A program made the translations under genes and the position numbers. DNA of 64,000 nucleotides from Nymphaea colorata. Taxonomy: Eukaryota > Streptophyta > Magnoliopsida > Nymphaeales > Nymphaeaceae. The stretch lies in assembly GCF_008831285.2 (NCBI RefSeq), contig NC_045145.1, positions 22,318,802 through 22,382,801 of the forward strand. The letters run 5' to 3'. Numbering within the stretch: position 1 is the first letter of the stretch; every line of letters starts with the position of its first letter. A model generated the notes under the pieces. The model was not told the DNA's origin, ran no database searches, and saw nothing but the letters and a program-made list of their open reading frames with translations. Below are positions 1-64,000 of this stretch, piece by piece.

Positions 1-9
1 CTTCTTCCC

Positions 10-350
10 TCAGGTATGCTATTGTCAATAGTTTGGCTTTGTGGGCTCAAAGAAGTTGACTCGCTATCTATTGTCAATAGTTTGGCTTTGTGGGCTCAAA
101 GAAGTTGACTCGCTATTTTGAGGTTCAGAAATACTCACTTCAGTGTAAGAGGGCGGTGGAGGGGTGCATGAAAAAATCAGCTCCGAAAACAAGAAGAAGA
201 TGCTGCTGGGAAAACAACCAGCCGTCTGATGGCTGCAGCTGCTTGTTCTTCCTCAACAAGGGGCGAGAAAGTGGAAGCCCTTTTGAAAGAGGCTATTCAG
301 GAGCAGGGCATCCAAGGGATAGGCGGAACTTCAAATACCTGTAGCTTCTT
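10..350 (+). pseudogene. Degraded 3' coding fragment, unknown family (tentative)
   Basis: The stretch reads like a decayed terminal exon. An acceptor-like ccctcag is followed by coding-like sequence in more than one frame. One frame (90-344) gives LTRYFEVQKYSLQCKRAVEG and continues open. Another (from 172 to about 352) reads a charged, coiled-coil-like peptide containing GEKVEALLKEAIQEQG. The better-looking segments lie in different frames, and a 49-bp duplication sits upstream, which suggests frameshifts in a former exon. I do not recognise the family. An ordinary intergenic stretch with chance open frames is the alternative. Confidence 0.3.
19..116. repeat. 49-bp perfect tandem duplication
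   Basis: A 49-bp segment beginning ctattgtcaatag occurs twice back to back (19-67 and 68-116) without a visible mismatch. It lies at the start of a coding-like stretch, and the 49-bp period would break any reading frame through it. Confidence 0.9.
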
Positions 351-1826
351 CGTGTGAATTCCAAATAAGATGAAACTTGGTCTCAGGGTTCCCAAGCAAC
401 TTAGAATCTCATTCCAAACCTGCTCGACATCTGATTTTAATGTGAGAGAGCACAGGTGAAGAAAGACCTACCGCCTGTACTTCAAACGTCGCAGGAAACA
501 GTCCAACGACAAGCAGTCACTCAAAAATGCATAACTCCTCAACCACTGCTCGAAAAAATGTGAAACTTGGCTGGTAGAATCCTCGGAAGCAGACGATTCC
601 AACGAGCCTATACTCAACGTATTTCGACGATGACAGCGCCGGCCGCCGGAATCCAGCACAGTTTCTGGTTTCAAAGCAAAAGCACAAACATAATACCCGA
701 CGCCTTTTTCTTTGATTTCTCCCTCACTTCAGCACCAACACATCTCAAATTTGGTAGGAATCCTCCTCAGACTCAGGCAAATCCAACGAGCCCTGGCTCA
801 TCAAATTCCGTCACTGGGGCTGGCTACGCCGGTCGCCGGAAGTCTGACATAAATTCAGTTTCGCAGGAGCAGTTTATGCAGGAACAGAAAAAAAATGAAT
901 TCCAAAACCTTGTCGATGTTATGCCGGCAGCGGTGAGAGGAGCAAGGAGGTTGAGGAATATAGCGACTGGAAAGAAAACAATGATTCTAGGCGGAAGCAG
1001 AAGAAAAAACGGATTCCAGAAGAACTTTCCCCCTTGCCCCCTTTCACTGCTCTGGTCTTCTTGCCTTAGCCGTTGAACAAGAACAGAGGAATTCACCATG
1101 CCACTGTTCTCATACCATGTCAAATATTGAAGAAAGATGACAATCACACATAAACATAAGTTAACGTGGTTCGGCTGTTGCTGCTTACATCCACGAACTA
1201 ACAATACCAGACTTTTCCTTTTTATTCTTTTTTGTTTTTGGTGGTTCACCCTTACACACATTTCCTTTTTATTCTTTTTTGTTTTTGGTGGTTCACCCTT
1301 ACACACATATATTGAGGAGAACCGATAAGAACAACAAAGGAAATAAACAACGAAAGGGGGAAAACTTCTGCACAAGAGGAAAGTTTAACTTTCCTCTTGC
1401 TGCAGACTAGCCGTTGCCTCAACACGCCATGCCTCTGATATGTGTCGTTCACAGCTTCTAATACAGATTTAAATATCACAATCTTCTTTGTCAAAATAGG
1501 GGTACATCCGATGTATTCATGGGTGCGTTGTTTAAAACAAAGCAGCGACAAGGTGTCAGAAAAAAAAAAGAAAAAAAAAGCTCTGTAAAAGAAAAATAGC
1601 AAGAAAAAACATGTAGAAACAAAAAATATAACCAAGAAGAGAAAAAGAAAAATCGAGCGAGATAGTTCCTGATACTTGCAACAAAAAACAACACTATTTA
1701 CAGCATCTGTTATTGGAAGGCGCCAACAAATAAGCACATATTTGAGTAAATTTGCTTGGAACCCCACGAGTGGGAAGAATCTGATTATATGCGCGGTGCA
1801 CAAATTTTCGCGCACAAAATCTTCTT
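351..1826. other. Intergenic region left of NLR copy A
   Basis: No gene is supported here. A 169-codon open frame on the plus strand (567-1076) shows no recognisable domain. It could be decayed coding sequence or chance. Homology with the other block copy begins near 1423, where a segment starting ccatgcctctgat matches the sequence near 18578, so the left edge of the duplicated block lies about there. A- and T-rich runs fill 1555-1690. Confidence 0.5.
1214..1307. repeat. 47-bp tandem duplication
   Basis: A segment starting tttcctttttattc and ending cttacacaca is repeated head to tail with a 47-bp period (1214-1260 and 1261-1307). Confidence 0.85.
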
Positions 1827-4526
1827 CTATTTAATTGAAAGCACTTCGAGTTTGAGGTGTTGGATGCCGTGAGGCACCACCTTAGCCAAACCACAATGGT
1901 GTATCCATAGCTGCTTCAGACTCGGCATGCTGCCTTCCGCGAATGTCACGGTTCTCAGACTTGTTAGATCGACAAGCTGGAGCCTTCGAAGCCTAAGAAA
2001 CCCCAAAGGACCACATTCTAACCGATCAACGTTGTATAAACGATAAAGCCGAAGGTCTGATAGACAAGGAAGTGATTCCAGGCGCGGAAAAGGGTCTTCC
2101 CTGAAGGGCCCATCTGTTAAGGTCAATTTGCTAAGGTTGTTGAAGGAACCAAGGGTATCAGGCAACTCCCACAATTGGCGCAACTCGAGGACTTGCAGGC
2201 GAGGTGGCGGACTTTCGAGCAACCTTTTCCCAAATGGGAAATCAGCATCACCGTAATCATCATCGTGATCATCATCGTGCTCAATGCGCAGCCTAAAGAG
2301 GTGCCTCATGCTGCTGATGGATCCGTAAATCTCTTCAGCATCTTCTTTCTTGACACCCTCTATGTCCAACCTCCTCAACTCCTTCAATTCTCTAATCTCT
2401 GCGGCAATTCCTTTTCTTGAACCATCCAAACCAGTTAATGTCTGTAGGCATCTTAAATTGCTGAAGCCCTTTGGCATGTCGACATTCCATGGAGCCATGC
2501 ATAAATGGCGCAAGTTTCTCAGCCGAATGATCTCATTGGGTAGCATACGAATGTCAGTATCTCTGATATCTAAAGTTTCTAAATTTTGAAGGCTCCCGAT
2601 TGATCTGGGAAGTTTTGGCCTGCGGTTCCTGTGGGTCAACTCCCAGTGGGTCCGAAAGCACAGGTACCTCAAATGGAGTAGGTGTCCTATCTGCTTCGGC
2701 AGTTTCTCTATATAAACATCACTTAAATCCAATACCCTCAGTAACATAAATTGGCCTGAATGTGAAATCAGATTAGGTGTGCTGATGTAACCCACACGAA
2801 AAAAAAGAAGAGAACGTAGGAGTTGAATATTGCCAACTGCGCCTGATAGTACGCTCTCCTCGTCATCTTCAATCCTCTTATTCTCTCCAAAGACAGACAT
2901 CCGACGGGGGCTGACGACATTTGCTCTCCTCACCTGCATATCAAGTATAAATGAGAACTCCTCTTCCCGTGATATGGAAATGGCAAGATCACGCATGAGG
3001 TCATGAATCCTGCACGATTTTACTCGACCATCCATGCTAGTCTCTGCGATTTGAAGCATGCTCCTGTCGATTAATTGTAGCATGTAGTCCTCTCCTACCT
3101 CCTCGGCTGTCGCGCCACTTCTTTCTTCTATGAATCCTTCTGCAATCCAAAGCCTGATCAATTTACTTCTTTTGATCAAATGATCCTCAGGAAATAAACC
3201 ACAATAAAGGAAGCATGGTTTAAGATGTAAGGGCAGCTCATCATAGCTCAACTTTAGAATGCTTGTTATGCTACCCAACTGCCAGCTTAGGTCTTGATTC
3301 ACCTTCTCCCACTCTGACACAGTGCTCTTCTTACACAGTATACCTCCCAATGTTGTGATTGCAAGTGGGAGGCCTCCGCACTTTTGCAGCATACTCTTAC
3401 CCACTTCCTGAAATTCTGGAGGCATAATAGCAGTACTTCCTGGAAATGCCTTTCGGCAAAGTAATGACATTGCTACATCATCAGGAAAAGTTTTCAGTTC
3501 ATGACGGATGAAGTTTACGCTTCTAATTGTTTCTAATCCAGAAGTGACACTCTCTATACGAGTTGTGATCATGATTCCGCTTCCATTGTTATTCTCTACC
3601 AATGCTGAATTGATATCGATGCAAACTGTCTCATCCCACACGTCATCCAACACGAGTATAAATTTTTTTCCTTGAAGGTAGCTGAGAATTTTTCTTCCGA
3701 GTTCAACCTCATCCATTTGCTCTATCTCCTCTCTGGAAGGAAGCAAGTTTTCTTCTGCTTCCTTTGAGGAACTCGGTTCCCTTATTCCTCCAAATTCTAT
3801 TAGCATGAACTTTAATAGAGTTTTGGTATTAAATGATTGGGAAACTGATACCCATGCAGAGCAATTGAAATGTTTCTTCACTTTTGGTTCGTTATAAACC
3901 TTTCTTGCAAGTGTAGTCTTTCCTAACCCACCCATCCCAACTACTGAAATGTAAATTTTTTTGTTGTTACCTGTCACTCCTCCCACAAGCTGATTGACCA
4001 AGAGCTTTACATCCTTTTCAATTCCCACAACTTCTGCTTCCTCGAGGAAATTTGCTTCTGCATAATCTCGCCATTGCCGAATGGTCGCGTCCGGACTCGT
4101 ATCTTCACGAAGCATTTGTATGTCGTAATTGCGCCTTCTTTCAGCGATCTCGACGATTCTCTTCTTGATCTCTTGTACACGGGTTGCAAGGTTATGTCTT
4201 GGAAGTAATTGAGTCATGGCACTGGACAGAGTGCCCAGGAAGTTCATGATTCCACCATAACCTGCATGTCTGGTTCCAAATCGAAGTAAAAACTCATCAA
4301 TAGCATCTTCGATATCATAAGCCACACGTCTTACTTGGTTGACCCATGTTTTGATTCCCTCGTTTCGATCTCTCTTTTTGTCAGCGTCTTCCAGAAAGCC
4401 TTTGATGCTTTCCAGTTCCTCCCTTATCTTCTCAATTTCTTGGCGAATCCCTCCTAACAACTTCGCTTCTTTCACGAGGAAGGTGCCCAGCCTCTCCAGC
4501 AGGAAATTCACAGGAATCGCTGCCAT
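1827..4526 (-). CDS. CC-NB-ARC-LRR disease-resistance protein (CNL), copy A
   Basis: This single-exon gene codes for 899 aa, a normal CNL length. A coiled-coil Rx-type N domain covers about residues 1-135. Its N-terminus, MAAIPVNFLLERLGTFLVKE, fits the MADA-type pattern at M1, A2, V6, F8, L13, L17 and E20. An EDVID-like motif (EDAID) sits at 73-77. The NB-ARC domain carries the P-loop GMGGLGKTT (197-205), kinase-2 LVLDDVWD (291-298), RNBS-B ITTR, GLPL (385-388), RNBS-D CFLYCGLFPED (438-448) and IHD in place of MHD (507-509). Leucine-rich repeats run from about 570 to the end, with an acidic Asp/His-rich stretch between repeats. By family knowledge it is an intracellular receptor for pathogen effectors that switches on ADP/ATP exchange. 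It is RPM1/RPP13-like in layout. I see no break, and the ATG at 4526 is the first in frame. Its paralogue is at 18724-21426. Confidence 0.93.
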   Translation of the reverse strand: MAAIPVNFLLERLGTFLVKEAKLLGGIRQEIEKIREELESIKGFLEDADKKRDRNEGIKTWVNQVRRVAYDIEDAIDEFLLRFGTRHAGYGGIMNFLGTLSSAMTQLLPRHNLATRVQEIKKRIVEIAERRRNYDIQMLREDTSPDATIRQWRDYAEANFLEEAEVVGIEKDVKLLVNQLVGGVTGNNKKIYISVVGMGGLGKTTLARKVYNEPKVKKHFNCSAWVSVSQSFNTKTLLKFMLIEFGGIREPSSSKEAEENLLPSREEIEQMDEVELGRKILSYLQGKKFILVLDDVWDETVCIDINSALVENNNGSGIMITTRIESVTSGLETIRSVNFIRHELKTFPDDVAMSLLCRKAFPGSTAIMPPEFQEVGKSMLQKCGGLPLAITTLGGILCKKSTVSEWEKVNQDLSWQLGSITSILKLSYDELPLHLKPCFLYCGLFPEDHLIKRSKLIRLWIAEGFIEERSGATAEEVGEDYMLQLIDRSMLQIAETSMDGRVKSCRIHDLMRDLAISISREEEFSFILDMQVRRANVVSPRRMSVFGENKRIEDDEESVLSGAVGNIQLLRSLLFFRVGYISTPNLISHSGQFMLLRVLDLSDVYIEKLPKQIGHLLHLRYLCFRTHWELTHRNRRPKLPRSIGSLQNLETLDIRDTDIRMLPNEIIRLRNLRHLCMAPWNVDMPKGFSNLRCLQTLTGLDGSRKGIAAEIRELKELRRLDIEGVKKEDAEEIYGSISSMRHLFRLRIEHDDDHDDDYGDADFPFGKRLLESPPPRLQVLELRQLWELPDTLGSFNNLSKLTLTDGPFREDPFPRLESLPCLSDLRLYRLYNVDRLECGPLGFLRLRRLQLVDLTSLRTVTFAEGSMPSLKQLWIHHCGLAKVVPHGIQHLKLEVLSIK

Positions 4527-5596
4527 CTCTCTCTCTCAACAGAATATCGTGGGTACTCAGTTTGGAAGGGCATCTTTAGTTTCTTCCCACGGACTTCAGC
4601 TTTTAATTTTTTTTTTTTCTTTCAATTGATCGATGCAGCTTTTATGGGATGACAACAGCAGATTATGTCAATATAATCAAGGAGCACAAGTCGTAGCCAA
4701 AGTAGTAATGGTCTCGCAAAACGGACAACGTCATGGTGATTATGACCTTGTGAAACTACCCCAAACAGTCCATAGGCCCCGCCGGTTCTAACTTGAACGA
4801 TTTGACGACAATGATTACAAGCTATTTGATTAGTTAGTTTAATTGATGATTTGTAAATGTATCATAAAAATATTTTTTGAAGTCAAATATTAGTTGTGAA
4901 TTCATATCATTTGAAAAGATATGAGCATGCCAAGTTTCCTTCTGATCATGTGGTGTCCTGTGATGCCTCGATCAAGTTTGATTTAAGGTGCTAAAAATTT
5001 AGGGAGAGCACATACATACAAACTTTTAGTTGGACAGAAGAAAAAAGATAATCTATATATATTATATATATGAGTGTGAAGTATTTCGTCAAGTAGTACT
5101 TAGGCTTCGTGGTCAAGTTCCAATCAACCTAAAACGCGGGGCCTTATAATATCCGGTAGATTGAATCACCATAAACAGCACGAATTGAACAATTGATGAT
5201 GCCTCTTGATTAACGGATCATACCCAAAATGGTCAAGCATGTTGGGCGCTCAAGTGGTATATATCGCTGACTGTCAGTTTAGCATGGGGTACCGTAGAAC
5301 TGGTTTCTAATTTCTCGCAGCAATCCAAAAAAAAAAAAAAACTTTTTTTTTCCTTTACTGACGCTCAAAAAAAAAAGGTTGAGTCTCAATAGAAGGTGAG
5401 CAAATGAATGGTTGTCAACGCTTTACTGATGCTATTGTGCCTAGTGTTACTAAAACTGGAAGCGACTTGATTAACACTTTTGGTGTCCGCTTGCAACCAC
5501 TGGACAGGTTTTTAGTCAAAGTGGGGGCAACCTTTAATAGAGATCGACCAACGCAGCTGTTGTGGGCAACTTCAGCCTCCCAAGTAGGGCTGTTCA

Positions 5597-5651
5597 ATGA
5601 GTCGAGCTCGACTCGAACTCGCTCGATAAACTTGGCTCGAGCTCGACTCAT
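5597..5651. repeat. 55-bp inverted repeat, gagctcg-rich
   Basis: The arms atgagtcgagctcg (5597-5610) and cgagctcgactcat (ending 5651) are exact reverse complements around a short loop. Similar gctcgagctcg-rich palindromes occur in plant transposon remnants. This is probably a MITE or foldback fragment. Confidence 0.5.
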
Positions 5652-6945
5652 TTAATAAACGAGTGACTGATAATATGTGGTCCGTTGCTAGATAGTCATT
5701 GGATGTCTAAAATATAAAAATTGCCAGCTAGCTAGTGAATGTTGCGTGATTAAAAAAGATTTAAAGTTTCACTGAAAAACCCATAAAATGTTGCTAAAAC
5801 TAGCAAAATATGTTACTACAGTATGAACTGTCACCAACACCCTGTCGTAAACAATGATCGGCAAGATAGGGCAGAGTTCAGTAAAGACATCAGCAGTCGT
5901 TGGTTCGAGCATTACTCAAAACATTGAACAAGTCAAAAGCTTTTGCAAGACGCTATGTAAAGTCGATAGTGTCATGTCATAGATAGCCAAGGCCATTAAT
6001 GGTCTCTTGAATGGAGGTCCACTAGAGCTGCATTTAGCATAGAGCCCATGTGGTTGATGCTTCCTGGAAATTACTTTTCCAACTACACGATGGACCAACT
6101 AAGTTGCTGTTGGACAAGCTTCAACCTCAAGCGCTTGTCCATAATTAGCCCCCAGTAATTGGTGGTGGGTCAAGGTCAAGCCTTCAAGGTGGTGGGTCTA
6201 ACCAGCAGTTAATTGGTGGGACCCACGTGCACGATTTGTTTGGCACACTTGACTTTGACCACTCAATCGGGGTACTTAAGCTCTTCGCCAGGCACATGTG
6301 GGCTCTTTCTTGACAATCGTGACCTTCATGGACCCTACTCCTTTTGTGCCTGTCCGGTTTTCCAGTCTGCTGCTTTGACCCTACTCCTTTTGCGCTCAGC
6401 TCTGCATTATTTTGACAGGGTTTTCCCAATGCCTTTTTATGCTTCTGTTTCTTTGCTGAGATTCATGTTAAATATCCATTTTAGTTATTGATTTCTTTCA
6501 TTTCTGTGCCGAATAAAGAAGTCATTAGCGGTTAGAATGTAGTTTTGTTATTCCTATGTATTTTCTTCATATTATTATTAGATTCATCTTGCTTAATTAT
6601 CCATTAATTAAGCTACTATTGGACTCATTTTCTTCGTTTTTCTTTTAACTAATTACACTTACCCTAATATCATTCGAAATCACCTGGGTGTCAAATATGA
6701 ATTCAATAGATATGTTTTTCAATAGAAATGGCAAATGGTTGACTCTCATAAATTTTTCCTTGCACTTGCAATAGATATGAGCCTTTAGTTCTTGAGGATT
6801 TAAATGTTTGGTTCTTAAAAACCATTTTATTTTCTTTAAGATTCATAAGTCTACAATGCTTGTATACTCTGATATCTTGGTGCTAACCTTCTTCCGAAGA
6901 TTTTAATTGAGCGAGTGATTAAACTTATTAACATGGTACGTGAAA

Positions 6946-6948
<3 letters not shown>

Positions 6949-7014
<66 letters not shown>
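6949..7014. repeat. (TA)n microsatellite
   Basis: An uninterrupted TA dinucleotide tract of about 33 units runs directly into the first copy of the 71-bp tandem repeat. Confidence 0.95.
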
Positions 7015-7017
<3 letters not shown>

Positions 7018-7213
7018 GAAAAAACAAGTATATCCGAGACTTTGTCCAGACCAAAGTGGGACCATTTAGACTATATATATATATACATGAAAAAACAAGT
7101 ATATCCGAGACTTTATCCGGACCAAAGTGGGACCATTTAGACTATATATATATATACATGAAAAAACAAGTATATCCGAGACTTTGTCCAGACCAAAGTG
7201 GGACCATTTAGAC
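7000..7213. repeat. 71-bp tandem repeat, three copies
   Basis: A unit made of a TA run, catgaaaaaacaagtatat and a segment ending gggaccatttagac recurs three times. The atgaaaaaac anchor is at 7016, 7087 and 7158, an exact 71-bp period. A diverged version with only one such unit occurs at the matching place in the second block (about 23730-23830). Confidence 0.9.
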
Positions 7214-7292
7214 GGTTAGACTTAGGTTGAACGGATGGCTCCAATGAATTGTGTCGTCCACTTCTTTCTATATTCCATTTACCGTTGTTTAA

Positions 7293-8634
7293 GGGCCCGT
7301 TTGATTGTCGGGTGAAATTTAACATGGTAAATTTATCATGGTAAATTTTTCTAAAAAAAATTTAGAGGATGAAATTTCTCCCTCTTCCAATCTGAGGCTT
7401 TGTTTGATGCACAGTAACAATTTAACGTGGTAAATTTAACATTGTTTGATGCACAAGGTAGAAAAATGAAGAGACTTTTTTAAAATTGTTAGTAGTTTTT
7501 TGTTTTCTTCTCTTTCCCAATTTGACGTGGGAAGAAATTGAAAAATGATCTTCCAAAACTACGACTAAAGTTGTATTAACTTAATTCCAAAATTCGAAAT
7601 AATCCAATGTCATGTTGCAAAGCAGGTCTGAACTTCTAATATACTCAAGAAAATGTTTCCCTCATCAAGATAATTGCAGGAATGAAAATCAACACCAAGC
7701 TGCTGTCAACAAAACTTGAGATCTATCGATTTCTTGTATCAATAGCAGATATACTAAAAGATCTACCATTTTGTCAAATTATATGTTGGTAGCGGCTGAA
7801 TCTGGTTTTCACAAGAAGAGAGAGTCGAATCATGGATAAACAATTGAGTAGATGACTTCAGCTCATTCAAACTTACCAAACAAGTGATCAATGGAAACAG
7901 ATAGGAATATAAGCATTACCATTATTGCTCCCTGTTGTCCTATAGAAAATGCGAGAAACAAAAACCAACACGAATTAAAATTCCAAAGATAAATTCCAAA
8001 GATATAAGAAATTAACAGAAAAGGGACGAGATTAAAGTTAGGTCAGTCGGGAGACAAGAAGGCACGAGCGTTGGAGGGCAGAGGGGAAGATTGGCTTTAA
8101 ATGGGAAGGAGGGCAGATGGGAGCGTTGCTGCGTTGGAGGGCAGAGGGGAAGATGGGCTTCAAATGGGAAAGAGGGCGGATGAGAACGTTGCTGCGTTGG
8201 AGGGCAGAGAGGAAGATGGACTTCAAATGGAAAGGAGGGCAGATGAGAGCGTTGGAGGGCAGAGCGGAGCCTGGATCGTGAGAGCGAGGAAGACGAGGGT
8301 TGCCGTCGATTGGAGGAAGGGTTGGCGTCGAGGATTGCGAGGGAGGAAGGGTTGCCGTCGAGGGTGCCGTCGATTGGAGAGGAGATGAGTGAAAGAAACG
8401 AGGGAAGAAAAAAAATGGAGCGGGGGAAATTTCACCAGCTCGAAAAATTTTCCCGGCTCGAAAGTCTGAGCTGTGAGCTCGGACTTTTGAGCGGGTGAAA
8501 TTTCAGCCGCTCAAAAGAATAAAAACTGGTGAGGTTTTACGACGTTTGATAAGTCTGGGATGAGCGGGTGAAATTTCACCCACCCATATACATTTCACCC
8601 GTTTCTCTCTTTTTACCAGGCAATCAAACGGGCC
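7293..8634. mobile_element. Non-autonomous TIR element (Tourist/PIF-Harbinger-like), about 1.34 kb
   Basis: The left end gggcccgtttgattg (7293-7307) and the right end caatcaaacgggcc (8621-8634) are inverted repeats, differing only by one extra G on the left. Both ends are flanked by TTAA (7289-7292 and 8635-8638), which fits a TAA/TTAA target duplication. The paralogous block B carries the uninterrupted site once (cgttttttaagaga, near 23893). No transposase frame is visible, so movement would need a partner element. The interior holds gggtgaaattt-type subterminal motifs and a 63-bp minisatellite. The superfamily is inferred from the target site and the GGGCCCGTTTG-like end. Confidence 0.8.
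8038..8265. repeat. 63-bp minisatellite inside the TIR element
   Basis: A purine-rich unit containing ttggagggcagag, gaagatgg and cttcaaatgg repeats about three times with a 63-bp period. The period is a multiple of three, so it creates open frames with a 21-residue repeat on the plus strand. I take these as by-products and not genes. Confidence 0.8.
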
Positions 8635-10880
8635 TTAAGAGACGAAAAAAAGGCTTGATCAAACAACAACTTCTGCCCATTGAACGTGTTGACTGCATGA
8701 TCAAGATTGACCTTTGGTTTCAATAGAGAGGGAAGGGAGGAGGAAGGAAGAACGCACGGTTCAATTCTTTACCTTTTTCCTTTTTTTTTTTACCGTTTTT
8801 CAAGACAAGGTCAAAATAGGAATTTCACTTTCATAAACCGCTTACATATTTCGACAATTATCATGACCGTTCATTCAATCTAAATTGAGCACTTCAAAAT
8901 AACGACCCTTCATGCAATCTAAATTGAGCACCTCAAAATACTGGATGTCTATCAACTTTTTCTTTTTATTTTTTTCTCCATGTCTATTTTAAACCATATG
9001 GCTGTTCAAGCATTTTTAGACAATGTCTAACATCCAACAAAATAGAAAAAAGTATCATGGGAGAAGGTATATCTAAATCATATTCTAATATAGTCGAGAA
9101 AAGTAAGACCATTTATTTTAAAATCCATATTTTTCGGTGTTTTTTAGCATATTATTTTGACTGTGTTTTTTATTTATTCATATATATGGGTTTGTGAAAA
9201 ACAGCCATAAAGCTGATCAGCTAAAATGGCATACCTATTGTCGCAGAATCAAAGGCTATATACACATGTAGAAGGAGTCTAAGACAAACCTGAAGCCTGA
9301 AACCTTAATCTCTTGAGATAAGCAGTAGCAGTCCCATCTTGAGCACCCACAAAGAAAAAAGGTTCACATTAGTCATGACCTTGAAGGTCCGACTCATCCT
9401 TTGGCTTGTGTCGACAGCTGAGTGGAATCTAAGTCTTAGGTGCTGTTACTGGATTTTATGTGACAGTGTCACAAAAATTAAAGCACATCAACATAGTGAT
9501 ATCAGCAGATAACTGTTGCCATGTATGTCGGGCTAATCAGACACTGCTTTGCCTAATTTGGATTCAGATTCGGACATAGTATCTGAACTTTTGCGTGCGT
9601 GCAATTGGATTTGGATATATCCATGAAGCATAGTTGTAAGATCTAGACGTGACAAGAAAAAACCCTGCACTAATTAATCTAATGAGATGTGAATTTAATT
9701 TATTATTGGATATTGTACCTGGATTAGAATACGGGCTTTGTGCTAATACATAAGAAATTCTAATAAAAAACGTATCTAATACTGCTGGCGTTCATGTTTT
9801 GTTTATTAAACAGCTGCCCCCGTTTGATTAAACATATTGATCACTGCGGCATGGACGCTTGTCAAGTATTCACAGCTTCATATGCTAAGAAGAAGGCTAA
9901 TGGCAATTATTAACACGTCTCCAATCTCCTCAGCTCATGTCGCTGAAAATACTCGAAGCTCATGAGCTTCTTCTTCCTTACTCACGTCACGTATTTTCAG
10001 TCTCCTCTCTTATGCAAGCCTGCTGGAAAAGAGAGCTCACATCCTTATTATTTCCAATCAAAATAAAATACTAATTAACATAAGGACTCTGATTTTTTTT
10101 ATAAAATAGTTAGCAATGGCACGTGGCATTCGTGAATCGGCCTCCGAATCAAATGAGTTTGCCATCAACTCAAGTCTCTAATTTTAGACTGTTAATTACT
10201 TTAATAGAAAATATATATGGGTTAAAATGCATGTGCCAATAAGCCGTATAAGAGTGAAACTGTTTGCCTATTGCTTGTAAAGCTGGTTATACTAATTAGA
10301 GTATTGAAGCCAATTTCAATAGTTAATCAAATATTTTTTTTTTTGTATTAAAAAAAGTCACTCCCAGATCGAAAGACTTTGCCGCCTGTCTGTTCAATAG
10401 TGTAAACCTTCGAAGCTAGTATCTCCACCCTCCGGCCTATTCTTGCACCAGCTTCCAAAAAAGTATAACGATTATTAGGTTCAAATCAAAGTTGCATGAT
10501 CATCTAATCGGATGTTGAGAGGAGAGTTCAATTACGGCTAGTTATTTTGTTTGGCTGGGCATCACTTTGTAACTATGCTTGCTATCTGTCACTGGCTAAT
10601 AATTTTGCTTCTTTTTATGTTGCGTTTTTCTTCGGTTTTATATACTAAATGACTATCATCTTCTTCCTTTCTAGAGAGTATATAGTAAAACTAAGTTTAC
10701 TTAAGAAAAACATTAAATTAGAAGTTGAGTAAGCTCGCTTTTCAGTTGTTTTCTTTGGTGAAAGTGACGGCCTCTGGAGTGGGAACCTTCGTCTCGCATT
10801 CATTGGATTCTTTCGTCACAGTGGGGTGGGAGATCTGTCGAACCATTTGCTCTCTCTTTTTTCATGGCTTCAAGACTTGA
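8635..10880. other. Intergenic region between the TIR element and PPR pseudogene A
   Basis: A small tandem duplication (period about 39 bp, anchor caatctaaattgagcac) lies at 8873-8940. The stretch 9228-9880 matches 24231-24850 of block B closely, and 10560-10880 matches 25445-25768 just upstream of the intact PPR gene. The intervening 9880-10560 has no counterpart in block B and shows no gene. Confidence 0.6.
9228..9880. repeat. Strongly conserved non-genic block shared with 24231-24850
   Basis: By eye the two copies differ by scattered substitutions and a few short indels over more than 600 bp, although no gene is visible. On the minus strand a short exon-like frame reads about YLKRLRFQAS before a CAG|GTTTGT donor-like site near 9290. 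This suggests a gene remnant or a regulatory block carried along by the segmental duplication. Confidence 0.6.
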
Positions 10881-12609
10881 ATGCATTTCCCATGCAGAGT
10901 TTCCCTGCGAACACTGAAGTTAATTGCGAATCAACACCCTGAAAAGCCTTCATTTTCCCCCTTCTCCACTGGATCTACCACCAAACTGCTTCTTAGACCG
11001 GTTCTCTACCCTGAAAGTGCCACCATGCTCATGCTCCGCGAAGGTGGTGCAGTTGAAGCAGATACATGCCCAAATCATTACAAGCGGCCTGCCGCTACAC
11101 AAACTCTTTCCGTTCTGCGTCGAGTCCGGCAGCATCGATTATGCGAGAATCGCGTTCGATCGAGCTCGAGTTCTCTGCAAATTCGACTGGAATGCAATGC
11201 TTCAGGCGTATTGCAAGAGCGCGGTGCCAGAGCGAGCTCCGCTTCTTTTCCGCGAGATGCTTGCAGTCGGTGACCTCGATTCCGGGCCAGACAAATACTC
11301 GTTCACGTTCTTGATTGCTGCTTGCTCGCGCTTTGATTGATCCTGCAATTGCCATTCAATGGTGGTTAAGAAGGAATTTGAGCGTGATACGTTTCCGAAG
11401 AATTCACTTGTCAGTATGTACGTATCTTTTGGGGCGATGGAAGATGCGAGGACACTGTTTGATGGAATGAATGAACCGGGAGACGTGGTTTTATGGACTA
11501 CCATGGTTGGTGGATACATGAAATTCGGGATGGTGTATCTCGCTCTTAAGTTGTTTGATGAAATGCCTGACTCGAATGATGTTGCTTGGGGTGTTGTCAT
11601 AGCGGGTTGTGTTAAAAATAGGAGATATAAGGATGCTTTAAGTATTTTCTATGATATGTTGCAATGTACAAATGTCAAGCCAAATGAAGCATCCCTGGTT
11701 TGCGCCCTTTCTGCTTGTGCTCACTTAGGAGCACTAGACCAAGGCAAGTGGATTCATGTTTATGTTGACAAGAGAGGAGTCATTTGCAGCTCGAACCTTG
11801 CCACAGCACTTAATGATATGTACATGAAATGTGGGAGCATCACGCATGCACGTAGAGTTTTTAACAGTGTTTTTTATAGAAAGGATCTGCTTTCATGGAC
11901 GAGCATGATCGAGGGAAGCAGTCGATCTGTTTCTGCACATGTTGGATATTGGCATGAAGCCGGATCATATCACACTCATTGGAGTTCTAAATGCCTGCAG
12001 TCATTCAGGTTTAGTCGACCAAGGGCGCCACTTTTTTCATGGCATGCAACAATTTTGGGGCATTGTGCCTACTGTTGAACATTACGGTTGCATTGTTGAT
12101 CTTCTTGGACGTGCTGGCTTCATAGACCAGGCAATGAAGATTGCTAAGTGTATGCCTATAGAGCCTGACATTGTTATATGGAGGGCCTTACTTACTGCTT
12201 GTAGGATTCATGAAAATTTAGCACTAGCCGAAGAAATAATGCACCATGTAGAAAGATGTGATCCCCTTGATCATGAAGGCAGCAAGATTCTCTTGTCAAG
12301 CATGTATGCATCAAGCAACTGCTGGGATGGGGTTGCCAGAGTCAGGGGCACCATGTGCAAACAAAGGATTCAGTTGGTTCTTGGATGGAGTTCTACAGAA
12401 GTGAAAGGTGTCATTCATGAATTTGTTGCTGGTGATAGAACCCATCCTCGAGCTGCTGATATTTATCAGAAGCTGGACGAAATATTTAACAGGCTTCAAA
12501 CAGTGGGTTATTGTCCCAGTACATTGCAAATTTCGTTGGAGTTGAGTGAGGAAGATAAAAGAGCGAGCAATGTAATTGGCAGAGTGAGAAACTAGCTGTT
12601 GCGTTTGGA
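10881..12609 (+). pseudogene. DYW-class PPR pseudogene, copy A (5' and central part)
   Basis: The sequence follows the intact PPR gene at 25769-27727 almost codon by codon but is broken in at least four places. A 20-bp deletion near 10990 shifts the frame. A CGA-to-TGA change gives a stop at 11338-11340. A 26-bp deletion near 11910 shifts the frame again. Near 12575 the frame is damaged once more, and at about 12609 the gene joins sequence that lies about 1.6 kb downstream in the intact copy, so the DYW domain is gone. Recognisable PPR segments include LFDEMPDSNDVAWGVVIAGC and LINDMY-type helices. A translated product would be at most a short stack of PPR motifs. Homologous downstream DNA follows (12610-13670). 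Confidence 0.93.
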
Positions 12610-15600
12610 AAAACTGAAAATTTACTCGTAACTGCGAACTCTTTCTCAAGATTTTGGACTCCAGATTTTAATTATCATGATAAGTAATTGCTGGAAATGC
12701 ATGTCGTTCTTGATTTAAAAGATCAATCGGTTATTGAAAAACACCCACATCAACTTCTAAATTAATTAAGGCACAAAACAACAAAAATGATCTTTTGAAA
12801 ATAAACGAAAAAGGTTGGGGAGTTATTTTCCCTTGTGGCTGGCTCTGATGCTGCTGCTTGGGGAATTGCTCTTCATTTGAGGCGGGCACTTCTGGTGGGT
12901 CTAACTGATCTAATCAGTGCCCACTTCTCACCTCTAAACAACTTGCATCAAGTATGACGGCAAAATTCTCTGCGAATCGAGCTTCACGTGTTCCTGTGTA
13001 CAATTTTGAAAATCTTGGTCGACAGGAAATGGCGAGGACCAAATAACAGTTACATAAATGGGTTATTTACTAATTATTAATCTGGTAAAATACAGAGGAA
13101 AAAGTGATGGATAAAGAGTTGAAACTGCACCATCATATGGACTGTTTCTGCAGTGGAACAACAGCAGTCACGTTGGTCAGTCAGGCAAGTTTAGCAGATA
13201 AGCTTCAATCCAGATTGCCTTTCCTGGACCCAAATCGTTGTGAATCAAAAGGGCCTTTCTTCGCTCTTCCTCATATGTTCTTCGAACTCTCCCGCAGTTA
13301 CTTTTGTTCTTGTACTAAAAAGATTCACCATGGTTGGTTATGTATCTAATTTCTGTAAATATGAAAAATTGTTTCTCTATTATCAAACTAAGAATTAATT
13401 TTCTGGAAATATATTTCTTTATCATCAAACATAAAAATATATTTGTGAAAATATATTTCTCAGTCATCACACACACCAAAATAGGAATCGAAAAGATTTT
13501 TTCCATTCATTTTTTCCTGAAAATATATTTCCAGAAATTTATTTTCAATTCCACATTTCCAAGCCATCAAACGGCCCCTAACAGAGATTACGAGGAATTT
13601 ATTGAAAAACAAAGAGAACGACAGGAAGGAAAGGTCCATTGTATCCACCTTCTTTTTTATCAATAACAAGATGCAAGTTGGAATGGCTGAGTCGTTGTGG
13701 CAGAAAGAAAGTTAAGTACGCGCTTTTATCTTTACACAAAGTTTTCATTTTTATGTGAAATAAGGGTATTTCAATCGTATGGTGCATATAACCAGGTTCG
13801 GTTGTGGCAAAGGAATGGCAATGCGCGCTTTTAAGCGGAATGCTTGTAGTATTTTCTATGGTAATGGCCAGGGGACTTTCTGTCCGACCGTTTTGAAACC
13901 CGGAGAGGAGTCTCACATGTATGGGGAAATATGGAAGACATATGACATTCGCACAAGTATGTGGAAACATACTCGTTCCAAATTTTTATTTATTTGGCAG
14001 GGTTGGGTGTTTTGTTTATTTGGCAGAGTTACACGCCTCAAGCAAAAGCAATGCAGGTGGATAGTTGATATAAAGAAAAGAAAAGATAAGACAAGAAACA
14101 TATGAATGGTTGAGAGTAAAACAAAGCAAAAGGGATAAAGTATCAAGAAACAGAAATGTCTTTTTTTTTTTTTTTCTTAACCAATCACCATATTGCAACT
14201 TGGGTCCAATATGATAAATAAAAGCCTGTAACTTGGTTATAAGTTGAAGAAGGGAATACACTATCGATGAGTAAAAGATACGGGGCATAAACTTGGGTCC
14301 AGCCTTTTTATAAGTTTCGAACATGCACTTGCCCACACAGCTTCGCATGTGGCTTTGTCGCTGGTTCAATTTTTAACCAATATTAAGTTTAACTAGTGCA
14401 TAATGATGAAACATGGTTCCTTTCTAACCATTTTTCACCTTAATAATAGGTCAAAATTGGCTTCCGATCCTTCAGCACGTTAGATTGGAAAACTTGGCTT
14501 TCTAGCTTGAATAGAAGGCTTAGCTATTAAGATGGACGTGATGAGAAGAGAGCATTCTAAGACTGGAACTTTTGTTCCTCACTTGGTCAAGTCCATATGC
14601 TCTGCAAAATCCAAATCAATTAATGTGATTTCATGTATTGATTGAGCCTTAAGATTGTGGATTCTAGGGAAGCAGGATACCAGAAAACTGCCCCTAAAAT
14701 AAAACTGGTTTAATTCATTTCTCACACATATTAAGTTCCCACAATTCAATAGCAGGATAACTCAAACAGGTCTAGTTTTAATTTTCTCATCTAATGCTTA
14801 AGCTTCATTGTTGGGTTTTCAAGATTGATTTAACCTTTATATATGTTTTGAGCAGGTAATGAAAAAAGAATGTAATATATGGCAAGTGGAAGACCTTTGA
14901 TTATGTTAATTTCGGCCCTACCATCATCGATTTTGAGTTTTTATCACTATTATAAAGCTTGGTAGTTAGGCTCACCTTCGTCAATGCGCGCTCACACACA
15001 CACACACACACACACAAAGTTTTACAGAATATATATATTACTATATTATTTATGAATTAAAATAAATAAAAAATACAAAAAATAAGAAACAGTAGTTTAG
15101 AATAATAAAAAAGCGGTACGTGCAACTGCTATATCAGTGTCAAAGCCGGATCAAACTGCGACCGGTTTAAGACAAACCGGCCGATTCAAAGCCAACTCTT
15201 ATAGCATTTCTCGGCTCCGTGCATCTTTACTCCTCCAACCGTGAGGTGACTTGAGCGTAAAACTTCGTAAAAATAACCCAAATATGTACCGTACCGCCCA
15301 TAGTAGCACACGATGAAATACGACAAACAGCATGTGGCTCTTGAATTATTGACATTTTGTACTTTTTTGTTGTCGCACATTAATATTTAGATCACATATA
15401 TTTTTTAGTTAGATATTATAATCACCCCGCACCATCACTGAAGAATATGTTTTCAAGTGAGGTTTTCCTTCAAAAAGCAAATTAAACAAAAAAATCTCCA
15501 AAGCATGCTGCAAAGCATCCGTCCTTCCCCATTCCCCCATGGTACCCAAAAATTTAGGTAATTATGCATTTGATTCAACCACAAAAAGTGAATTCGGATC

Positions 15601-16012
15601 TGATTTAATTGCATAAGGTTTGACTCTTATAAGTAATAGATCAGTTGGTCTTTATCGAATATCAGATATCAGATTCAGTTGTCGAAATAGCATACTAGAT
15701 CTGATTGCAATGAGTATTTGGAATTTGATTCCTTGTCCATATCCAGCTAAGTGTAGATCCAAATTGAATGAATTGCTAGTCAATTTTATCATATCTATTC
15801 ATATCCCTAATTGAGTGGAAGTTGATTACGTCGAACATGACATGTTAGATCCTTATATTTTTGAAATAGAAAAATTTTGAGATCTGACCCTCCTTTTATG
15901 TTCTTAACTTTAGACTTGTTAAGGGTATAAATCTGTAAAATGGGAAACCTCGAGTGTGACTGTACAAGTCCTTGATAAAAGAACATTATATTTTTATAAC
16001 ACAAGTTTGTTA
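12610..16012. other. Intergenic region between the two PPR pseudogene pieces
   Basis: The part 12610-13670 matches downstream DNA of the intact PPR gene (about 29195-30090), for example cagttacataaatg and acaaagagaacgacagg. The part 13670-16012 has no counterpart in block B that I can see. It is AT-rich, holds a (CA)n tract at 14993-15016, and contains no supported gene. The junction near 13670 is therefore the likely right edge of block A. Confidence 0.6.
14993..15016. repeat. (CA)n microsatellite
   Basis: An uninterrupted CA tract of about 12 units follows gcgcgct. Confidence 0.95.
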
Positions 16013-16283
16013 TAATACATTGCAAATTTCGTTGGAGTTGAGTGAGGAAGATAAAGAGCAAGCAATGTATTGGCACAGTGAGAAACTAGCAGTTGCGTGT
16101 GGATTGTTGAGCACTGAAGATGGGTTTCCCATTAGAGTTGTTAAGAATCTTCGAATTTGTGAAGATTGTCTCTCTGCTATGAAAGCTATACCTAGAGTTT
16201 TTGGCAGAGAAATAATAGTGAGTGACCGATCTTGTTTTCATAATGTGAAACAGGGTAGTTGTTCCTGCGGAGACTACTGGTGA
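16013..16283 (+). pseudogene. Orphan DYW-domain fragment of a PPR gene
   Basis: This piece starts abruptly at acattgcaaatttcg and stays open to a TGA directly after DYW (16281-16283). It matches the last ~90 residues of the intact PPR protein, including the HSEKLA box. The normal CxDCH zinc-binding signature reads CEDCL, so its histidine is lost, and the last motif reads SCGDYW. Its first ~90 bp also occur at the broken end of PPR copy A (12518-12609), so it is not simply the displaced tail of that copy but the remnant of another unit. No start codon or PPR array precedes it. Confidence 0.9.
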
Positions 16284-18723
16284 GTACATTTAGTGACTGG
16301 TGGTAGCATTGTCCATTAAATGGCAGCTCATTTGTTTCTCCTTTGTTCTTGTACCAATGGACATCGGTTTCCTTTCTATGAAGAGAGGAATGTCACACTC
16401 CTGAAATTATGCTCCTCTTGTGATGTGTATAATCTTTCTGACACTCCATATGAAATTATGCTTCTCCTATGAAATGTATAATCTTTCTCGTCTCGTAGAA
16501 TATTTGGTGTCCCTTATCATGATCTAGTATATTCCTGACACAATCTTCACTAAAAATAATTTCATAAAAAAGTTGGCAACACCTCATGGAGGCAAGGGTA
16601 GACCTCAACGGTCTTTTCATTTGTCCTCAAGAGAATATACATACATAAAGACATATCGGTATTTAAAGAAGTTGATATTAAGATTCAACTGCACAAGAGA
16701 TACTTAAAAAATTGTTTTGTTTCCTTACTTCTTTAAGCAATCTAGCGTCGTGGTTCAGCTTCTGCTGGCAACGGTCGCTGCACAACTAAGTTGTAGGTAT
16801 ACAGCTTAAGGTCAAGAAATAAGGTTCTATGAATTTCATCTTCTTCTTAGAAGTTAGAAGTTCTTATGTATAAGTCTTCCTTAGAACTTGCTATGGTAAA
16901 ATGTCTTTAGGTCATACTTGTATCCTGCTTGTCTCTAAAAGTTTTGGATGTTCAAGATGCATTCTCTAGGGCATGTTTGAAGCCTGGATATCCCTTCCAT
17001 ACATGGTGGAGACCTCAAGAGTGGAGTAATCGAACACAGGAGTGGTCGTCCTGAATGATTTCTCCATTTTTACACTGAATGGGTGCCACAGTTTTTCTGG
17101 ATTCTAAGTCATCTAGAAGTCCCAACTTAAAATCCTGGAACACTTCTTCAGGGTGACCTTGACCCTGGAAAAGTTATTCAGAACATCAAACGGTTAAAGG
17201 TTCACACTATTGGCAAAACAACCTTTGGTGAGGTAAATTAATCCTACTGGAGTTAGGTCTTTAATTCGCCTCAAGAGTAGCTTATGTGTTAAGCTCCCTT
17301 CGATGGCGATAAAAAGGTTTTCATCGAAGAGTTTCCATCAAAAAACTTTCCTTGCAATATTTTTGTGTTTGAAAGCAATAAACCTCTTTCCATTAATCTA
17401 CCCCATTTCTTCGGGCCGATAAGTGGAATAATAATTGCCAAATGCCACTTTAGGAGATCATATTCCCATTACGCAGAAAGTGTAAAACAAATTGAAATAC
17501 TATACTATTTGGCGATGCAAACTATATGCTTTTTTCCAAAATTTACTTCTTCAAATTACGCCCAACTATCTTTAAAAGAATTTTTTATTTTCACGTTTCT
17601 TGAACTTCCGTGCTTCCAAGAAAAAAAAAATTACGAGTTTTTTGGTGTTTTATTGTGTGGAGAACTAAAAACTGGAAACTCACTCGTAACTGCGAACTCT
17701 TTCTCAAGATTTTGTTCTCCAGATCAGATTCTAGAATAAAATTTGGCCTCCTATTCTGTTTTAGCCCGATTTTATTTCTCATGATAAGTAATTGCTGGAA
17801 ATGCATGTCATTCTTGATTTAAAAGATCAGTCGGTTACTCACAAACACTTACATCAACTTCTAAAGCACAAAACAACAAAAATGATCTTTTGAAAATAAA
17901 GAAAAAAGGTTGGGGAGTTATTTCTTCTAATTGGCTCTGATGCTGCTGCTTGGCGAATTGCTGTTCATTTGATAATTTATTAAAAAGAAATGCCTCAATA
18001 GTCTTTTTACCTTTTTCCATTTTCAATTTTGTCTTTGCAAAAAGTTTTCATTTTCAGTGTTGTATGATCCTCCAATTAGGTAGGGCTGAGATCGTGGACC
18101 CATCAACCATCTTTGTAGGCAAATGGTTCTACCCTGCCACTAAACTAAACTAGGTACTGGTACATACGATGGTTACCATTATCAAACCTAAGAAAAGCCA
18201 GAAATAAGAAAAGAAACGAAAGATATTTTATTTTTTATTCATCTTAACAAATGAATTCTAGTCTATTTATGGATGAGGTATGTTGACAAGAAAGAAAAGA
18301 AAAAACAGAACTAATCATAAATTAAGAATTATCCTGTAAGAAGTTGATTACCTAAAAATAGATACACGGACATTGGAGAAAAGAGTCATAACCCGTTTAA
18401 ATAGCACAAGAATCATGAGATCTTGGACATCAACTATATTTAAAATCAAACTTCCGCATGGAAATGTGCATGGACGGGCATTCTTTGTCCAGATGCATCT
18501 CCCACACAGTGAATTCAAAATGAACTCAACCATTGCCAGTCAGGAAATAGATTACAATTCCTAAACCAAAATTCGCCATGCCTCTGATTTGTGTCGTTCA
18601 CAGCTTCTAATTGAAAGATCTTCTTCTATTTAATTGGGCGCAAATAAACAGTGAATAGATTAAGAAGAATCCACATGGTCCCCGAATCTGATTGATTATA
18701 TGCGCGGTGCACAAATTCTTCTT
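16284..18723. other. Downstream DNA of the orphan DYW piece, then intergenic
   Basis: The part 16284-17965 matches 27728-29570 downstream of the intact PPR gene, with insertions and deletions. The part 17965-18570 shows no match or gene. The left edge of block B begins about 18573 (gccatgcctctgat). A short shared tail follows to the NLR stop. Confidence 0.6.
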
Positions 18724-21426
18724 CTATTTAATTGAAAGCTGTTCGAGTTTGAGGTGTTGGATGCCTTGAGGTTCCACTTGACCACAATCGTGTATCCTTA
18801 GCTGCTTCAGACTCGGCATGCTGCCTTCCACGAATGTCACAGTTCTAAGTTTTATTAGACCGAAGAGCTGGAGCCTTCGAAGCCTAGGAAACCCCAAAGG
18901 ACCACATTCTAACCGCTCAACGTTGTATAAACGATAAAGCCGAAGGTCTGATAGACAAGGAAGTGATTCCAGGCGCGGAAAAGGGTCTTCCCTGAAGGGC
19001 CCATCTGTTAAGGTCAATTTGCTAAGGTTGTTGAAGGAACCAAGGGTATCAGGCAACTCCCACAATTGGCGCAACTCGAGGACTCGCAGGCGAGGTGGCG
19101 GACTTTCGAGCAACCTTTTCCCAAATGGGAAATCAGCATCACCGTAATCATCATCGTGATCATCATCGTGCTCAATGCGCAGCCTAAAGAGGTGCCTCAT
19201 GCTGCTGATGGATCCGTAAATCTCTTCGGCATCTTCTTCCTTGACACGCCGTATTTCCAACCTCCTCAACTCCTTCAATTGTCTAATCTCTGCGGCAATT
19301 CCTTTTCTTGAACCATCGAAACCAGTTAATGTTTGTAGGCATCTTAAATTGCCGACGCCCTTTGGCATTTGGGCATACCCTAAACCCATGCATAAATGGC
19401 GCAAGTTTCTCAGCCTAATGATCTCTTTCGGCAGAATATGAATGCCACCATCTCTGATATCTAAAGTTTCTAAATTTTGAAGACTCCCGATTGATCTGGG
19501 AAGTTCTTTTAGACTGAAATTTAACCTTAAGCAAAGGTACCTCAAATGGAGTAGCCGTCCTATCTGCTTCGGCAATTTCTCTATTTTAACACCGTCTAAA
19601 TCCAAGACCCTCAGTAACATAAATTGGCCTGAATATGAAGCCAGGTCAGGTGTCCTGATGTAATCCAGATGAAAAAAAAGAAGAGAACGGAGGAGTTGAG
19701 TATTGCCAACAGCGCCTGATATTACGTTCTCCTCATCATCTCCAATACCCTTATTCTCTCTAATGACTGACATCCGACGGGGGCTGACGACGTTCGCTCT
19801 CCTTTCCTGCACATCAAGTATAAATGAGAACTCCTCTTCGTGTGATATGGAAATGGCAAGATCACGCATAAGATCATGAATCCTGCACGATTTCACTCGA
19901 CCATCCATGCTAGTCTCTGCGATTTGAAGCATGCTCTTGTCGATTAATTGTAGCATGTAGTCCTCTCCTACCTCCTCGACTGTCGTGCCTTTTCTTTCTT
20001 CTATGAATCCTTCTGCAATCCAAAGCCTGATCAATTTGTTTCTTTTGATCAAATGATCCTCAGGAAATAAACCACAATAAAGGAAGCATGGTTTAAGATA
20101 CAAGGGCAGCTCATCATAGCTCATCTTTAGAATGTTTGTTATGCTACCCCTCGAAGTTGAGCATTCATAATTACCCAACTGCCAGCTTAAGTCTTGATTC
20201 ACCTTCTCCCACTCTGACACAGTCCTCTTCTTACACAGTATACCTCCCAATGTTGCGATTGCAAGTGGGAGGCCTCCACACTTTTGCAGCATACTCTTAC
20301 CCACTTCCTGAAATGCCGGAGGCATAATAGCAGTACTTCCTGGAAATGCCTTTTGGCAAAGTAATGACATTGCTATATCATCAGGAAAAGTTTTCAGTTC
20401 ACAACGGATGAAGTTTAGGCTTCTAATTGTTTCTAATTCAGAAATGACACCCTCTATACGAGTTGTGATCATAATTGCGCTTCCATTGTTATTCTCTGGC
20501 AATGCTGAATTGATATCGATGCAAACTCTCTTATCCCACACGTCATCCAACACTAGTATAAATTTTTTTCCTTCAAGGTAGCTGTGAATTTCTCTTACCA
20601 GATCAACCTCATCCATTTGCTCTATCTTCTGTCTGAAAAGACGCCAGTTGTCCTCTGCTTCCTTTGAGGAAGGCGGTTCCCTTATTTCTTCAAATTCTAT
20701 TAGCATGAACTTTAGTAGAGTTTTGGTATTAAAAGATCGGGAAACTGAAACCCATGCAGAGCAATTGAAATGGTCCTTCACTTTTGGTTCGTTATAAACC
20801 TTTCTTGCAAGTGTAGTCTTTCCTAACCCACCCATCCCAACTACTGAAATGTAAGCTTTTTTATTGTTACCTGTCACTCCTCCCACAAGCTGATTGACCA
20901 AGAGCTTTACATCCTTTTCAATTCCCACGACTTCTGCTTCCTCGAGGAAATTTGCTTCTGCATAATCTCGCCATTGCCGAATGGTCGCATCCGGACTCGT
21001 ATCTTCAGGAAGCATTTGTATGTCGTACATGCGCCTTCTTTCAGCGATCCGAAAGATTCTCCTCTTGATCGCTTGTACACCGGTTGCAAGGTCATGACTT
21101 GGAAGTAATTGTGTCGTGGCAGTGGACAGAGTGCCGAGAAAGCTCACGATTCCACCATGACCTGCATGTCTCGTTCCAAATCGAAGTAAAAACTCATCAA
21201 TAGCATCTTCAATATCATAAGCCACACGTCTTACTTGGTTGACCCATGTTTTGATTCCCTTGTGTCGATCTCTCTTTCTGTCAGCGTCTTCCAGAAACGC
21301 TTGGATGATTTCCAGTTCCTCCCTTATCTCCTCAATTTCTTGGCGAATCCCTCCCAACAACTCCGCTTCTTTCACGAGGAAGGTGCCCAGCCTCTCCAGC
21401 AGGAACTTCACAGGAATCGCTGCCAT
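18724..21426 (-). CDS. CC-NB-ARC-LRR disease-resistance protein (CNL), copy B
   Basis: This is a single-exon paralogue of the gene at 1827-4526, 900 aa from MAAIPV. The frame is open for seven more codons (ATG at 21447, MRESERE), but that extension lies in a CT repeat absent from copy A, so I choose the internal ATG. The coiled-coil domain has the same MADA-like N-terminus and the EDAID motif. NB-ARC motifs match copy A: GMGGLGKTT (197-205), LVLDDVWD (291-298), GLPL (385-388), and IHD shifted to about 516-518 by a 9-residue insertion (YECSTSRGS region) before RNBS-D. LRRs follow. The mid-LRR part (RLNFSLKELPRS against RTHWELTHRNRRPKLPRS) differs sharply from copy A, while a 330-bp tract further on is nearly identical. 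Predicted role: effector recognition and resistosome-type cell death. Confidence 0.92.
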   Translation of the reverse strand: MAAIPVKFLLERLGTFLVKEAELLGGIRQEIEEIREELEIIQAFLEDADRKRDRHKGIKTWVNQVRRVAYDIEDAIDEFLLRFGTRHAGHGGIVSFLGTLSTATTQLLPSHDLATGVQAIKRRIFRIAERRRMYDIQMLPEDTSPDATIRQWRDYAEANFLEEAEVVGIEKDVKLLVNQLVGGVTGNNKKAYISVVGMGGLGKTTLARKVYNEPKVKDHFNCSAWVSVSRSFNTKTLLKFMLIEFEEIREPPSSKEAEDNWRLFRQKIEQMDEVDLVREIHSYLEGKKFILVLDDVWDKRVCIDINSALPENNNGSAIMITTRIEGVISELETIRSLNFIRCELKTFPDDIAMSLLCQKAFPGSTAIMPPAFQEVGKSMLQKCGGLPLAIATLGGILCKKRTVSEWEKVNQDLSWQLGNYECSTSRGSITNILKMSYDELPLYLKPCFLYCGLFPEDHLIKRNKLIRLWIAEGFIEERKGTTVEEVGEDYMLQLIDKSMLQIAETSMDGRVKSCRIHDLMRDLAISISHEEEFSFILDVQERRANVVSPRRMSVIRENKGIGDDEENVISGAVGNTQLLRSLLFFHLDYIRTPDLASYSGQFMLLRVLDLDGVKIEKLPKQIGRLLHLRYLCLRLNFSLKELPRSIGSLQNLETLDIRDGGIHILPKEIIRLRNLRHLCMGLGYAQMPKGVGNLRCLQTLTGFDGSRKGIAAEIRQLKELRRLEIRRVKEEDAEEIYGSISSMRHLFRLRIEHDDDHDDDYGDADFPFGKRLLESPPPRLRVLELRQLWELPDTLGSFNNLSKLTLTDGPFREDPFPRLESLPCLSDLRLYRLYNVERLECGPLGFPRLRRLQLFGLIKLRTVTFVEGSMPSLKQLRIHDCGQVEPQGIQHLKLEQLSIK

Positions 21427-22465
21427 CTCTCTCTCGCTCTCTCTCAACAGAATATCGTGGATACTCAGTTTGGAAGGGCATCTTTAGTTTCCCACTGTCT
21501 TCAGCTTTTAAAGAATTTTTTTTCAAATGAATAGCAGATAATACCAATGCAATCACTTGAACGATTTGATGAGAATTAGGTAGGACAGTCTGGCTTGTGG
21601 GTCCATAGGCCCCGCCGATTCTAACTTGAACAATTCGGACAAGAATGATTGCAAGCTATTTGATTAGTTAGTTTAAAATGTATCATAAAATTATTTTTTG
21701 AAGTCAAATATTAGTTGTGAATTCATATTATTTGAAAAGATACGAGCATGCCAAGTTTCCTTCTGATCATGTGGTGTCTGTCGTGATGCCTCGACCAAGT
21801 TTGATTTAAGGTGCTAAAAATTTGGTGAGAGCACATGCATACAAACTTTTAGTTAGACAAAAAAAAAAAGATCATCTATATATAATATAATATATATATA
21901 TATATATGAGTGTGAAGTATTTTGTCAAGTACTACTTAGCCTACGTGGTCAAGTTCCAATCAACCCAAAACCGTCCAAATTATGCTAGAAGACGCACCTT
22001 GGTGCTAACCTTCTTATGAAGATTTTAATTGAGCGAGTGATTAAACCTATTAACATGGTATAATACAAAATGCTCAAATACGTGAAAGTTACTTATGTAA
22101 GTGACCTGCTATATATATATATATATATATGTAAATTTAAACATCTCGAAAGTGTGAAAGACCCGAACCGTAGCTTTGGGTCATTTATTTTTGCTGTCAT
22201 GGAACATCTTGTCCCACGTCGGGCGTCTTAAGCAGGCGCTTCTGACACGAGGGCTCCAATTGGTAGAAAAAAACCCACAACTCCTTGGACCAACTACACC
22301 ATGACAACTCAACTGGTGTCGGCAGCTCCAGCGTAAATTATTTCAAACATTATGTTTGAATGTTTGAATAGAAGGGCAAAAAGAAAAAAGAAAAAAAAAG
22401 GTGAAAGGAAAAGAAATGTATGTAAACGATGAACTTATTATTGTGTACATGTATGCATATATACA

Positions 22466-22553
22466 CACTCATAATCAAATTCTAGTATCAATTGATGAAC
22501 TTATTGTGTCACTCATAATCAAATTCTAGTATCAATTGACAAACTTATTGTGT
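22466..22553. repeat. 44-bp tandem duplication
   Basis: A segment beginning cactcataatcaaattctag is repeated with a 44-bp period (22466 and 22510), with two or three mismatches. Confidence 0.8.
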
Positions 22554-22654
22554 ATATATCTAATGTGTAAGTAAGTCACCACCTCATACTGGTCTTCTTC
22601 TTCTTCTTCTTCTTTTTTTTTTATTAGTTTGAGTCCTGAAGAAATCCCACTTTT

Positions 22655-23020
22655 ATGTTATGTTTGGATGAAGGGAAAGAGAGGGAAAGGAATCAATGGA
22701 AGGAAAAAAAAGACAATGGGAAGGGAAAGGAGAAGAAAGGAAAGAAAATGATCATCCATTTCTTTTCCTTCTAATCTCTTTATTTTCAGAGGGATTGAAA
22801 TTACATTTAAAATTAGTTTTATTCCCTTCCACTTACTTTTCCTTTCCTTACGTCCAAACACAGTTATTAGTTTTCTCTTTTTTTTCCTTTATATTAACTA
22901 ATAATCCAAACACAAGAAAGACCTTTCTTTCCATTCTTTTTCCTTTATATTAACTAATAATTCAAACACAGGAAAGACCTTTCTTTCCATTCTTTTCCCT
23001 TCCATCCAAACAGGCTCGCA
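22655..23020. mobile_element. MITE-like inverted-repeat element
   Basis: The left end tgtttggatgaagggaaag and the right end cttcccttccatccaaaca-type sequence (about 22995-23013) are near-perfect inverted repeats. The interior is a purine strand followed by a pyrimidine strand, so the whole element can fold back. An internal 57-bp-like duplication (caaacacaagaaagaccttt, near 22909 and 22966) lies near the right end. It falls in the part of block B that has no counterpart in block A. Target duplications are not clear. Confidence 0.55.
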
Positions 23021-25768
23021 TAAAACCTGAAGACGAGCACCTCTGCTGGACAAGTTTTAGGGTTTTGTTCCCACGAGCAAAATTATTATTCAAGAAGCAT
23101 TTAATAGTACTTATTTGCTGTGAGAAATTTAACGCCAATATATACACTAGTGTGGACCCTTTATTCGATTAGGCATAACTTTTTGACCTAGCTACCTTTT
23201 ACGACGCGCTTTCAAATATGAATTTTTTGGATAGCTTTAACCAATCACCTACTGTTGCCACTTACTTTGGCTCTTTATATCTTGAATGATTTGATAAGAA
23301 GATGAAAGGAAAAAAAAAAAAAAAACTGGTGACAAAGGTTATAAGATCTGACCAATAATGTTGAGGAGTCGTTCTCAGGCAAGGTATTACTAATTGACGC
23401 CATACGTGCTCAAGATTTTATCTAATATTATAAAGAGCAAATCAGGTAGATTATTTTTTTATTTTGTATCACTAAAAAAAATAAAAGAAAAAGCATTTCA
23501 TCATTAAAAACTGTGATCAAACTGGTCATGAAAAATGCTCTTTTCTGCAATAATGGATTTCAGCCAAAAAAAAAAAACAAAAAACAAACTGAGGCTAAAA
23601 GGTAGGTGGATGGCGGCCAGAAATTCTTTGGCGTTGACTGGGCCCTAGAATATGGGTGTTTGATCTTTATTAGACTGATATATCAATCATTTTCTGAAGT
23701 GGGTATATTGAGCTACTCATGAATTAATATATATATATATATATATAAGTATTTCGAGTCTCTTTTTCCAGACGAAAGTGGGATCATTTAGACGGTTAGA
23801 CCAAAGTGGGATCATTTAGACGGTTAGATTTAGGTTGAATGGATGGCTCCAATTAATGTGTCGTCAGCTTCTTTCTATTCGTTTACCGTTTTTTAAGAGA
23901 TGAAAGAAAGACTAACTTTTACTTCTACTGCCCAATGGACGTCCTGACTGCATGATCAAGATCGGACGTCCTGATCAAGATCGACCCTTGGTTTCAATAG
24001 AGAAGGAAGGGAGGAGCAAGGGAGAACGCACGGTTCGACCTTTTTACATTTTTTCTTTTTTCTTTTTTTGCCGTTTTCAAAGACAAGGTCCAAACAGGAA
24101 TTTTGCTTCCGTCCACTCATTGCATATCTGGACCATGATCACGACCTTTCATTCTCAAAATACTAAATAACGAAAATGTCTATTATCTTTTTCTTTTCTT
24201 TTTTTTGTCAACTGTCTATATGATATTAATGGTCGCAGAATCAAAGGCTATATACACATGTAGAAGGAGTCGAAGACAAACCTGAAGCCTGAAACCTTAA
24301 TCTCTTGTGATAAGCAGCAGCAGCAGTCTCATCTTGAGCACCCACAAAGAAAAAAGGTTCACATTAGTCATGACCTTGAAGGTCCGACTCATCCTTTGGC
24401 TTGTGTCGACAGCTGAGTGGAATCTTAGTCTTAGGTGCTGTTACTGGATTTATATCTAGTGTCACAAGAATTAAAGCACATGAACTAAGGATATCAGCAG
24501 ATAATATTTGCCATGTATATCGGACTAATCAGACACTGCTTTGCCTAATTTGAATTCAGATTCGAACATAGTATCTGAGCTTTTGCATGTATGCAATTGG
24601 ATTTGGATATATCCATGAAGCATAGTTGTAAGATCTAGACGTGACAAGAAAAAGCCCTGCACTAATTAATCTAATGAGATGTGAATTTAATTTCTTATTG
24701 AATATTATACCTGGATTAGAATACGGGCTTTGTGCTGATGTATAAGAAATTCTAATAAAAAACGTATCTAATACTGCTGGCGTTCATGTTTTGTTTATTA
24801 AACACATATTGATCACTGCAGCATGGACACTTGTCAAGTATTCATAGCTTGACAACTAGAACTCTATGAAGATAAAAAGTTGGATGAGAGCTTCGCTCAG
24901 GGAGTTGGATCTCCCCTGCTCACCCAAAAAGTCCTATTTCCAGTTTATTTCCTGAGAGTTAATTCAATGCAAATAAAGAGGCCATGAGATGAGTGTCGTG
25001 TCTCTAATTTCTTAGTTGTAGGGCTTGGAATACAAATTTTAATAATGGAACACTTTTCACCACTTAATTAAAACAACAGGCAAACAAAACTGGTCTGTTA
25101 CAGATCATCTAATTTATTTGCATAACAAGGTGAAGCAAAGGATGATATTCTTCAAAGACAAATAACACAATTCATAAACATGATATGTAAGATAAATAAT
25201 GCCTCGTACGTTTGAAATGAAATGTATTAATGTGAATGACAAATGTATTATTGTCAATTGTGTGAACTCCGTGAACATGCATAAGCAAAACCTATTACAT
25301 GATATTGGAATAATTCAATTGATGGTATTCTGAAATCAAATACTAGTTATAAATCCTATTTTAAAAAATAACTTCATATATATCGGTACCTCGAGTCATC
25401 CATGAAATTGAAATGTTATGACATGGTATGTCCAAGCATGAAACAGCATCACTTTGTAACTATGCTTGCTATCTGTCACTGGCTAACAATTCTGCTTTCT
25501 TTTATGTTGCGTTTTTCTTCGGTTTTATATACTAAATGACTATCATCTTCTTCCTTTCTAGACAATATATAGTAAAACTAAGTTTACTCAAGAAAAACAT
25601 TAAATTAGAAGTTGAATAAGCTCGCTTGTTCAGTTGTTTTCTTTGGTGAAAGTGACGGCCTTTGGACTGGGAACATTCGTCTCGCTTTCGTTGTATTCTT
25701 TCGTCACAGTGCGGTGGGAGATCTGTCGAACCATTTGCTCTCTCTTTTTTCATGGCTTCGAGACTTGA

Positions 25769-27727
25769 ATGCATTTCCCATGCAAAGTTTCCCTGCGAAC
25801 CCGAGCACTGAAGTTAATTGCGAATCAACACCCTGAAAGGCCTCCCTTTTCCCGCTTCTCCACTGGATCTACCACCAAACTGGTCAGCCCGGTGAATCGA
25901 CCCCTCTTAGACCGGTTTTCTACCCTGAAAGTGCCACCATGCTCAGGCTTCGCGAAGGCGGTGCAGTTGAAGCAGATACATGCCCAAATCATCACAAGCG
26001 GCCTACCGCTCCACAAACTATTTCCGTTCTGCGTCGAGTCCGGCAACATCGATTATGCGAGAATCGCGTTCGATCGAGCTCGAGTTCTCTGCAAATTCGA
26101 CCGGAATGCAATGCTTCAGGCGTATTCCAAGAGCGCGGTGCCAGAGCGAGCTCTTCTTCTTTTCCGCGAGATGCTTGCAGTCGGTGACCACGATTCCGGG
26201 CCAGACAAATACTCGTTCACGTTCTTGATCGCTGCTTGCTCGCGCTTGGATCGATCCTGCAATTGCCATTCAATGGTGGTTAAGAAGGGGTTTGAGCGCG
26301 ACACCTTTGTGAAGAATTCACTTGTCAGTATGTACGTATCTTTTGGGGCGATGGAAGATGCGAGAAAACTGTTTGATGGAATGACTGAACCGGGAGACGT
26401 GGTTTTATGGACTACCATGGTTGGTGGATACATGAAATTTGGGATGGTGGGTCTCGCACTTGAGTTGTTTGATGAAATGCCTGACCCGAATGATGTTACT
26501 TGGGGTGTTGTCATAGCGGGTTGTGTTAAAAATGGGAGATATAAGGATGCTTTAAGTATTTTCTATGACATGTTACAATGTACAAATGTCAAGCCAAATG
26601 AAGCATCCCTGGTTTGCGCCCTTTCTGCTTGTGCTCACTTAGGAGCACTAGACCAAGGCAAGTGGATTCATGTTTATGTTGACAAGAGAGGAGTCATTTG
26701 CAGCTCGAACCTTGCCACAGCACTTATTGATATGTACATGAAATGTGGAAGCATCACGCATGCACGTAGAGTTTTTAATAGTGTTTCTTCTAGAAAGGAT
26801 CTGCTTTCATGGACGAGCATGATCACGGGGCTAGCATTGCATGGACTTGGGAGGGAAGCAGTCGATCTGTTTCTGCACATGTTGGATGTTGGCATGAAGC
26901 CGGATCATATCACACTCATTGGAGTTCTAAATGCCTGCAGTCATTCAGGTTTAGTCGACCAAGGGCGCCAATTCTTTCATGGCATGCAACAATTATGGGG
27001 CATTGTGCCTACTGTTGAACATTACGGTTGCATTGTTGATCTTCTTGGACGTGCTGGCTTCATAGACGAGGCAGTGAACATTGCTAAGTGTATGCCTGTA
27101 GAGCCCGACATTGTTATATGGAGGGCCTTACTTAGTGCCTGTAGGATTCATGGAAATTTAGCACTAGCCGAAGAAATAATGCACCATGTAGACAGATGTG
27201 ATCCCCTTGATCATGGAGGCAGCAAGATTCTCTTGTCAAGCATGTATGCATCAAGCAACTGCTGGGATGGGGTTGCCAGAGTCAGGGGCACCATGTGCAA
27301 ACAAAGGATTCAGTTGGTTCCTGGATGGAGTTCTATAGAAGTGAAAGGTGTCATTCATGAATTTGTTGCTGGTGATAGAACCCATCCTCGAGCTGCAGAT
27401 ATCTATCAGAAGCTGGATGAGTTATTTAACAGGCTTCAAGCAGTGGGTTATAGTCCCAGTACATTGCGCATTTCGTTCGAGTTGAGTGAGGAAGATAAAG
27501 AGCAAGCCATGTATTGGCACAGTGAGAAACTAGCAGTTGCGTTTGGATTATTGAGCACTGAAGATGGGTTTCCCATTAGAGTGGTTAAGAATCTACGAAT
27601 TTGTGAAGATTGTCACTCTGCTATGAAAGCTATATCTAGAGTTTTTGGCAGAGAAATAATAGTGAGGGACCGATCTCGTTTTCATAACTTCAAACAGGGT
27701 AGTTGTTCCTGCAGAGACTACTGGTGA
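25769..27727 (+). CDS. DYW-class pentatricopeptide repeat protein (RNA-editing factor type)
   Basis: An intact intronless gene for 652 aa, a usual length for the PLS-DYW class. After a short Arg/Pro-rich leader that may target an organelle, PPR helices run from about residue 60 to 470, for example LALELFDEMPDPNDVTWG and ALIDMYMKCGSITHARRVF. An E/E+ region follows. The C-terminal DYW cytidine-deaminase domain has HSE at 584-586, CEDCH at 612-616 and terminates in SCRDYW. Family knowledge: such proteins bind a specific plastid or mitochondrial transcript and convert C to U, with the HxE glutamate and the HxE/CxxCH ligands of a zinc ion as the catalytic set. All are present here. The start is the first ATG that continues into the PPR frame; a nearby ATG at 25752 opens only a short frame. 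The copy at 10881 is dead, so this gene is likely the only functional member in the window. Confidence 0.93.
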   Translation: MHFPCKVSLRTRALKLIANQHPERPPFSRFSTGSTTKLVSPVNRPLLDRFSTLKVPPCSGFAKAVQLKQIHAQIITSGLPLHKLFPFCVESGNIDYARIAFDRARVLCKFDRNAMLQAYSKSAVPERALLLFREMLAVGDHDSGPDKYSFTFLIAACSRLDRSCNCHSMVVKKGFERDTFVKNSLVSMYVSFGAMEDARKLFDGMTEPGDVVLWTTMVGGYMKFGMVGLALELFDEMPDPNDVTWGVVIAGCVKNGRYKDALSIFYDMLQCTNVKPNEASLVCALSACAHLGALDQGKWIHVYVDKRGVICSSNLATALIDMYMKCGSITHARRVFNSVSSRKDLLSWTSMITGLALHGLGREAVDLFLHMLDVGMKPDHITLIGVLNACSHSGLVDQGRQFFHGMQQLWGIVPTVEHYGCIVDLLGRAGFIDEAVNIAKCMPVEPDIVIWRALLSACRIHGNLALAEEIMHHVDRCDPLDHGGSKILLSSMYASSNCWDGVARVRGTMCKQRIQLVPGWSSIEVKGVIHEFVAGDRTHPRAADIYQKLDELFNRLQAVGYSPSTLRISFELSEEDKEQAMYWHSEKLAVAFGLLSTEDGFPIRVVKNLRICEDCHSAMKAISRVFGREIIVRDRSRFHNFKQGSCSCRDYW

Positions 27728-30700
27728 GTACATTTAGTTAGTGGTGGTAGCATTCTCAATTAAATGGTAGCTCATTTGTTTCTCCATTGTTCTTGTACCA
27801 ATGGACATCGGTTTCCTTCTTTGAAAAGGGGAATGTGACACTCCTTATGAAATTTTGGTTCTACTATAAAATCTATAATCTTTCCCACACTCCTTATGAA
27901 ATTATGGTTCTCCATGAAATGTATAATCTTTCTCGTATCTTAGAATATTTGGTCTCCCTTGTCATGATCTAGCATATTCTTGACACCACCGTCACAAATG
28001 TAAGAATAATTTCACAGAAAGTTAGAAACACCTTAGGGAGGCAAGACCTCAACGGTCCGTTCATTCATCCTTAAGAGAATATACATATATAAAGACATAT
28101 TGGTATGTAAATTAATATTTGATATTAAAATACAACTACACATGAGATACTTAAAAAATTGTTTTGTGTTGTTACTTCTTTAAGCAATCTAGCATCGTGG
28201 TTCACCTTCTGCTGGCAACGCTAGCTACACAAGCTAAGTTGTACGTATTCAACTTAAGGCCATGAAAGAACGTTCAAAGAATTTCATCTTCCTAGAAGTT
28301 CTCAGGTCCAAGTCTTCCTTAGAATTTGCTATGGTAAAAAGCCTTTAGAGCATACCTGTATCCTGCTTGTCTGTAAAAGTTATGGATGTTCAAGATGCAT
28401 TCTCTAGGGCATGTTTCAATGCCTGGATATCCCATCCATACAAGGTGGACACATCAAGAGTGGAGTAATCGAACACAGGAGTGGTCGTCCTGGATGATTT
28501 CTCCATTTTTACAGTAAATGGGTATGACAGTTTTTCTGGATTCTCAGTCAACTAGAAGTCCCATCTTAAAATCCTGGAACACTTCTTCAAGGTGACCTTG
28601 ACCCTGGAAAAGAAGTTATTCAGAACATCAAACAGTTAAAGTTTCACACTATTGGCAAAACAACCTTTGGTGAGGTAAATTAATCTTACTGGAGTTGGGT
28701 CTTTCACTTCCAGAGGAGCTTATATGTTAGGCTCCCTTTGATGGCAATAAAAATGTTTTCATGGAAGAGTTTCCATCAAAAGACTTTCCTTGCAATATGC
28801 TTGTATTTGAAAACAAGAAACTTCTTTCGGGAATGTATCTTTTAGGGGTTGTTTGGCAGCGGTAACAAGATATTACTGTTCTATGTATTGGCCCCAAAGA
28901 ATGTTTAAAGTGTTCGATGAATCTATCCCATTTTTAGGGCCGACAAATGAAATAATAACTGCCAGATACCACCTTGGAGAACGTATTCCCATTAATCAGA
29001 AAGTGAAAAAAAAATTGAAATGCTATACTATTTGGCAATGCAAACTGTATGCTTTTTTCCAAAATTTAATTCTTCAATTTTATGTCCAACTATCTTTAAA
29101 AGATCTTTTTTCACCTTTCTTAAACTTTTGTGTTTCCATTAAAAAAAGGGAAATGAGTTTTTTGGTGTTTTGTTGTATGGAGAACTGGAAAGTGGAAAAA
29201 CTTGTAAGTTGTAACTGTGAACTCTTTCTCAAAATATTAGTCTCCAGATCAGATTCTAGAATAAAATTTGGACTCTTATTCTGTTTAACCCGCTTTTAAT
29301 CCTTATGATAAGTAATTTCTGGAAATGCTTATTCTTGATTTAAAAGAACAATCGGTTATAAGCAAACACTTACATCAACTTCTAAACTAATGAGTGCGTA
29401 AAACAACAAAAATTATCTTTTGAAAATAAAACAGAAAAGGTTGTGGATTTATTTTTCCAATTGCAAGTAGAAGGCAGTAGGAATTATGTGAGCTGCAGTG
29501 CCCTCATCCATGTGTTTCCCCTGTGGCTTGGCTGTGATGCTGCTGTGGCTAATTGCACTTCATTTGGGGTGGTCAATTCTGGTGGTCTAACTAATGTAAT
29601 CAGTGCCCAGTTCTCACCTCTAAACAATTTGCACCTTGAACTTTACAGGCCCTTTCATGCACCCAATTCTCTTCATTGGTACTTTCTCTAGTTATGGGCT
29701 CTCAATAGCAATGCACGAGGTGCCAAATTAAGCTCCACCTTTTCCCCTCACTCCCAGGGTCCAGAGGGTTGACGCCCAAGGAACTCAAGCCACTGACTAG
29801 TCACTAACCAGTTGCTAGCCCAACCAGCTATGCCAAACCCACTGGGGCCAAGTTTGAAGGCAAAAGTGCTCAGAGGATCATGCTTCATGCGTTCATGTCT
29901 ACAGTTCTGAGAATTTTGGTCGTAAGGAAATGGTGAGGCTCAAATAACAGTTACATAAATGAGCTATTTACTAATTATTAATCTAATAAAATAAACAGGA
30001 ACTTGAAAAGCATCAACAGAGGAAATTTTATGAGGAATTTACTGAAAAACAAAGAGAAAGACAGGAAGGAGGGACCCATTATGCTCATCTTCCTTGAGTA
30101 GTTCCTGGTATATATTTTCCAGCTCTAGAAGTGGCTCCCTGTTTGCATCTTCAGTTGATCCAGAAATCTTAGGGTTGCATGTATCCTTCTATGGATATTA
30201 AACTGATCATGGGACAGTTAGAAATTGCCGTTGTGCTTCTAAGAGCTGGTTAAGTTAAAAGCTCTTATTTGCAGTATAGGTCTGAAAACGGATTGACAAA
30301 GCATATACTAACCATGGTTATAATTTCATCCGAGGTCACTAGCAAAGCATCGTTCCCTGGCTGCCTGATCAATAAAAATTACGAATCTCAAAGGAGTTTT
30401 AGCCCCACGCATTCAAATTTTTAATGTACCGATGCTTTTGAACAAAGTATGTTCTGAATCATCTAATGTACTAACAGATAACTGTAGTAAGATCTACAGG
30501 CAGAATTTTCATAAGAAAACCTGAAACCACATAGAATGTGCTTTTCTAAGATTTTGATGACCCAACGGGTGGAATTATGTTTAGGCCATTTATTAAGCTT
30601 TATGTGATCGAATGTTAAGAAAGCATGGAAAGAAAAGAGCACTACCAACACCCTCAACAGGATCCCCTTCCCATCCCCACGGCGTGCATAAACTTGCTGT

Positions 30701-32290
30701 GTACAAAGGCACTAAACTTTTGCAGTCGCTGACATTGAATCATTGATGCCTGAATTTACCTCCTTTTTACTAGTGAATACTTTGAAAGCAAACCTCCAGC
30801 CTTCCACTGCATCATAAAATACCTACAGCCCATGCATATGGACGAAGCTGAAGGCTTTGGGGCACCGTGACTAGTAAGGAAATCACAGGTTCTGGGGGCC
30901 ATCAATAAGAAACCATGTGCACTTTTCCATGTTTATATCTGTCTAGAAAGAAGCAAAACTGTGGCTTCAACTGCATTACAGATATATTAGGAAAAGAGAT
31001 GTTTTTGCTCAGTATATTTCATCTGAGCAGGTTTTTAAGGAACTCAGCAATTACAAGGAATCTACAAGTAAGAGGGACCCACCTGCAGGCTGCAACTAGT
31101 TTTTTCCTTTTTCTCCTACAAGTGCTTAGAACAGCAAACAGGAGTGTAAATTGGGGTTTACAGGTGTGTTAGAGAGAGAATAAGAAAGCGGGGGTTGAGG
31201 GTGCGGGGGGTGATGGTGGCGGAGGAGAAGCTTACCTGTTCCTGTATCTCACATCAAGAACATAGAATGGACCTTTCTTTGGGTACACATCCCAGCTCAG
31301 ATGAATGCAATCGTTTGTTAGTTCAGTTGATGTAAACTATAAACTAGAAATTATTTTCCTTAATATATTGAAAGGTACTAAAAGAGGTACTCAATCACAC
31401 TAAAAGAATCCAACAGGAATCATGTTTTTAATCAATCAAGCAATTATGCACACTTTCAGATCAAGTAAGAAATAGTTTGTTAATAAGGACATAATTCTTT
31501 ATCCACGCTCCTACGTGTTTGGTGATTCATGATGGAAATACCGGATGATGATTCCAAACTCACTCCAAAATCTTCATGCATTCACAGCGCTCATTCAATA
31601 TAATATTTTGTATGTACTCTCAAAAAGACTCAAATCTTTTGGCTCAAACTTCAAGAAGAAGGAAGTGTCCTGGCTTAACAAGGTTAGCATTTTCTGAATG
31701 CCATCCGATTCAGAATCCAACAAGAATGTTTGAAACCATGCGAGCCGATTGAGCGATTACTGGGAGGCTACCAAATGGATCTTCATGTTTCCAAGCTTCC
31801 AATTTCACACAGATTTCCAAGTTAACCTCATAACTGCTAGCAAGGATTCTTAATGAACAAGACCTTCAGATCTAAATCTGAATCTGATTACAAATTGGTT
31901 TCGGTTTTTCTTTTCCAACCCAAACGCTCTAATCGGGTCAGTGGCGAATGATGAAGATATCAGATCCAGATTCATCACGTTCCTGATACGTGTCAAATCG
32001 GAACTTTCTCAAGTTGCCTCTCGTGTCGTGGGCAAGGCTTTGCCTGCATTTTCGAGGGGCAAATGCCCAAAACACCCCGGATTTAGTACGGCAAGAAGGA
32101 CGAAATTGGCGGACAAGGAAAGGGATGTTTTTGTCAATGGGTTTTATAAGTGGACGAGTGTGGAGTTTGACTTCCTTCCCTCCGGCAGTCGTCAGTGCAG
32201 AGTCGGCGTTGCCGTTGGAGAACGATTATTTCCCGCTCGAATTCGGAAGGGCGAGGGGAGCGGTTGGCCGTCGTCGGTTCTGTGTTGTGG
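27728..32290. other. Intergenic region between the PPR gene and POLL
   Basis: The part 27728-29650 matches DNA downstream of the orphan DYW piece (16284-17965), and 29195-30090 matches 12610-13670, which defines the right edge of block B near 30090. Beyond this no homology within the window is seen. A GC-richer, exon-like 60-bp stretch lies on the minus strand at 31236-31295. The region 31930-32290 should contain the POLL promoter and 5' UTR; I see no clear TATA box there. Confidence 0.6.
31236..31295 (-). other. Exon-like island of unknown identity
   Basis: Read on the minus strand, an acceptor-like ctgag is followed by an open frame WDVYPKKGPFYVLDVRYRNR and then a good GTAAG donor. The peptide looks like real coding sequence, but I found no neighbouring exons on this strand and do not recognise the family. 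It may be a gene relic. Confidence 0.3.
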
Positions 32291-35200
32291 ATGGCGCCCA
32301 AGTCGAAGACGACGCCTAAGAAGAAGCAGAGCGGCCCCAAACATGAGCCTGACGCCGGTGGGATGTTCTCCGGTAAGGTATTCTTCCTGGTTGAGAAAGG
32401 CGTCCAACCTCGCCGGATTCAGGTAGGGTTCCCTCACCGGCCCTGGGTTGGCATTTGGTACAACTGTCTTGAAGAGAGAATTCAAATCCTTCGGAGCGGG
32501 AATTGAATGGGGAGCATGATATTGTGCTTCCTGAATTAAGAAAGTTTTTATGTCAGTTAAGAACACTGATTTCTGCAATCCCGGTGGATTCACGACTCTC
32601 TCTCTTTCGATTTCTATAGATTTGGAAGCAGAAGCTGTTGCAAATGGGGGCAGTGGTCGAAGATAATCTTTCCAAGACAGTGACTCACGTTTTAGCAGCA
32701 GCTTCCAAGTTTCTTCTGCAAGAAGCGAATCCGCAACGCCTCATAGACATGAAGTTTGTACGTATTCTTTCTTCTGTGATGTTTGAACATTTCGGCCTTT
32801 TAGCAATTAATTAATCATGTTATGTATCATCTATCATGGAACCACTTCTTTGGACAATCAAATGCCTTTCCACTTACTTGTGTTTTTTACGCTGGTAAAG
32901 TGAACTATCCTTTCATACCCTTACCATGTTGTCAGCATCTATTAGCCCTACGTCTCTTCAGTTTGCAAAAGGACACCTAACTTTGGTGGGATAGCAACAC
33001 CCTGAAGTTTCAAAGTCACTGACCTTCCTCTCTTTGTGTGTAACTCGGGCGGCTAAAAGTAACATATTCAAACCAGACACTGTTTACTGTGTCCACACAC
33101 ACACATAAAATCTCCAATCCGGTCCGTTTACTGTGATGTTCTTGTGGAAAGGCCAACCACAGGTACTGTTCTTTGAAATGGACGACCAACCTATCCGATG
33201 CTAGTGGAAGTTGTCACTTTGAGATGGACGAGGAACCTTTTCTATATCAGTGGAAATTATGTTAACACTAGAAAGTTTTTGTTATGCGCTTCTGTTTTGG
33301 AATCTGGTGATACTTTTCGGTTGGTATTCTTATGTTTTCTTCATTCATCAGTTAACTTATTTTGTTTCCTATTTCAAAATGATCCATAAAAATATTGGTA
33401 CTTAAAAAACTTCTCTCTATATATACTATTGCAGAGTCTACTCTCGTTCCAGTGGTTGGAGGACAGCTTGAAGCAGGGTGCAAGAGCAGTGGAGGATCCT
33501 TATAGGATTGTTCTAGAACAGAAATCTATTCAAGAAGTTGACCAATCTGTAACAGGAGTGGTTTTGGGGTCAACTGAAGGAAATGCAAGTGACGAGGTGG
33601 TGAAAAGTGGGAAAAAAGCCAAACTAACAGATGACACAAACATAGCTCGTGGTGAGGCCAGTGAGGGTTCAGAAGACCTTGGAAAAACTAGTGTTCAGAC
33701 TGATGAAGAACAAACCATGCTACGGGATCGTTATCCAAGTGACAGTGAAATGGAAAAATCAAGTGCTGAAAGTTCTGCTGGAACTCTCCAATCTGATTTT
33801 GATTCTTCAGTGTCTGACAAAAGAAATAACGGTGAAACTTCGGACCAGGATGTAAGATCTATTTGTTGTTCTCTGGCGTCCGTTTTTTACTCATGTCCAG
33901 CATTTACTCCTTCTGACATTTAGAATAAAGAGAATAGGCTGGATTCATAGATTCAGTTCTAAAGAAAGATATATGTGATGCTACATTTGAGAATTAGAGA
34001 AAACTGTTGAAGACAGCGGTTTCATGAATATTATTCTTGTTCCTTTATTGAATTGGTTAGGGAAAACTCTCATACTAACTTCCTGATCATCATGATACTT
34101 TTCACTTTTCAGGCATCCTCACTTTACAAGCCCCCAGATTTGAATCGCAATGTTACAGAGATATTTGGCAAACTCATAAATATATACAGGGGTATATCTA
34201 TAATTGCCATTAACAATTATGTTGGAATATTTACCTAATGTCTTTTTCGTTTTTCTTTTTTCTATATTAAACTCATACAGCCCTGGGAGATGACAGGAGA
34301 TCGTTCAGCTATTATAAGGCTATTCCAGTTATTGAAAAATTACCTTTCAAAATTCAGAATGTTGATCGGGTCAAGCACCTGCCAGCAATTGGAAAAGCAA
34401 TGCAAGACCATGTACGCAAATTCTTTCTACACAAGATTGTATGCAACTCATTTCTAATTTATTGCTTAGTACCTGGTTCACTATTGCTTTACACGGAATT
34501 TTGGTTCCACTTAAGTACTTATAGCAATTTTCTGAAGTTGATATAGTTTCTGCCAAGCATTCTGCTGTTTGATTTTCTTTGCCAGCTTTTACAAGGATTT
34601 GCTGTTAAGAAGTCTAAAGAAAGTGTGGCTCTATGATGTGCATGGGACTGTTGCTTGCAGCATTTAAGTTATTGAAACTTTTGTATGGCATCTCATTGTT
34701 AGAAGGCTCATCCAAATGTAAGATTATTGTGCTTGTCCTGCAGATCCACGAGATTGTGACAACAGGGAAGCTGTCAAAGTTGGAGCATTTTGAGAATGAT
34801 GAAAAGGTCATACTCTCAATAACTTGTCATAGTTTTTAGTTTTAACATTGATGTTATTCTTATGTTTTATTGCTTATTGGTTTATAAGTCTCTGATGACA
34901 TGTTATTTCTCATTTTTGCTTCGGAGATAATAAATTATGTTTACATAACTATATAAAAGAGCTGATAGTAGCATCCCTATCCACAGTGTGATCTTCCACT
35001 AAGATGAGTGCAAGACAGAAATGGCATCATAAAGAAAGACAAGTGTTGAGTGACAGAACTTTATTGCCTCAGTGGTTTAGTATTTGAGAATAAGAATCTC
35101 CATATCCTTGCTGTCTAGAAGGCTTTAGGTAGTGTTAGATTACAAGAAGGGAAAACCTGGCTTCTTTTAAGCTAGGCTTCGCCTCTAAACCAAGTTTTTA

Positions 35201-38200
35201 GCAAAACTTAGTTTGGCAGCCAAAACATGATTTTGTGAAAAAGAAAATAACACAATAGAAAAATGATGGTCATTTTCAGCCACCTACCAGTTGCAAAATG
35301 GGCCCAGCAAGGTCATCTGTATCGTTGGAGCTGACCAGCCTTTTTCAGGTTGGTGGTTGGCCAGAAGACTGGCTGGAATACTTAAAATTGGAAAAAAGAG
35401 AAAAAGAGGCCGAATTTTGGTGACTGGCCAGGAAGTGTGTGAACTATGCAGACCAGGATTGCTGGAGATGCTCAGGCTTATCCCAGCCCATTTCCCGGTC
35501 ACTAGGTGGCTGTAAAAAAGTTGAAATTGGAAAAAAGCTAACATCCAAATCTTTTCCGGCCTTTCTTGGCTGGTAGCCAACCGAAAAAAGGCTGGACAGT
35601 GGTTTGACATCGTCTGACAAGAAACCTGTCATCTGGAGCATTATAGGCCATAGGAGTGTCCCAGGAATCTCATTAAAAAAGCAGGAAAAACATTGGAGCG
35701 TGAGGATAGATAGTCTGTTGTTGGAAAGACAGTAGGGCAAAAAAACATTCCCAGAGAGGACATGATTGGAGCTTGCCTGCTTGCTGGAGGGAAAGTGGTT
35801 GCTCTCGGAGGCCAGCTTTCTATGTCTCCTACTTGTAGTACCTTGAAGTTGAGCCGGACAAACACTATGATCATGAGAAGAATCAGCATCCCTCTTGTTA
35901 AACCTGCAACTCTGCTGCAACAGTGGAACAGTGTTCTCTGGTTCTCAGGTCTATGCTCTGCCATGGTTCCCTATGTTTTTATGAAGTCTGTTTTTTTGCT
36001 GCAGGTTCTAAATTCTCCTTTGGACAGTGGATACGTAGAAAGACTATTTTGCTTGTTTCTCTTTAAATTTCCTAGTACTAGCAAGTGTTTTAAGTCTTTA
36101 ACTGATTTGATCTTTCTTTGAATCATTTGGAATATGGATTCATGATATAGCACAAATGAAATATATATCCAAGTGTAACTGGAAACTGTAGGCTACCGAG
36201 ATTTGGTAGCTTCACATTACTTCGTTGATTCAACACCTATGATTCCCAGTACTGAGTCATGGGCATATTGCATGAAATGAATCCTAATTAAGTATGGGTA
36301 ATTGAGGGGAGCCTGCTTACATGCCTGGTATCTCTCTGACCTAAGAACTTCGCCTTTCTGCCCAGCTCTATCAGCAGGCCCCTTCTTTTGCAATACTTAG
36401 CAAGTAAATTGTCTTCCTCACTTCCCGTCTTCTTTAGGCCCCATCTTTTGCAATACTTAGCAAGTAATTGTGTTCCTCACTTCCTGTCTTCTTTCTTTAT
36501 TCTTTTGTCTTTAGTTCACCTTTTGCCCAAACCTTTGTGAAAATCCAGTTTGGACATAACTCCAGTACACCTCAAACTGAGTTGTTTTTTTGTTAAGCAG
36601 CCCCAGCTCTATCAGCAGGCCCCTTCTTCTGCAATACTTAGCAAGTAATTGTTTTCCTCACTTCCTGTCTTCTTTCTTTATTCTTTTGTGTCTTTAGTTC
36701 ACCTTTTGCCCAAACCATTGTGAAAATCCAGTTTGGACATAACTCCAGTACACCTCAAACTGAGTTGTTTTTTTGTTAACCAGCCTTTGCTCCCAAACCC
36801 AGTGGCTAGCTCAGTTTCGGGCCTTATGCAAACCCAACCTATGTCTTGTTTTGCTTCGTGCCAGAGCCTTAGTTCCCAAGACACCACTGATGAGCTTGCG
36901 CTTATGAAATTTGATTAATGCTGTATAAACTTTTTTAGGGAAAAATAAATTTGAAAACTTGTATATGCTGATGTGTTAGTTTACTTAAGATATCATTGTT
37001 TCTGTTTAGCTTTTTCTTGCTTTGGTAACTCTTCCTGTCATGTACCCCAAACATTTTTACTGCATGTCTTGCTTAGCATATATCAATTTATGCAGGTCAA
37101 AACCATTAGCCTATTTGGAGAAGTTTGGGGCATTGGTCCAGCCACTGCACTAAAGCTATATGAGAAAGGGCATCGTACTCTGGATGATCTTTCAAAGGAC
37201 GATTCATTAACCCATGCCCAGCGGCTAGGTGTGAAATACTTTGATGACATCAAAAAACGGATTCCACGTGATGAGGTAAAAAGCATTCTGCTAAAGCTTT
37301 GTTATCAAGAGCATCTTGCTCCTCTTGTCCACTATTACCTGGAGTGGCTTCTTTATTGGCCTAGGTCAAAGTAATGGAGGAAATCCTTCAGAAAGTTGGA
37401 AAGGATGTTTTGCCTGGGGTGAGATTGATATGAACTCTCTGAAACACTTCTTTTTTTTCTGATGATTTTTGTAATTATGTTAATTTATCCATTCTTGTTG
37501 ATGATGACAATAAAACTATTGGAATCGTCCTAGCATTTTTTTTAATTTGGTTAATTTTTTTAACCTGCTTCAAAGAAAAAAAAACCCAGTCCTCTTTTTT
37601 TGTCTTCCCATTGAGTTTTTAAAGAAGGAATGTGTTTTCTGAAGGAATGTCACTGTATCGTTGTGGACATTATGTCTTACTCGGAGGTAATACTTTTATA
37701 TGTTTTTGGCTTCCTATGATATTGTTCACTGGCAGTCCAAAAGGTGGTCTTTTCATGATGACTTTCTGAACTTCTAAGTCCAGTCTGCACAAAGGTGAAA
37801 ATATGATCCAGGCTTATCTTCTGCAAAGATGGAGATCTCACCTGTACAATTCTTTTGAGTTTCCTGCACATATAGTTGCCTTTATTTGTGCAAGTGTACA
37901 TTTTTATATGGACATTTGTTGTCAAACTGTTACCTAATTGTGTTGAGAGATAAAAGTATCGTAGGTAGTTATCTTAGAAATATTTCCAAATCACTACCTA
38001 CGATACTTATATTTTTCTCTTAACACAAATAAGGGTAGTATTGGCAAAGTGTTTCATCATGCATTGGTAGGCTCAGATTGGGACGGGTTTAGGTTGAGAC
38101 TCATTTAGGGACGTAACCCTGATTCACTTTTTCATAAACTGCTTGTAACCAGTGTTCGGGGATTACAATTTGTACTTTGCTGAATCAGCGAGGTTAAGGG

Positions 38201-41200
38201 TCCCCTCCAAAAGATGCTACTTTTTACAGCAAATTTCATCTTCTTTTCTTGTCTCCTTCTCCCATAAATCTTGTTCATCCTAAACTTGAACTCAATGTTT
38301 TCTCTGCATCCGCTTTGGTGTGTGGATAATCCTTGTGCCATTTTACTGTTTTATGCGAGTTAATTTCAAATGAGGTTCTTAACATACCGGTGCGTACGCT
38401 TCTCCTAGGATCTCCTAGACCTCTAGGTTTTGTGGCTGTTCTTTGGACTTCCCAGTTGAGCACTTAATAACCTAGATTTTTTCTTTCAACGACCTAGATT
38501 TTTTGTTTCCTTCTACTTTTTCCGTTTATCATGTAGTTTGTTTTCCTTCCCTTCTACTTTTCTTGATTTTATGCGGATTTTCTCTTTCATTTTTTTATGT
38601 TATTTGTCGTTTTTCATATACATACATACATACTCATGCAAGTGTATATAAATATGTATATGTGTGTGTGTGTGATCTCATCAGATACTGTTTTTGCTAA
38701 AAGTTATTTGCATTCAGCCTTACTAAAATGGAGAAAGTTCCTTATATGCAAATTCATAGTTGTTCTTAGAAGGACATTACTTGAGTCAAATGATATTTGA
38801 TGTCATCATGCATTAATTATTTCATATTCTTCTCCTGTTTGTACTTTCACTTCTTTTATTAAATGCAAGTAAGAACACACTCAGTTTTCTATCTGAAGGT
38901 TATTATTGTTATTGGGGGATCCTACAGACGTGGGAAAGCAACATGTGGCGATTTAGATGTTGTGATTACACATCCAGATGGGAGAAGGTAGTTTTGAATG
39001 CAAGAGTCGTAACATTGCTTATTGAATATGAGATATTGCTGACTTTCTGTAGTAGTTTCCGACTTTCTATGCCCTTTTGGTTAACATTGTGTGGACATAT
39101 CAACACTTAGTTTTGTGTAGAGATAGTGGAATTACCTAGATTCTGTCTTGCTCATTAGACTGGTTTTGTTTTCCTATTTTATGTACCTTTTGGAGGGTCC
39201 AGCTTCCTTGGTTCCACATGTACTTTCGGACCTTTCTGTATGATGTGGCACAGTGATCTGCTTTCATGAATATGTGTGTTTATAGTTGTATGTAAGTAAT
39301 AAACCATGATTCTTGTAGGGTCTTCAACTGGTTCTCTTTCTTCATTTATTTGCTAGATGATGATTTTCTCCTCCCCTTCTTGCACTTGCTATCTCTGTCT
39401 GGCCATGAAACTTGTTGAAGAATAGTGTTTGTTGTTGTTATTATTAGTATGCAAATTTTGTTTAGTAACTTTTCCATTTCAACTGGTAGCTCCTGGAGAT
39501 GTTTACGACTACTTTGTCTGCATAATAGAACAAAATAATTAGAGGAACACCACAGATATGCTTTACTCACACACAGACACATATGGAGATGGAGAGAACG
39601 AAAAACAGTCTTCATAATCTCATGAGAGAAGCAAAGCAAATGTCTGCAGACCTTGGATGTGTATAAAGTTTTGCTATGCAGTATCTTTTCGGAGTAGGAA
39701 CAGAGTGATATTAAAAACTACCAAATTTAAGTAGCTTGACATTTATTATTCTTCCTTCTTTAAGTATGCTGCATTCGTATTGGCTGTGAAGTAACTGGTA
39801 TGTCTTTTAAGCGCAGCCATAAAGGTTTCCTGCCCAAATTTGTTAAGCATCTGAAGGATATGAAATTTTTGAGAGAGGATCTGGTGTTCAGTACTCACAG
39901 CATGGAGGTATCTTTCTGACTTTGCATTTTTTTTTATCAGCATTTTTGCTACTTTTCTACATTTTAACTGTTGAATATTCAGAAGATCTTGAAGGAATGA
40001 AATATGATGGCCTGATGTTGAAGATGGAGTCTGTTTCGGGTGGAATTTTGCCCCTTTGTGTTCTACTATTTAAAAGACTGCAGCTTCAATTTGACAAATG
40101 CTGGTTGTTTCTATGCTTGGCATTATTTGTTTGCTTACTTCTACATTTCGTGTCTTATTATCCTTACCTCTATGCTGTTAAGAAGAGCACAACTTCTTAA
40201 CTAAAAGTGCATTAATGGTTTATTTACACCTTCAGAATCTATATGTAAGCTTAACTTTGGCAATTGTTGCCTTGATAATACATTTCTTATGGAGTTGCCC
40301 TGCTATGGTCTAATGCAATGTGGCCTTTCTTCTTTTGGTTCTTGATTTTGTTGTCATTCAAGGTCTGATCTTTTATTTTAATTTGACATGTTCTTTTAAT
40401 TTCATGGGTCATTTTGGATATCTATTTTCTGTTCCGCATTGTCGTAATCCTTATTTAGTTTTTTGCCAATTATGTGTTTTCTGAAATTTGACCATGTCTT
40501 TTACATAGGGAACAGATTCTGGAGTAGACACATATTTTGGACTTTGCACATATCCAGGGCGGGAGCAACGCCTTCGCATTGATTTCAAGGTTGTTGATGC
40601 CACTCCTTTTGGAAGGCATGGAGTTAGAATGCTTTCTTCCTCTCTGTGTGTATAGGTGTGTGTTTGTGTGGGTACTAGTGCATGCATCAATTTGGACGTA
40701 CATGTGTATTTTGTGTGTGTGTGCACACATGCTTGTTTGTGCACCTGTGCATGCACATCATATATTGCATGGTCATGCTCAAACTTGTCTTGATATTGAT
40801 AATTTTGAAGTGCTTCATGTGATATGAGGTGTCCCTATTTAGATTCCATCATCCAACAATATGTAATGTAACTGTACAACCCCAATCGAATTATAATTGT
40901 CACTAAATATTCTTTGCGTACGTTTTACTTGTAATGTAGGTTGATTATTGCATGAAAATATTGCAAAATGCTTAGTATCTTTTTCTTTCTTTCTTCGAGA
41001 ATAGCTAGAAAACTGCCTGACCAAACAGATGGGCTCTACAAAGCAATGTATTTAAAGAAAAACAAAGAATTAATTTTTTGTTTTGTTATTTCTATGTTAT
41101 TAAGCATGTATACTGAAGAAAAGCAGCAGCGTAAGAGTAAGAACTCATACCCTCAAAATTTTGTGTGTTGTATGCACACATTTACTCATTTGACATGCTC

Positions 41201-42896
41201 TAGTAGAAAGGGATGGCACACAATCGAGTTGAAGTCTTCATGTCTGCCACCTGTGCCTCATCTGCATGTCTAGCAGATTCATACTTTTGCTCCTTCTACT
41301 ATCTTCTTCTAGTCTACCAAGCAAGTGAAGAACACCTCTCTCTCTCTCTCTTTCTTTCTCTTTCATTTTCCGTCTCTCTCCCTTGTTTGTGACTGAGCAT
41401 AACTTATTACCTTTTATGAAAAATTCTCTGACAATTTTAAGACATTTGAACTTAAAAAAGAACCAAGTCATTTTTAAAAATGTTTGGACACTTGAATTTT
41501 CTTTTCCACTGCTGCCCTTCTTTGAGATTTAATAAATATATGATTATGGAATTTGAATGCTCAGTTTAAACTATTCAGCTGTTGCTTCAGGGATAATTTA
41601 TCCTGTTCCATTGGATCACTTGGTTTGTATTATGTACAGGTATATCCAAGAGACATATATGCCTTTGGATTAATAGCTTGGACAGGGAATGATGTACTAA
41701 ATAGGAGGTAATTTACTTGTATTTTTCCCTCACATGGTACTGAGCTAAAATCACAAATCGATTGGTTAGTGGACTAGTTTGGCAAATAACTGTATCATGC
41801 TCATGTTGTATGGACATTTTTAGGCTTGTTGGTGGTCGATAGAATAATGCATCATTACAAATTATATGGGAAATAGATGAATTGTCATCATCTAACATAC
41901 TGATTCACAAATGATAAAAAAATCGGCAGTTGAACCCTCTTGCTTTTGGCTAAGGGGGTCAGTTTGCTCATCATGACAGCATAACTTCTGTGCAGAAATG
42001 GGATGTAGTTTAACATGGTGATGGTTCTAAAACATATGAAATAGGATCCGTCCAATTGTTCAATCTCTTTCTTAAGGGTCCGATCTGTTGGTACATTGTA
42101 TTTCTTAGCTGAAAGGAGGATATTGTGGCCATTAACAGTCCTTATTTCGGAACGTTCCTTGATGTTCTTTGGCATTGTTTGGACTATTGAGATTTTCCTG
42201 AAAAGAGTCTTAGAATAGTTACCGGAGAAGTGCTTAACTTTAGTCTCATGACATGACAAAATCACCACATCTGTCCTCTCCTCTTCCCTTCCCTGAACTC
42301 AGTTTGTGTTTTATCGGGTGTATGGTTTAATCAAGGTTGTGCTCTTCACAAGGCTCTTTTTTTTTTCTTTTATTATAAAAAAGAAGCCTCAACATTAGCT
42401 ACTTCCCAATCAAGCAAAAAATTTATGGTTCCTTCATATTGAGCCAGCTGTTGTATGGAACAGTCAACTGGTCAGAGTACATGCAAAGTATTCCAACTTG
42501 TTATTGGTTAGTTTTCGTGTGCAACTAGAAATGATGGTTATCTACAAATTGGCCTGTGCAATCTCTCACTTGCATTTCCCAGCAACAGGCTATTTCGACA
42601 AATAACTTGCTGCTACATGCAGGTTGAGGTTATTGGCTGAGAGCAAAGGTTTCAGGCTTGATGATACAGGCCTCTATCTTGTTTCACACAGTCCCACTGG
42701 GAAGAAGGTTTCACAAAAAAAATATTTTGTTAAGTCGCACTTAAGCTACTTTGCTTGTTAGCATAACCTCCCTCCCCTCTCTTTCTTTGTTTTTCAGGTC
42801 ACAAAATCCAATACAAGATTGACTTGCAAAACAGAAAGAGAAGTTCTTGATGTCTTGGGATTTCCATGGCTCGAACCACATGAGAGGAACTTGTAA
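32291..42896 (+). CDS. POLL: DNA polymerase lambda (family X), 14 exons
   Basis: Exons by my assembly: 32291-32422, 32620-32757, 33435-33851, 34113-34191, 34281-34411, 34744-34806, 37096-37275, 37365-37418, 38899-38987, 39817-39907, 40509-40589, 41640-41707, 42623-42707, 42798-42896. All introns are GT-AG and the frame stays open for 568 aa plus stop. A BRCT domain (about 25-115; WLEDSLKQG) is followed by a Ser/Asp-rich linker in exon 3. Next come the 8-kDa domain with a helix-hairpin-helix (HLPAIGKAM), the fingers hairpin [18 protein letters not shown], and the palm. Palm catalytic Asp residues are D416 and D418 in GDLDVV and D483 in RIDFK. The nucleotide-binding region reads WTGNDVLNR, and the protein ends in [11 protein letters not shown]. 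It fills short gaps in base-excision repair and end joining in the nucleus. The start at 32291 fits the MAPK-type N-terminus; an in-frame ATG at 32195 would add 32 unlikely residues. Confidence 0.93.
35330..35600. repeat. Imperfect foldback sequence in POLL intron 6
   Basis: ctgaccagcctttttcaggt (left) and the reverse complement of a segment ending aaaaaaggctggacag (right) form an imperfect stem of about 35 bp. Smaller matching arms (cagccacctacc and taggtggctg) lie at 35279 and 35503. This is probably a foldback transposon remnant. Confidence 0.4.
36361..36785. repeat. 241-bp tandem duplication in POLL intron 6
   Basis: The segment beginning cccagctctatcagcaggcc at 36361 recurs at 36602. 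Both copies continue through gcaatacttagcaagtaa and cctcaaactgagttg. A nested duplication of about 59 bp (ttttgcaatacttagcaag, 36386 and 36445) exists in the first copy only. Confidence 0.85.
37938..38028. repeat. 91-bp hairpin MITE in POLL intron 8
   Basis: The left arm ttgtgttgagagataaaagt and onward to cgtaggtagt pairs with the right arm actacctacgatactt through to cttaacacaa, with a loop of about 25 bases. The inner 17 bp (agtatcgtaggtagt core) match perfectly. This is a typical short MITE or hairpin-RNA source. Confidence 0.75.
41336..41379. repeat. CT-rich microsatellite in POLL intron 11
   Basis: A (CT)n run followed by imperfect tttctttc repeats. It has no evident function. Confidence 0.8.
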
Positions 42897-44590
42897 AAAG
42901 ACACATGTTCTTGGTTCAGCTCATACCATATACATAGATACAGTACCATGCTGCAGCTGCCAATTTTGAACGGATGAGTGAAGGTTAATTTTGTCTTTAT
43001 AGTGGATAGGGAAAACAGCTTTCTTCCTTTGCTTTTTATCCCTTCCCCTTGTCTCTGGTATGTGAGTTTTGTAATTAAAGGCCGACTATGTAAGGGAAGG
43101 TCCATGCTCGTTGTTCTACTGTCATGGTTTGGATTTATAGATACGGCCAGGCCTTTTAAGGCACCGACATGCATCTTCTAACATGTAATATGATGAAGTT
43201 CAGTGAGTTGTCCATTCTATTTGCCTCACAGTTCCATGTGCTAGTCTGTATTAGACCAGCATGAGCAACAAATTGTCTTCATTGTGATTGAAAACCTGCC
43301 TCATCTTTGGCTCAAGCCATATGTCTACCTCCATTGTTAAGCAGAATCCAAGCTCCAGACTAGATCCTGTTGTTGTTTCAACTTTCAAGTAACCCTGAGC
43401 TCCGCTAAGTGTCTTGCAAGGCAAGGCAAGGGACGTCTTATGCCTCTGTTATCAGCTATTTCTTGTTTAACTTGCATGTTTTTTCATTTTAATCAAAAGC
43501 AGTCATACTGTAGTTATTCATTTAGTCGTTTTCAGATTCCAACTTGTTAATGTGTGGTCTCTAGGTGAAGCAAATCATGAAACCGTGCTTGCTTATATAA
43601 TATGTTCGGTTTAAATTGTTGGTCTCATATATTAGCTGGTCTTGCTTGGTCTCCTTGGCTGTTCCTTAGTTGAGTTAGGCTACATAAAAACCCCATTCAG
43701 GGAAGGCAAGATGACCCTTTTTCTTTTTCTATATTGGTTCTGTGTTCATTTAGTGGAGCTATATGATCAGCAGATGAATTGATTTCTGTTTACATGATAA
43801 CTATCCAATTTAGAAGTCTGCTTTTGTGGGCATGCTTGCATTTATACATTGTAAGAGATGCTTATCATTGTGCAGCTTTCTTACCAGCACACAGTTAGTC
43901 TGGTGCTTTTGCTGTTGGTACAGGTAGATCAGATGCGTCTGTAAGTCCCCCGTTTGATTGCAATCAAGGTTTTTGATCAGTTGTTCTTTTGAGAATGCAA
44001 TATAGAAGTTTCCAATGGAAAAGTTTTCACATGGAAAAAAGTTCATGTAAACCATTTTGGAGGATGTAGGTCGACATTCTAATTTTCACAAGTAACTTAT
44101 AAGATGAGATATATGATCAGGCTTGGGTGGTCGTTTATGGAAGTAAATAAGTATCCTTGTGGGAGACTGTCATAGCAGAAGTGGATACGATGAAGATGTA
44201 GCATTACCTTTTTCTATTACGCGGACAATATTAGCGAATGACTAAAATGAACCAGGCAAAAGTGATTTAGCTGTATGTGGAAGTGCCTGTGGGTTTACTT
44301 GTAAATAACATCTATTCATATGTTGTGTAGACGAGTGTGAGCGCGGACCATTTGCTCTCGTGCTTTTTGTCTAGTCAAATGCTTGGAAAAGAATACTGTT
44401 GGACAATCCTTTTTCTTTCTCAAGACTTTACATGCTGCGATACATTTATTTGCCCTTTCCTACTAAAGTGCTTAAACGAATAAATATTTTGACCATCCTT
44501 TTTGCCTGAAGGCCTCACATGCTGTGATGCATTATATTCCTTTTCTCTTTTTTCCTTGGTTATGTTTCTTAGTTTTTTCAGTGTTAAGAG

Positions 44591-44692
44591 AGCTAAGAAT
44601 ATAAACTTTTACCTTTCAAGGGATATTGGCAGTCGATATCGAGCTAACAATATAAAGTTTTACTTTTCAAGGGATATTGGCAGTCGATATCT
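44591..44692. repeat. 51-bp tandem duplication
   Basis: Two adjacent copies, starting agctaagaatataaac and agctaacaatataaag, share ttcaagggatattggcagtc. They differ at a few positions. Confidence 0.85.
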
Positions 44693-46114
44693 TGCGAACC
44701 TTTTTCATCATGCTCGTGTTGGTCCTTCAGTAGAATGAGCTCACCATGCGTTGCACCTTTCCCCCTTAAAGCTGATCAAAACCAACTTTACAATGAGGTC
44801 TTGCCGCACACTATGATAAGAAGCAACGCTCTGTGTGGCATTTGGAAACGGGATAAAAGTAAACGATAGGTCCATGAAGTGAGAAAGTCATTGGTTAGTA
44901 GGCTCAAATGACGGTGGCATTAAACTGATAATTTGATATTTCAAAATTCAATTTTCGTTTGGGAGCATCTCTTGCACTATTAAATATTAAGACTTCTGGT
45001 GTAGTATCTTGGAAGCGTTAAATCCAAAAAGGAAAAGGAAAAAAAAATGTTATAGCAATTCTTCATAGTAAGACGAGGAGAACAATATGCTGAATGCTAC
45101 TGCAAGGCATTCAAGCCTCCAAACAACAAGTAGCAGCGTCCTTTTCCACCTTCCGTCATCGTCCGTCAGGTGATAAATGATTTGGATTTGTCGACGGGAT
45201 CTTTATTAGACCAATGTAGAATGGGTGAGTTCAGAGCGGCCCGGCCCATTAGTGTGTATCTAAATTCATTTTTTTTTCTTCTTACTGAACACCCAGATTC
45301 AACTTAACTTTTTTGGACTAAGATTCAAATTCGAGTGTAACTCGATCCCGGCCATTTGAGTTTGGACTTTTACTCTTATTCCATACATTATTACTCTTAA
45401 CGAAATAGTAATCGATGAAAAAGAAACTATGTTGTTTTTTATTCTTAAACATTTATTTGTCATTTAAGATAGCAATATCTTAACAATGTAAGGGTGTTTG
45501 GTGGCATGGGTAAACCCACAAAGGAGCAGCTTCCAACGGCAAGGAGACAAAGTAGGACTTGGGGTTCCGCTTTTTCTCTTCACCTTAACATTGTTTAGTT
45601 TAGAAAGCATTCTGTTTGATTTGTGGACGTAATTTGTAGGAAGCTTCCATGTAGAACAGATGTCTTGCCCGGAGCACGCCTTATGAAGGGAGCTAGTTGT
45701 TTTTTCAATAATTTGTCTAAGGATTCTACTTTAAGTTCCCACGAAAACTTGTACTCAACAGAGAATGAAAGGTTTGAGTGAAAATTGTTAGTGACTCCCG
45801 AATCCAATTCTGCAATTTATCTCTTCGATTGGACTTTTTTGTGCTTTCCGTTGCTTCAGGTCCAACACTAAATTCGAACGTAGTTAAAATTAGTTTAAGT
45901 CACGACCAATTTCATTAACCGATATATCTTTCGTGCGTCTTGGGCTCTCCAGAGTCGCCCGATTAAATTGACATCAGGTGAAATCTGCTCTATTTTCACC
46001 ACGAGATGGGTAATTACGAATTAATAACGAAGAAGCTCTTAGGAGCCAGCGGCCTAGCAGACCAACCGGCGTTCTTCGACCTATGCTGTTGTTTCCGGCA
46101 TTCTGTAAACCTAT

Positions 46115-46120
46115 TATATA
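46115..46120 (+). promoter_or_regulatory. Candidate TATA box of PRIN2
   Basis: tatata lies 80 bp before the ATG at 46200, a sensible distance for transcription starting near 46145-46150. A GA-rich tract (46153-46200) would then fall in the 5' UTR. Confidence 0.35.
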
Positions 46121-46152
46121 GTATTATTTCGTACAGAAAACCAGGGTGGGGA

Positions 46153-46200
46153 GAGAGAGAGAGAGAGATCGAGTGAGAGTGAGAGTGAGAGAGTGAGAGA
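46153..46200. repeat. (GA)n tract in the PRIN2 5' leader
   Basis: An almost pure purine run of GA and GAGT repeats abuts the start codon. GA-rich leaders are common in plant housekeeping genes and can bind GAGA-type factors. A regulatory role here is inference. Confidence 0.6.
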
Positions 46201-49200
46201 TGTTCTCCGTATCCATATCCTCTCTGCCCTCTCGCCTCCTGCCATGTCCTTGGTTTTCCTCTTTTTCCTCTTCTTCATCATCGTTAACTAATAGTCGTCT
46301 GTCAACATTATCTTCTCGTAACTCTGGTTCCCGAGTCCCCAGCTCAGCTGTCCTTCTCTTCTCTCCACTGCCTTTTTGTTTTGGTTCTCGGAACCGCAAC
46401 TTACTTACTTGCAGAGCTGCCGAATATGTATTTCCAGACCCAATTCCAGAATTTGCTGAAGCAGTAAGTTTCTGTTTTAGTGCACTTGGCTCATCTCATT
46501 TTGGTTGGTTTACTTGTTTCTGGCATTTCTACTGCCGAAACCACCAAAATTTTCCCTTCTATGGCGTCTAACCCTTTTTTTCTGGTTCATCTGTCTCAGG
46601 AAACCGAAAGGTTTAGGACCCATCTTCTCAAGACGCTCTCAGAGTCGGATATGTATGGGGAGTCATGCGAAGAGATTGTCGCCATATGCACTGAGGTACG
46701 AAAAATCAGCTAGATTTACAATCAAATGCAGGTCTTATTTCTTTCACTTCCTGTCTGGCTCCATCCGTTTACAAGTGCATGACTTATCACTATAACTGAA
46801 GTGCCCAATTTTTTTTTGTGATAATGATGGTGGCCCGTTATTTTAGAAGTATGTTGTTTACCGTACCAGATATGGGTTATATTGTGATAGTTTGCAAATC
46901 GTATAATCATATTTCTTTCTCTGGGCATGACTGACTATTCAATGTGCAAAGCCTCCTGTAATTTTCTTTCTATGAGTAGTGGTGTACACTTTGCGTCAAA
47001 GTGAAGAGAGAAAGAACCGGAGAAAAGTGTTAGTTTATCCAATTGTGGGGTTTAGTGGGTTCTATGGAGGATGCGTCATGTATGGCCGTGGAAACTTTAT
47101 TCAAGCTATAGAAGTACCAGACTTTTTGAGACAACTGAGGTTCGCGGTGGGTAGACGTTGTTTACCTTCTGTCAACGTTTTATTGCTTTCTCCATGCTAG
47201 TCGAGAAAGCCAAGTTTTTTTCCGGAGTTGCTGAATAACAGGGACACTGAGGATGTAATGGTAAAACTTTTACAGGAACGTAAGGATTAATAGACTTCTT
47301 ATTCATTGGCTAGTTCTTTATCACTAAACCAAAATCAGTTCGTTAATTGCTCAAATATTGGATGTAAAGGGATTTATCTGAGAAACGTTACTTATATCAT
47401 CATATTTTGAGTTTCAGTGGTATTAACTGAAAATTCAGGTCGATATTTTGTTGTCTTAAATAACCAAGTTCTCATATGAATGCCTATGATGAGATAACTT
47501 CTGACTATGAAATTGAGAATTTGGAAAAAAAGGAGTGAGGTTACTGGTTGGGGAATGTTTTAGAATATACAGACTGTTTATGTTGAGGGATTTGGGTTTA
47601 AAATCTTAAATATAAAGTGAATGCATAATGTATGATTGCAGAATGTATCTGCAGGAAAAACTATGATGTACCCCGTTAGTGTCATTTATAGTTCAACAAA
47701 GAAGGTACACAGTTTGCAGTAGCCCCATATCGTTTGAACTTTGAAACCAAGAGTCTCCAGTTATGAGCTTGTGACTTTGATGGTTCAGCTGTCTGATTCA
47801 ACACAGGAACAAATAGGCCCTTTTCCAAAGAGCATCATATGTCAAGAGTCACCAGAAATTGTTCATATGAAGAATTTGTATCTCTCAAGCTATTTTCACC
47901 ATGAAAGGCATTCTAGGGGAATGCAGATGATGGCACAAGTGCAATATATGAAATGTGTCAATGTAGAAAATGGTTCACTCTCATTCCAACGTCATGCTCA
48001 TGTCAAGTAACCTTAAACTCATGAAGGTGGAAAATCAACAGATGAGTACAACCACATGGTAACCTTCCTAGTTGTTCTGCTTACCACTTCATATCTGGTT
48101 TATTGTGTAAAGTCTTAATTTTGTGAAGATTTGGTGAAATTGTTGTTCAGAACAGTAATGGGGGCATAAATTGTTGTTTGGATGTTAGGATATTAGCTTT
48201 TTAGGAAAGTTAGTTCTGCTAAAGGAAACATAGTTTACATGTAGCCTGTTTGTGGAACAAGGGTTTCGTTCTGTGGCTTCCAACCTTGAGTGGATTTCTT
48301 ACATTGATAAAAGATGTATGCAACTAGAAGGCTGTGCTAAGTCACATCATATTGTTTGTCTGTCTGTGTAGTGGAATGTGGAAACATCTAATGGTAGCAA
48401 ATAATTCTGAAAGCATCTTTGGTAAGCCTAATGCAGGGAACGTGGATAGGGAGTCTTCTGTCTTTGAGGTCTCAAACATTCAAGTTGCCTCCATAACAAG
48501 TTAACTATTTGGCATATAAAACTCAAAAATAGTAATCGGATAATTCAAAAATTTTCTTCCTATATATTTGGAAGCTAACTTGTTCGAGTTCGAGGTACAG
48601 AAAAGTTCTGTAAGGTACTAAGGTAAGTGTTTGAAGGCTTTCCGATTCTTTTAAAGTAGAGATGTTGGTAAAGTTGTGCCAAAATTATTTGCGTGAATAA
48701 AGTGGGGCAGGAATTATTTATGGCATCAAAACAAATCTCTTTTTGGAAATGGAACACAACAGAATGTTCTATATGGGTAACCACTTGAATGCTGTTCATT
48801 TAAGGCCAAGGCGTTTATTCTATCCAGGAATAGCAACGCTAGCTCTATACTGTAATAGACATATTTCATATTCTCGTATCCCCTTATGGCAGCTTACTTA
48901 GTATTCCCATACAAATATCTCTACTTTTATGTCAATGGTTGTATGGTTGAATATGAATTACTGATACTGGATACTGTAGATGCTAGCGATGGAGGCTGAA
49001 TGCTTGTACGTTGTGCCTTTCAGATCTTCAATACCTTCTTGCATTCAGAGTATGGGGGACCAGGAACCCTTCTTGTTATTCCTTTCATAGATATGGCTGA
49101 TACCTTGAGGGAAAGGGGGCTACCTGGTGCTGGTGAGGCTGCAGAGGAGGCTGTTGAGTGGGCTCGGGAGCATGTTGACAAGGATTGGGAACAATGGACT

Positions 49201-49212
49201 GGAAGTGATTGA
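46200..49212 (+). CDS. PRIN2: PRIN2-like plastid redox/nucleoid protein, 3 exons
   Basis: Exons are 46200-46463, 46600-46695 and 49024-49212, all joined in phase 0 at GT-AG introns. They give 182 aa. Residues 1 to about 70 are Ser/Pro/Arg-rich and look like a chloroplast transit peptide. The mature part begins near PDPIPEFAEAETERF, has two cysteines at C111 and C118, and ends in the conserved block SEYGGPGTLLVIPFIDMADT and HVDKDWEQWTGSD. Family knowledge: PLASTID REDOX INSENSITIVE 2 sits in plastid nucleoids, supports plastid-encoded RNA polymerase, passes redox signals to nuclear photosynthesis genes and forms cysteine-dependent dimers. The second intron is 2.3 kb and shows no gene. The gene lies 3.3 kb downstream of POLL on the same strand. 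Confidence 0.93.
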
Positions 49213-49459
49213 AGAGAAATTTTGACCAACCTCAATAGTTTTGGCACCATAATTTGGCTGCAATTTCTGTGGGAAGATGCTTCATACTGTAACCGTTAAA
49301 CTGTTGGTACGAGAGGCAATGTATACGTGACAACAATGTGTATGTACTGGTTCTAGTTTCTCTACCATAGCTGTCGATTTGGCTATCGGATTCTCTTCCT
49401 GCATAAAGCACAACATTCTTGTTTACCACTATTCCTATGCTTAGCCCAAAAATGGTCTG

Positions 49460-49465
49460 AATAAA
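49460..49465 (+). terminator. Candidate polyadenylation signal after PRIN2
   Basis: aataaa lies about 250 bp after the PRIN2 stop, a usual 3' UTR length in plants. The motif alone is weak evidence. Confidence 0.3.
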
Positions 49466-50287
49466 CAGGCATGTAGATGCATTATATTGTGGAAAGGGCT
49501 ATAATGATGCAAAAAAGTGCATACTTCATCTTCTTGTACCAGGCATGGATGTGGTTTCCCATTTTGCTCACAGGTCTGCCTCCATTATAACTTTGCCAGA
49601 TAAATTTCTTGTCTTCAACAAATGTTAATATGGTTGAGGAAGCATGGAAAGGACCAAAGATGTTGATGAACATCTAAACCATAGAGACCCATTTGTCAAT
49701 AAACACTTTTTCAACTTGAATTAAGTGGAATTCTTATATGAAACGCATATTTGCTTGCCAGTTGTTTAAACTATGGCTTATTCTCTGCTTACTTGAGAGG
49801 ATCACGGCAAAGATAACTGCTTGAGCACCAGTTGGTTTCATTATGGCTGCAAAACCTTTAAATTTTCTTTTATATGTTTCTCTGGTGCTTTAAAAATATA
49901 GGGCAGAATATGGCAACTGGCCACTGCTTTGTTACATGTTATCAGGGTATCACCAACTGCCGTTAGACCACTTGGAGAGCAGGTGGCAAGAAGGAATCTG
50001 TGAATGATGTCGAGGTCGTGTGGTCTAAATAACATATGATTGTTCTGGTTTACCCAACAGGGACTGATCCTTTGCTGGCCTGGGGCTTTGAGGTTCCCTG
50101 TCACCGGTGTTGTTCTGAATCAGATGATGCAAATCAGATCGGTGCCTGATTGTTGCCGAATAGGAGAGGTGCTGCATGCCACCTGCAGTTCATTTCTTAT
50201 TATTCTATAAGTTAATCTAAACCTTTTCTTATTTTAAAAAAATGATTGTAATAAAAGCTTTTTCGTCAAAAAGGCCAGATGGCTTTT

Positions 50288-50337
50288 TCGTGTCCTCTAC
50301 TTAATCCACGATTCGTGTCCTCTACTTAATCCACGAA
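50288..50337. repeat. 25-bp tandem duplication
   Basis: tcgtgtcctctacttaatcc plus ccacga occurs at 50288 and again at 50313. Confidence 0.9.
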
Positions 50338-51208
50338 AAACAACCAGACATCTAACGACAGTGTTCCGGGCGGTCTGAAAGAAGAACTGTACAGATACAG
50401 GGGAGCTGAAGAGAACAAAGTATTGTATAATACAACACCCATGAGAACTCCCACAAGCCGTTTGATTGTTGAACAGACCACTATTTTCTTAGAACAAAAG
50501 TTGTCCATTGTAAGAGCTACCATTGCGTGCTCCACGAGAACACATTTTATATGATTTCGACATGCCCTCTTTTATGCAATGGTGGAGCCTATATGCCCTC
50601 AGGTATATGTGCGTGGCTTCTCCCCTGGTTTGATTGAATATGCATGTATGCAAGGACACGTCTTGCAATTTAAACAACCTTTCAAAAGAGCGTAGATGAT
50701 CCCGATCCGAGAAACTGAAGGGGTGTAGAAGAGCTCACAGACAGGAACCCTAGAAATTTCCAACTAGCTAGTCCGCTGACTGGACCTAAAACTAGAAATG
50801 AAGGGAAAATCACGATTTAGTTGGGATTAACCGTTGATCTTATGCATTTTTCTGAAGATTCTATAATGTGTTATCGTACAGTGCATTTTGAAATGATCCC
50901 GGTTGCTAAGATTTAACATTTCAGAGTTTTTTTACTGAAACTCTGGTTTTGTTTAAATGAATATTTCTGGATTGATAGCCATTTGGTTCCAAGCGTTATA
51001 TAGATGAAATATGATCCCATTGTCTTAGTCCGGGAAATTTGTACGCAAAATAGCAGCCAGATACTGATAGAAACCGTCTATGTAAATTGATTTATGAAGT
51101 ATCCAATTAATTCAATTGATTGTTCCCAAAATTTTATACTACATTTTTGTAAAAGTAAATTTGCAAGCAGTACTTTATGTCACTTAAGTAGATCAAACAC
51201 CTTTAAAT

Positions 51209-51246
51209 ATAAATAAATAAATAAATAAATAAATATATATATATAT
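51209..51246. repeat. (AAAT)n/(TA)n microsatellite
   Basis: A run of aaat units passes into a TA tract. Confidence 0.9.
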
Positions 51247-51480
51247 GAAATTTGAAGACTGGAGACGTTTTTGTATCTATCTGCCGCCAAAAGCCGTTAC
51301 CTTACTGACCTCAGAAAATGGGGAAAGCCTGTGGAACAATCATCATCCAAAAAGTAGATAAAATATTAGATTGGAAAAAATCTGATCAGTTTTGCTACAT
51401 GTACGTCGACGGGAAGGTAAGAGAAATGCGTAATTCATAAAGTAGCTAAATATTATATTGGAATAATCTGACCAGTTTTG

Positions 51481-51481
51481 C

Positions 51482-51543
<62 letters not shown>
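51481..51543. repeat. Interrupted (TA)n microsatellite
   Basis: TA dinucleotides interrupted by regular tacata units. Confidence 0.9.
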
Positions 51544-52678
51544 GCTCAGCATGATGAAACAGATGTAACCAGAATTTGTGGGGCACGGTGGCAGTGAATG
51601 AAAGGTTGAATTGCTTGATGACTTCCATACAGAGTCATGGCGATCAGGGGTTTGTTCAGAACAAAGCTACCAAAATAAAATCATCGTCCAGATTTAGATC
51701 CAACTTGAACGCATGACTGCGAAAGTTTAACTCAAGCTAATGTGCCTTATTTTCTTCCACCCGCCATTTCCCAGTTGGAGTTAACGATCAAAAGAAGAAT
51801 TGATCGCTGCGGAAAGCGAAAACACCGTAAATTGAAAAGATTGAAAAGAAAGTCTCAGATGCACCACAAGAATCATGAAACGGATTATGTGTATATTCCT
51901 ATAGACAAACAATTGTACGCGGCAGTGTGTTATGACCAAACCCTAGTTTAAGTTAAGAAAAAACATTTTTGAGGGGTAAAATGTGATTATGAAAAAGTTG
52001 AAAGTTTAAAATATACATTTTTTTTATAAAAAATTTTGAAAATACCCTAACCCCACCCATGTTCTCCTTCAAAAGTGTGCACCCAACTCGCTCTCCATGA
52101 ATCAATTTCATTGAAACTCGAAACAAGAGAAAGAGAAAGAATCCATAAAATAAAAATGCATAACAAAATTTGGAAACAATAAATCCTCTAAATATAAGAA
52201 TAAACAGTAAAAACAAAATAGAAAAATGAAATATACAAAACAACAACATAATAAAGTATAATAATAAAGGTGGGAAGAGAGTGCAACAACCAAAAACAGT
52301 GCCATAGAGAGAGAGTATAGTTGGTTTATCTATGTATTCAAGATAATACTTGCATTAGTACCATGGACTAAAACATGAAAGAGGGGACAGACCGACATAC
52401 TCAGACAACAGACAACAAAAGAGAGAGTGCAACATATATCTCTCACCATCACGAAATAAGAAAAGGCATTCAGAGCCTCACACTTAAACATAAAAAAAGG
52501 GCACTCGCTTCATGAGCGCCTCACACTAGCAAAGTAAAGCATGATATAAAATTCTGAAACAACCACCCAAAGTTCCACTCTCTTCTGCATCCAGCTGCAA
52601 CACCACGAAAGCAGTTTCTATCTTCCTTCCACCGCCCTGTTTTCCTTCTCGTTTTCTTTTCTCTTAATCACCACCCGG

Positions 52679-53707
52679 TTACGCTGCAGGGCGGCCTTGG
52701 CGCCGTTCTTTCCTATGTTTCAATAGCCTCTGCTCCCTCTCACGGAGTTTTTCCTTGCACGAGTTGGCTTCCTTCTTCGAGCTTTCGATAAGGGGGATTG
52801 CCTCTTCTAACTTGCTCAGGAGGCGTTTTTGCAGACGGAGGAGCTCCTCAGAAGAGCGGCCGCCCTTTATCAATATCTTTATCAACTCTTCAACGGACAA
52901 GTAGACGGGCCTTAAATCACTCAGCACATGCAGTCTTTTGTCCATGGGATACTGCAGCCTCCTGTACCGTTCCTTGAGCCGCAACTCCTCCATTTTTTTC
53001 TTCCACCGCCTGTCCACCCACAAGCCCAACTTATCCCAATTCACCACTTTCATCACGACCGTGGTGAGGCTGCTGCACAGCGCGAGGACCGGGTTGTGCA
53101 CCCCGAAAGCTGCAACGATACAAATCAAGGCAACAAGAAGGAATCCCTTAATGGTAGTGGAAATGACTTTCTTGACGCATTCCTTTCGTTGGAACCTCTC
53201 CAGTGAAACTCCCAACTGCTGAACCTTCTCGGCGATCAGTTGGTGTTGCTCCTGCAGGACACGCGACGTCTCCAGGAACCGCTGCGTACTGAAACCGCCG
53301 CCGGATAGGAATCTCCTCAGCTTATCCCGTATTAATTTTTTCTCCTGATCGGTCTTCTGGTTTTGTGACGGACTCCACTGTTTGAGGTCGTCGAGGAGCT
53401 GGCGGAGCTTTTTCCTCTGGCTCTCCAAGTTTTCGATCAAGGATTCCAAGAACTTCTTGGAAGCCCTGGTGAGATTAAGCAATTGCTGGTTAAGGCTGGC
53501 GAGAAGTTTCTCTTTGTACATGAGGTTGCAGTCGGGACAAACCGCGGTACATGGCAGCTTCACTGTCTGCTTGCTGAAGTAATCGAGGAAGGACACGGAA
53601 TGTTTGACGAGCTCCAACGAAACGCCTTCCGGCTTTATCTCCAGGAACCATTTGGAGAGCTCATTTAGAAGCTCCGTCATCTCTCTCTTTTCCTCTATGC
53701 AGGGCAA
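52679..53707 (-). CDS. UPF0496/DUF677-like membrane and coiled-coil protein
   Basis: A single-exon gene for 342 aa, clearly richer in GC than its surroundings, which supports coding. Residues 60-175 are Leu/Lys/Glu/Gln-rich helix. Residues 181-222 form one or two hydrophobic segments (GFLLVALICIVAAFG, then LALCSSLTTVVM). Next comes LWVDRRWKKKMEEL, then another charged helical region with many heptad leucines and a basic tail. Helix, hydrophobic hairpin, a W-x-x-x-x-W-K-K motif and helix resemble plant UPF0496 proteins, whose function is largely unknown. A CTAVCPDC cysteine cluster (53-60) is unusual for that family. The start may be M1 (53707) or M10 (MTELLNELSK, 53680), which is the more compact choice. 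The family call is tentative, while the gene itself is well supported. Confidence 0.75.
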   Translation of the reverse strand: MPCIEEKREMTELLNELSKWFLEIKPEGVSLELVKHSVSFLDYFSKQTVKLPCTAVCPDCNLMYKEKLLASLNQQLLNLTRASKKFLESLIENLESQRKKLRQLLDDLKQWSPSQNQKTDQEKKLIRDKLRRFLSGGGFSTQRFLETSRVLQEQHQLIAEKVQQLGVSLERFQRKECVKKVISTTIKGFLLVALICIVAAFGVHNPVLALCSSLTTVVMKVVNWDKLGLWVDRRWKKKMEELRLKERYRRLQYPMDKRLHVLSDLRPVYLSVEELIKILIKGGRSSEELLRLQKRLLSKLEEAIPLIESSKKEANSCKEKLREREQRLLKHRKERRQGRPAA

Positions 53708-56700
53708 GCCTTACAAGCCGAGCAGGTTTTATAGAATGATCGTAAGCCTTGTACACATCATCCGTATGTACATGAATATCTGTTAACAATTATTTTTTTT
53801 TTTTAATTTTTATTTTGTGAATTAAGAATATTTTAGTCAGTAATCCTATAACACATGAAAATTCGTACACCAATATGATGCATATAATCAGGGGTTCAGC
53901 AGGTAAGATGTACAGATTACGGCCTTATTGTCGTTTTTGCTTTGTCGTTTTTAAATCAGCTTAAAATATTTAAAATATGATCTTTTATAAAAAAAATTAG
54001 AAATGTACAATACTGGCGGATAAACAACGATGTGTATCATGGGATATACCATATCGGCTTCATGCTGAAACAGTAGTAATACCATTATTCACATCATCCG
54101 TTTGCCAATTCAACGGTCGGTGAGGGGTCAATTTCGACCATCTTGGCCGACGTTTCCAGTCTGCATGAGCGTCCAAAGATTGTTGTGTGGTTGGAAGGGA
54201 TGGAGTGGTTTTTTTTTTTTTTTTTTGGTCGCTGCGATAATACAAAAAAAATTAAAAGAAGGATTACAAAATAAACTAATATTACCAAATTCATTATTTT
54301 TGGGGGCAATTATCTTGAGGAAGCTACCCATGAAGGAGAACATTTTGAAAAGATATACAATCGGTCGCTTAAATGTTTGGGAATTCACTGTGCGGGTGCA
54401 TTACTTAGAGGACTTCATGTATGTATGAACTCAGAGGACTCAAAGTCGACCCCACACCTCTCCGCCCTCCCTCCACCACACATTTTTTTCAGTTTAAAAT
54501 GGAAGCTAGTTGGAGTTTTCATGGGTTGCTTTTCCATTTGATAATTGATTCTGAGGAAACCATTTGGGGTCAAGAGACTTTGTTGTACTATTTACTGGTC
54601 TTAGTCTTATAAATAAGGGGTGACTTTTAGTCTTATAAATAAGGGGCGAAGTCAAGGTAGGGCCCAGTTGGGTCTTGACTCTACATCAATTTTTTTTTAA
54701 AAAAGTTATATATAAATTTTAGAATGTTCCAATTGTTTTATATAACAACTTTAAAAAATAATATTTAAGCCCTAATCAAAATTTAGAATGTTACCTTTAT
54801 GAAAATTTTTTTGCTCCACCCATAGTCTGTTCGCATCAACTAATCATCTTGTGCGCGTCAGACCAAAACATATTAAAATAGTTAATGGAGCCAATAGGAA
54901 CACAACGAAGGTGAAGAGTATAAATCATAGGGTCCCTGCAGGTCTTAGCCACCATGTTATGCCTGGCTTTTTATTATTTTATATGAAATATTTTTACGGG
55001 TGCCAGCTGTAAAATTTGGGAAGAGATTTAAACATGGGAGGGATTCTAGCAAATCCACAACCTACAATTAATAACAAATTAAGGAATTGGAGAGTTACTA
55101 ATGATTTAAAGGACAGCAACTTTCTGAGAGGAATCATAAATTATCCCAAAACTATTTGTACTTGTCCGGAGCAAGGTTCAATCAAATCCAACAGTCCAGA
55201 AGAACATATCAAAGGTAAATCTTTCGTTAAGGTCCAGATGAGTTTGTCAAGGCATCTTCAGCTAATCCACATTCAAATGCATAAAAAAAAAATTTCCTTT
55301 TGGGTATTCTGAATTCATTGTTTGTTTTTTTATGAAAGTTCAGGTTTTTTTAATGATTCAGACCAATAATGCTAAGATAAGCCAATGTGAGAGGTGAATT
55401 TGGATATATTCATCATTATACTTTTTTTAGTAGAGAACTAACCCTTTACATAAGTAACTTTCATCTTCAAAAACAGGAAGCAAATTATGGATGTTAGTGG
55501 ATCAAATTTGAATCAGATGTACTCTGATTCCCTTGTTTTGGATGTTCACATATTTAGATTTGAAGTCAATTCTTATATAAATAAAGAAATTGAAGTCATA
55601 ACTGAATGTGATTTTCACAATCTGAACCACATTTTTAAGGTCACGTACATGTGAATCTGGATGCCAATTTTAAAGAGTATCCAAACCACATACGAATCAA
55701 CTTTCAAAATGTTAAACCATCCTATACAAGGTTTTTCTTTAAAACTACGTCCAATCTAAATCCAGATCAAATTTGAATTTGAATCCACCCAGATACTTAT
55801 ATAAATATGAATTAGAATCTGATGTCATTTTTAATTTGATCCAATTTCTTAGTCGGATGTTAAATTATGTTTTTCTCCATATTGATTGTATTGAAAATGT
55901 TTCTATCAAATATTAAATCCAAAGTGAATTTATTGGCATCCCTAAAACAAATGGTGCAGCGTGAACGGAACCGTATCATTTCAGCCATGGTGTGCACATG
56001 TCTATGCTTACACCCACATAACTGTCAATTCACTAAAGTAAATGCAAATGAAATTATTATAAATGAAACAAATGTGAATGAAATGATTGTGACAATCGAG
56101 TGTGTTAATTTTAGTCATTGAATGGTCCCTACATGTTGTGGAATATGTGAGAGACTTCAGGCTACCATCATGATGTTTTTCATATATATTACATCACAGA
56201 TTTGAGCTCTAACCTTACAGGGCTAGGGATTTATTTGGTTTGTTACCACTCTAAATCTTCTGTTGTTTTCTTTTCAAGTTTTGATGGACTTGCTGCAGAT
56301 GACTCAACTCAGACCCTATTGGAGAGATTTTGGATTTATTGTACTGCCGACACGTCATGTTTTGGGTCTCATTGATATCTTATTTTGTTAGATGTCAATC
56401 TTGTTTTTTTAGGGCATTTTTATCATGTGTTTCACTGAGGAATGTGAAGTGACTTTGTATGAACTGAATTTAATACATAATAAAATATTTGCCCCATTGT
56501 CTTTTGATATGCATAGTTCCTTTTGAATCGTTGTGTCGTCGCACATTGACATTTTATGTTTTTAACAAAAAAAAAAATTTATTTGAGGGTAAAAAGGTTG
56601 AGATGTGACAAATGGTGTCATTTTTTTTTTGCAAATAAAATTCATTAAGCTAAAAAGTTGGACCATTGGTTTTTCTTTGAAATATTAACTAAACACTGGC

Positions 56701-56760
56701 TAGAATAGCACGGTGTTGACCGTCAGTTTTAAAACATAAAAATCAAGATCACTGGGATCA

Positions 56761-56840
<80 letters not shown>

Positions 56841-56841
56841 C
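56761..56841. repeat. Compound (TG)n(TA)n(GA)n microsatellite, copy 1
   Basis: Three successive dinucleotide tracts lie inside the macro-repeat. Its second copy is at 61237-61319. Confidence 0.95.
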
Positions 56842-57989
56842 AATGGAATGTCATGTCAACTAATTAAATTACTAAGATTCTTAGCCTCTGATCACATACT
56901 TCAAGCCCTCAAAAGGTGGGTGTGAGTCAATTCAACGGATGATTCTAAGTCGACGACCAGAGAACCGCAAGGTTCCACACAGGGCGCGTTTGATCAAACA
57001 GTGAGTCCCACACTGATTCAGTCCGCTCCGGTCCTAAGATCTCTAGTCATGAAGGAATTTCATGTTCAATTTCTAGTTATGTCTATTAACTGATCTTATG
57101 TGAACTCGGAATAGTAAATTCTGTGATCATAAAGCTTGACATGAACGTGCCTGTCTCTATATTTGAGAGCTGTGTGCCTTTTTTGTTCTTGTCCGTCCGC
57201 TCTACAGCAACACATACGCTCTGCGTTATTGTTAGTAGCAGTGAGACTTCGTTGTACTTTTGGCACAACTTGCGTCTTCCATGCAGCATTTGGGTACATG
57301 ATCTAGATGCCCCTTGAAAGAATTCCCATTGTAAGAGTTCTAAACCAACACACTAATGTAGCTCTGGACTTTGGAGGTAAGGGGTAGCAAAACTTGGCCT
57401 GGCTCTCCCTGTGTAGTGGGGGATTTCCTACAAGATCGCTTGATAAAAGATTTTTTTTTTTTTGGAGAAAAAAAAAACACCTCTATGCTCATGAGAGAGT
57501 GAGGATGTCAATGGATCATATTTAAATAGGATATATTGTCGACTGTATATGCTTTTTTAGATGTTCACTTATTGGAGTTTAAATTTGAACATGAACAAAA
57601 AAAAAAGTCATATATGAATATGAATTAGAAGTCTTATTTTACAATCTAAATTTAAAATGATTTTGATTTTTACATCCATATCTGAATTAGAATCTGAATT
57701 TTGAACTGAATCCAGCCGATTTTTAAATGTAAGAACCTTAGATATAGAATATTTATTGAACACTAAATTAGATCAGAATCCAATTATATATATATCCAAA
57801 TCTGAATCTGATTGAATGTGACTTCTTAAATCCAGTTTCTCTTCGATTTTTCAACCAGCTAATTTTTTTTTCATGTCAGATTTTTTCTAAACAGTTCGAC
57901 CATATATCTAAGTTAAATATGCACCTTTTGCTGAAAGATATTTTTTTTTCATGCATTTTCATTGTTTTACTTTTTCAAAATTTTCTTAG

Positions 57990-58123
57990 ATATTTGCGAG
58001 TGGAAATGAGACGGAAAATAGCCGGAAGCTTCGCTATAATTCAACCCAAGTTGCCAGTGGAAGCATACATTTGTCCCTCCCTGTTCATGCCTTCATGGGT
58101 GCTGATAGACTCTATTCGCCAAG
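57990..58123 (+). pseudogene. Exon-like island in macro-repeat copy 1
   Basis: After the acceptor-like tttcttag, 134 bp of balanced base composition stay open and end at CAAG|GTGAC, a donor-like site. The frame contains RKIAGSFAIIQPKLPVEAY and PSWVLIDSIRQG. It stands out from the AT-rich surroundings and looks like a captured exon. The family is not recognised. The same island recurs at 62467-62600. Confidence 0.35.
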
Positions 58124-58265
58124 GTGACTATCATCTTTCCAAGAGGTTCTTCTTTTATTATTTCTTTGATGCCTAATTCTTGATATTTGGTAGATCCACA
58201 TCCTATTGGCATGGTGCAGACAAAGAGAGAAAGTTGCGGTACGCCAAAAGAAATATCTTCTATAG

Positions 58266-61236
58266 TTTTTTTTTTTAATTTTTATTTTGTGAATTAAGAA
58301 TATTTTAGTCAGTAATCCTATAACACATGAAAATTCGTACACCAAGATGATGCATATAATCAGGGGTTCAGCAGGTAAGATGTACAGATACGGCCTTATT
58401 GTCGTTTTTGCTTTGTCGTTTTTAAATCAGCTTAAAATATTTAAAATATGATCTTTTATAAAAAAAAATTAGAAATGTACAATACTGGCGGATAAACAAC
58501 GATGTGTATCATGGGATATACCATATCGGCTTCATGCTGAAACAGTAGTAATACCATTATTCACATCATCCGTTTGCCAATTCAACGGTCGGTGAGGGGT
58601 CAATTTCGACCATCTTGGCCGACGTTTCCGGTCTGCATGAGCGTCCAAAGATTGTTGTGTGGTTGGAAGGGATGGAGTGGTTTTTTTTTTTTTTTGGTCT
58701 ATTTTAGCTGCGATAATACAAAAAAAAATTAAAAGAAAGATTACAAAATAAACTAATATTACCAAATTCATTATTTTTGGGGGCAATTATCTTGAGGTCC
58801 TCAACCCATGAAGGAGAACATTTTGAAAAGATATACAATCGGTCGCTTAAATGTTTGGGAATTCACTGTGCGGGTGCATTACTTAGAGGACTTCATGTAT
58901 GTATGAACTCAGAGGACTCAAAGTCGACCCCACACCTCTCCGCCCTCCCTCCACCACGCATTTTTTTCAGTTTAAAATGGAAGCTAGTTGGAGTTTTCAT
59001 GGGTTGCTTTTCCATTTGATAATTGATTCCGAGGAAACCATTTGGGGTCAAGAGACTTTGTTGTACCATTTACTGGTCTTAGTCTTATAAATAAGGGGTG
59101 ACTTTTAGTCTTATAAATAAGGGGCGAAGTCAAGGTAGGGCCCAGTTGGGTCTTGACTCTACATCAATTTTTTTTTAAAAAAGTTATATATAAATTTTAG
59201 AATGTTCCAATTGTTTTATATAACAACTTTAAAAAATAATATTTAAGCCCTAATCAAAATTTAGAATGTTACCTTTATGAAAATTTTTTTGCTCCACCCA
59301 TAGTCTGTTCGCATCAACTAATCATCTTGTGCGCGTCAGACCAAAAAATATTAAAATAGTTAATGGAGCCAATAGGAACACAACGAAGGTGAAGAGTATA
59401 AATCATAGGGTCCCTGCAGGTCTTAGCCACCATGTTATGCCTGGCTTTTTATTATTTTATATGAAATATTTTTACGGGTGCCAGCTGTAAAATTTGGGAA
59501 GAGATTTAAACATGGGAGGGATTCTAGCAAATCCACAACCTACAATTAATAACAAATTAAGGAAATGGAGAGTTACTAATGATTTAAAGGACAGCAACTT
59601 TCTGAGAGGAATCATAAATTATCCCAAAACTATTTGTACTTGTCCGGAGCAAGGTTCAATCAAATCCAACAGTCCAGAAGAACATATCAAAGGTAAATCT
59701 TTCGTTAAGGTCCAGATGAGTTTGTCAAGGCATCTTCAGCTAATCCACATTCAAATGCATAAAAAAAAATTTCCTTTTGGGTATTCTGAATTCATTGTTT
59801 GTTTTTTTATGAAAGTTCAGGTTTTTTTAATGATTCAGACCAATAATGCTAAGATAAGCCAATGTGAGAGGTGAATTTGGATATATTCATCATTATACTT
59901 TTTTTAGTAGAGAACTAACCCTTTACATAAGTAACTTTCATCTTCAAAAACAGGAAGCAAATTATGGATGTTAGTGGATCAAATTTGAATCAGATGTACT
60001 CTGATTCCCTTGTTTTGGATGTTCACATATTTAGATTTGAAGTCAATTCTTATATAAATAAAGAAATTGAAGTCATAACTGAATGTGATTTTCACAATCT
60101 GAACCACATTTTTAAGGTCACGTACATGTGAATCTGGATGCCAATTTTAAAGAGTATCCAAACCACATACGAATCAACTTTCAAAATGTTAAACCATCCT
60201 ATACAAGGTTTTTCTTTAAAACTACGTCCAATCTAAATCCAGATCAAATTTGAATTTGAATCCACCCAGATACTTATATAAATATGAATTAGAATCTGAT
60301 GTCATTTTTAATTTGATCCAATTTCTTAGTCGGATGTTAAATTATGTTTTTCTCCATATTGATTGTATTGAAAATGTTTCTATCAAATATTAAATCCAAA
60401 GTGAATTTATTGGCATCCCTAAAACAAATGGTGCAGCGTGAACGGAACCGTATCATTTCAGCCATGGTGTGCACATGTCTATGCTTACACCCACATAACT
60501 GTCAATTCACTAAAGTAAATGCAAATGAAATTATTATAAATGAAACAAATGTGAATGAAATGATTGTGACAATCGAGTGTGTTAATTTTAGTCATTGAAT
60601 GGTCCCTACATGTTGTGGAATATGTGAGAGACTTCAGGCTACCATCATGATGTTTTTCATATATATTACATCACAGATTTGAGCTCTAACCTTACAGGGC
60701 TAGGGATTTATTTGGTTTGTTACCACTCTAAATCTTCTGTTGTTTTCTTTTCAAGTTTTGATGGACTTGCTGCAGATGACTCAACTCAGACCCTATTGGA
60801 GAGATTTTGGATTTATTGTACTGCCGACACGCCATGTTTTGGGTCTCATTGATATCTTATTTTGTTAGATGTCAATCTTGTTTTTTTAGGGCATTTTTAT
60901 CATGTGTTTCACTGAGGAATGTGAAGTGACTTTGTATGAACTGAATTTAATACATAATAAAATATTTGCCCCATTGTCTTTTGATATGCATAGTTCCTTT
61001 TGAATCGTTGTGTCGTCGCACATTGACATTTTATGTTTTTAACAAAAAAAAAATTTATTTGAGGGTAAAAAGGTTGAGATGTGACAAATGGTGTCATTTT
61101 TTTTTTGCAAATAAAATTCATTAAGCTAAAAAGTTGGACCATTGGTTTTTCTTTGAAATATTAACTAAACACTGGCTAGAATAGCACGGTGTTGACCGTC
61201 AGTTTTAAAACATAAAAATCAAGATCACTGGGATCA

Positions 61237-61318
<82 letters not shown>

Positions 61319-62742
61319 CAATGGAATGTCATGTCAACTAATTAAATTACTAAGATTCTTAGCCTCTGATCACATACTTCAAGCCCTCAAAAGGTGGGTG
61401 TGAGTCAATTCAACGGATGATTCTAAGTCGACGACCAGAGAACCGCAAGGTTCCACACAGGGCGCGTTTGATCAAACAGTGAGTCCCACACTGATTCAGT
61501 CCGCTCCGGTCCTAAGATCTCTAGTCATGAAGGAATTTCATGTTCAATTTCTAGTTATGTCTATTAACTGATCTTATGTGAACTCGGAATAGTAAATTCT
61601 GTGATCATAAAGCTTGACATGAACGTGCCTGTCTCTATATTTGAGAGCTGTGTGCCTTTTTTGTTCTTGTCCGTCCGCTCTACAGCAACACATACGCTCT
61701 GCGTTATTGTTAGTAGCAGTGAGACTTCGTTGTACTTTTGGCACAACTTGCGTCTTCCATGCAGCATTTGGGTACATGATCTAGATGCCCCTTGAAAGAA
61801 TTCCCATTGTAAAAGTTCTAAACCAACACACTAATGTAGCTCTGGACTTTGGAGGTAAGGGGTAGCAAAACTTGGCCTGGCTCTCCCTGTGTAGTGGGGG
61901 ATTTCCTACAAGATCGCTTGATAAAAGATTTTTTTTTTTTGGAGAAAAAAAAAACACCTCTATGCTCATGAGAGAGTGAGGATGTCAATGGATCATATTT
62001 AAATAGGATATATTGTCGACTGTATATGCTTTTTTAGATGTTCACTTATTGGAGTTTAAATTTGAACATGAACAAAAAAAAAAGTCATATATGAATATGA
62101 ATTAGAAGTCTTATTTTACAATCTAAATTTAAAATGATTTTGATTTTTACATCCATATCTGAATTAGAATCTGAATTTTGAACTGAATCCAGCCGATTTT
62201 TAAATGTAAGAACCTTAGATATAGAATATTTATTGAACACTAAATTAGATCAGAATCCAATTATATATATATCCAAATCTGAATCTGATTGAATGTGACT
62301 TCTTAAATCCAGTTTCTCTTCGATTTTTCAACCAGCTAATTTTTTTTTCATGTCAGATTTTTTCTAAACAGTTCGACCATATATCTAAGTTAAATATGCA
62401 CCTTTTGCTGAAAGATATTTTTTTTTCATGCATTTTCATTGTTTTACTTTTTCAAAATTTTCTTAGATATTTGCGAGTGGAAATGAGACGGAAAATAGCC
62501 GGAAGCTTCGCTATAATTCAACCCAAGTTGCCAGTGGAAGCATACATTTGTCCCTCCCTGTTCATGCCTTCATGGGTGCTGATAGACTCTATTCGCCAAG
62601 GTGACTATCATCTTTCCAAGAGGTTCTTCTTTTATTATTTCTTTGATGCCTAATTCTTGATATTTGGTAGATCCACATCCTATTGGCATGGTGCAGACAA
62701 AGAGAGAAAGTTGCGGTACGCCAAAAGAAATATCTTCTATAG
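58266..62742. repeat. Macro-repeat unit, copy 2 (about 4.48 kb)
   Basis: Nearly identical to copy 1, offset by 4472-4478 bp depending on small indels. It shares derived changes with copy 3 (the tattttag insert near 58700, gaggtcctcaacc near 58795) and has at least one private change (accaagatgatgc near 58342, against accaatatgatgc in copies 1 and 3). Copies 2 and 3 therefore look like the younger pair. Confidence 0.95.
61237..61319. repeat. Compound (TG)n(TA)n(GA)n microsatellite, copy 2
   Basis: Same arrangement as at 56761-56841, with small differences in tract length. Confidence 0.95.
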
Positions 62743-64000
62743 TTTTTTTTTTTAATTTTTATTTTGTGAATTAAGAATATTTTAGTCAGTAATCCTATAA
62801 CACATGAAAATTCGTACACCAATATGATGCATATAATCAGGGGTTCAGCAGGTAAGATGTACAGATACGGCCTTATTGTCGTTTTTGCTTTGTCGTTTTT
62901 AAATCAGCTTAAAATATTTAAAATATGATCTTTTATAAAAAAAAATTAGAAATGTACAATACTGGCGGATAAACAACGATGTGTATCATGGGATATACCA
63001 TATCGGCTTCATGCTGAAACAGTAGTAATACCATTATTCACATCATCCGTTTGCCAATTCAACGGTCGGTGAGGGGTCAATTTCGACCATCTTGGCCGAC
63101 GTTTCCGGTCTGCATGAGCGTCCAAAGATTGTTGTGTGGTTGGAAGGGATGGAGTGGTTTTTTTTTTTTTTTGGTCTATTTTAGCTGCGATAATACAAAA
63201 AAAAATTAAAAGAAAGATTACAAAATAAACTAATATTACCAAATTCATTATTTTTGGGGGCAATTATCTTGAGGTCCTCAACCCATGAAGGAGAACATTT
63301 TGAAAAGATATACAATCGGTCGCTTAAATGTTTGGGAATTCACTGTGCGGGTGCATTACTTAGAGGACTTCATGTATGTATGAACTCAGAGGACTCAAAG
63401 TCGACCCCACACCTCTCCGCCCTCCCTCCACCACGCATTTTTTTCAGTTTAAAATGGAAGCTAGTTGGAGTTTTCATGGGTTGCTTTTCCATTTGATAAT
63501 TGATTCCGAGGAAACCATTTGGGGTCAAGAGACTTTGTTGTACCATTTACTGGTCTTAGTCTTATAAATAAGGGGTGACTTTTAGTCTTATAAATAAGGG
63601 GCGAAGTCAAGGTAGGGCCCAGTTGGGTCTTGACTCTACATCAATTTTTTTTTAAAAAAGTTATATATAAATTTTAGAATGTTCCAATTGTTTTATATAA
63701 CAACTTTAAAAAATAATATTTAAGCCCTAATCAAAATTTAGAATGTTACCTTTATGAAAATTTTTTTGCTCCACCCATAGTCTGTTCGCATCAACTAATC
63801 ATCTTGTGCGCGTCAGACCAAAAAATATTAAAATAGTTAATGGAGCCAATAGGAACACAACGAAGGTGAAGAGTATAAATCATAGGGTCCCTGCAGGTCT
63901 TAGCCACCATGTTATGCCTGGCTTTTTATTATTTTATATGAAATATTTTTACGGGTGCCAGCTGTAAAATTTGGGAAGAGATTTAAACATGGGAGGGATT
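62743..64000. repeat. Macro-repeat unit, copy 3 (cut by window end)
   Basis: The array restarts at aatttttattttgtgaatt (62754) and continues to the last base of the window, matching copy 2 with very few differences. The array therefore extends to the right by an unknown amount. Confidence 0.95.

Follow-up and report, generated by a model that had tools for sequence, protein, structure and literature searches.

Setting of the array

The window, a stretch of 64,000 nucleotides of Nymphaea colorata DNA (NC_045145.1, positions 22,318,802 to 22,382,801), contains a pair of NLR genes, one PPR-DYW gene together with a PPR relative, and a DNA polymerase lambda piece, and with such a content it would be plant nuclear DNA. 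Its final 10.2 kb are filled by head-to-tail tandem copies of a 4.48-kb unit, two of them whole and a third partial (Table 1). The array is adjoined on its left by an open reading frame on the minus strand that matches ten Pfam families below their cut-offs, the best being DUF677 (E 2.1e-5; 24.1 bits against a cut-off of 29.1). Translation of this frame likely starts at an ATG at 53680, and the array begins about 114 bp beyond, past a motif that may serve as a TATA box. Exact short tandem duplications occur at three other places in the window (19-116, 1214-1308 and 50287-50336).

Table 1. Features of the tandem array and its left border (window coordinates).
Feature	Position	Strand	Description	Basis
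Copy 1	53794..58265	.	4472 bp; divergent portion is the first ~1.3 kb	Self-comparison and alignments
Copy 2	58266..62742	.	4477 bp; apparent mosaic, copy-3-like on the left and copy-1-like on the right	Alignments and split scan
Copy 3	62743..64000	.	First 1258 bp of the unit; ends at the window edge	Self-comparison and alignments
T12 tract containing the left border of the array	53793..53804	.	T11 at the inner junctions (58266-58276 and 62743-62753)	
DUF677 (UPF0496)-like open reading frame	52679..53680	-	Pfam match below cut-off; adjoins the array; without a second copy in the window	
TATAAAA, candidate TATA box of the DUF677-like gene	53727..53733	-	60 bp from the array; putative function	
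Site at which copies 2 and 3 are a net 7 bases longer than copy 1	54227..54231	.	Directly after a T run, 18 long in copy 1 but 15 in both of the others	
Short replacement	54315..54326	.	Copies 2 and 3 hold here a perfect 6-bp inverted repeat whose loop is 1 base	
Microsatellite (TA)22 followed by (AG)	56773..56840	.	Copy 1; copy 2 has (TA)23	
Putative switch-point interval between old and young divergence	54869..56355 (copy 1 coordinates)	.	Assumes a single exchange	

Organization of the array

Comparison of the window with itself yields a single unbroken match between 53791-59523 and 58263-64000, with 99.44% identity over 5743 columns, as well as a match of 53791-55045 with 62740-64000 at 98.26% identity. 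A match of such length and identity lies far beyond chance. A preliminary description of this DNA had reported two full copies and a partial third, nearly undiverged and head to tail, which the self-comparison confirms. It had set the start of the array at 53795, close to the exact beginning of the homology at 53794, one base earlier. The word "array" is based on 2.28 visible copies, a lower bound in that the right end lies beyond the window. Adjacent copies in the same direction and with high identity are the arrangement of a tandem segmental duplication or copy-number variant, and a kilobase non-coding unit repeated head to tail is likewise that of a macrosatellite or long-monomer satellite, here with 2.28 copies in the window. 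Blastn found no repeat of the left flank inside the array.

Content of the unit

The unit has a G+C content of 33.8%, compared with 39.1% in the sequence to its left. No Pfam family scored above its cut-off in the six frames of copy 2, where a single bacterial family matched (E 0.03; 15.8 bits, with the cut-off at 40), or in nine single frames taken from copy 1. The frame at 55013-55309 matched a C2H2 zinc-finger model at E 0.2, which is below the cut-off, and solved structures gave nothing for an exon-like frame at 57990-58124. A hidden gene in the unit was rejected, as none of the nine frames of copy 1 or the six of copy 2 rose above the Pfam cut-off. No Rfam family reached its gathering score anywhere in the window. 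Four sub-threshold Rfam matches were obtained for 53700-58300, the best to mir-297 (E 0.0015; 34.9 bits against 90); they were taken as chance matches, since three coincide with runs of TA or T/A and the remaining one contains an A run. A tRNA search returned none in the unit, and plasmid records contained no match to it. Bacterial-type promoter and terminator sites were found at the level of shuffled sequence and would be meaningless in a plant. The claim that the unit has no recognised gene is thus borne out by the six-frame Pfam, Rfam and tRNA searches. No transposon protein domain rose above the Pfam cut-off in the six frames of copy 2 either, and in this respect the unit is unlike an LTR element or other transposon. 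The Pfam search covers protein domains, and the unit may contain a piece of a non-coding transposon.

Left border and the T tract

The left border had been placed in a poly-T run, and the homology does begin inside the T12 tract. Tracts of at least ten A or T bases number 13 in the 53.8 kb to the left of the array and make up 0.28% of it; because they are so scarce, placement of the border in such a tract by chance is unlikely, as far as can be judged from a single border. The suggestion that the founding junction made use of a T-tract is favoured for its left half, the half that falls within the window and could be tested.

A decayed leftward extension of the array was rejected for the last 200 bp of the unit: these bear no likeness to the 200 bp that precede the array, the score being 8.5 where shuffled sequence averages 13.3. 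The 3.8 kb of left flank gave a loose local score of 105.5 with the unit, above all three shuffles (73-91.5). The alignment behind this score is gapped, extends over 2.4 kb and pairs 50068-52492 with 55295-57792; it is taken as common AT-richness, and blastn at E 1e-10 gave no corresponding match between the left flank and the unit.

Differences between the copies

Copies 1 and 2 are separated by 20 differences, comprising seven changes in run length and 13 others. The list was made by hand from one alignment, in which a misaligned cluster at a T run was split into a run-length change and an insert, and a second aligner recovers the same events. Two variants had been singled out in the preliminary description. 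The "tattttag" insert in copies 2 and 3 is real and amounts to a net gain of seven bases relative to copy 1. accaagatgatgc, described as private to copy 2, is also real but consists of one T-to-G difference at 58346, with no insertion. A likeness of 7 to 8 bases to the insert occurs at 53829 and is too short to be meaningful. The short replacement at 54315..54326 resembles a short template switch, a reading that is suggestive only because a comparable hairpin arises in 0.8% of trials with random 7-base replacements.

Mosaic structure of copy 2

The differences are unevenly distributed along the unit. Of the 13 non-run events that separate copies 1 and 2, 11 precede alignment column 1315 (up to window position 55087), corresponding to 8.4 per kb on that side and 0.6 per kb beyond. 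Run-length changes show little clustering, with three to the left and four to the right of ~1.3 kb. A scan statistic, which sets the best split against the best ones obtained when the events are placed at random 20,000 times, gives p = 7.5e-4 for the 13 non-run events and p = 1.0e-3 for all 20 events, the best split then falling at column 817. The ten single-base changes alone give p = 0.019, and omission of the site private to copy 2 (12 events) gives p = 2.9e-3.

Copy 2 differs from copy 3 by one substitution and no gaps in 1258 positions. On the right, over about 3160 bp, copies 1 and 2 are set apart by two substitutions along with four changes in run length. The left part of copy 1, in contrast, differs from that of copy 2 by nine substitutions (two within one replaced stretch) and seven gaps in ~1.3 kb, counted to 55086, and from copy 3 by eight substitutions and seven gaps. 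The two young pairings are alike, at 0.8 (copies 2 and 3) and 0.6 (copies 1 and 2, right) substitutions per kb, rates that stand for counts of 1 and 2. With divergence clustered in this way at the left end of copy 1, copy 2 appears to be a mosaic that shares a recent ancestor with copy 3 on its left and with copy 1 on its right, on the evidence of 13 non-run events and of three copies, one of them incomplete. Given a single exchange, the switch would fall after 54869, the final position seen to unite copies 2 and 3 against copy 1, and before 56355, the next substitution after 55087.

Comparison with known systems

Unequal exchange in tandem arrays is a textbook process, and units of kilobase length are familiar. 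The unit had been described as much longer than ordinary satellites; the length stands at 4472-4477 bp but the emphasis is overdone, kilobase units being already known in human D4Z4, with its 3.3-kb unit (PMC8122249), and in potato Sobo. The account of potato gives 4.7 kb for Sobo and 979 bp to 5.4 kb for centromere repeats, and the satellites it describes resemble the present array in unit length, plant host and tandem layout (PMC3648361). However, Sobo is described as LTR-like and as spanning ~360 kb near a centromere, and four of the six potato centromere repeats are reported as retrotransposon-derived (PMC3648361). The array here has 2.28 visible copies, lies beside genes and carries no trace of transposon proteins.

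A parallel in layout is the tandem amplification described as "SRS N + unit + SRS N", in which unequal sister-chromatid exchange takes part (PMC8831618). As reported, these amplifications consist of head-to-tail units, mostly <5 kb, joined by a short repeat that varies in length; the tracts in the corresponding places here are T12, T11 and T11. Their heads and tails are mostly only the short repeat, and the screen covered short repeats of 2-200 bp (PMC8831618). The single-base runs of this array fall outside that range, and its tail is beyond the window. At maize b1, seven copies of an 853-bp tandem repeat lie ~100 kb upstream (PMC3798267). They are, like the array described here, non-coding tandem repeats upstream of a plant gene; however, the unit here is five times longer and the array is ~0.1 kb from its gene.

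Proposed origin

The tandem layout, the left border and the mosaic are read directly from the letters; we infer the order of events, the exchange itself and the correctness of the assembly. The array is probably a real, young and ordinary tandem duplication of intergenic plant DNA that was followed by one unequal crossover. Initially, a 4.48-kb stretch with its left edge at a T tract close upstream of the DUF677-like gene would have been duplicated once, the likely route being short homology between T tracts (the right edge is out of view). The head-to-tail layout, in which one kind of junction occurs twice, speaks for this explanation. The two copies, A and B, would then have drifted apart; within view, the single-base changes amount to ~5 per kb, and all events, indels included, to 8 per kb. 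Later, a single unequal crossover of A with B, between sister or homologous chromosomes, may have taken place at a point 1.1-2.6 kb from the start of the unit; the left side of this interval is the more probable because 55088-56354 shows no difference between copies 1 and 2 except one A run. The product would be A - B/A - B, with copy 1 as A, copy 2 as B in its left part and A thereafter, and copy 3 as B. One unequal crossover in a two-copy array thus predicts the mosaic observed, and this single-exchange order would require copy 3 to turn B-type to the right of the window edge, with ~0.5% single-base difference from copies 1 and 2. The stepwise unequal crossing-over that had been proposed gains support from the clustered divergence, a stronger sign than the variants named in its favor, although the visible mosaic could also result from gene conversion or from a circle that re-inserted. 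No function is needed to explain the array.

Several other readings have to be weighed against this one. It is possible, if unlikely, that the copies seen here are the edge of a much longer macrosatellite array, in which the inner copies would have been homogenised through recurrent exchange and conversion while the outermost ~1.3 kb of the edge copy escaped. In long arrays the outer end of the edge copy can escape homogenisation, and the divergent part is the outer end of the outermost visible copy. Exchange together with conversion is the standard model of concerted evolution (PMC8122249). However, 2.28 copies are visible with nothing pointing to more, and the start of the array adjoins an open reading frame. 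A longer array is a special case of a real array and overlaps with the explanation by duplication and crossover, and the probabilities given to the readings do not sum to one. A less probable source of the pattern is an assembly artefact, in which two haplotypes or error-rich reads of one locus were laid end to end or the copy number is wrong. The differences between the copies are, in our judgement, sized like allelic variation, and join errors could account for the exact short duplications at 19-116, 1214-1308 and 50287-50336. In three earlier vertebrate assemblies the share of false duplications that lie on the same scaffold is reported as 7 to 24%, with heterozygosity a main cause (PMC9516828). 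Such false duplications are described as near-identical neighbouring blocks with allele-like differences, as here, and as having half the read depth or less (PMC9516828). The false pairs are, however, mostly separated by an assembly gap (PMC9516828), whereas the window is without any N and presents three copies with one kind of junction and an ordered mosaic. The unit end-to-start junction, present twice, needs a source, and a plain copied block would not give an ordered mosaic. The argument of the preliminary description, that the variants speak against a simple assembly copy error, is in this respect reasonable, the mosaic making such an error less likely, but it is not conclusive.

Two further routes are less probable still. 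It is very unlikely that the unit left the chromosome as an extrachromosomal circle and went back in through homology, either as a dimer or by two separate steps. By reasoning, a B-type dimer circle that enters copy A yields the same visible mosaic, and growth of satellites by way of circles has been proposed (PMC8122249), but more steps are required than for one unequal crossover. Retroposition of the array, with the T tract as the poly(A) end of a minus-strand transcript, is scarcely credible. On the minus strand the unit does end in an A12 tract with AATAAA just ahead; however, no reverse transcriptase or other Pfam domain was found above the cut-off, and retroposons do not insert as head-to-tail repeats.

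Implications

Kilobase tandem units and unequal exchange are already known, and the locus adds another example that is otherwise ordinary. If real, the tandem duplication with one crossover would be a clean case of very recent date, whose three copies are enough to trace one exchange and which makes a firm prediction for the sequence just past the window. It is also a reminder that kilobase tandem blocks in plant assemblies deserve comparison with reads. By analogy with maize b1, the array beside the TATA-like box might act as a copy-number-dependent regulatory element of the DUF677-like gene, either as a multiplied enhancer or as a source of silencing small RNAs, its copy number kept variable by unequal exchange within the unit; the one thing to suggest this is position, and such a role is highly improbable. 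The array nevertheless adjoins the upstream region of a gene, and its copy number could bear on expression.

In the head-to-tail array of 4.48-kb units, a perfect hairpin stands in copies 2 and 3 at a site where copy 1 differs by a short replacement. The change that forms the hairpin resembles the outcome that a short-range template switch would leave. Random replacements gave such a hairpin in 0.8% of trials.

Repeated sequence and genes to the left of the array are listed with this site in the table. The exact duplications may be young slippage products or errors at contig joins. The 183-bp repeat stands a little ahead of the frame containing the DNA polymerase lambda fingers domain.

Positions of the features in the window
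Feature	Positions	Detail
Exact tandem duplication, two copies	19-116	49 bases
Exact tandem duplication, two copies	1214-1308	47 bases
NLR and PPR gene block	1812-12609	
Relative of PPR-DYW gene	10881-12592	several frames
NLR and PPR gene block	18709-27547	
PPR-DYW gene	25769-27724	single open frame, 652 codons
Tandem repeat	36436-36785	183-bp unit, 1.9 copies
DNA polymerase lambda fingers domain frame	36955-37371	
Exact tandem duplication, two copies	50287-50336	25 bases
Hairpin site, copy 1	54315-54326	
Hairpin site, copy 2	58792-58804	

The block of one NLR and one PPR gene occurs twice in identical gene order, and comparison of the window with itself matched seven pieces between the two occurrences at 80.9-93.6% identity. 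The relative of the PPR-DYW gene is divided among several frames and looks broken. The DYW domain was not found in the two of these frames that were scanned.
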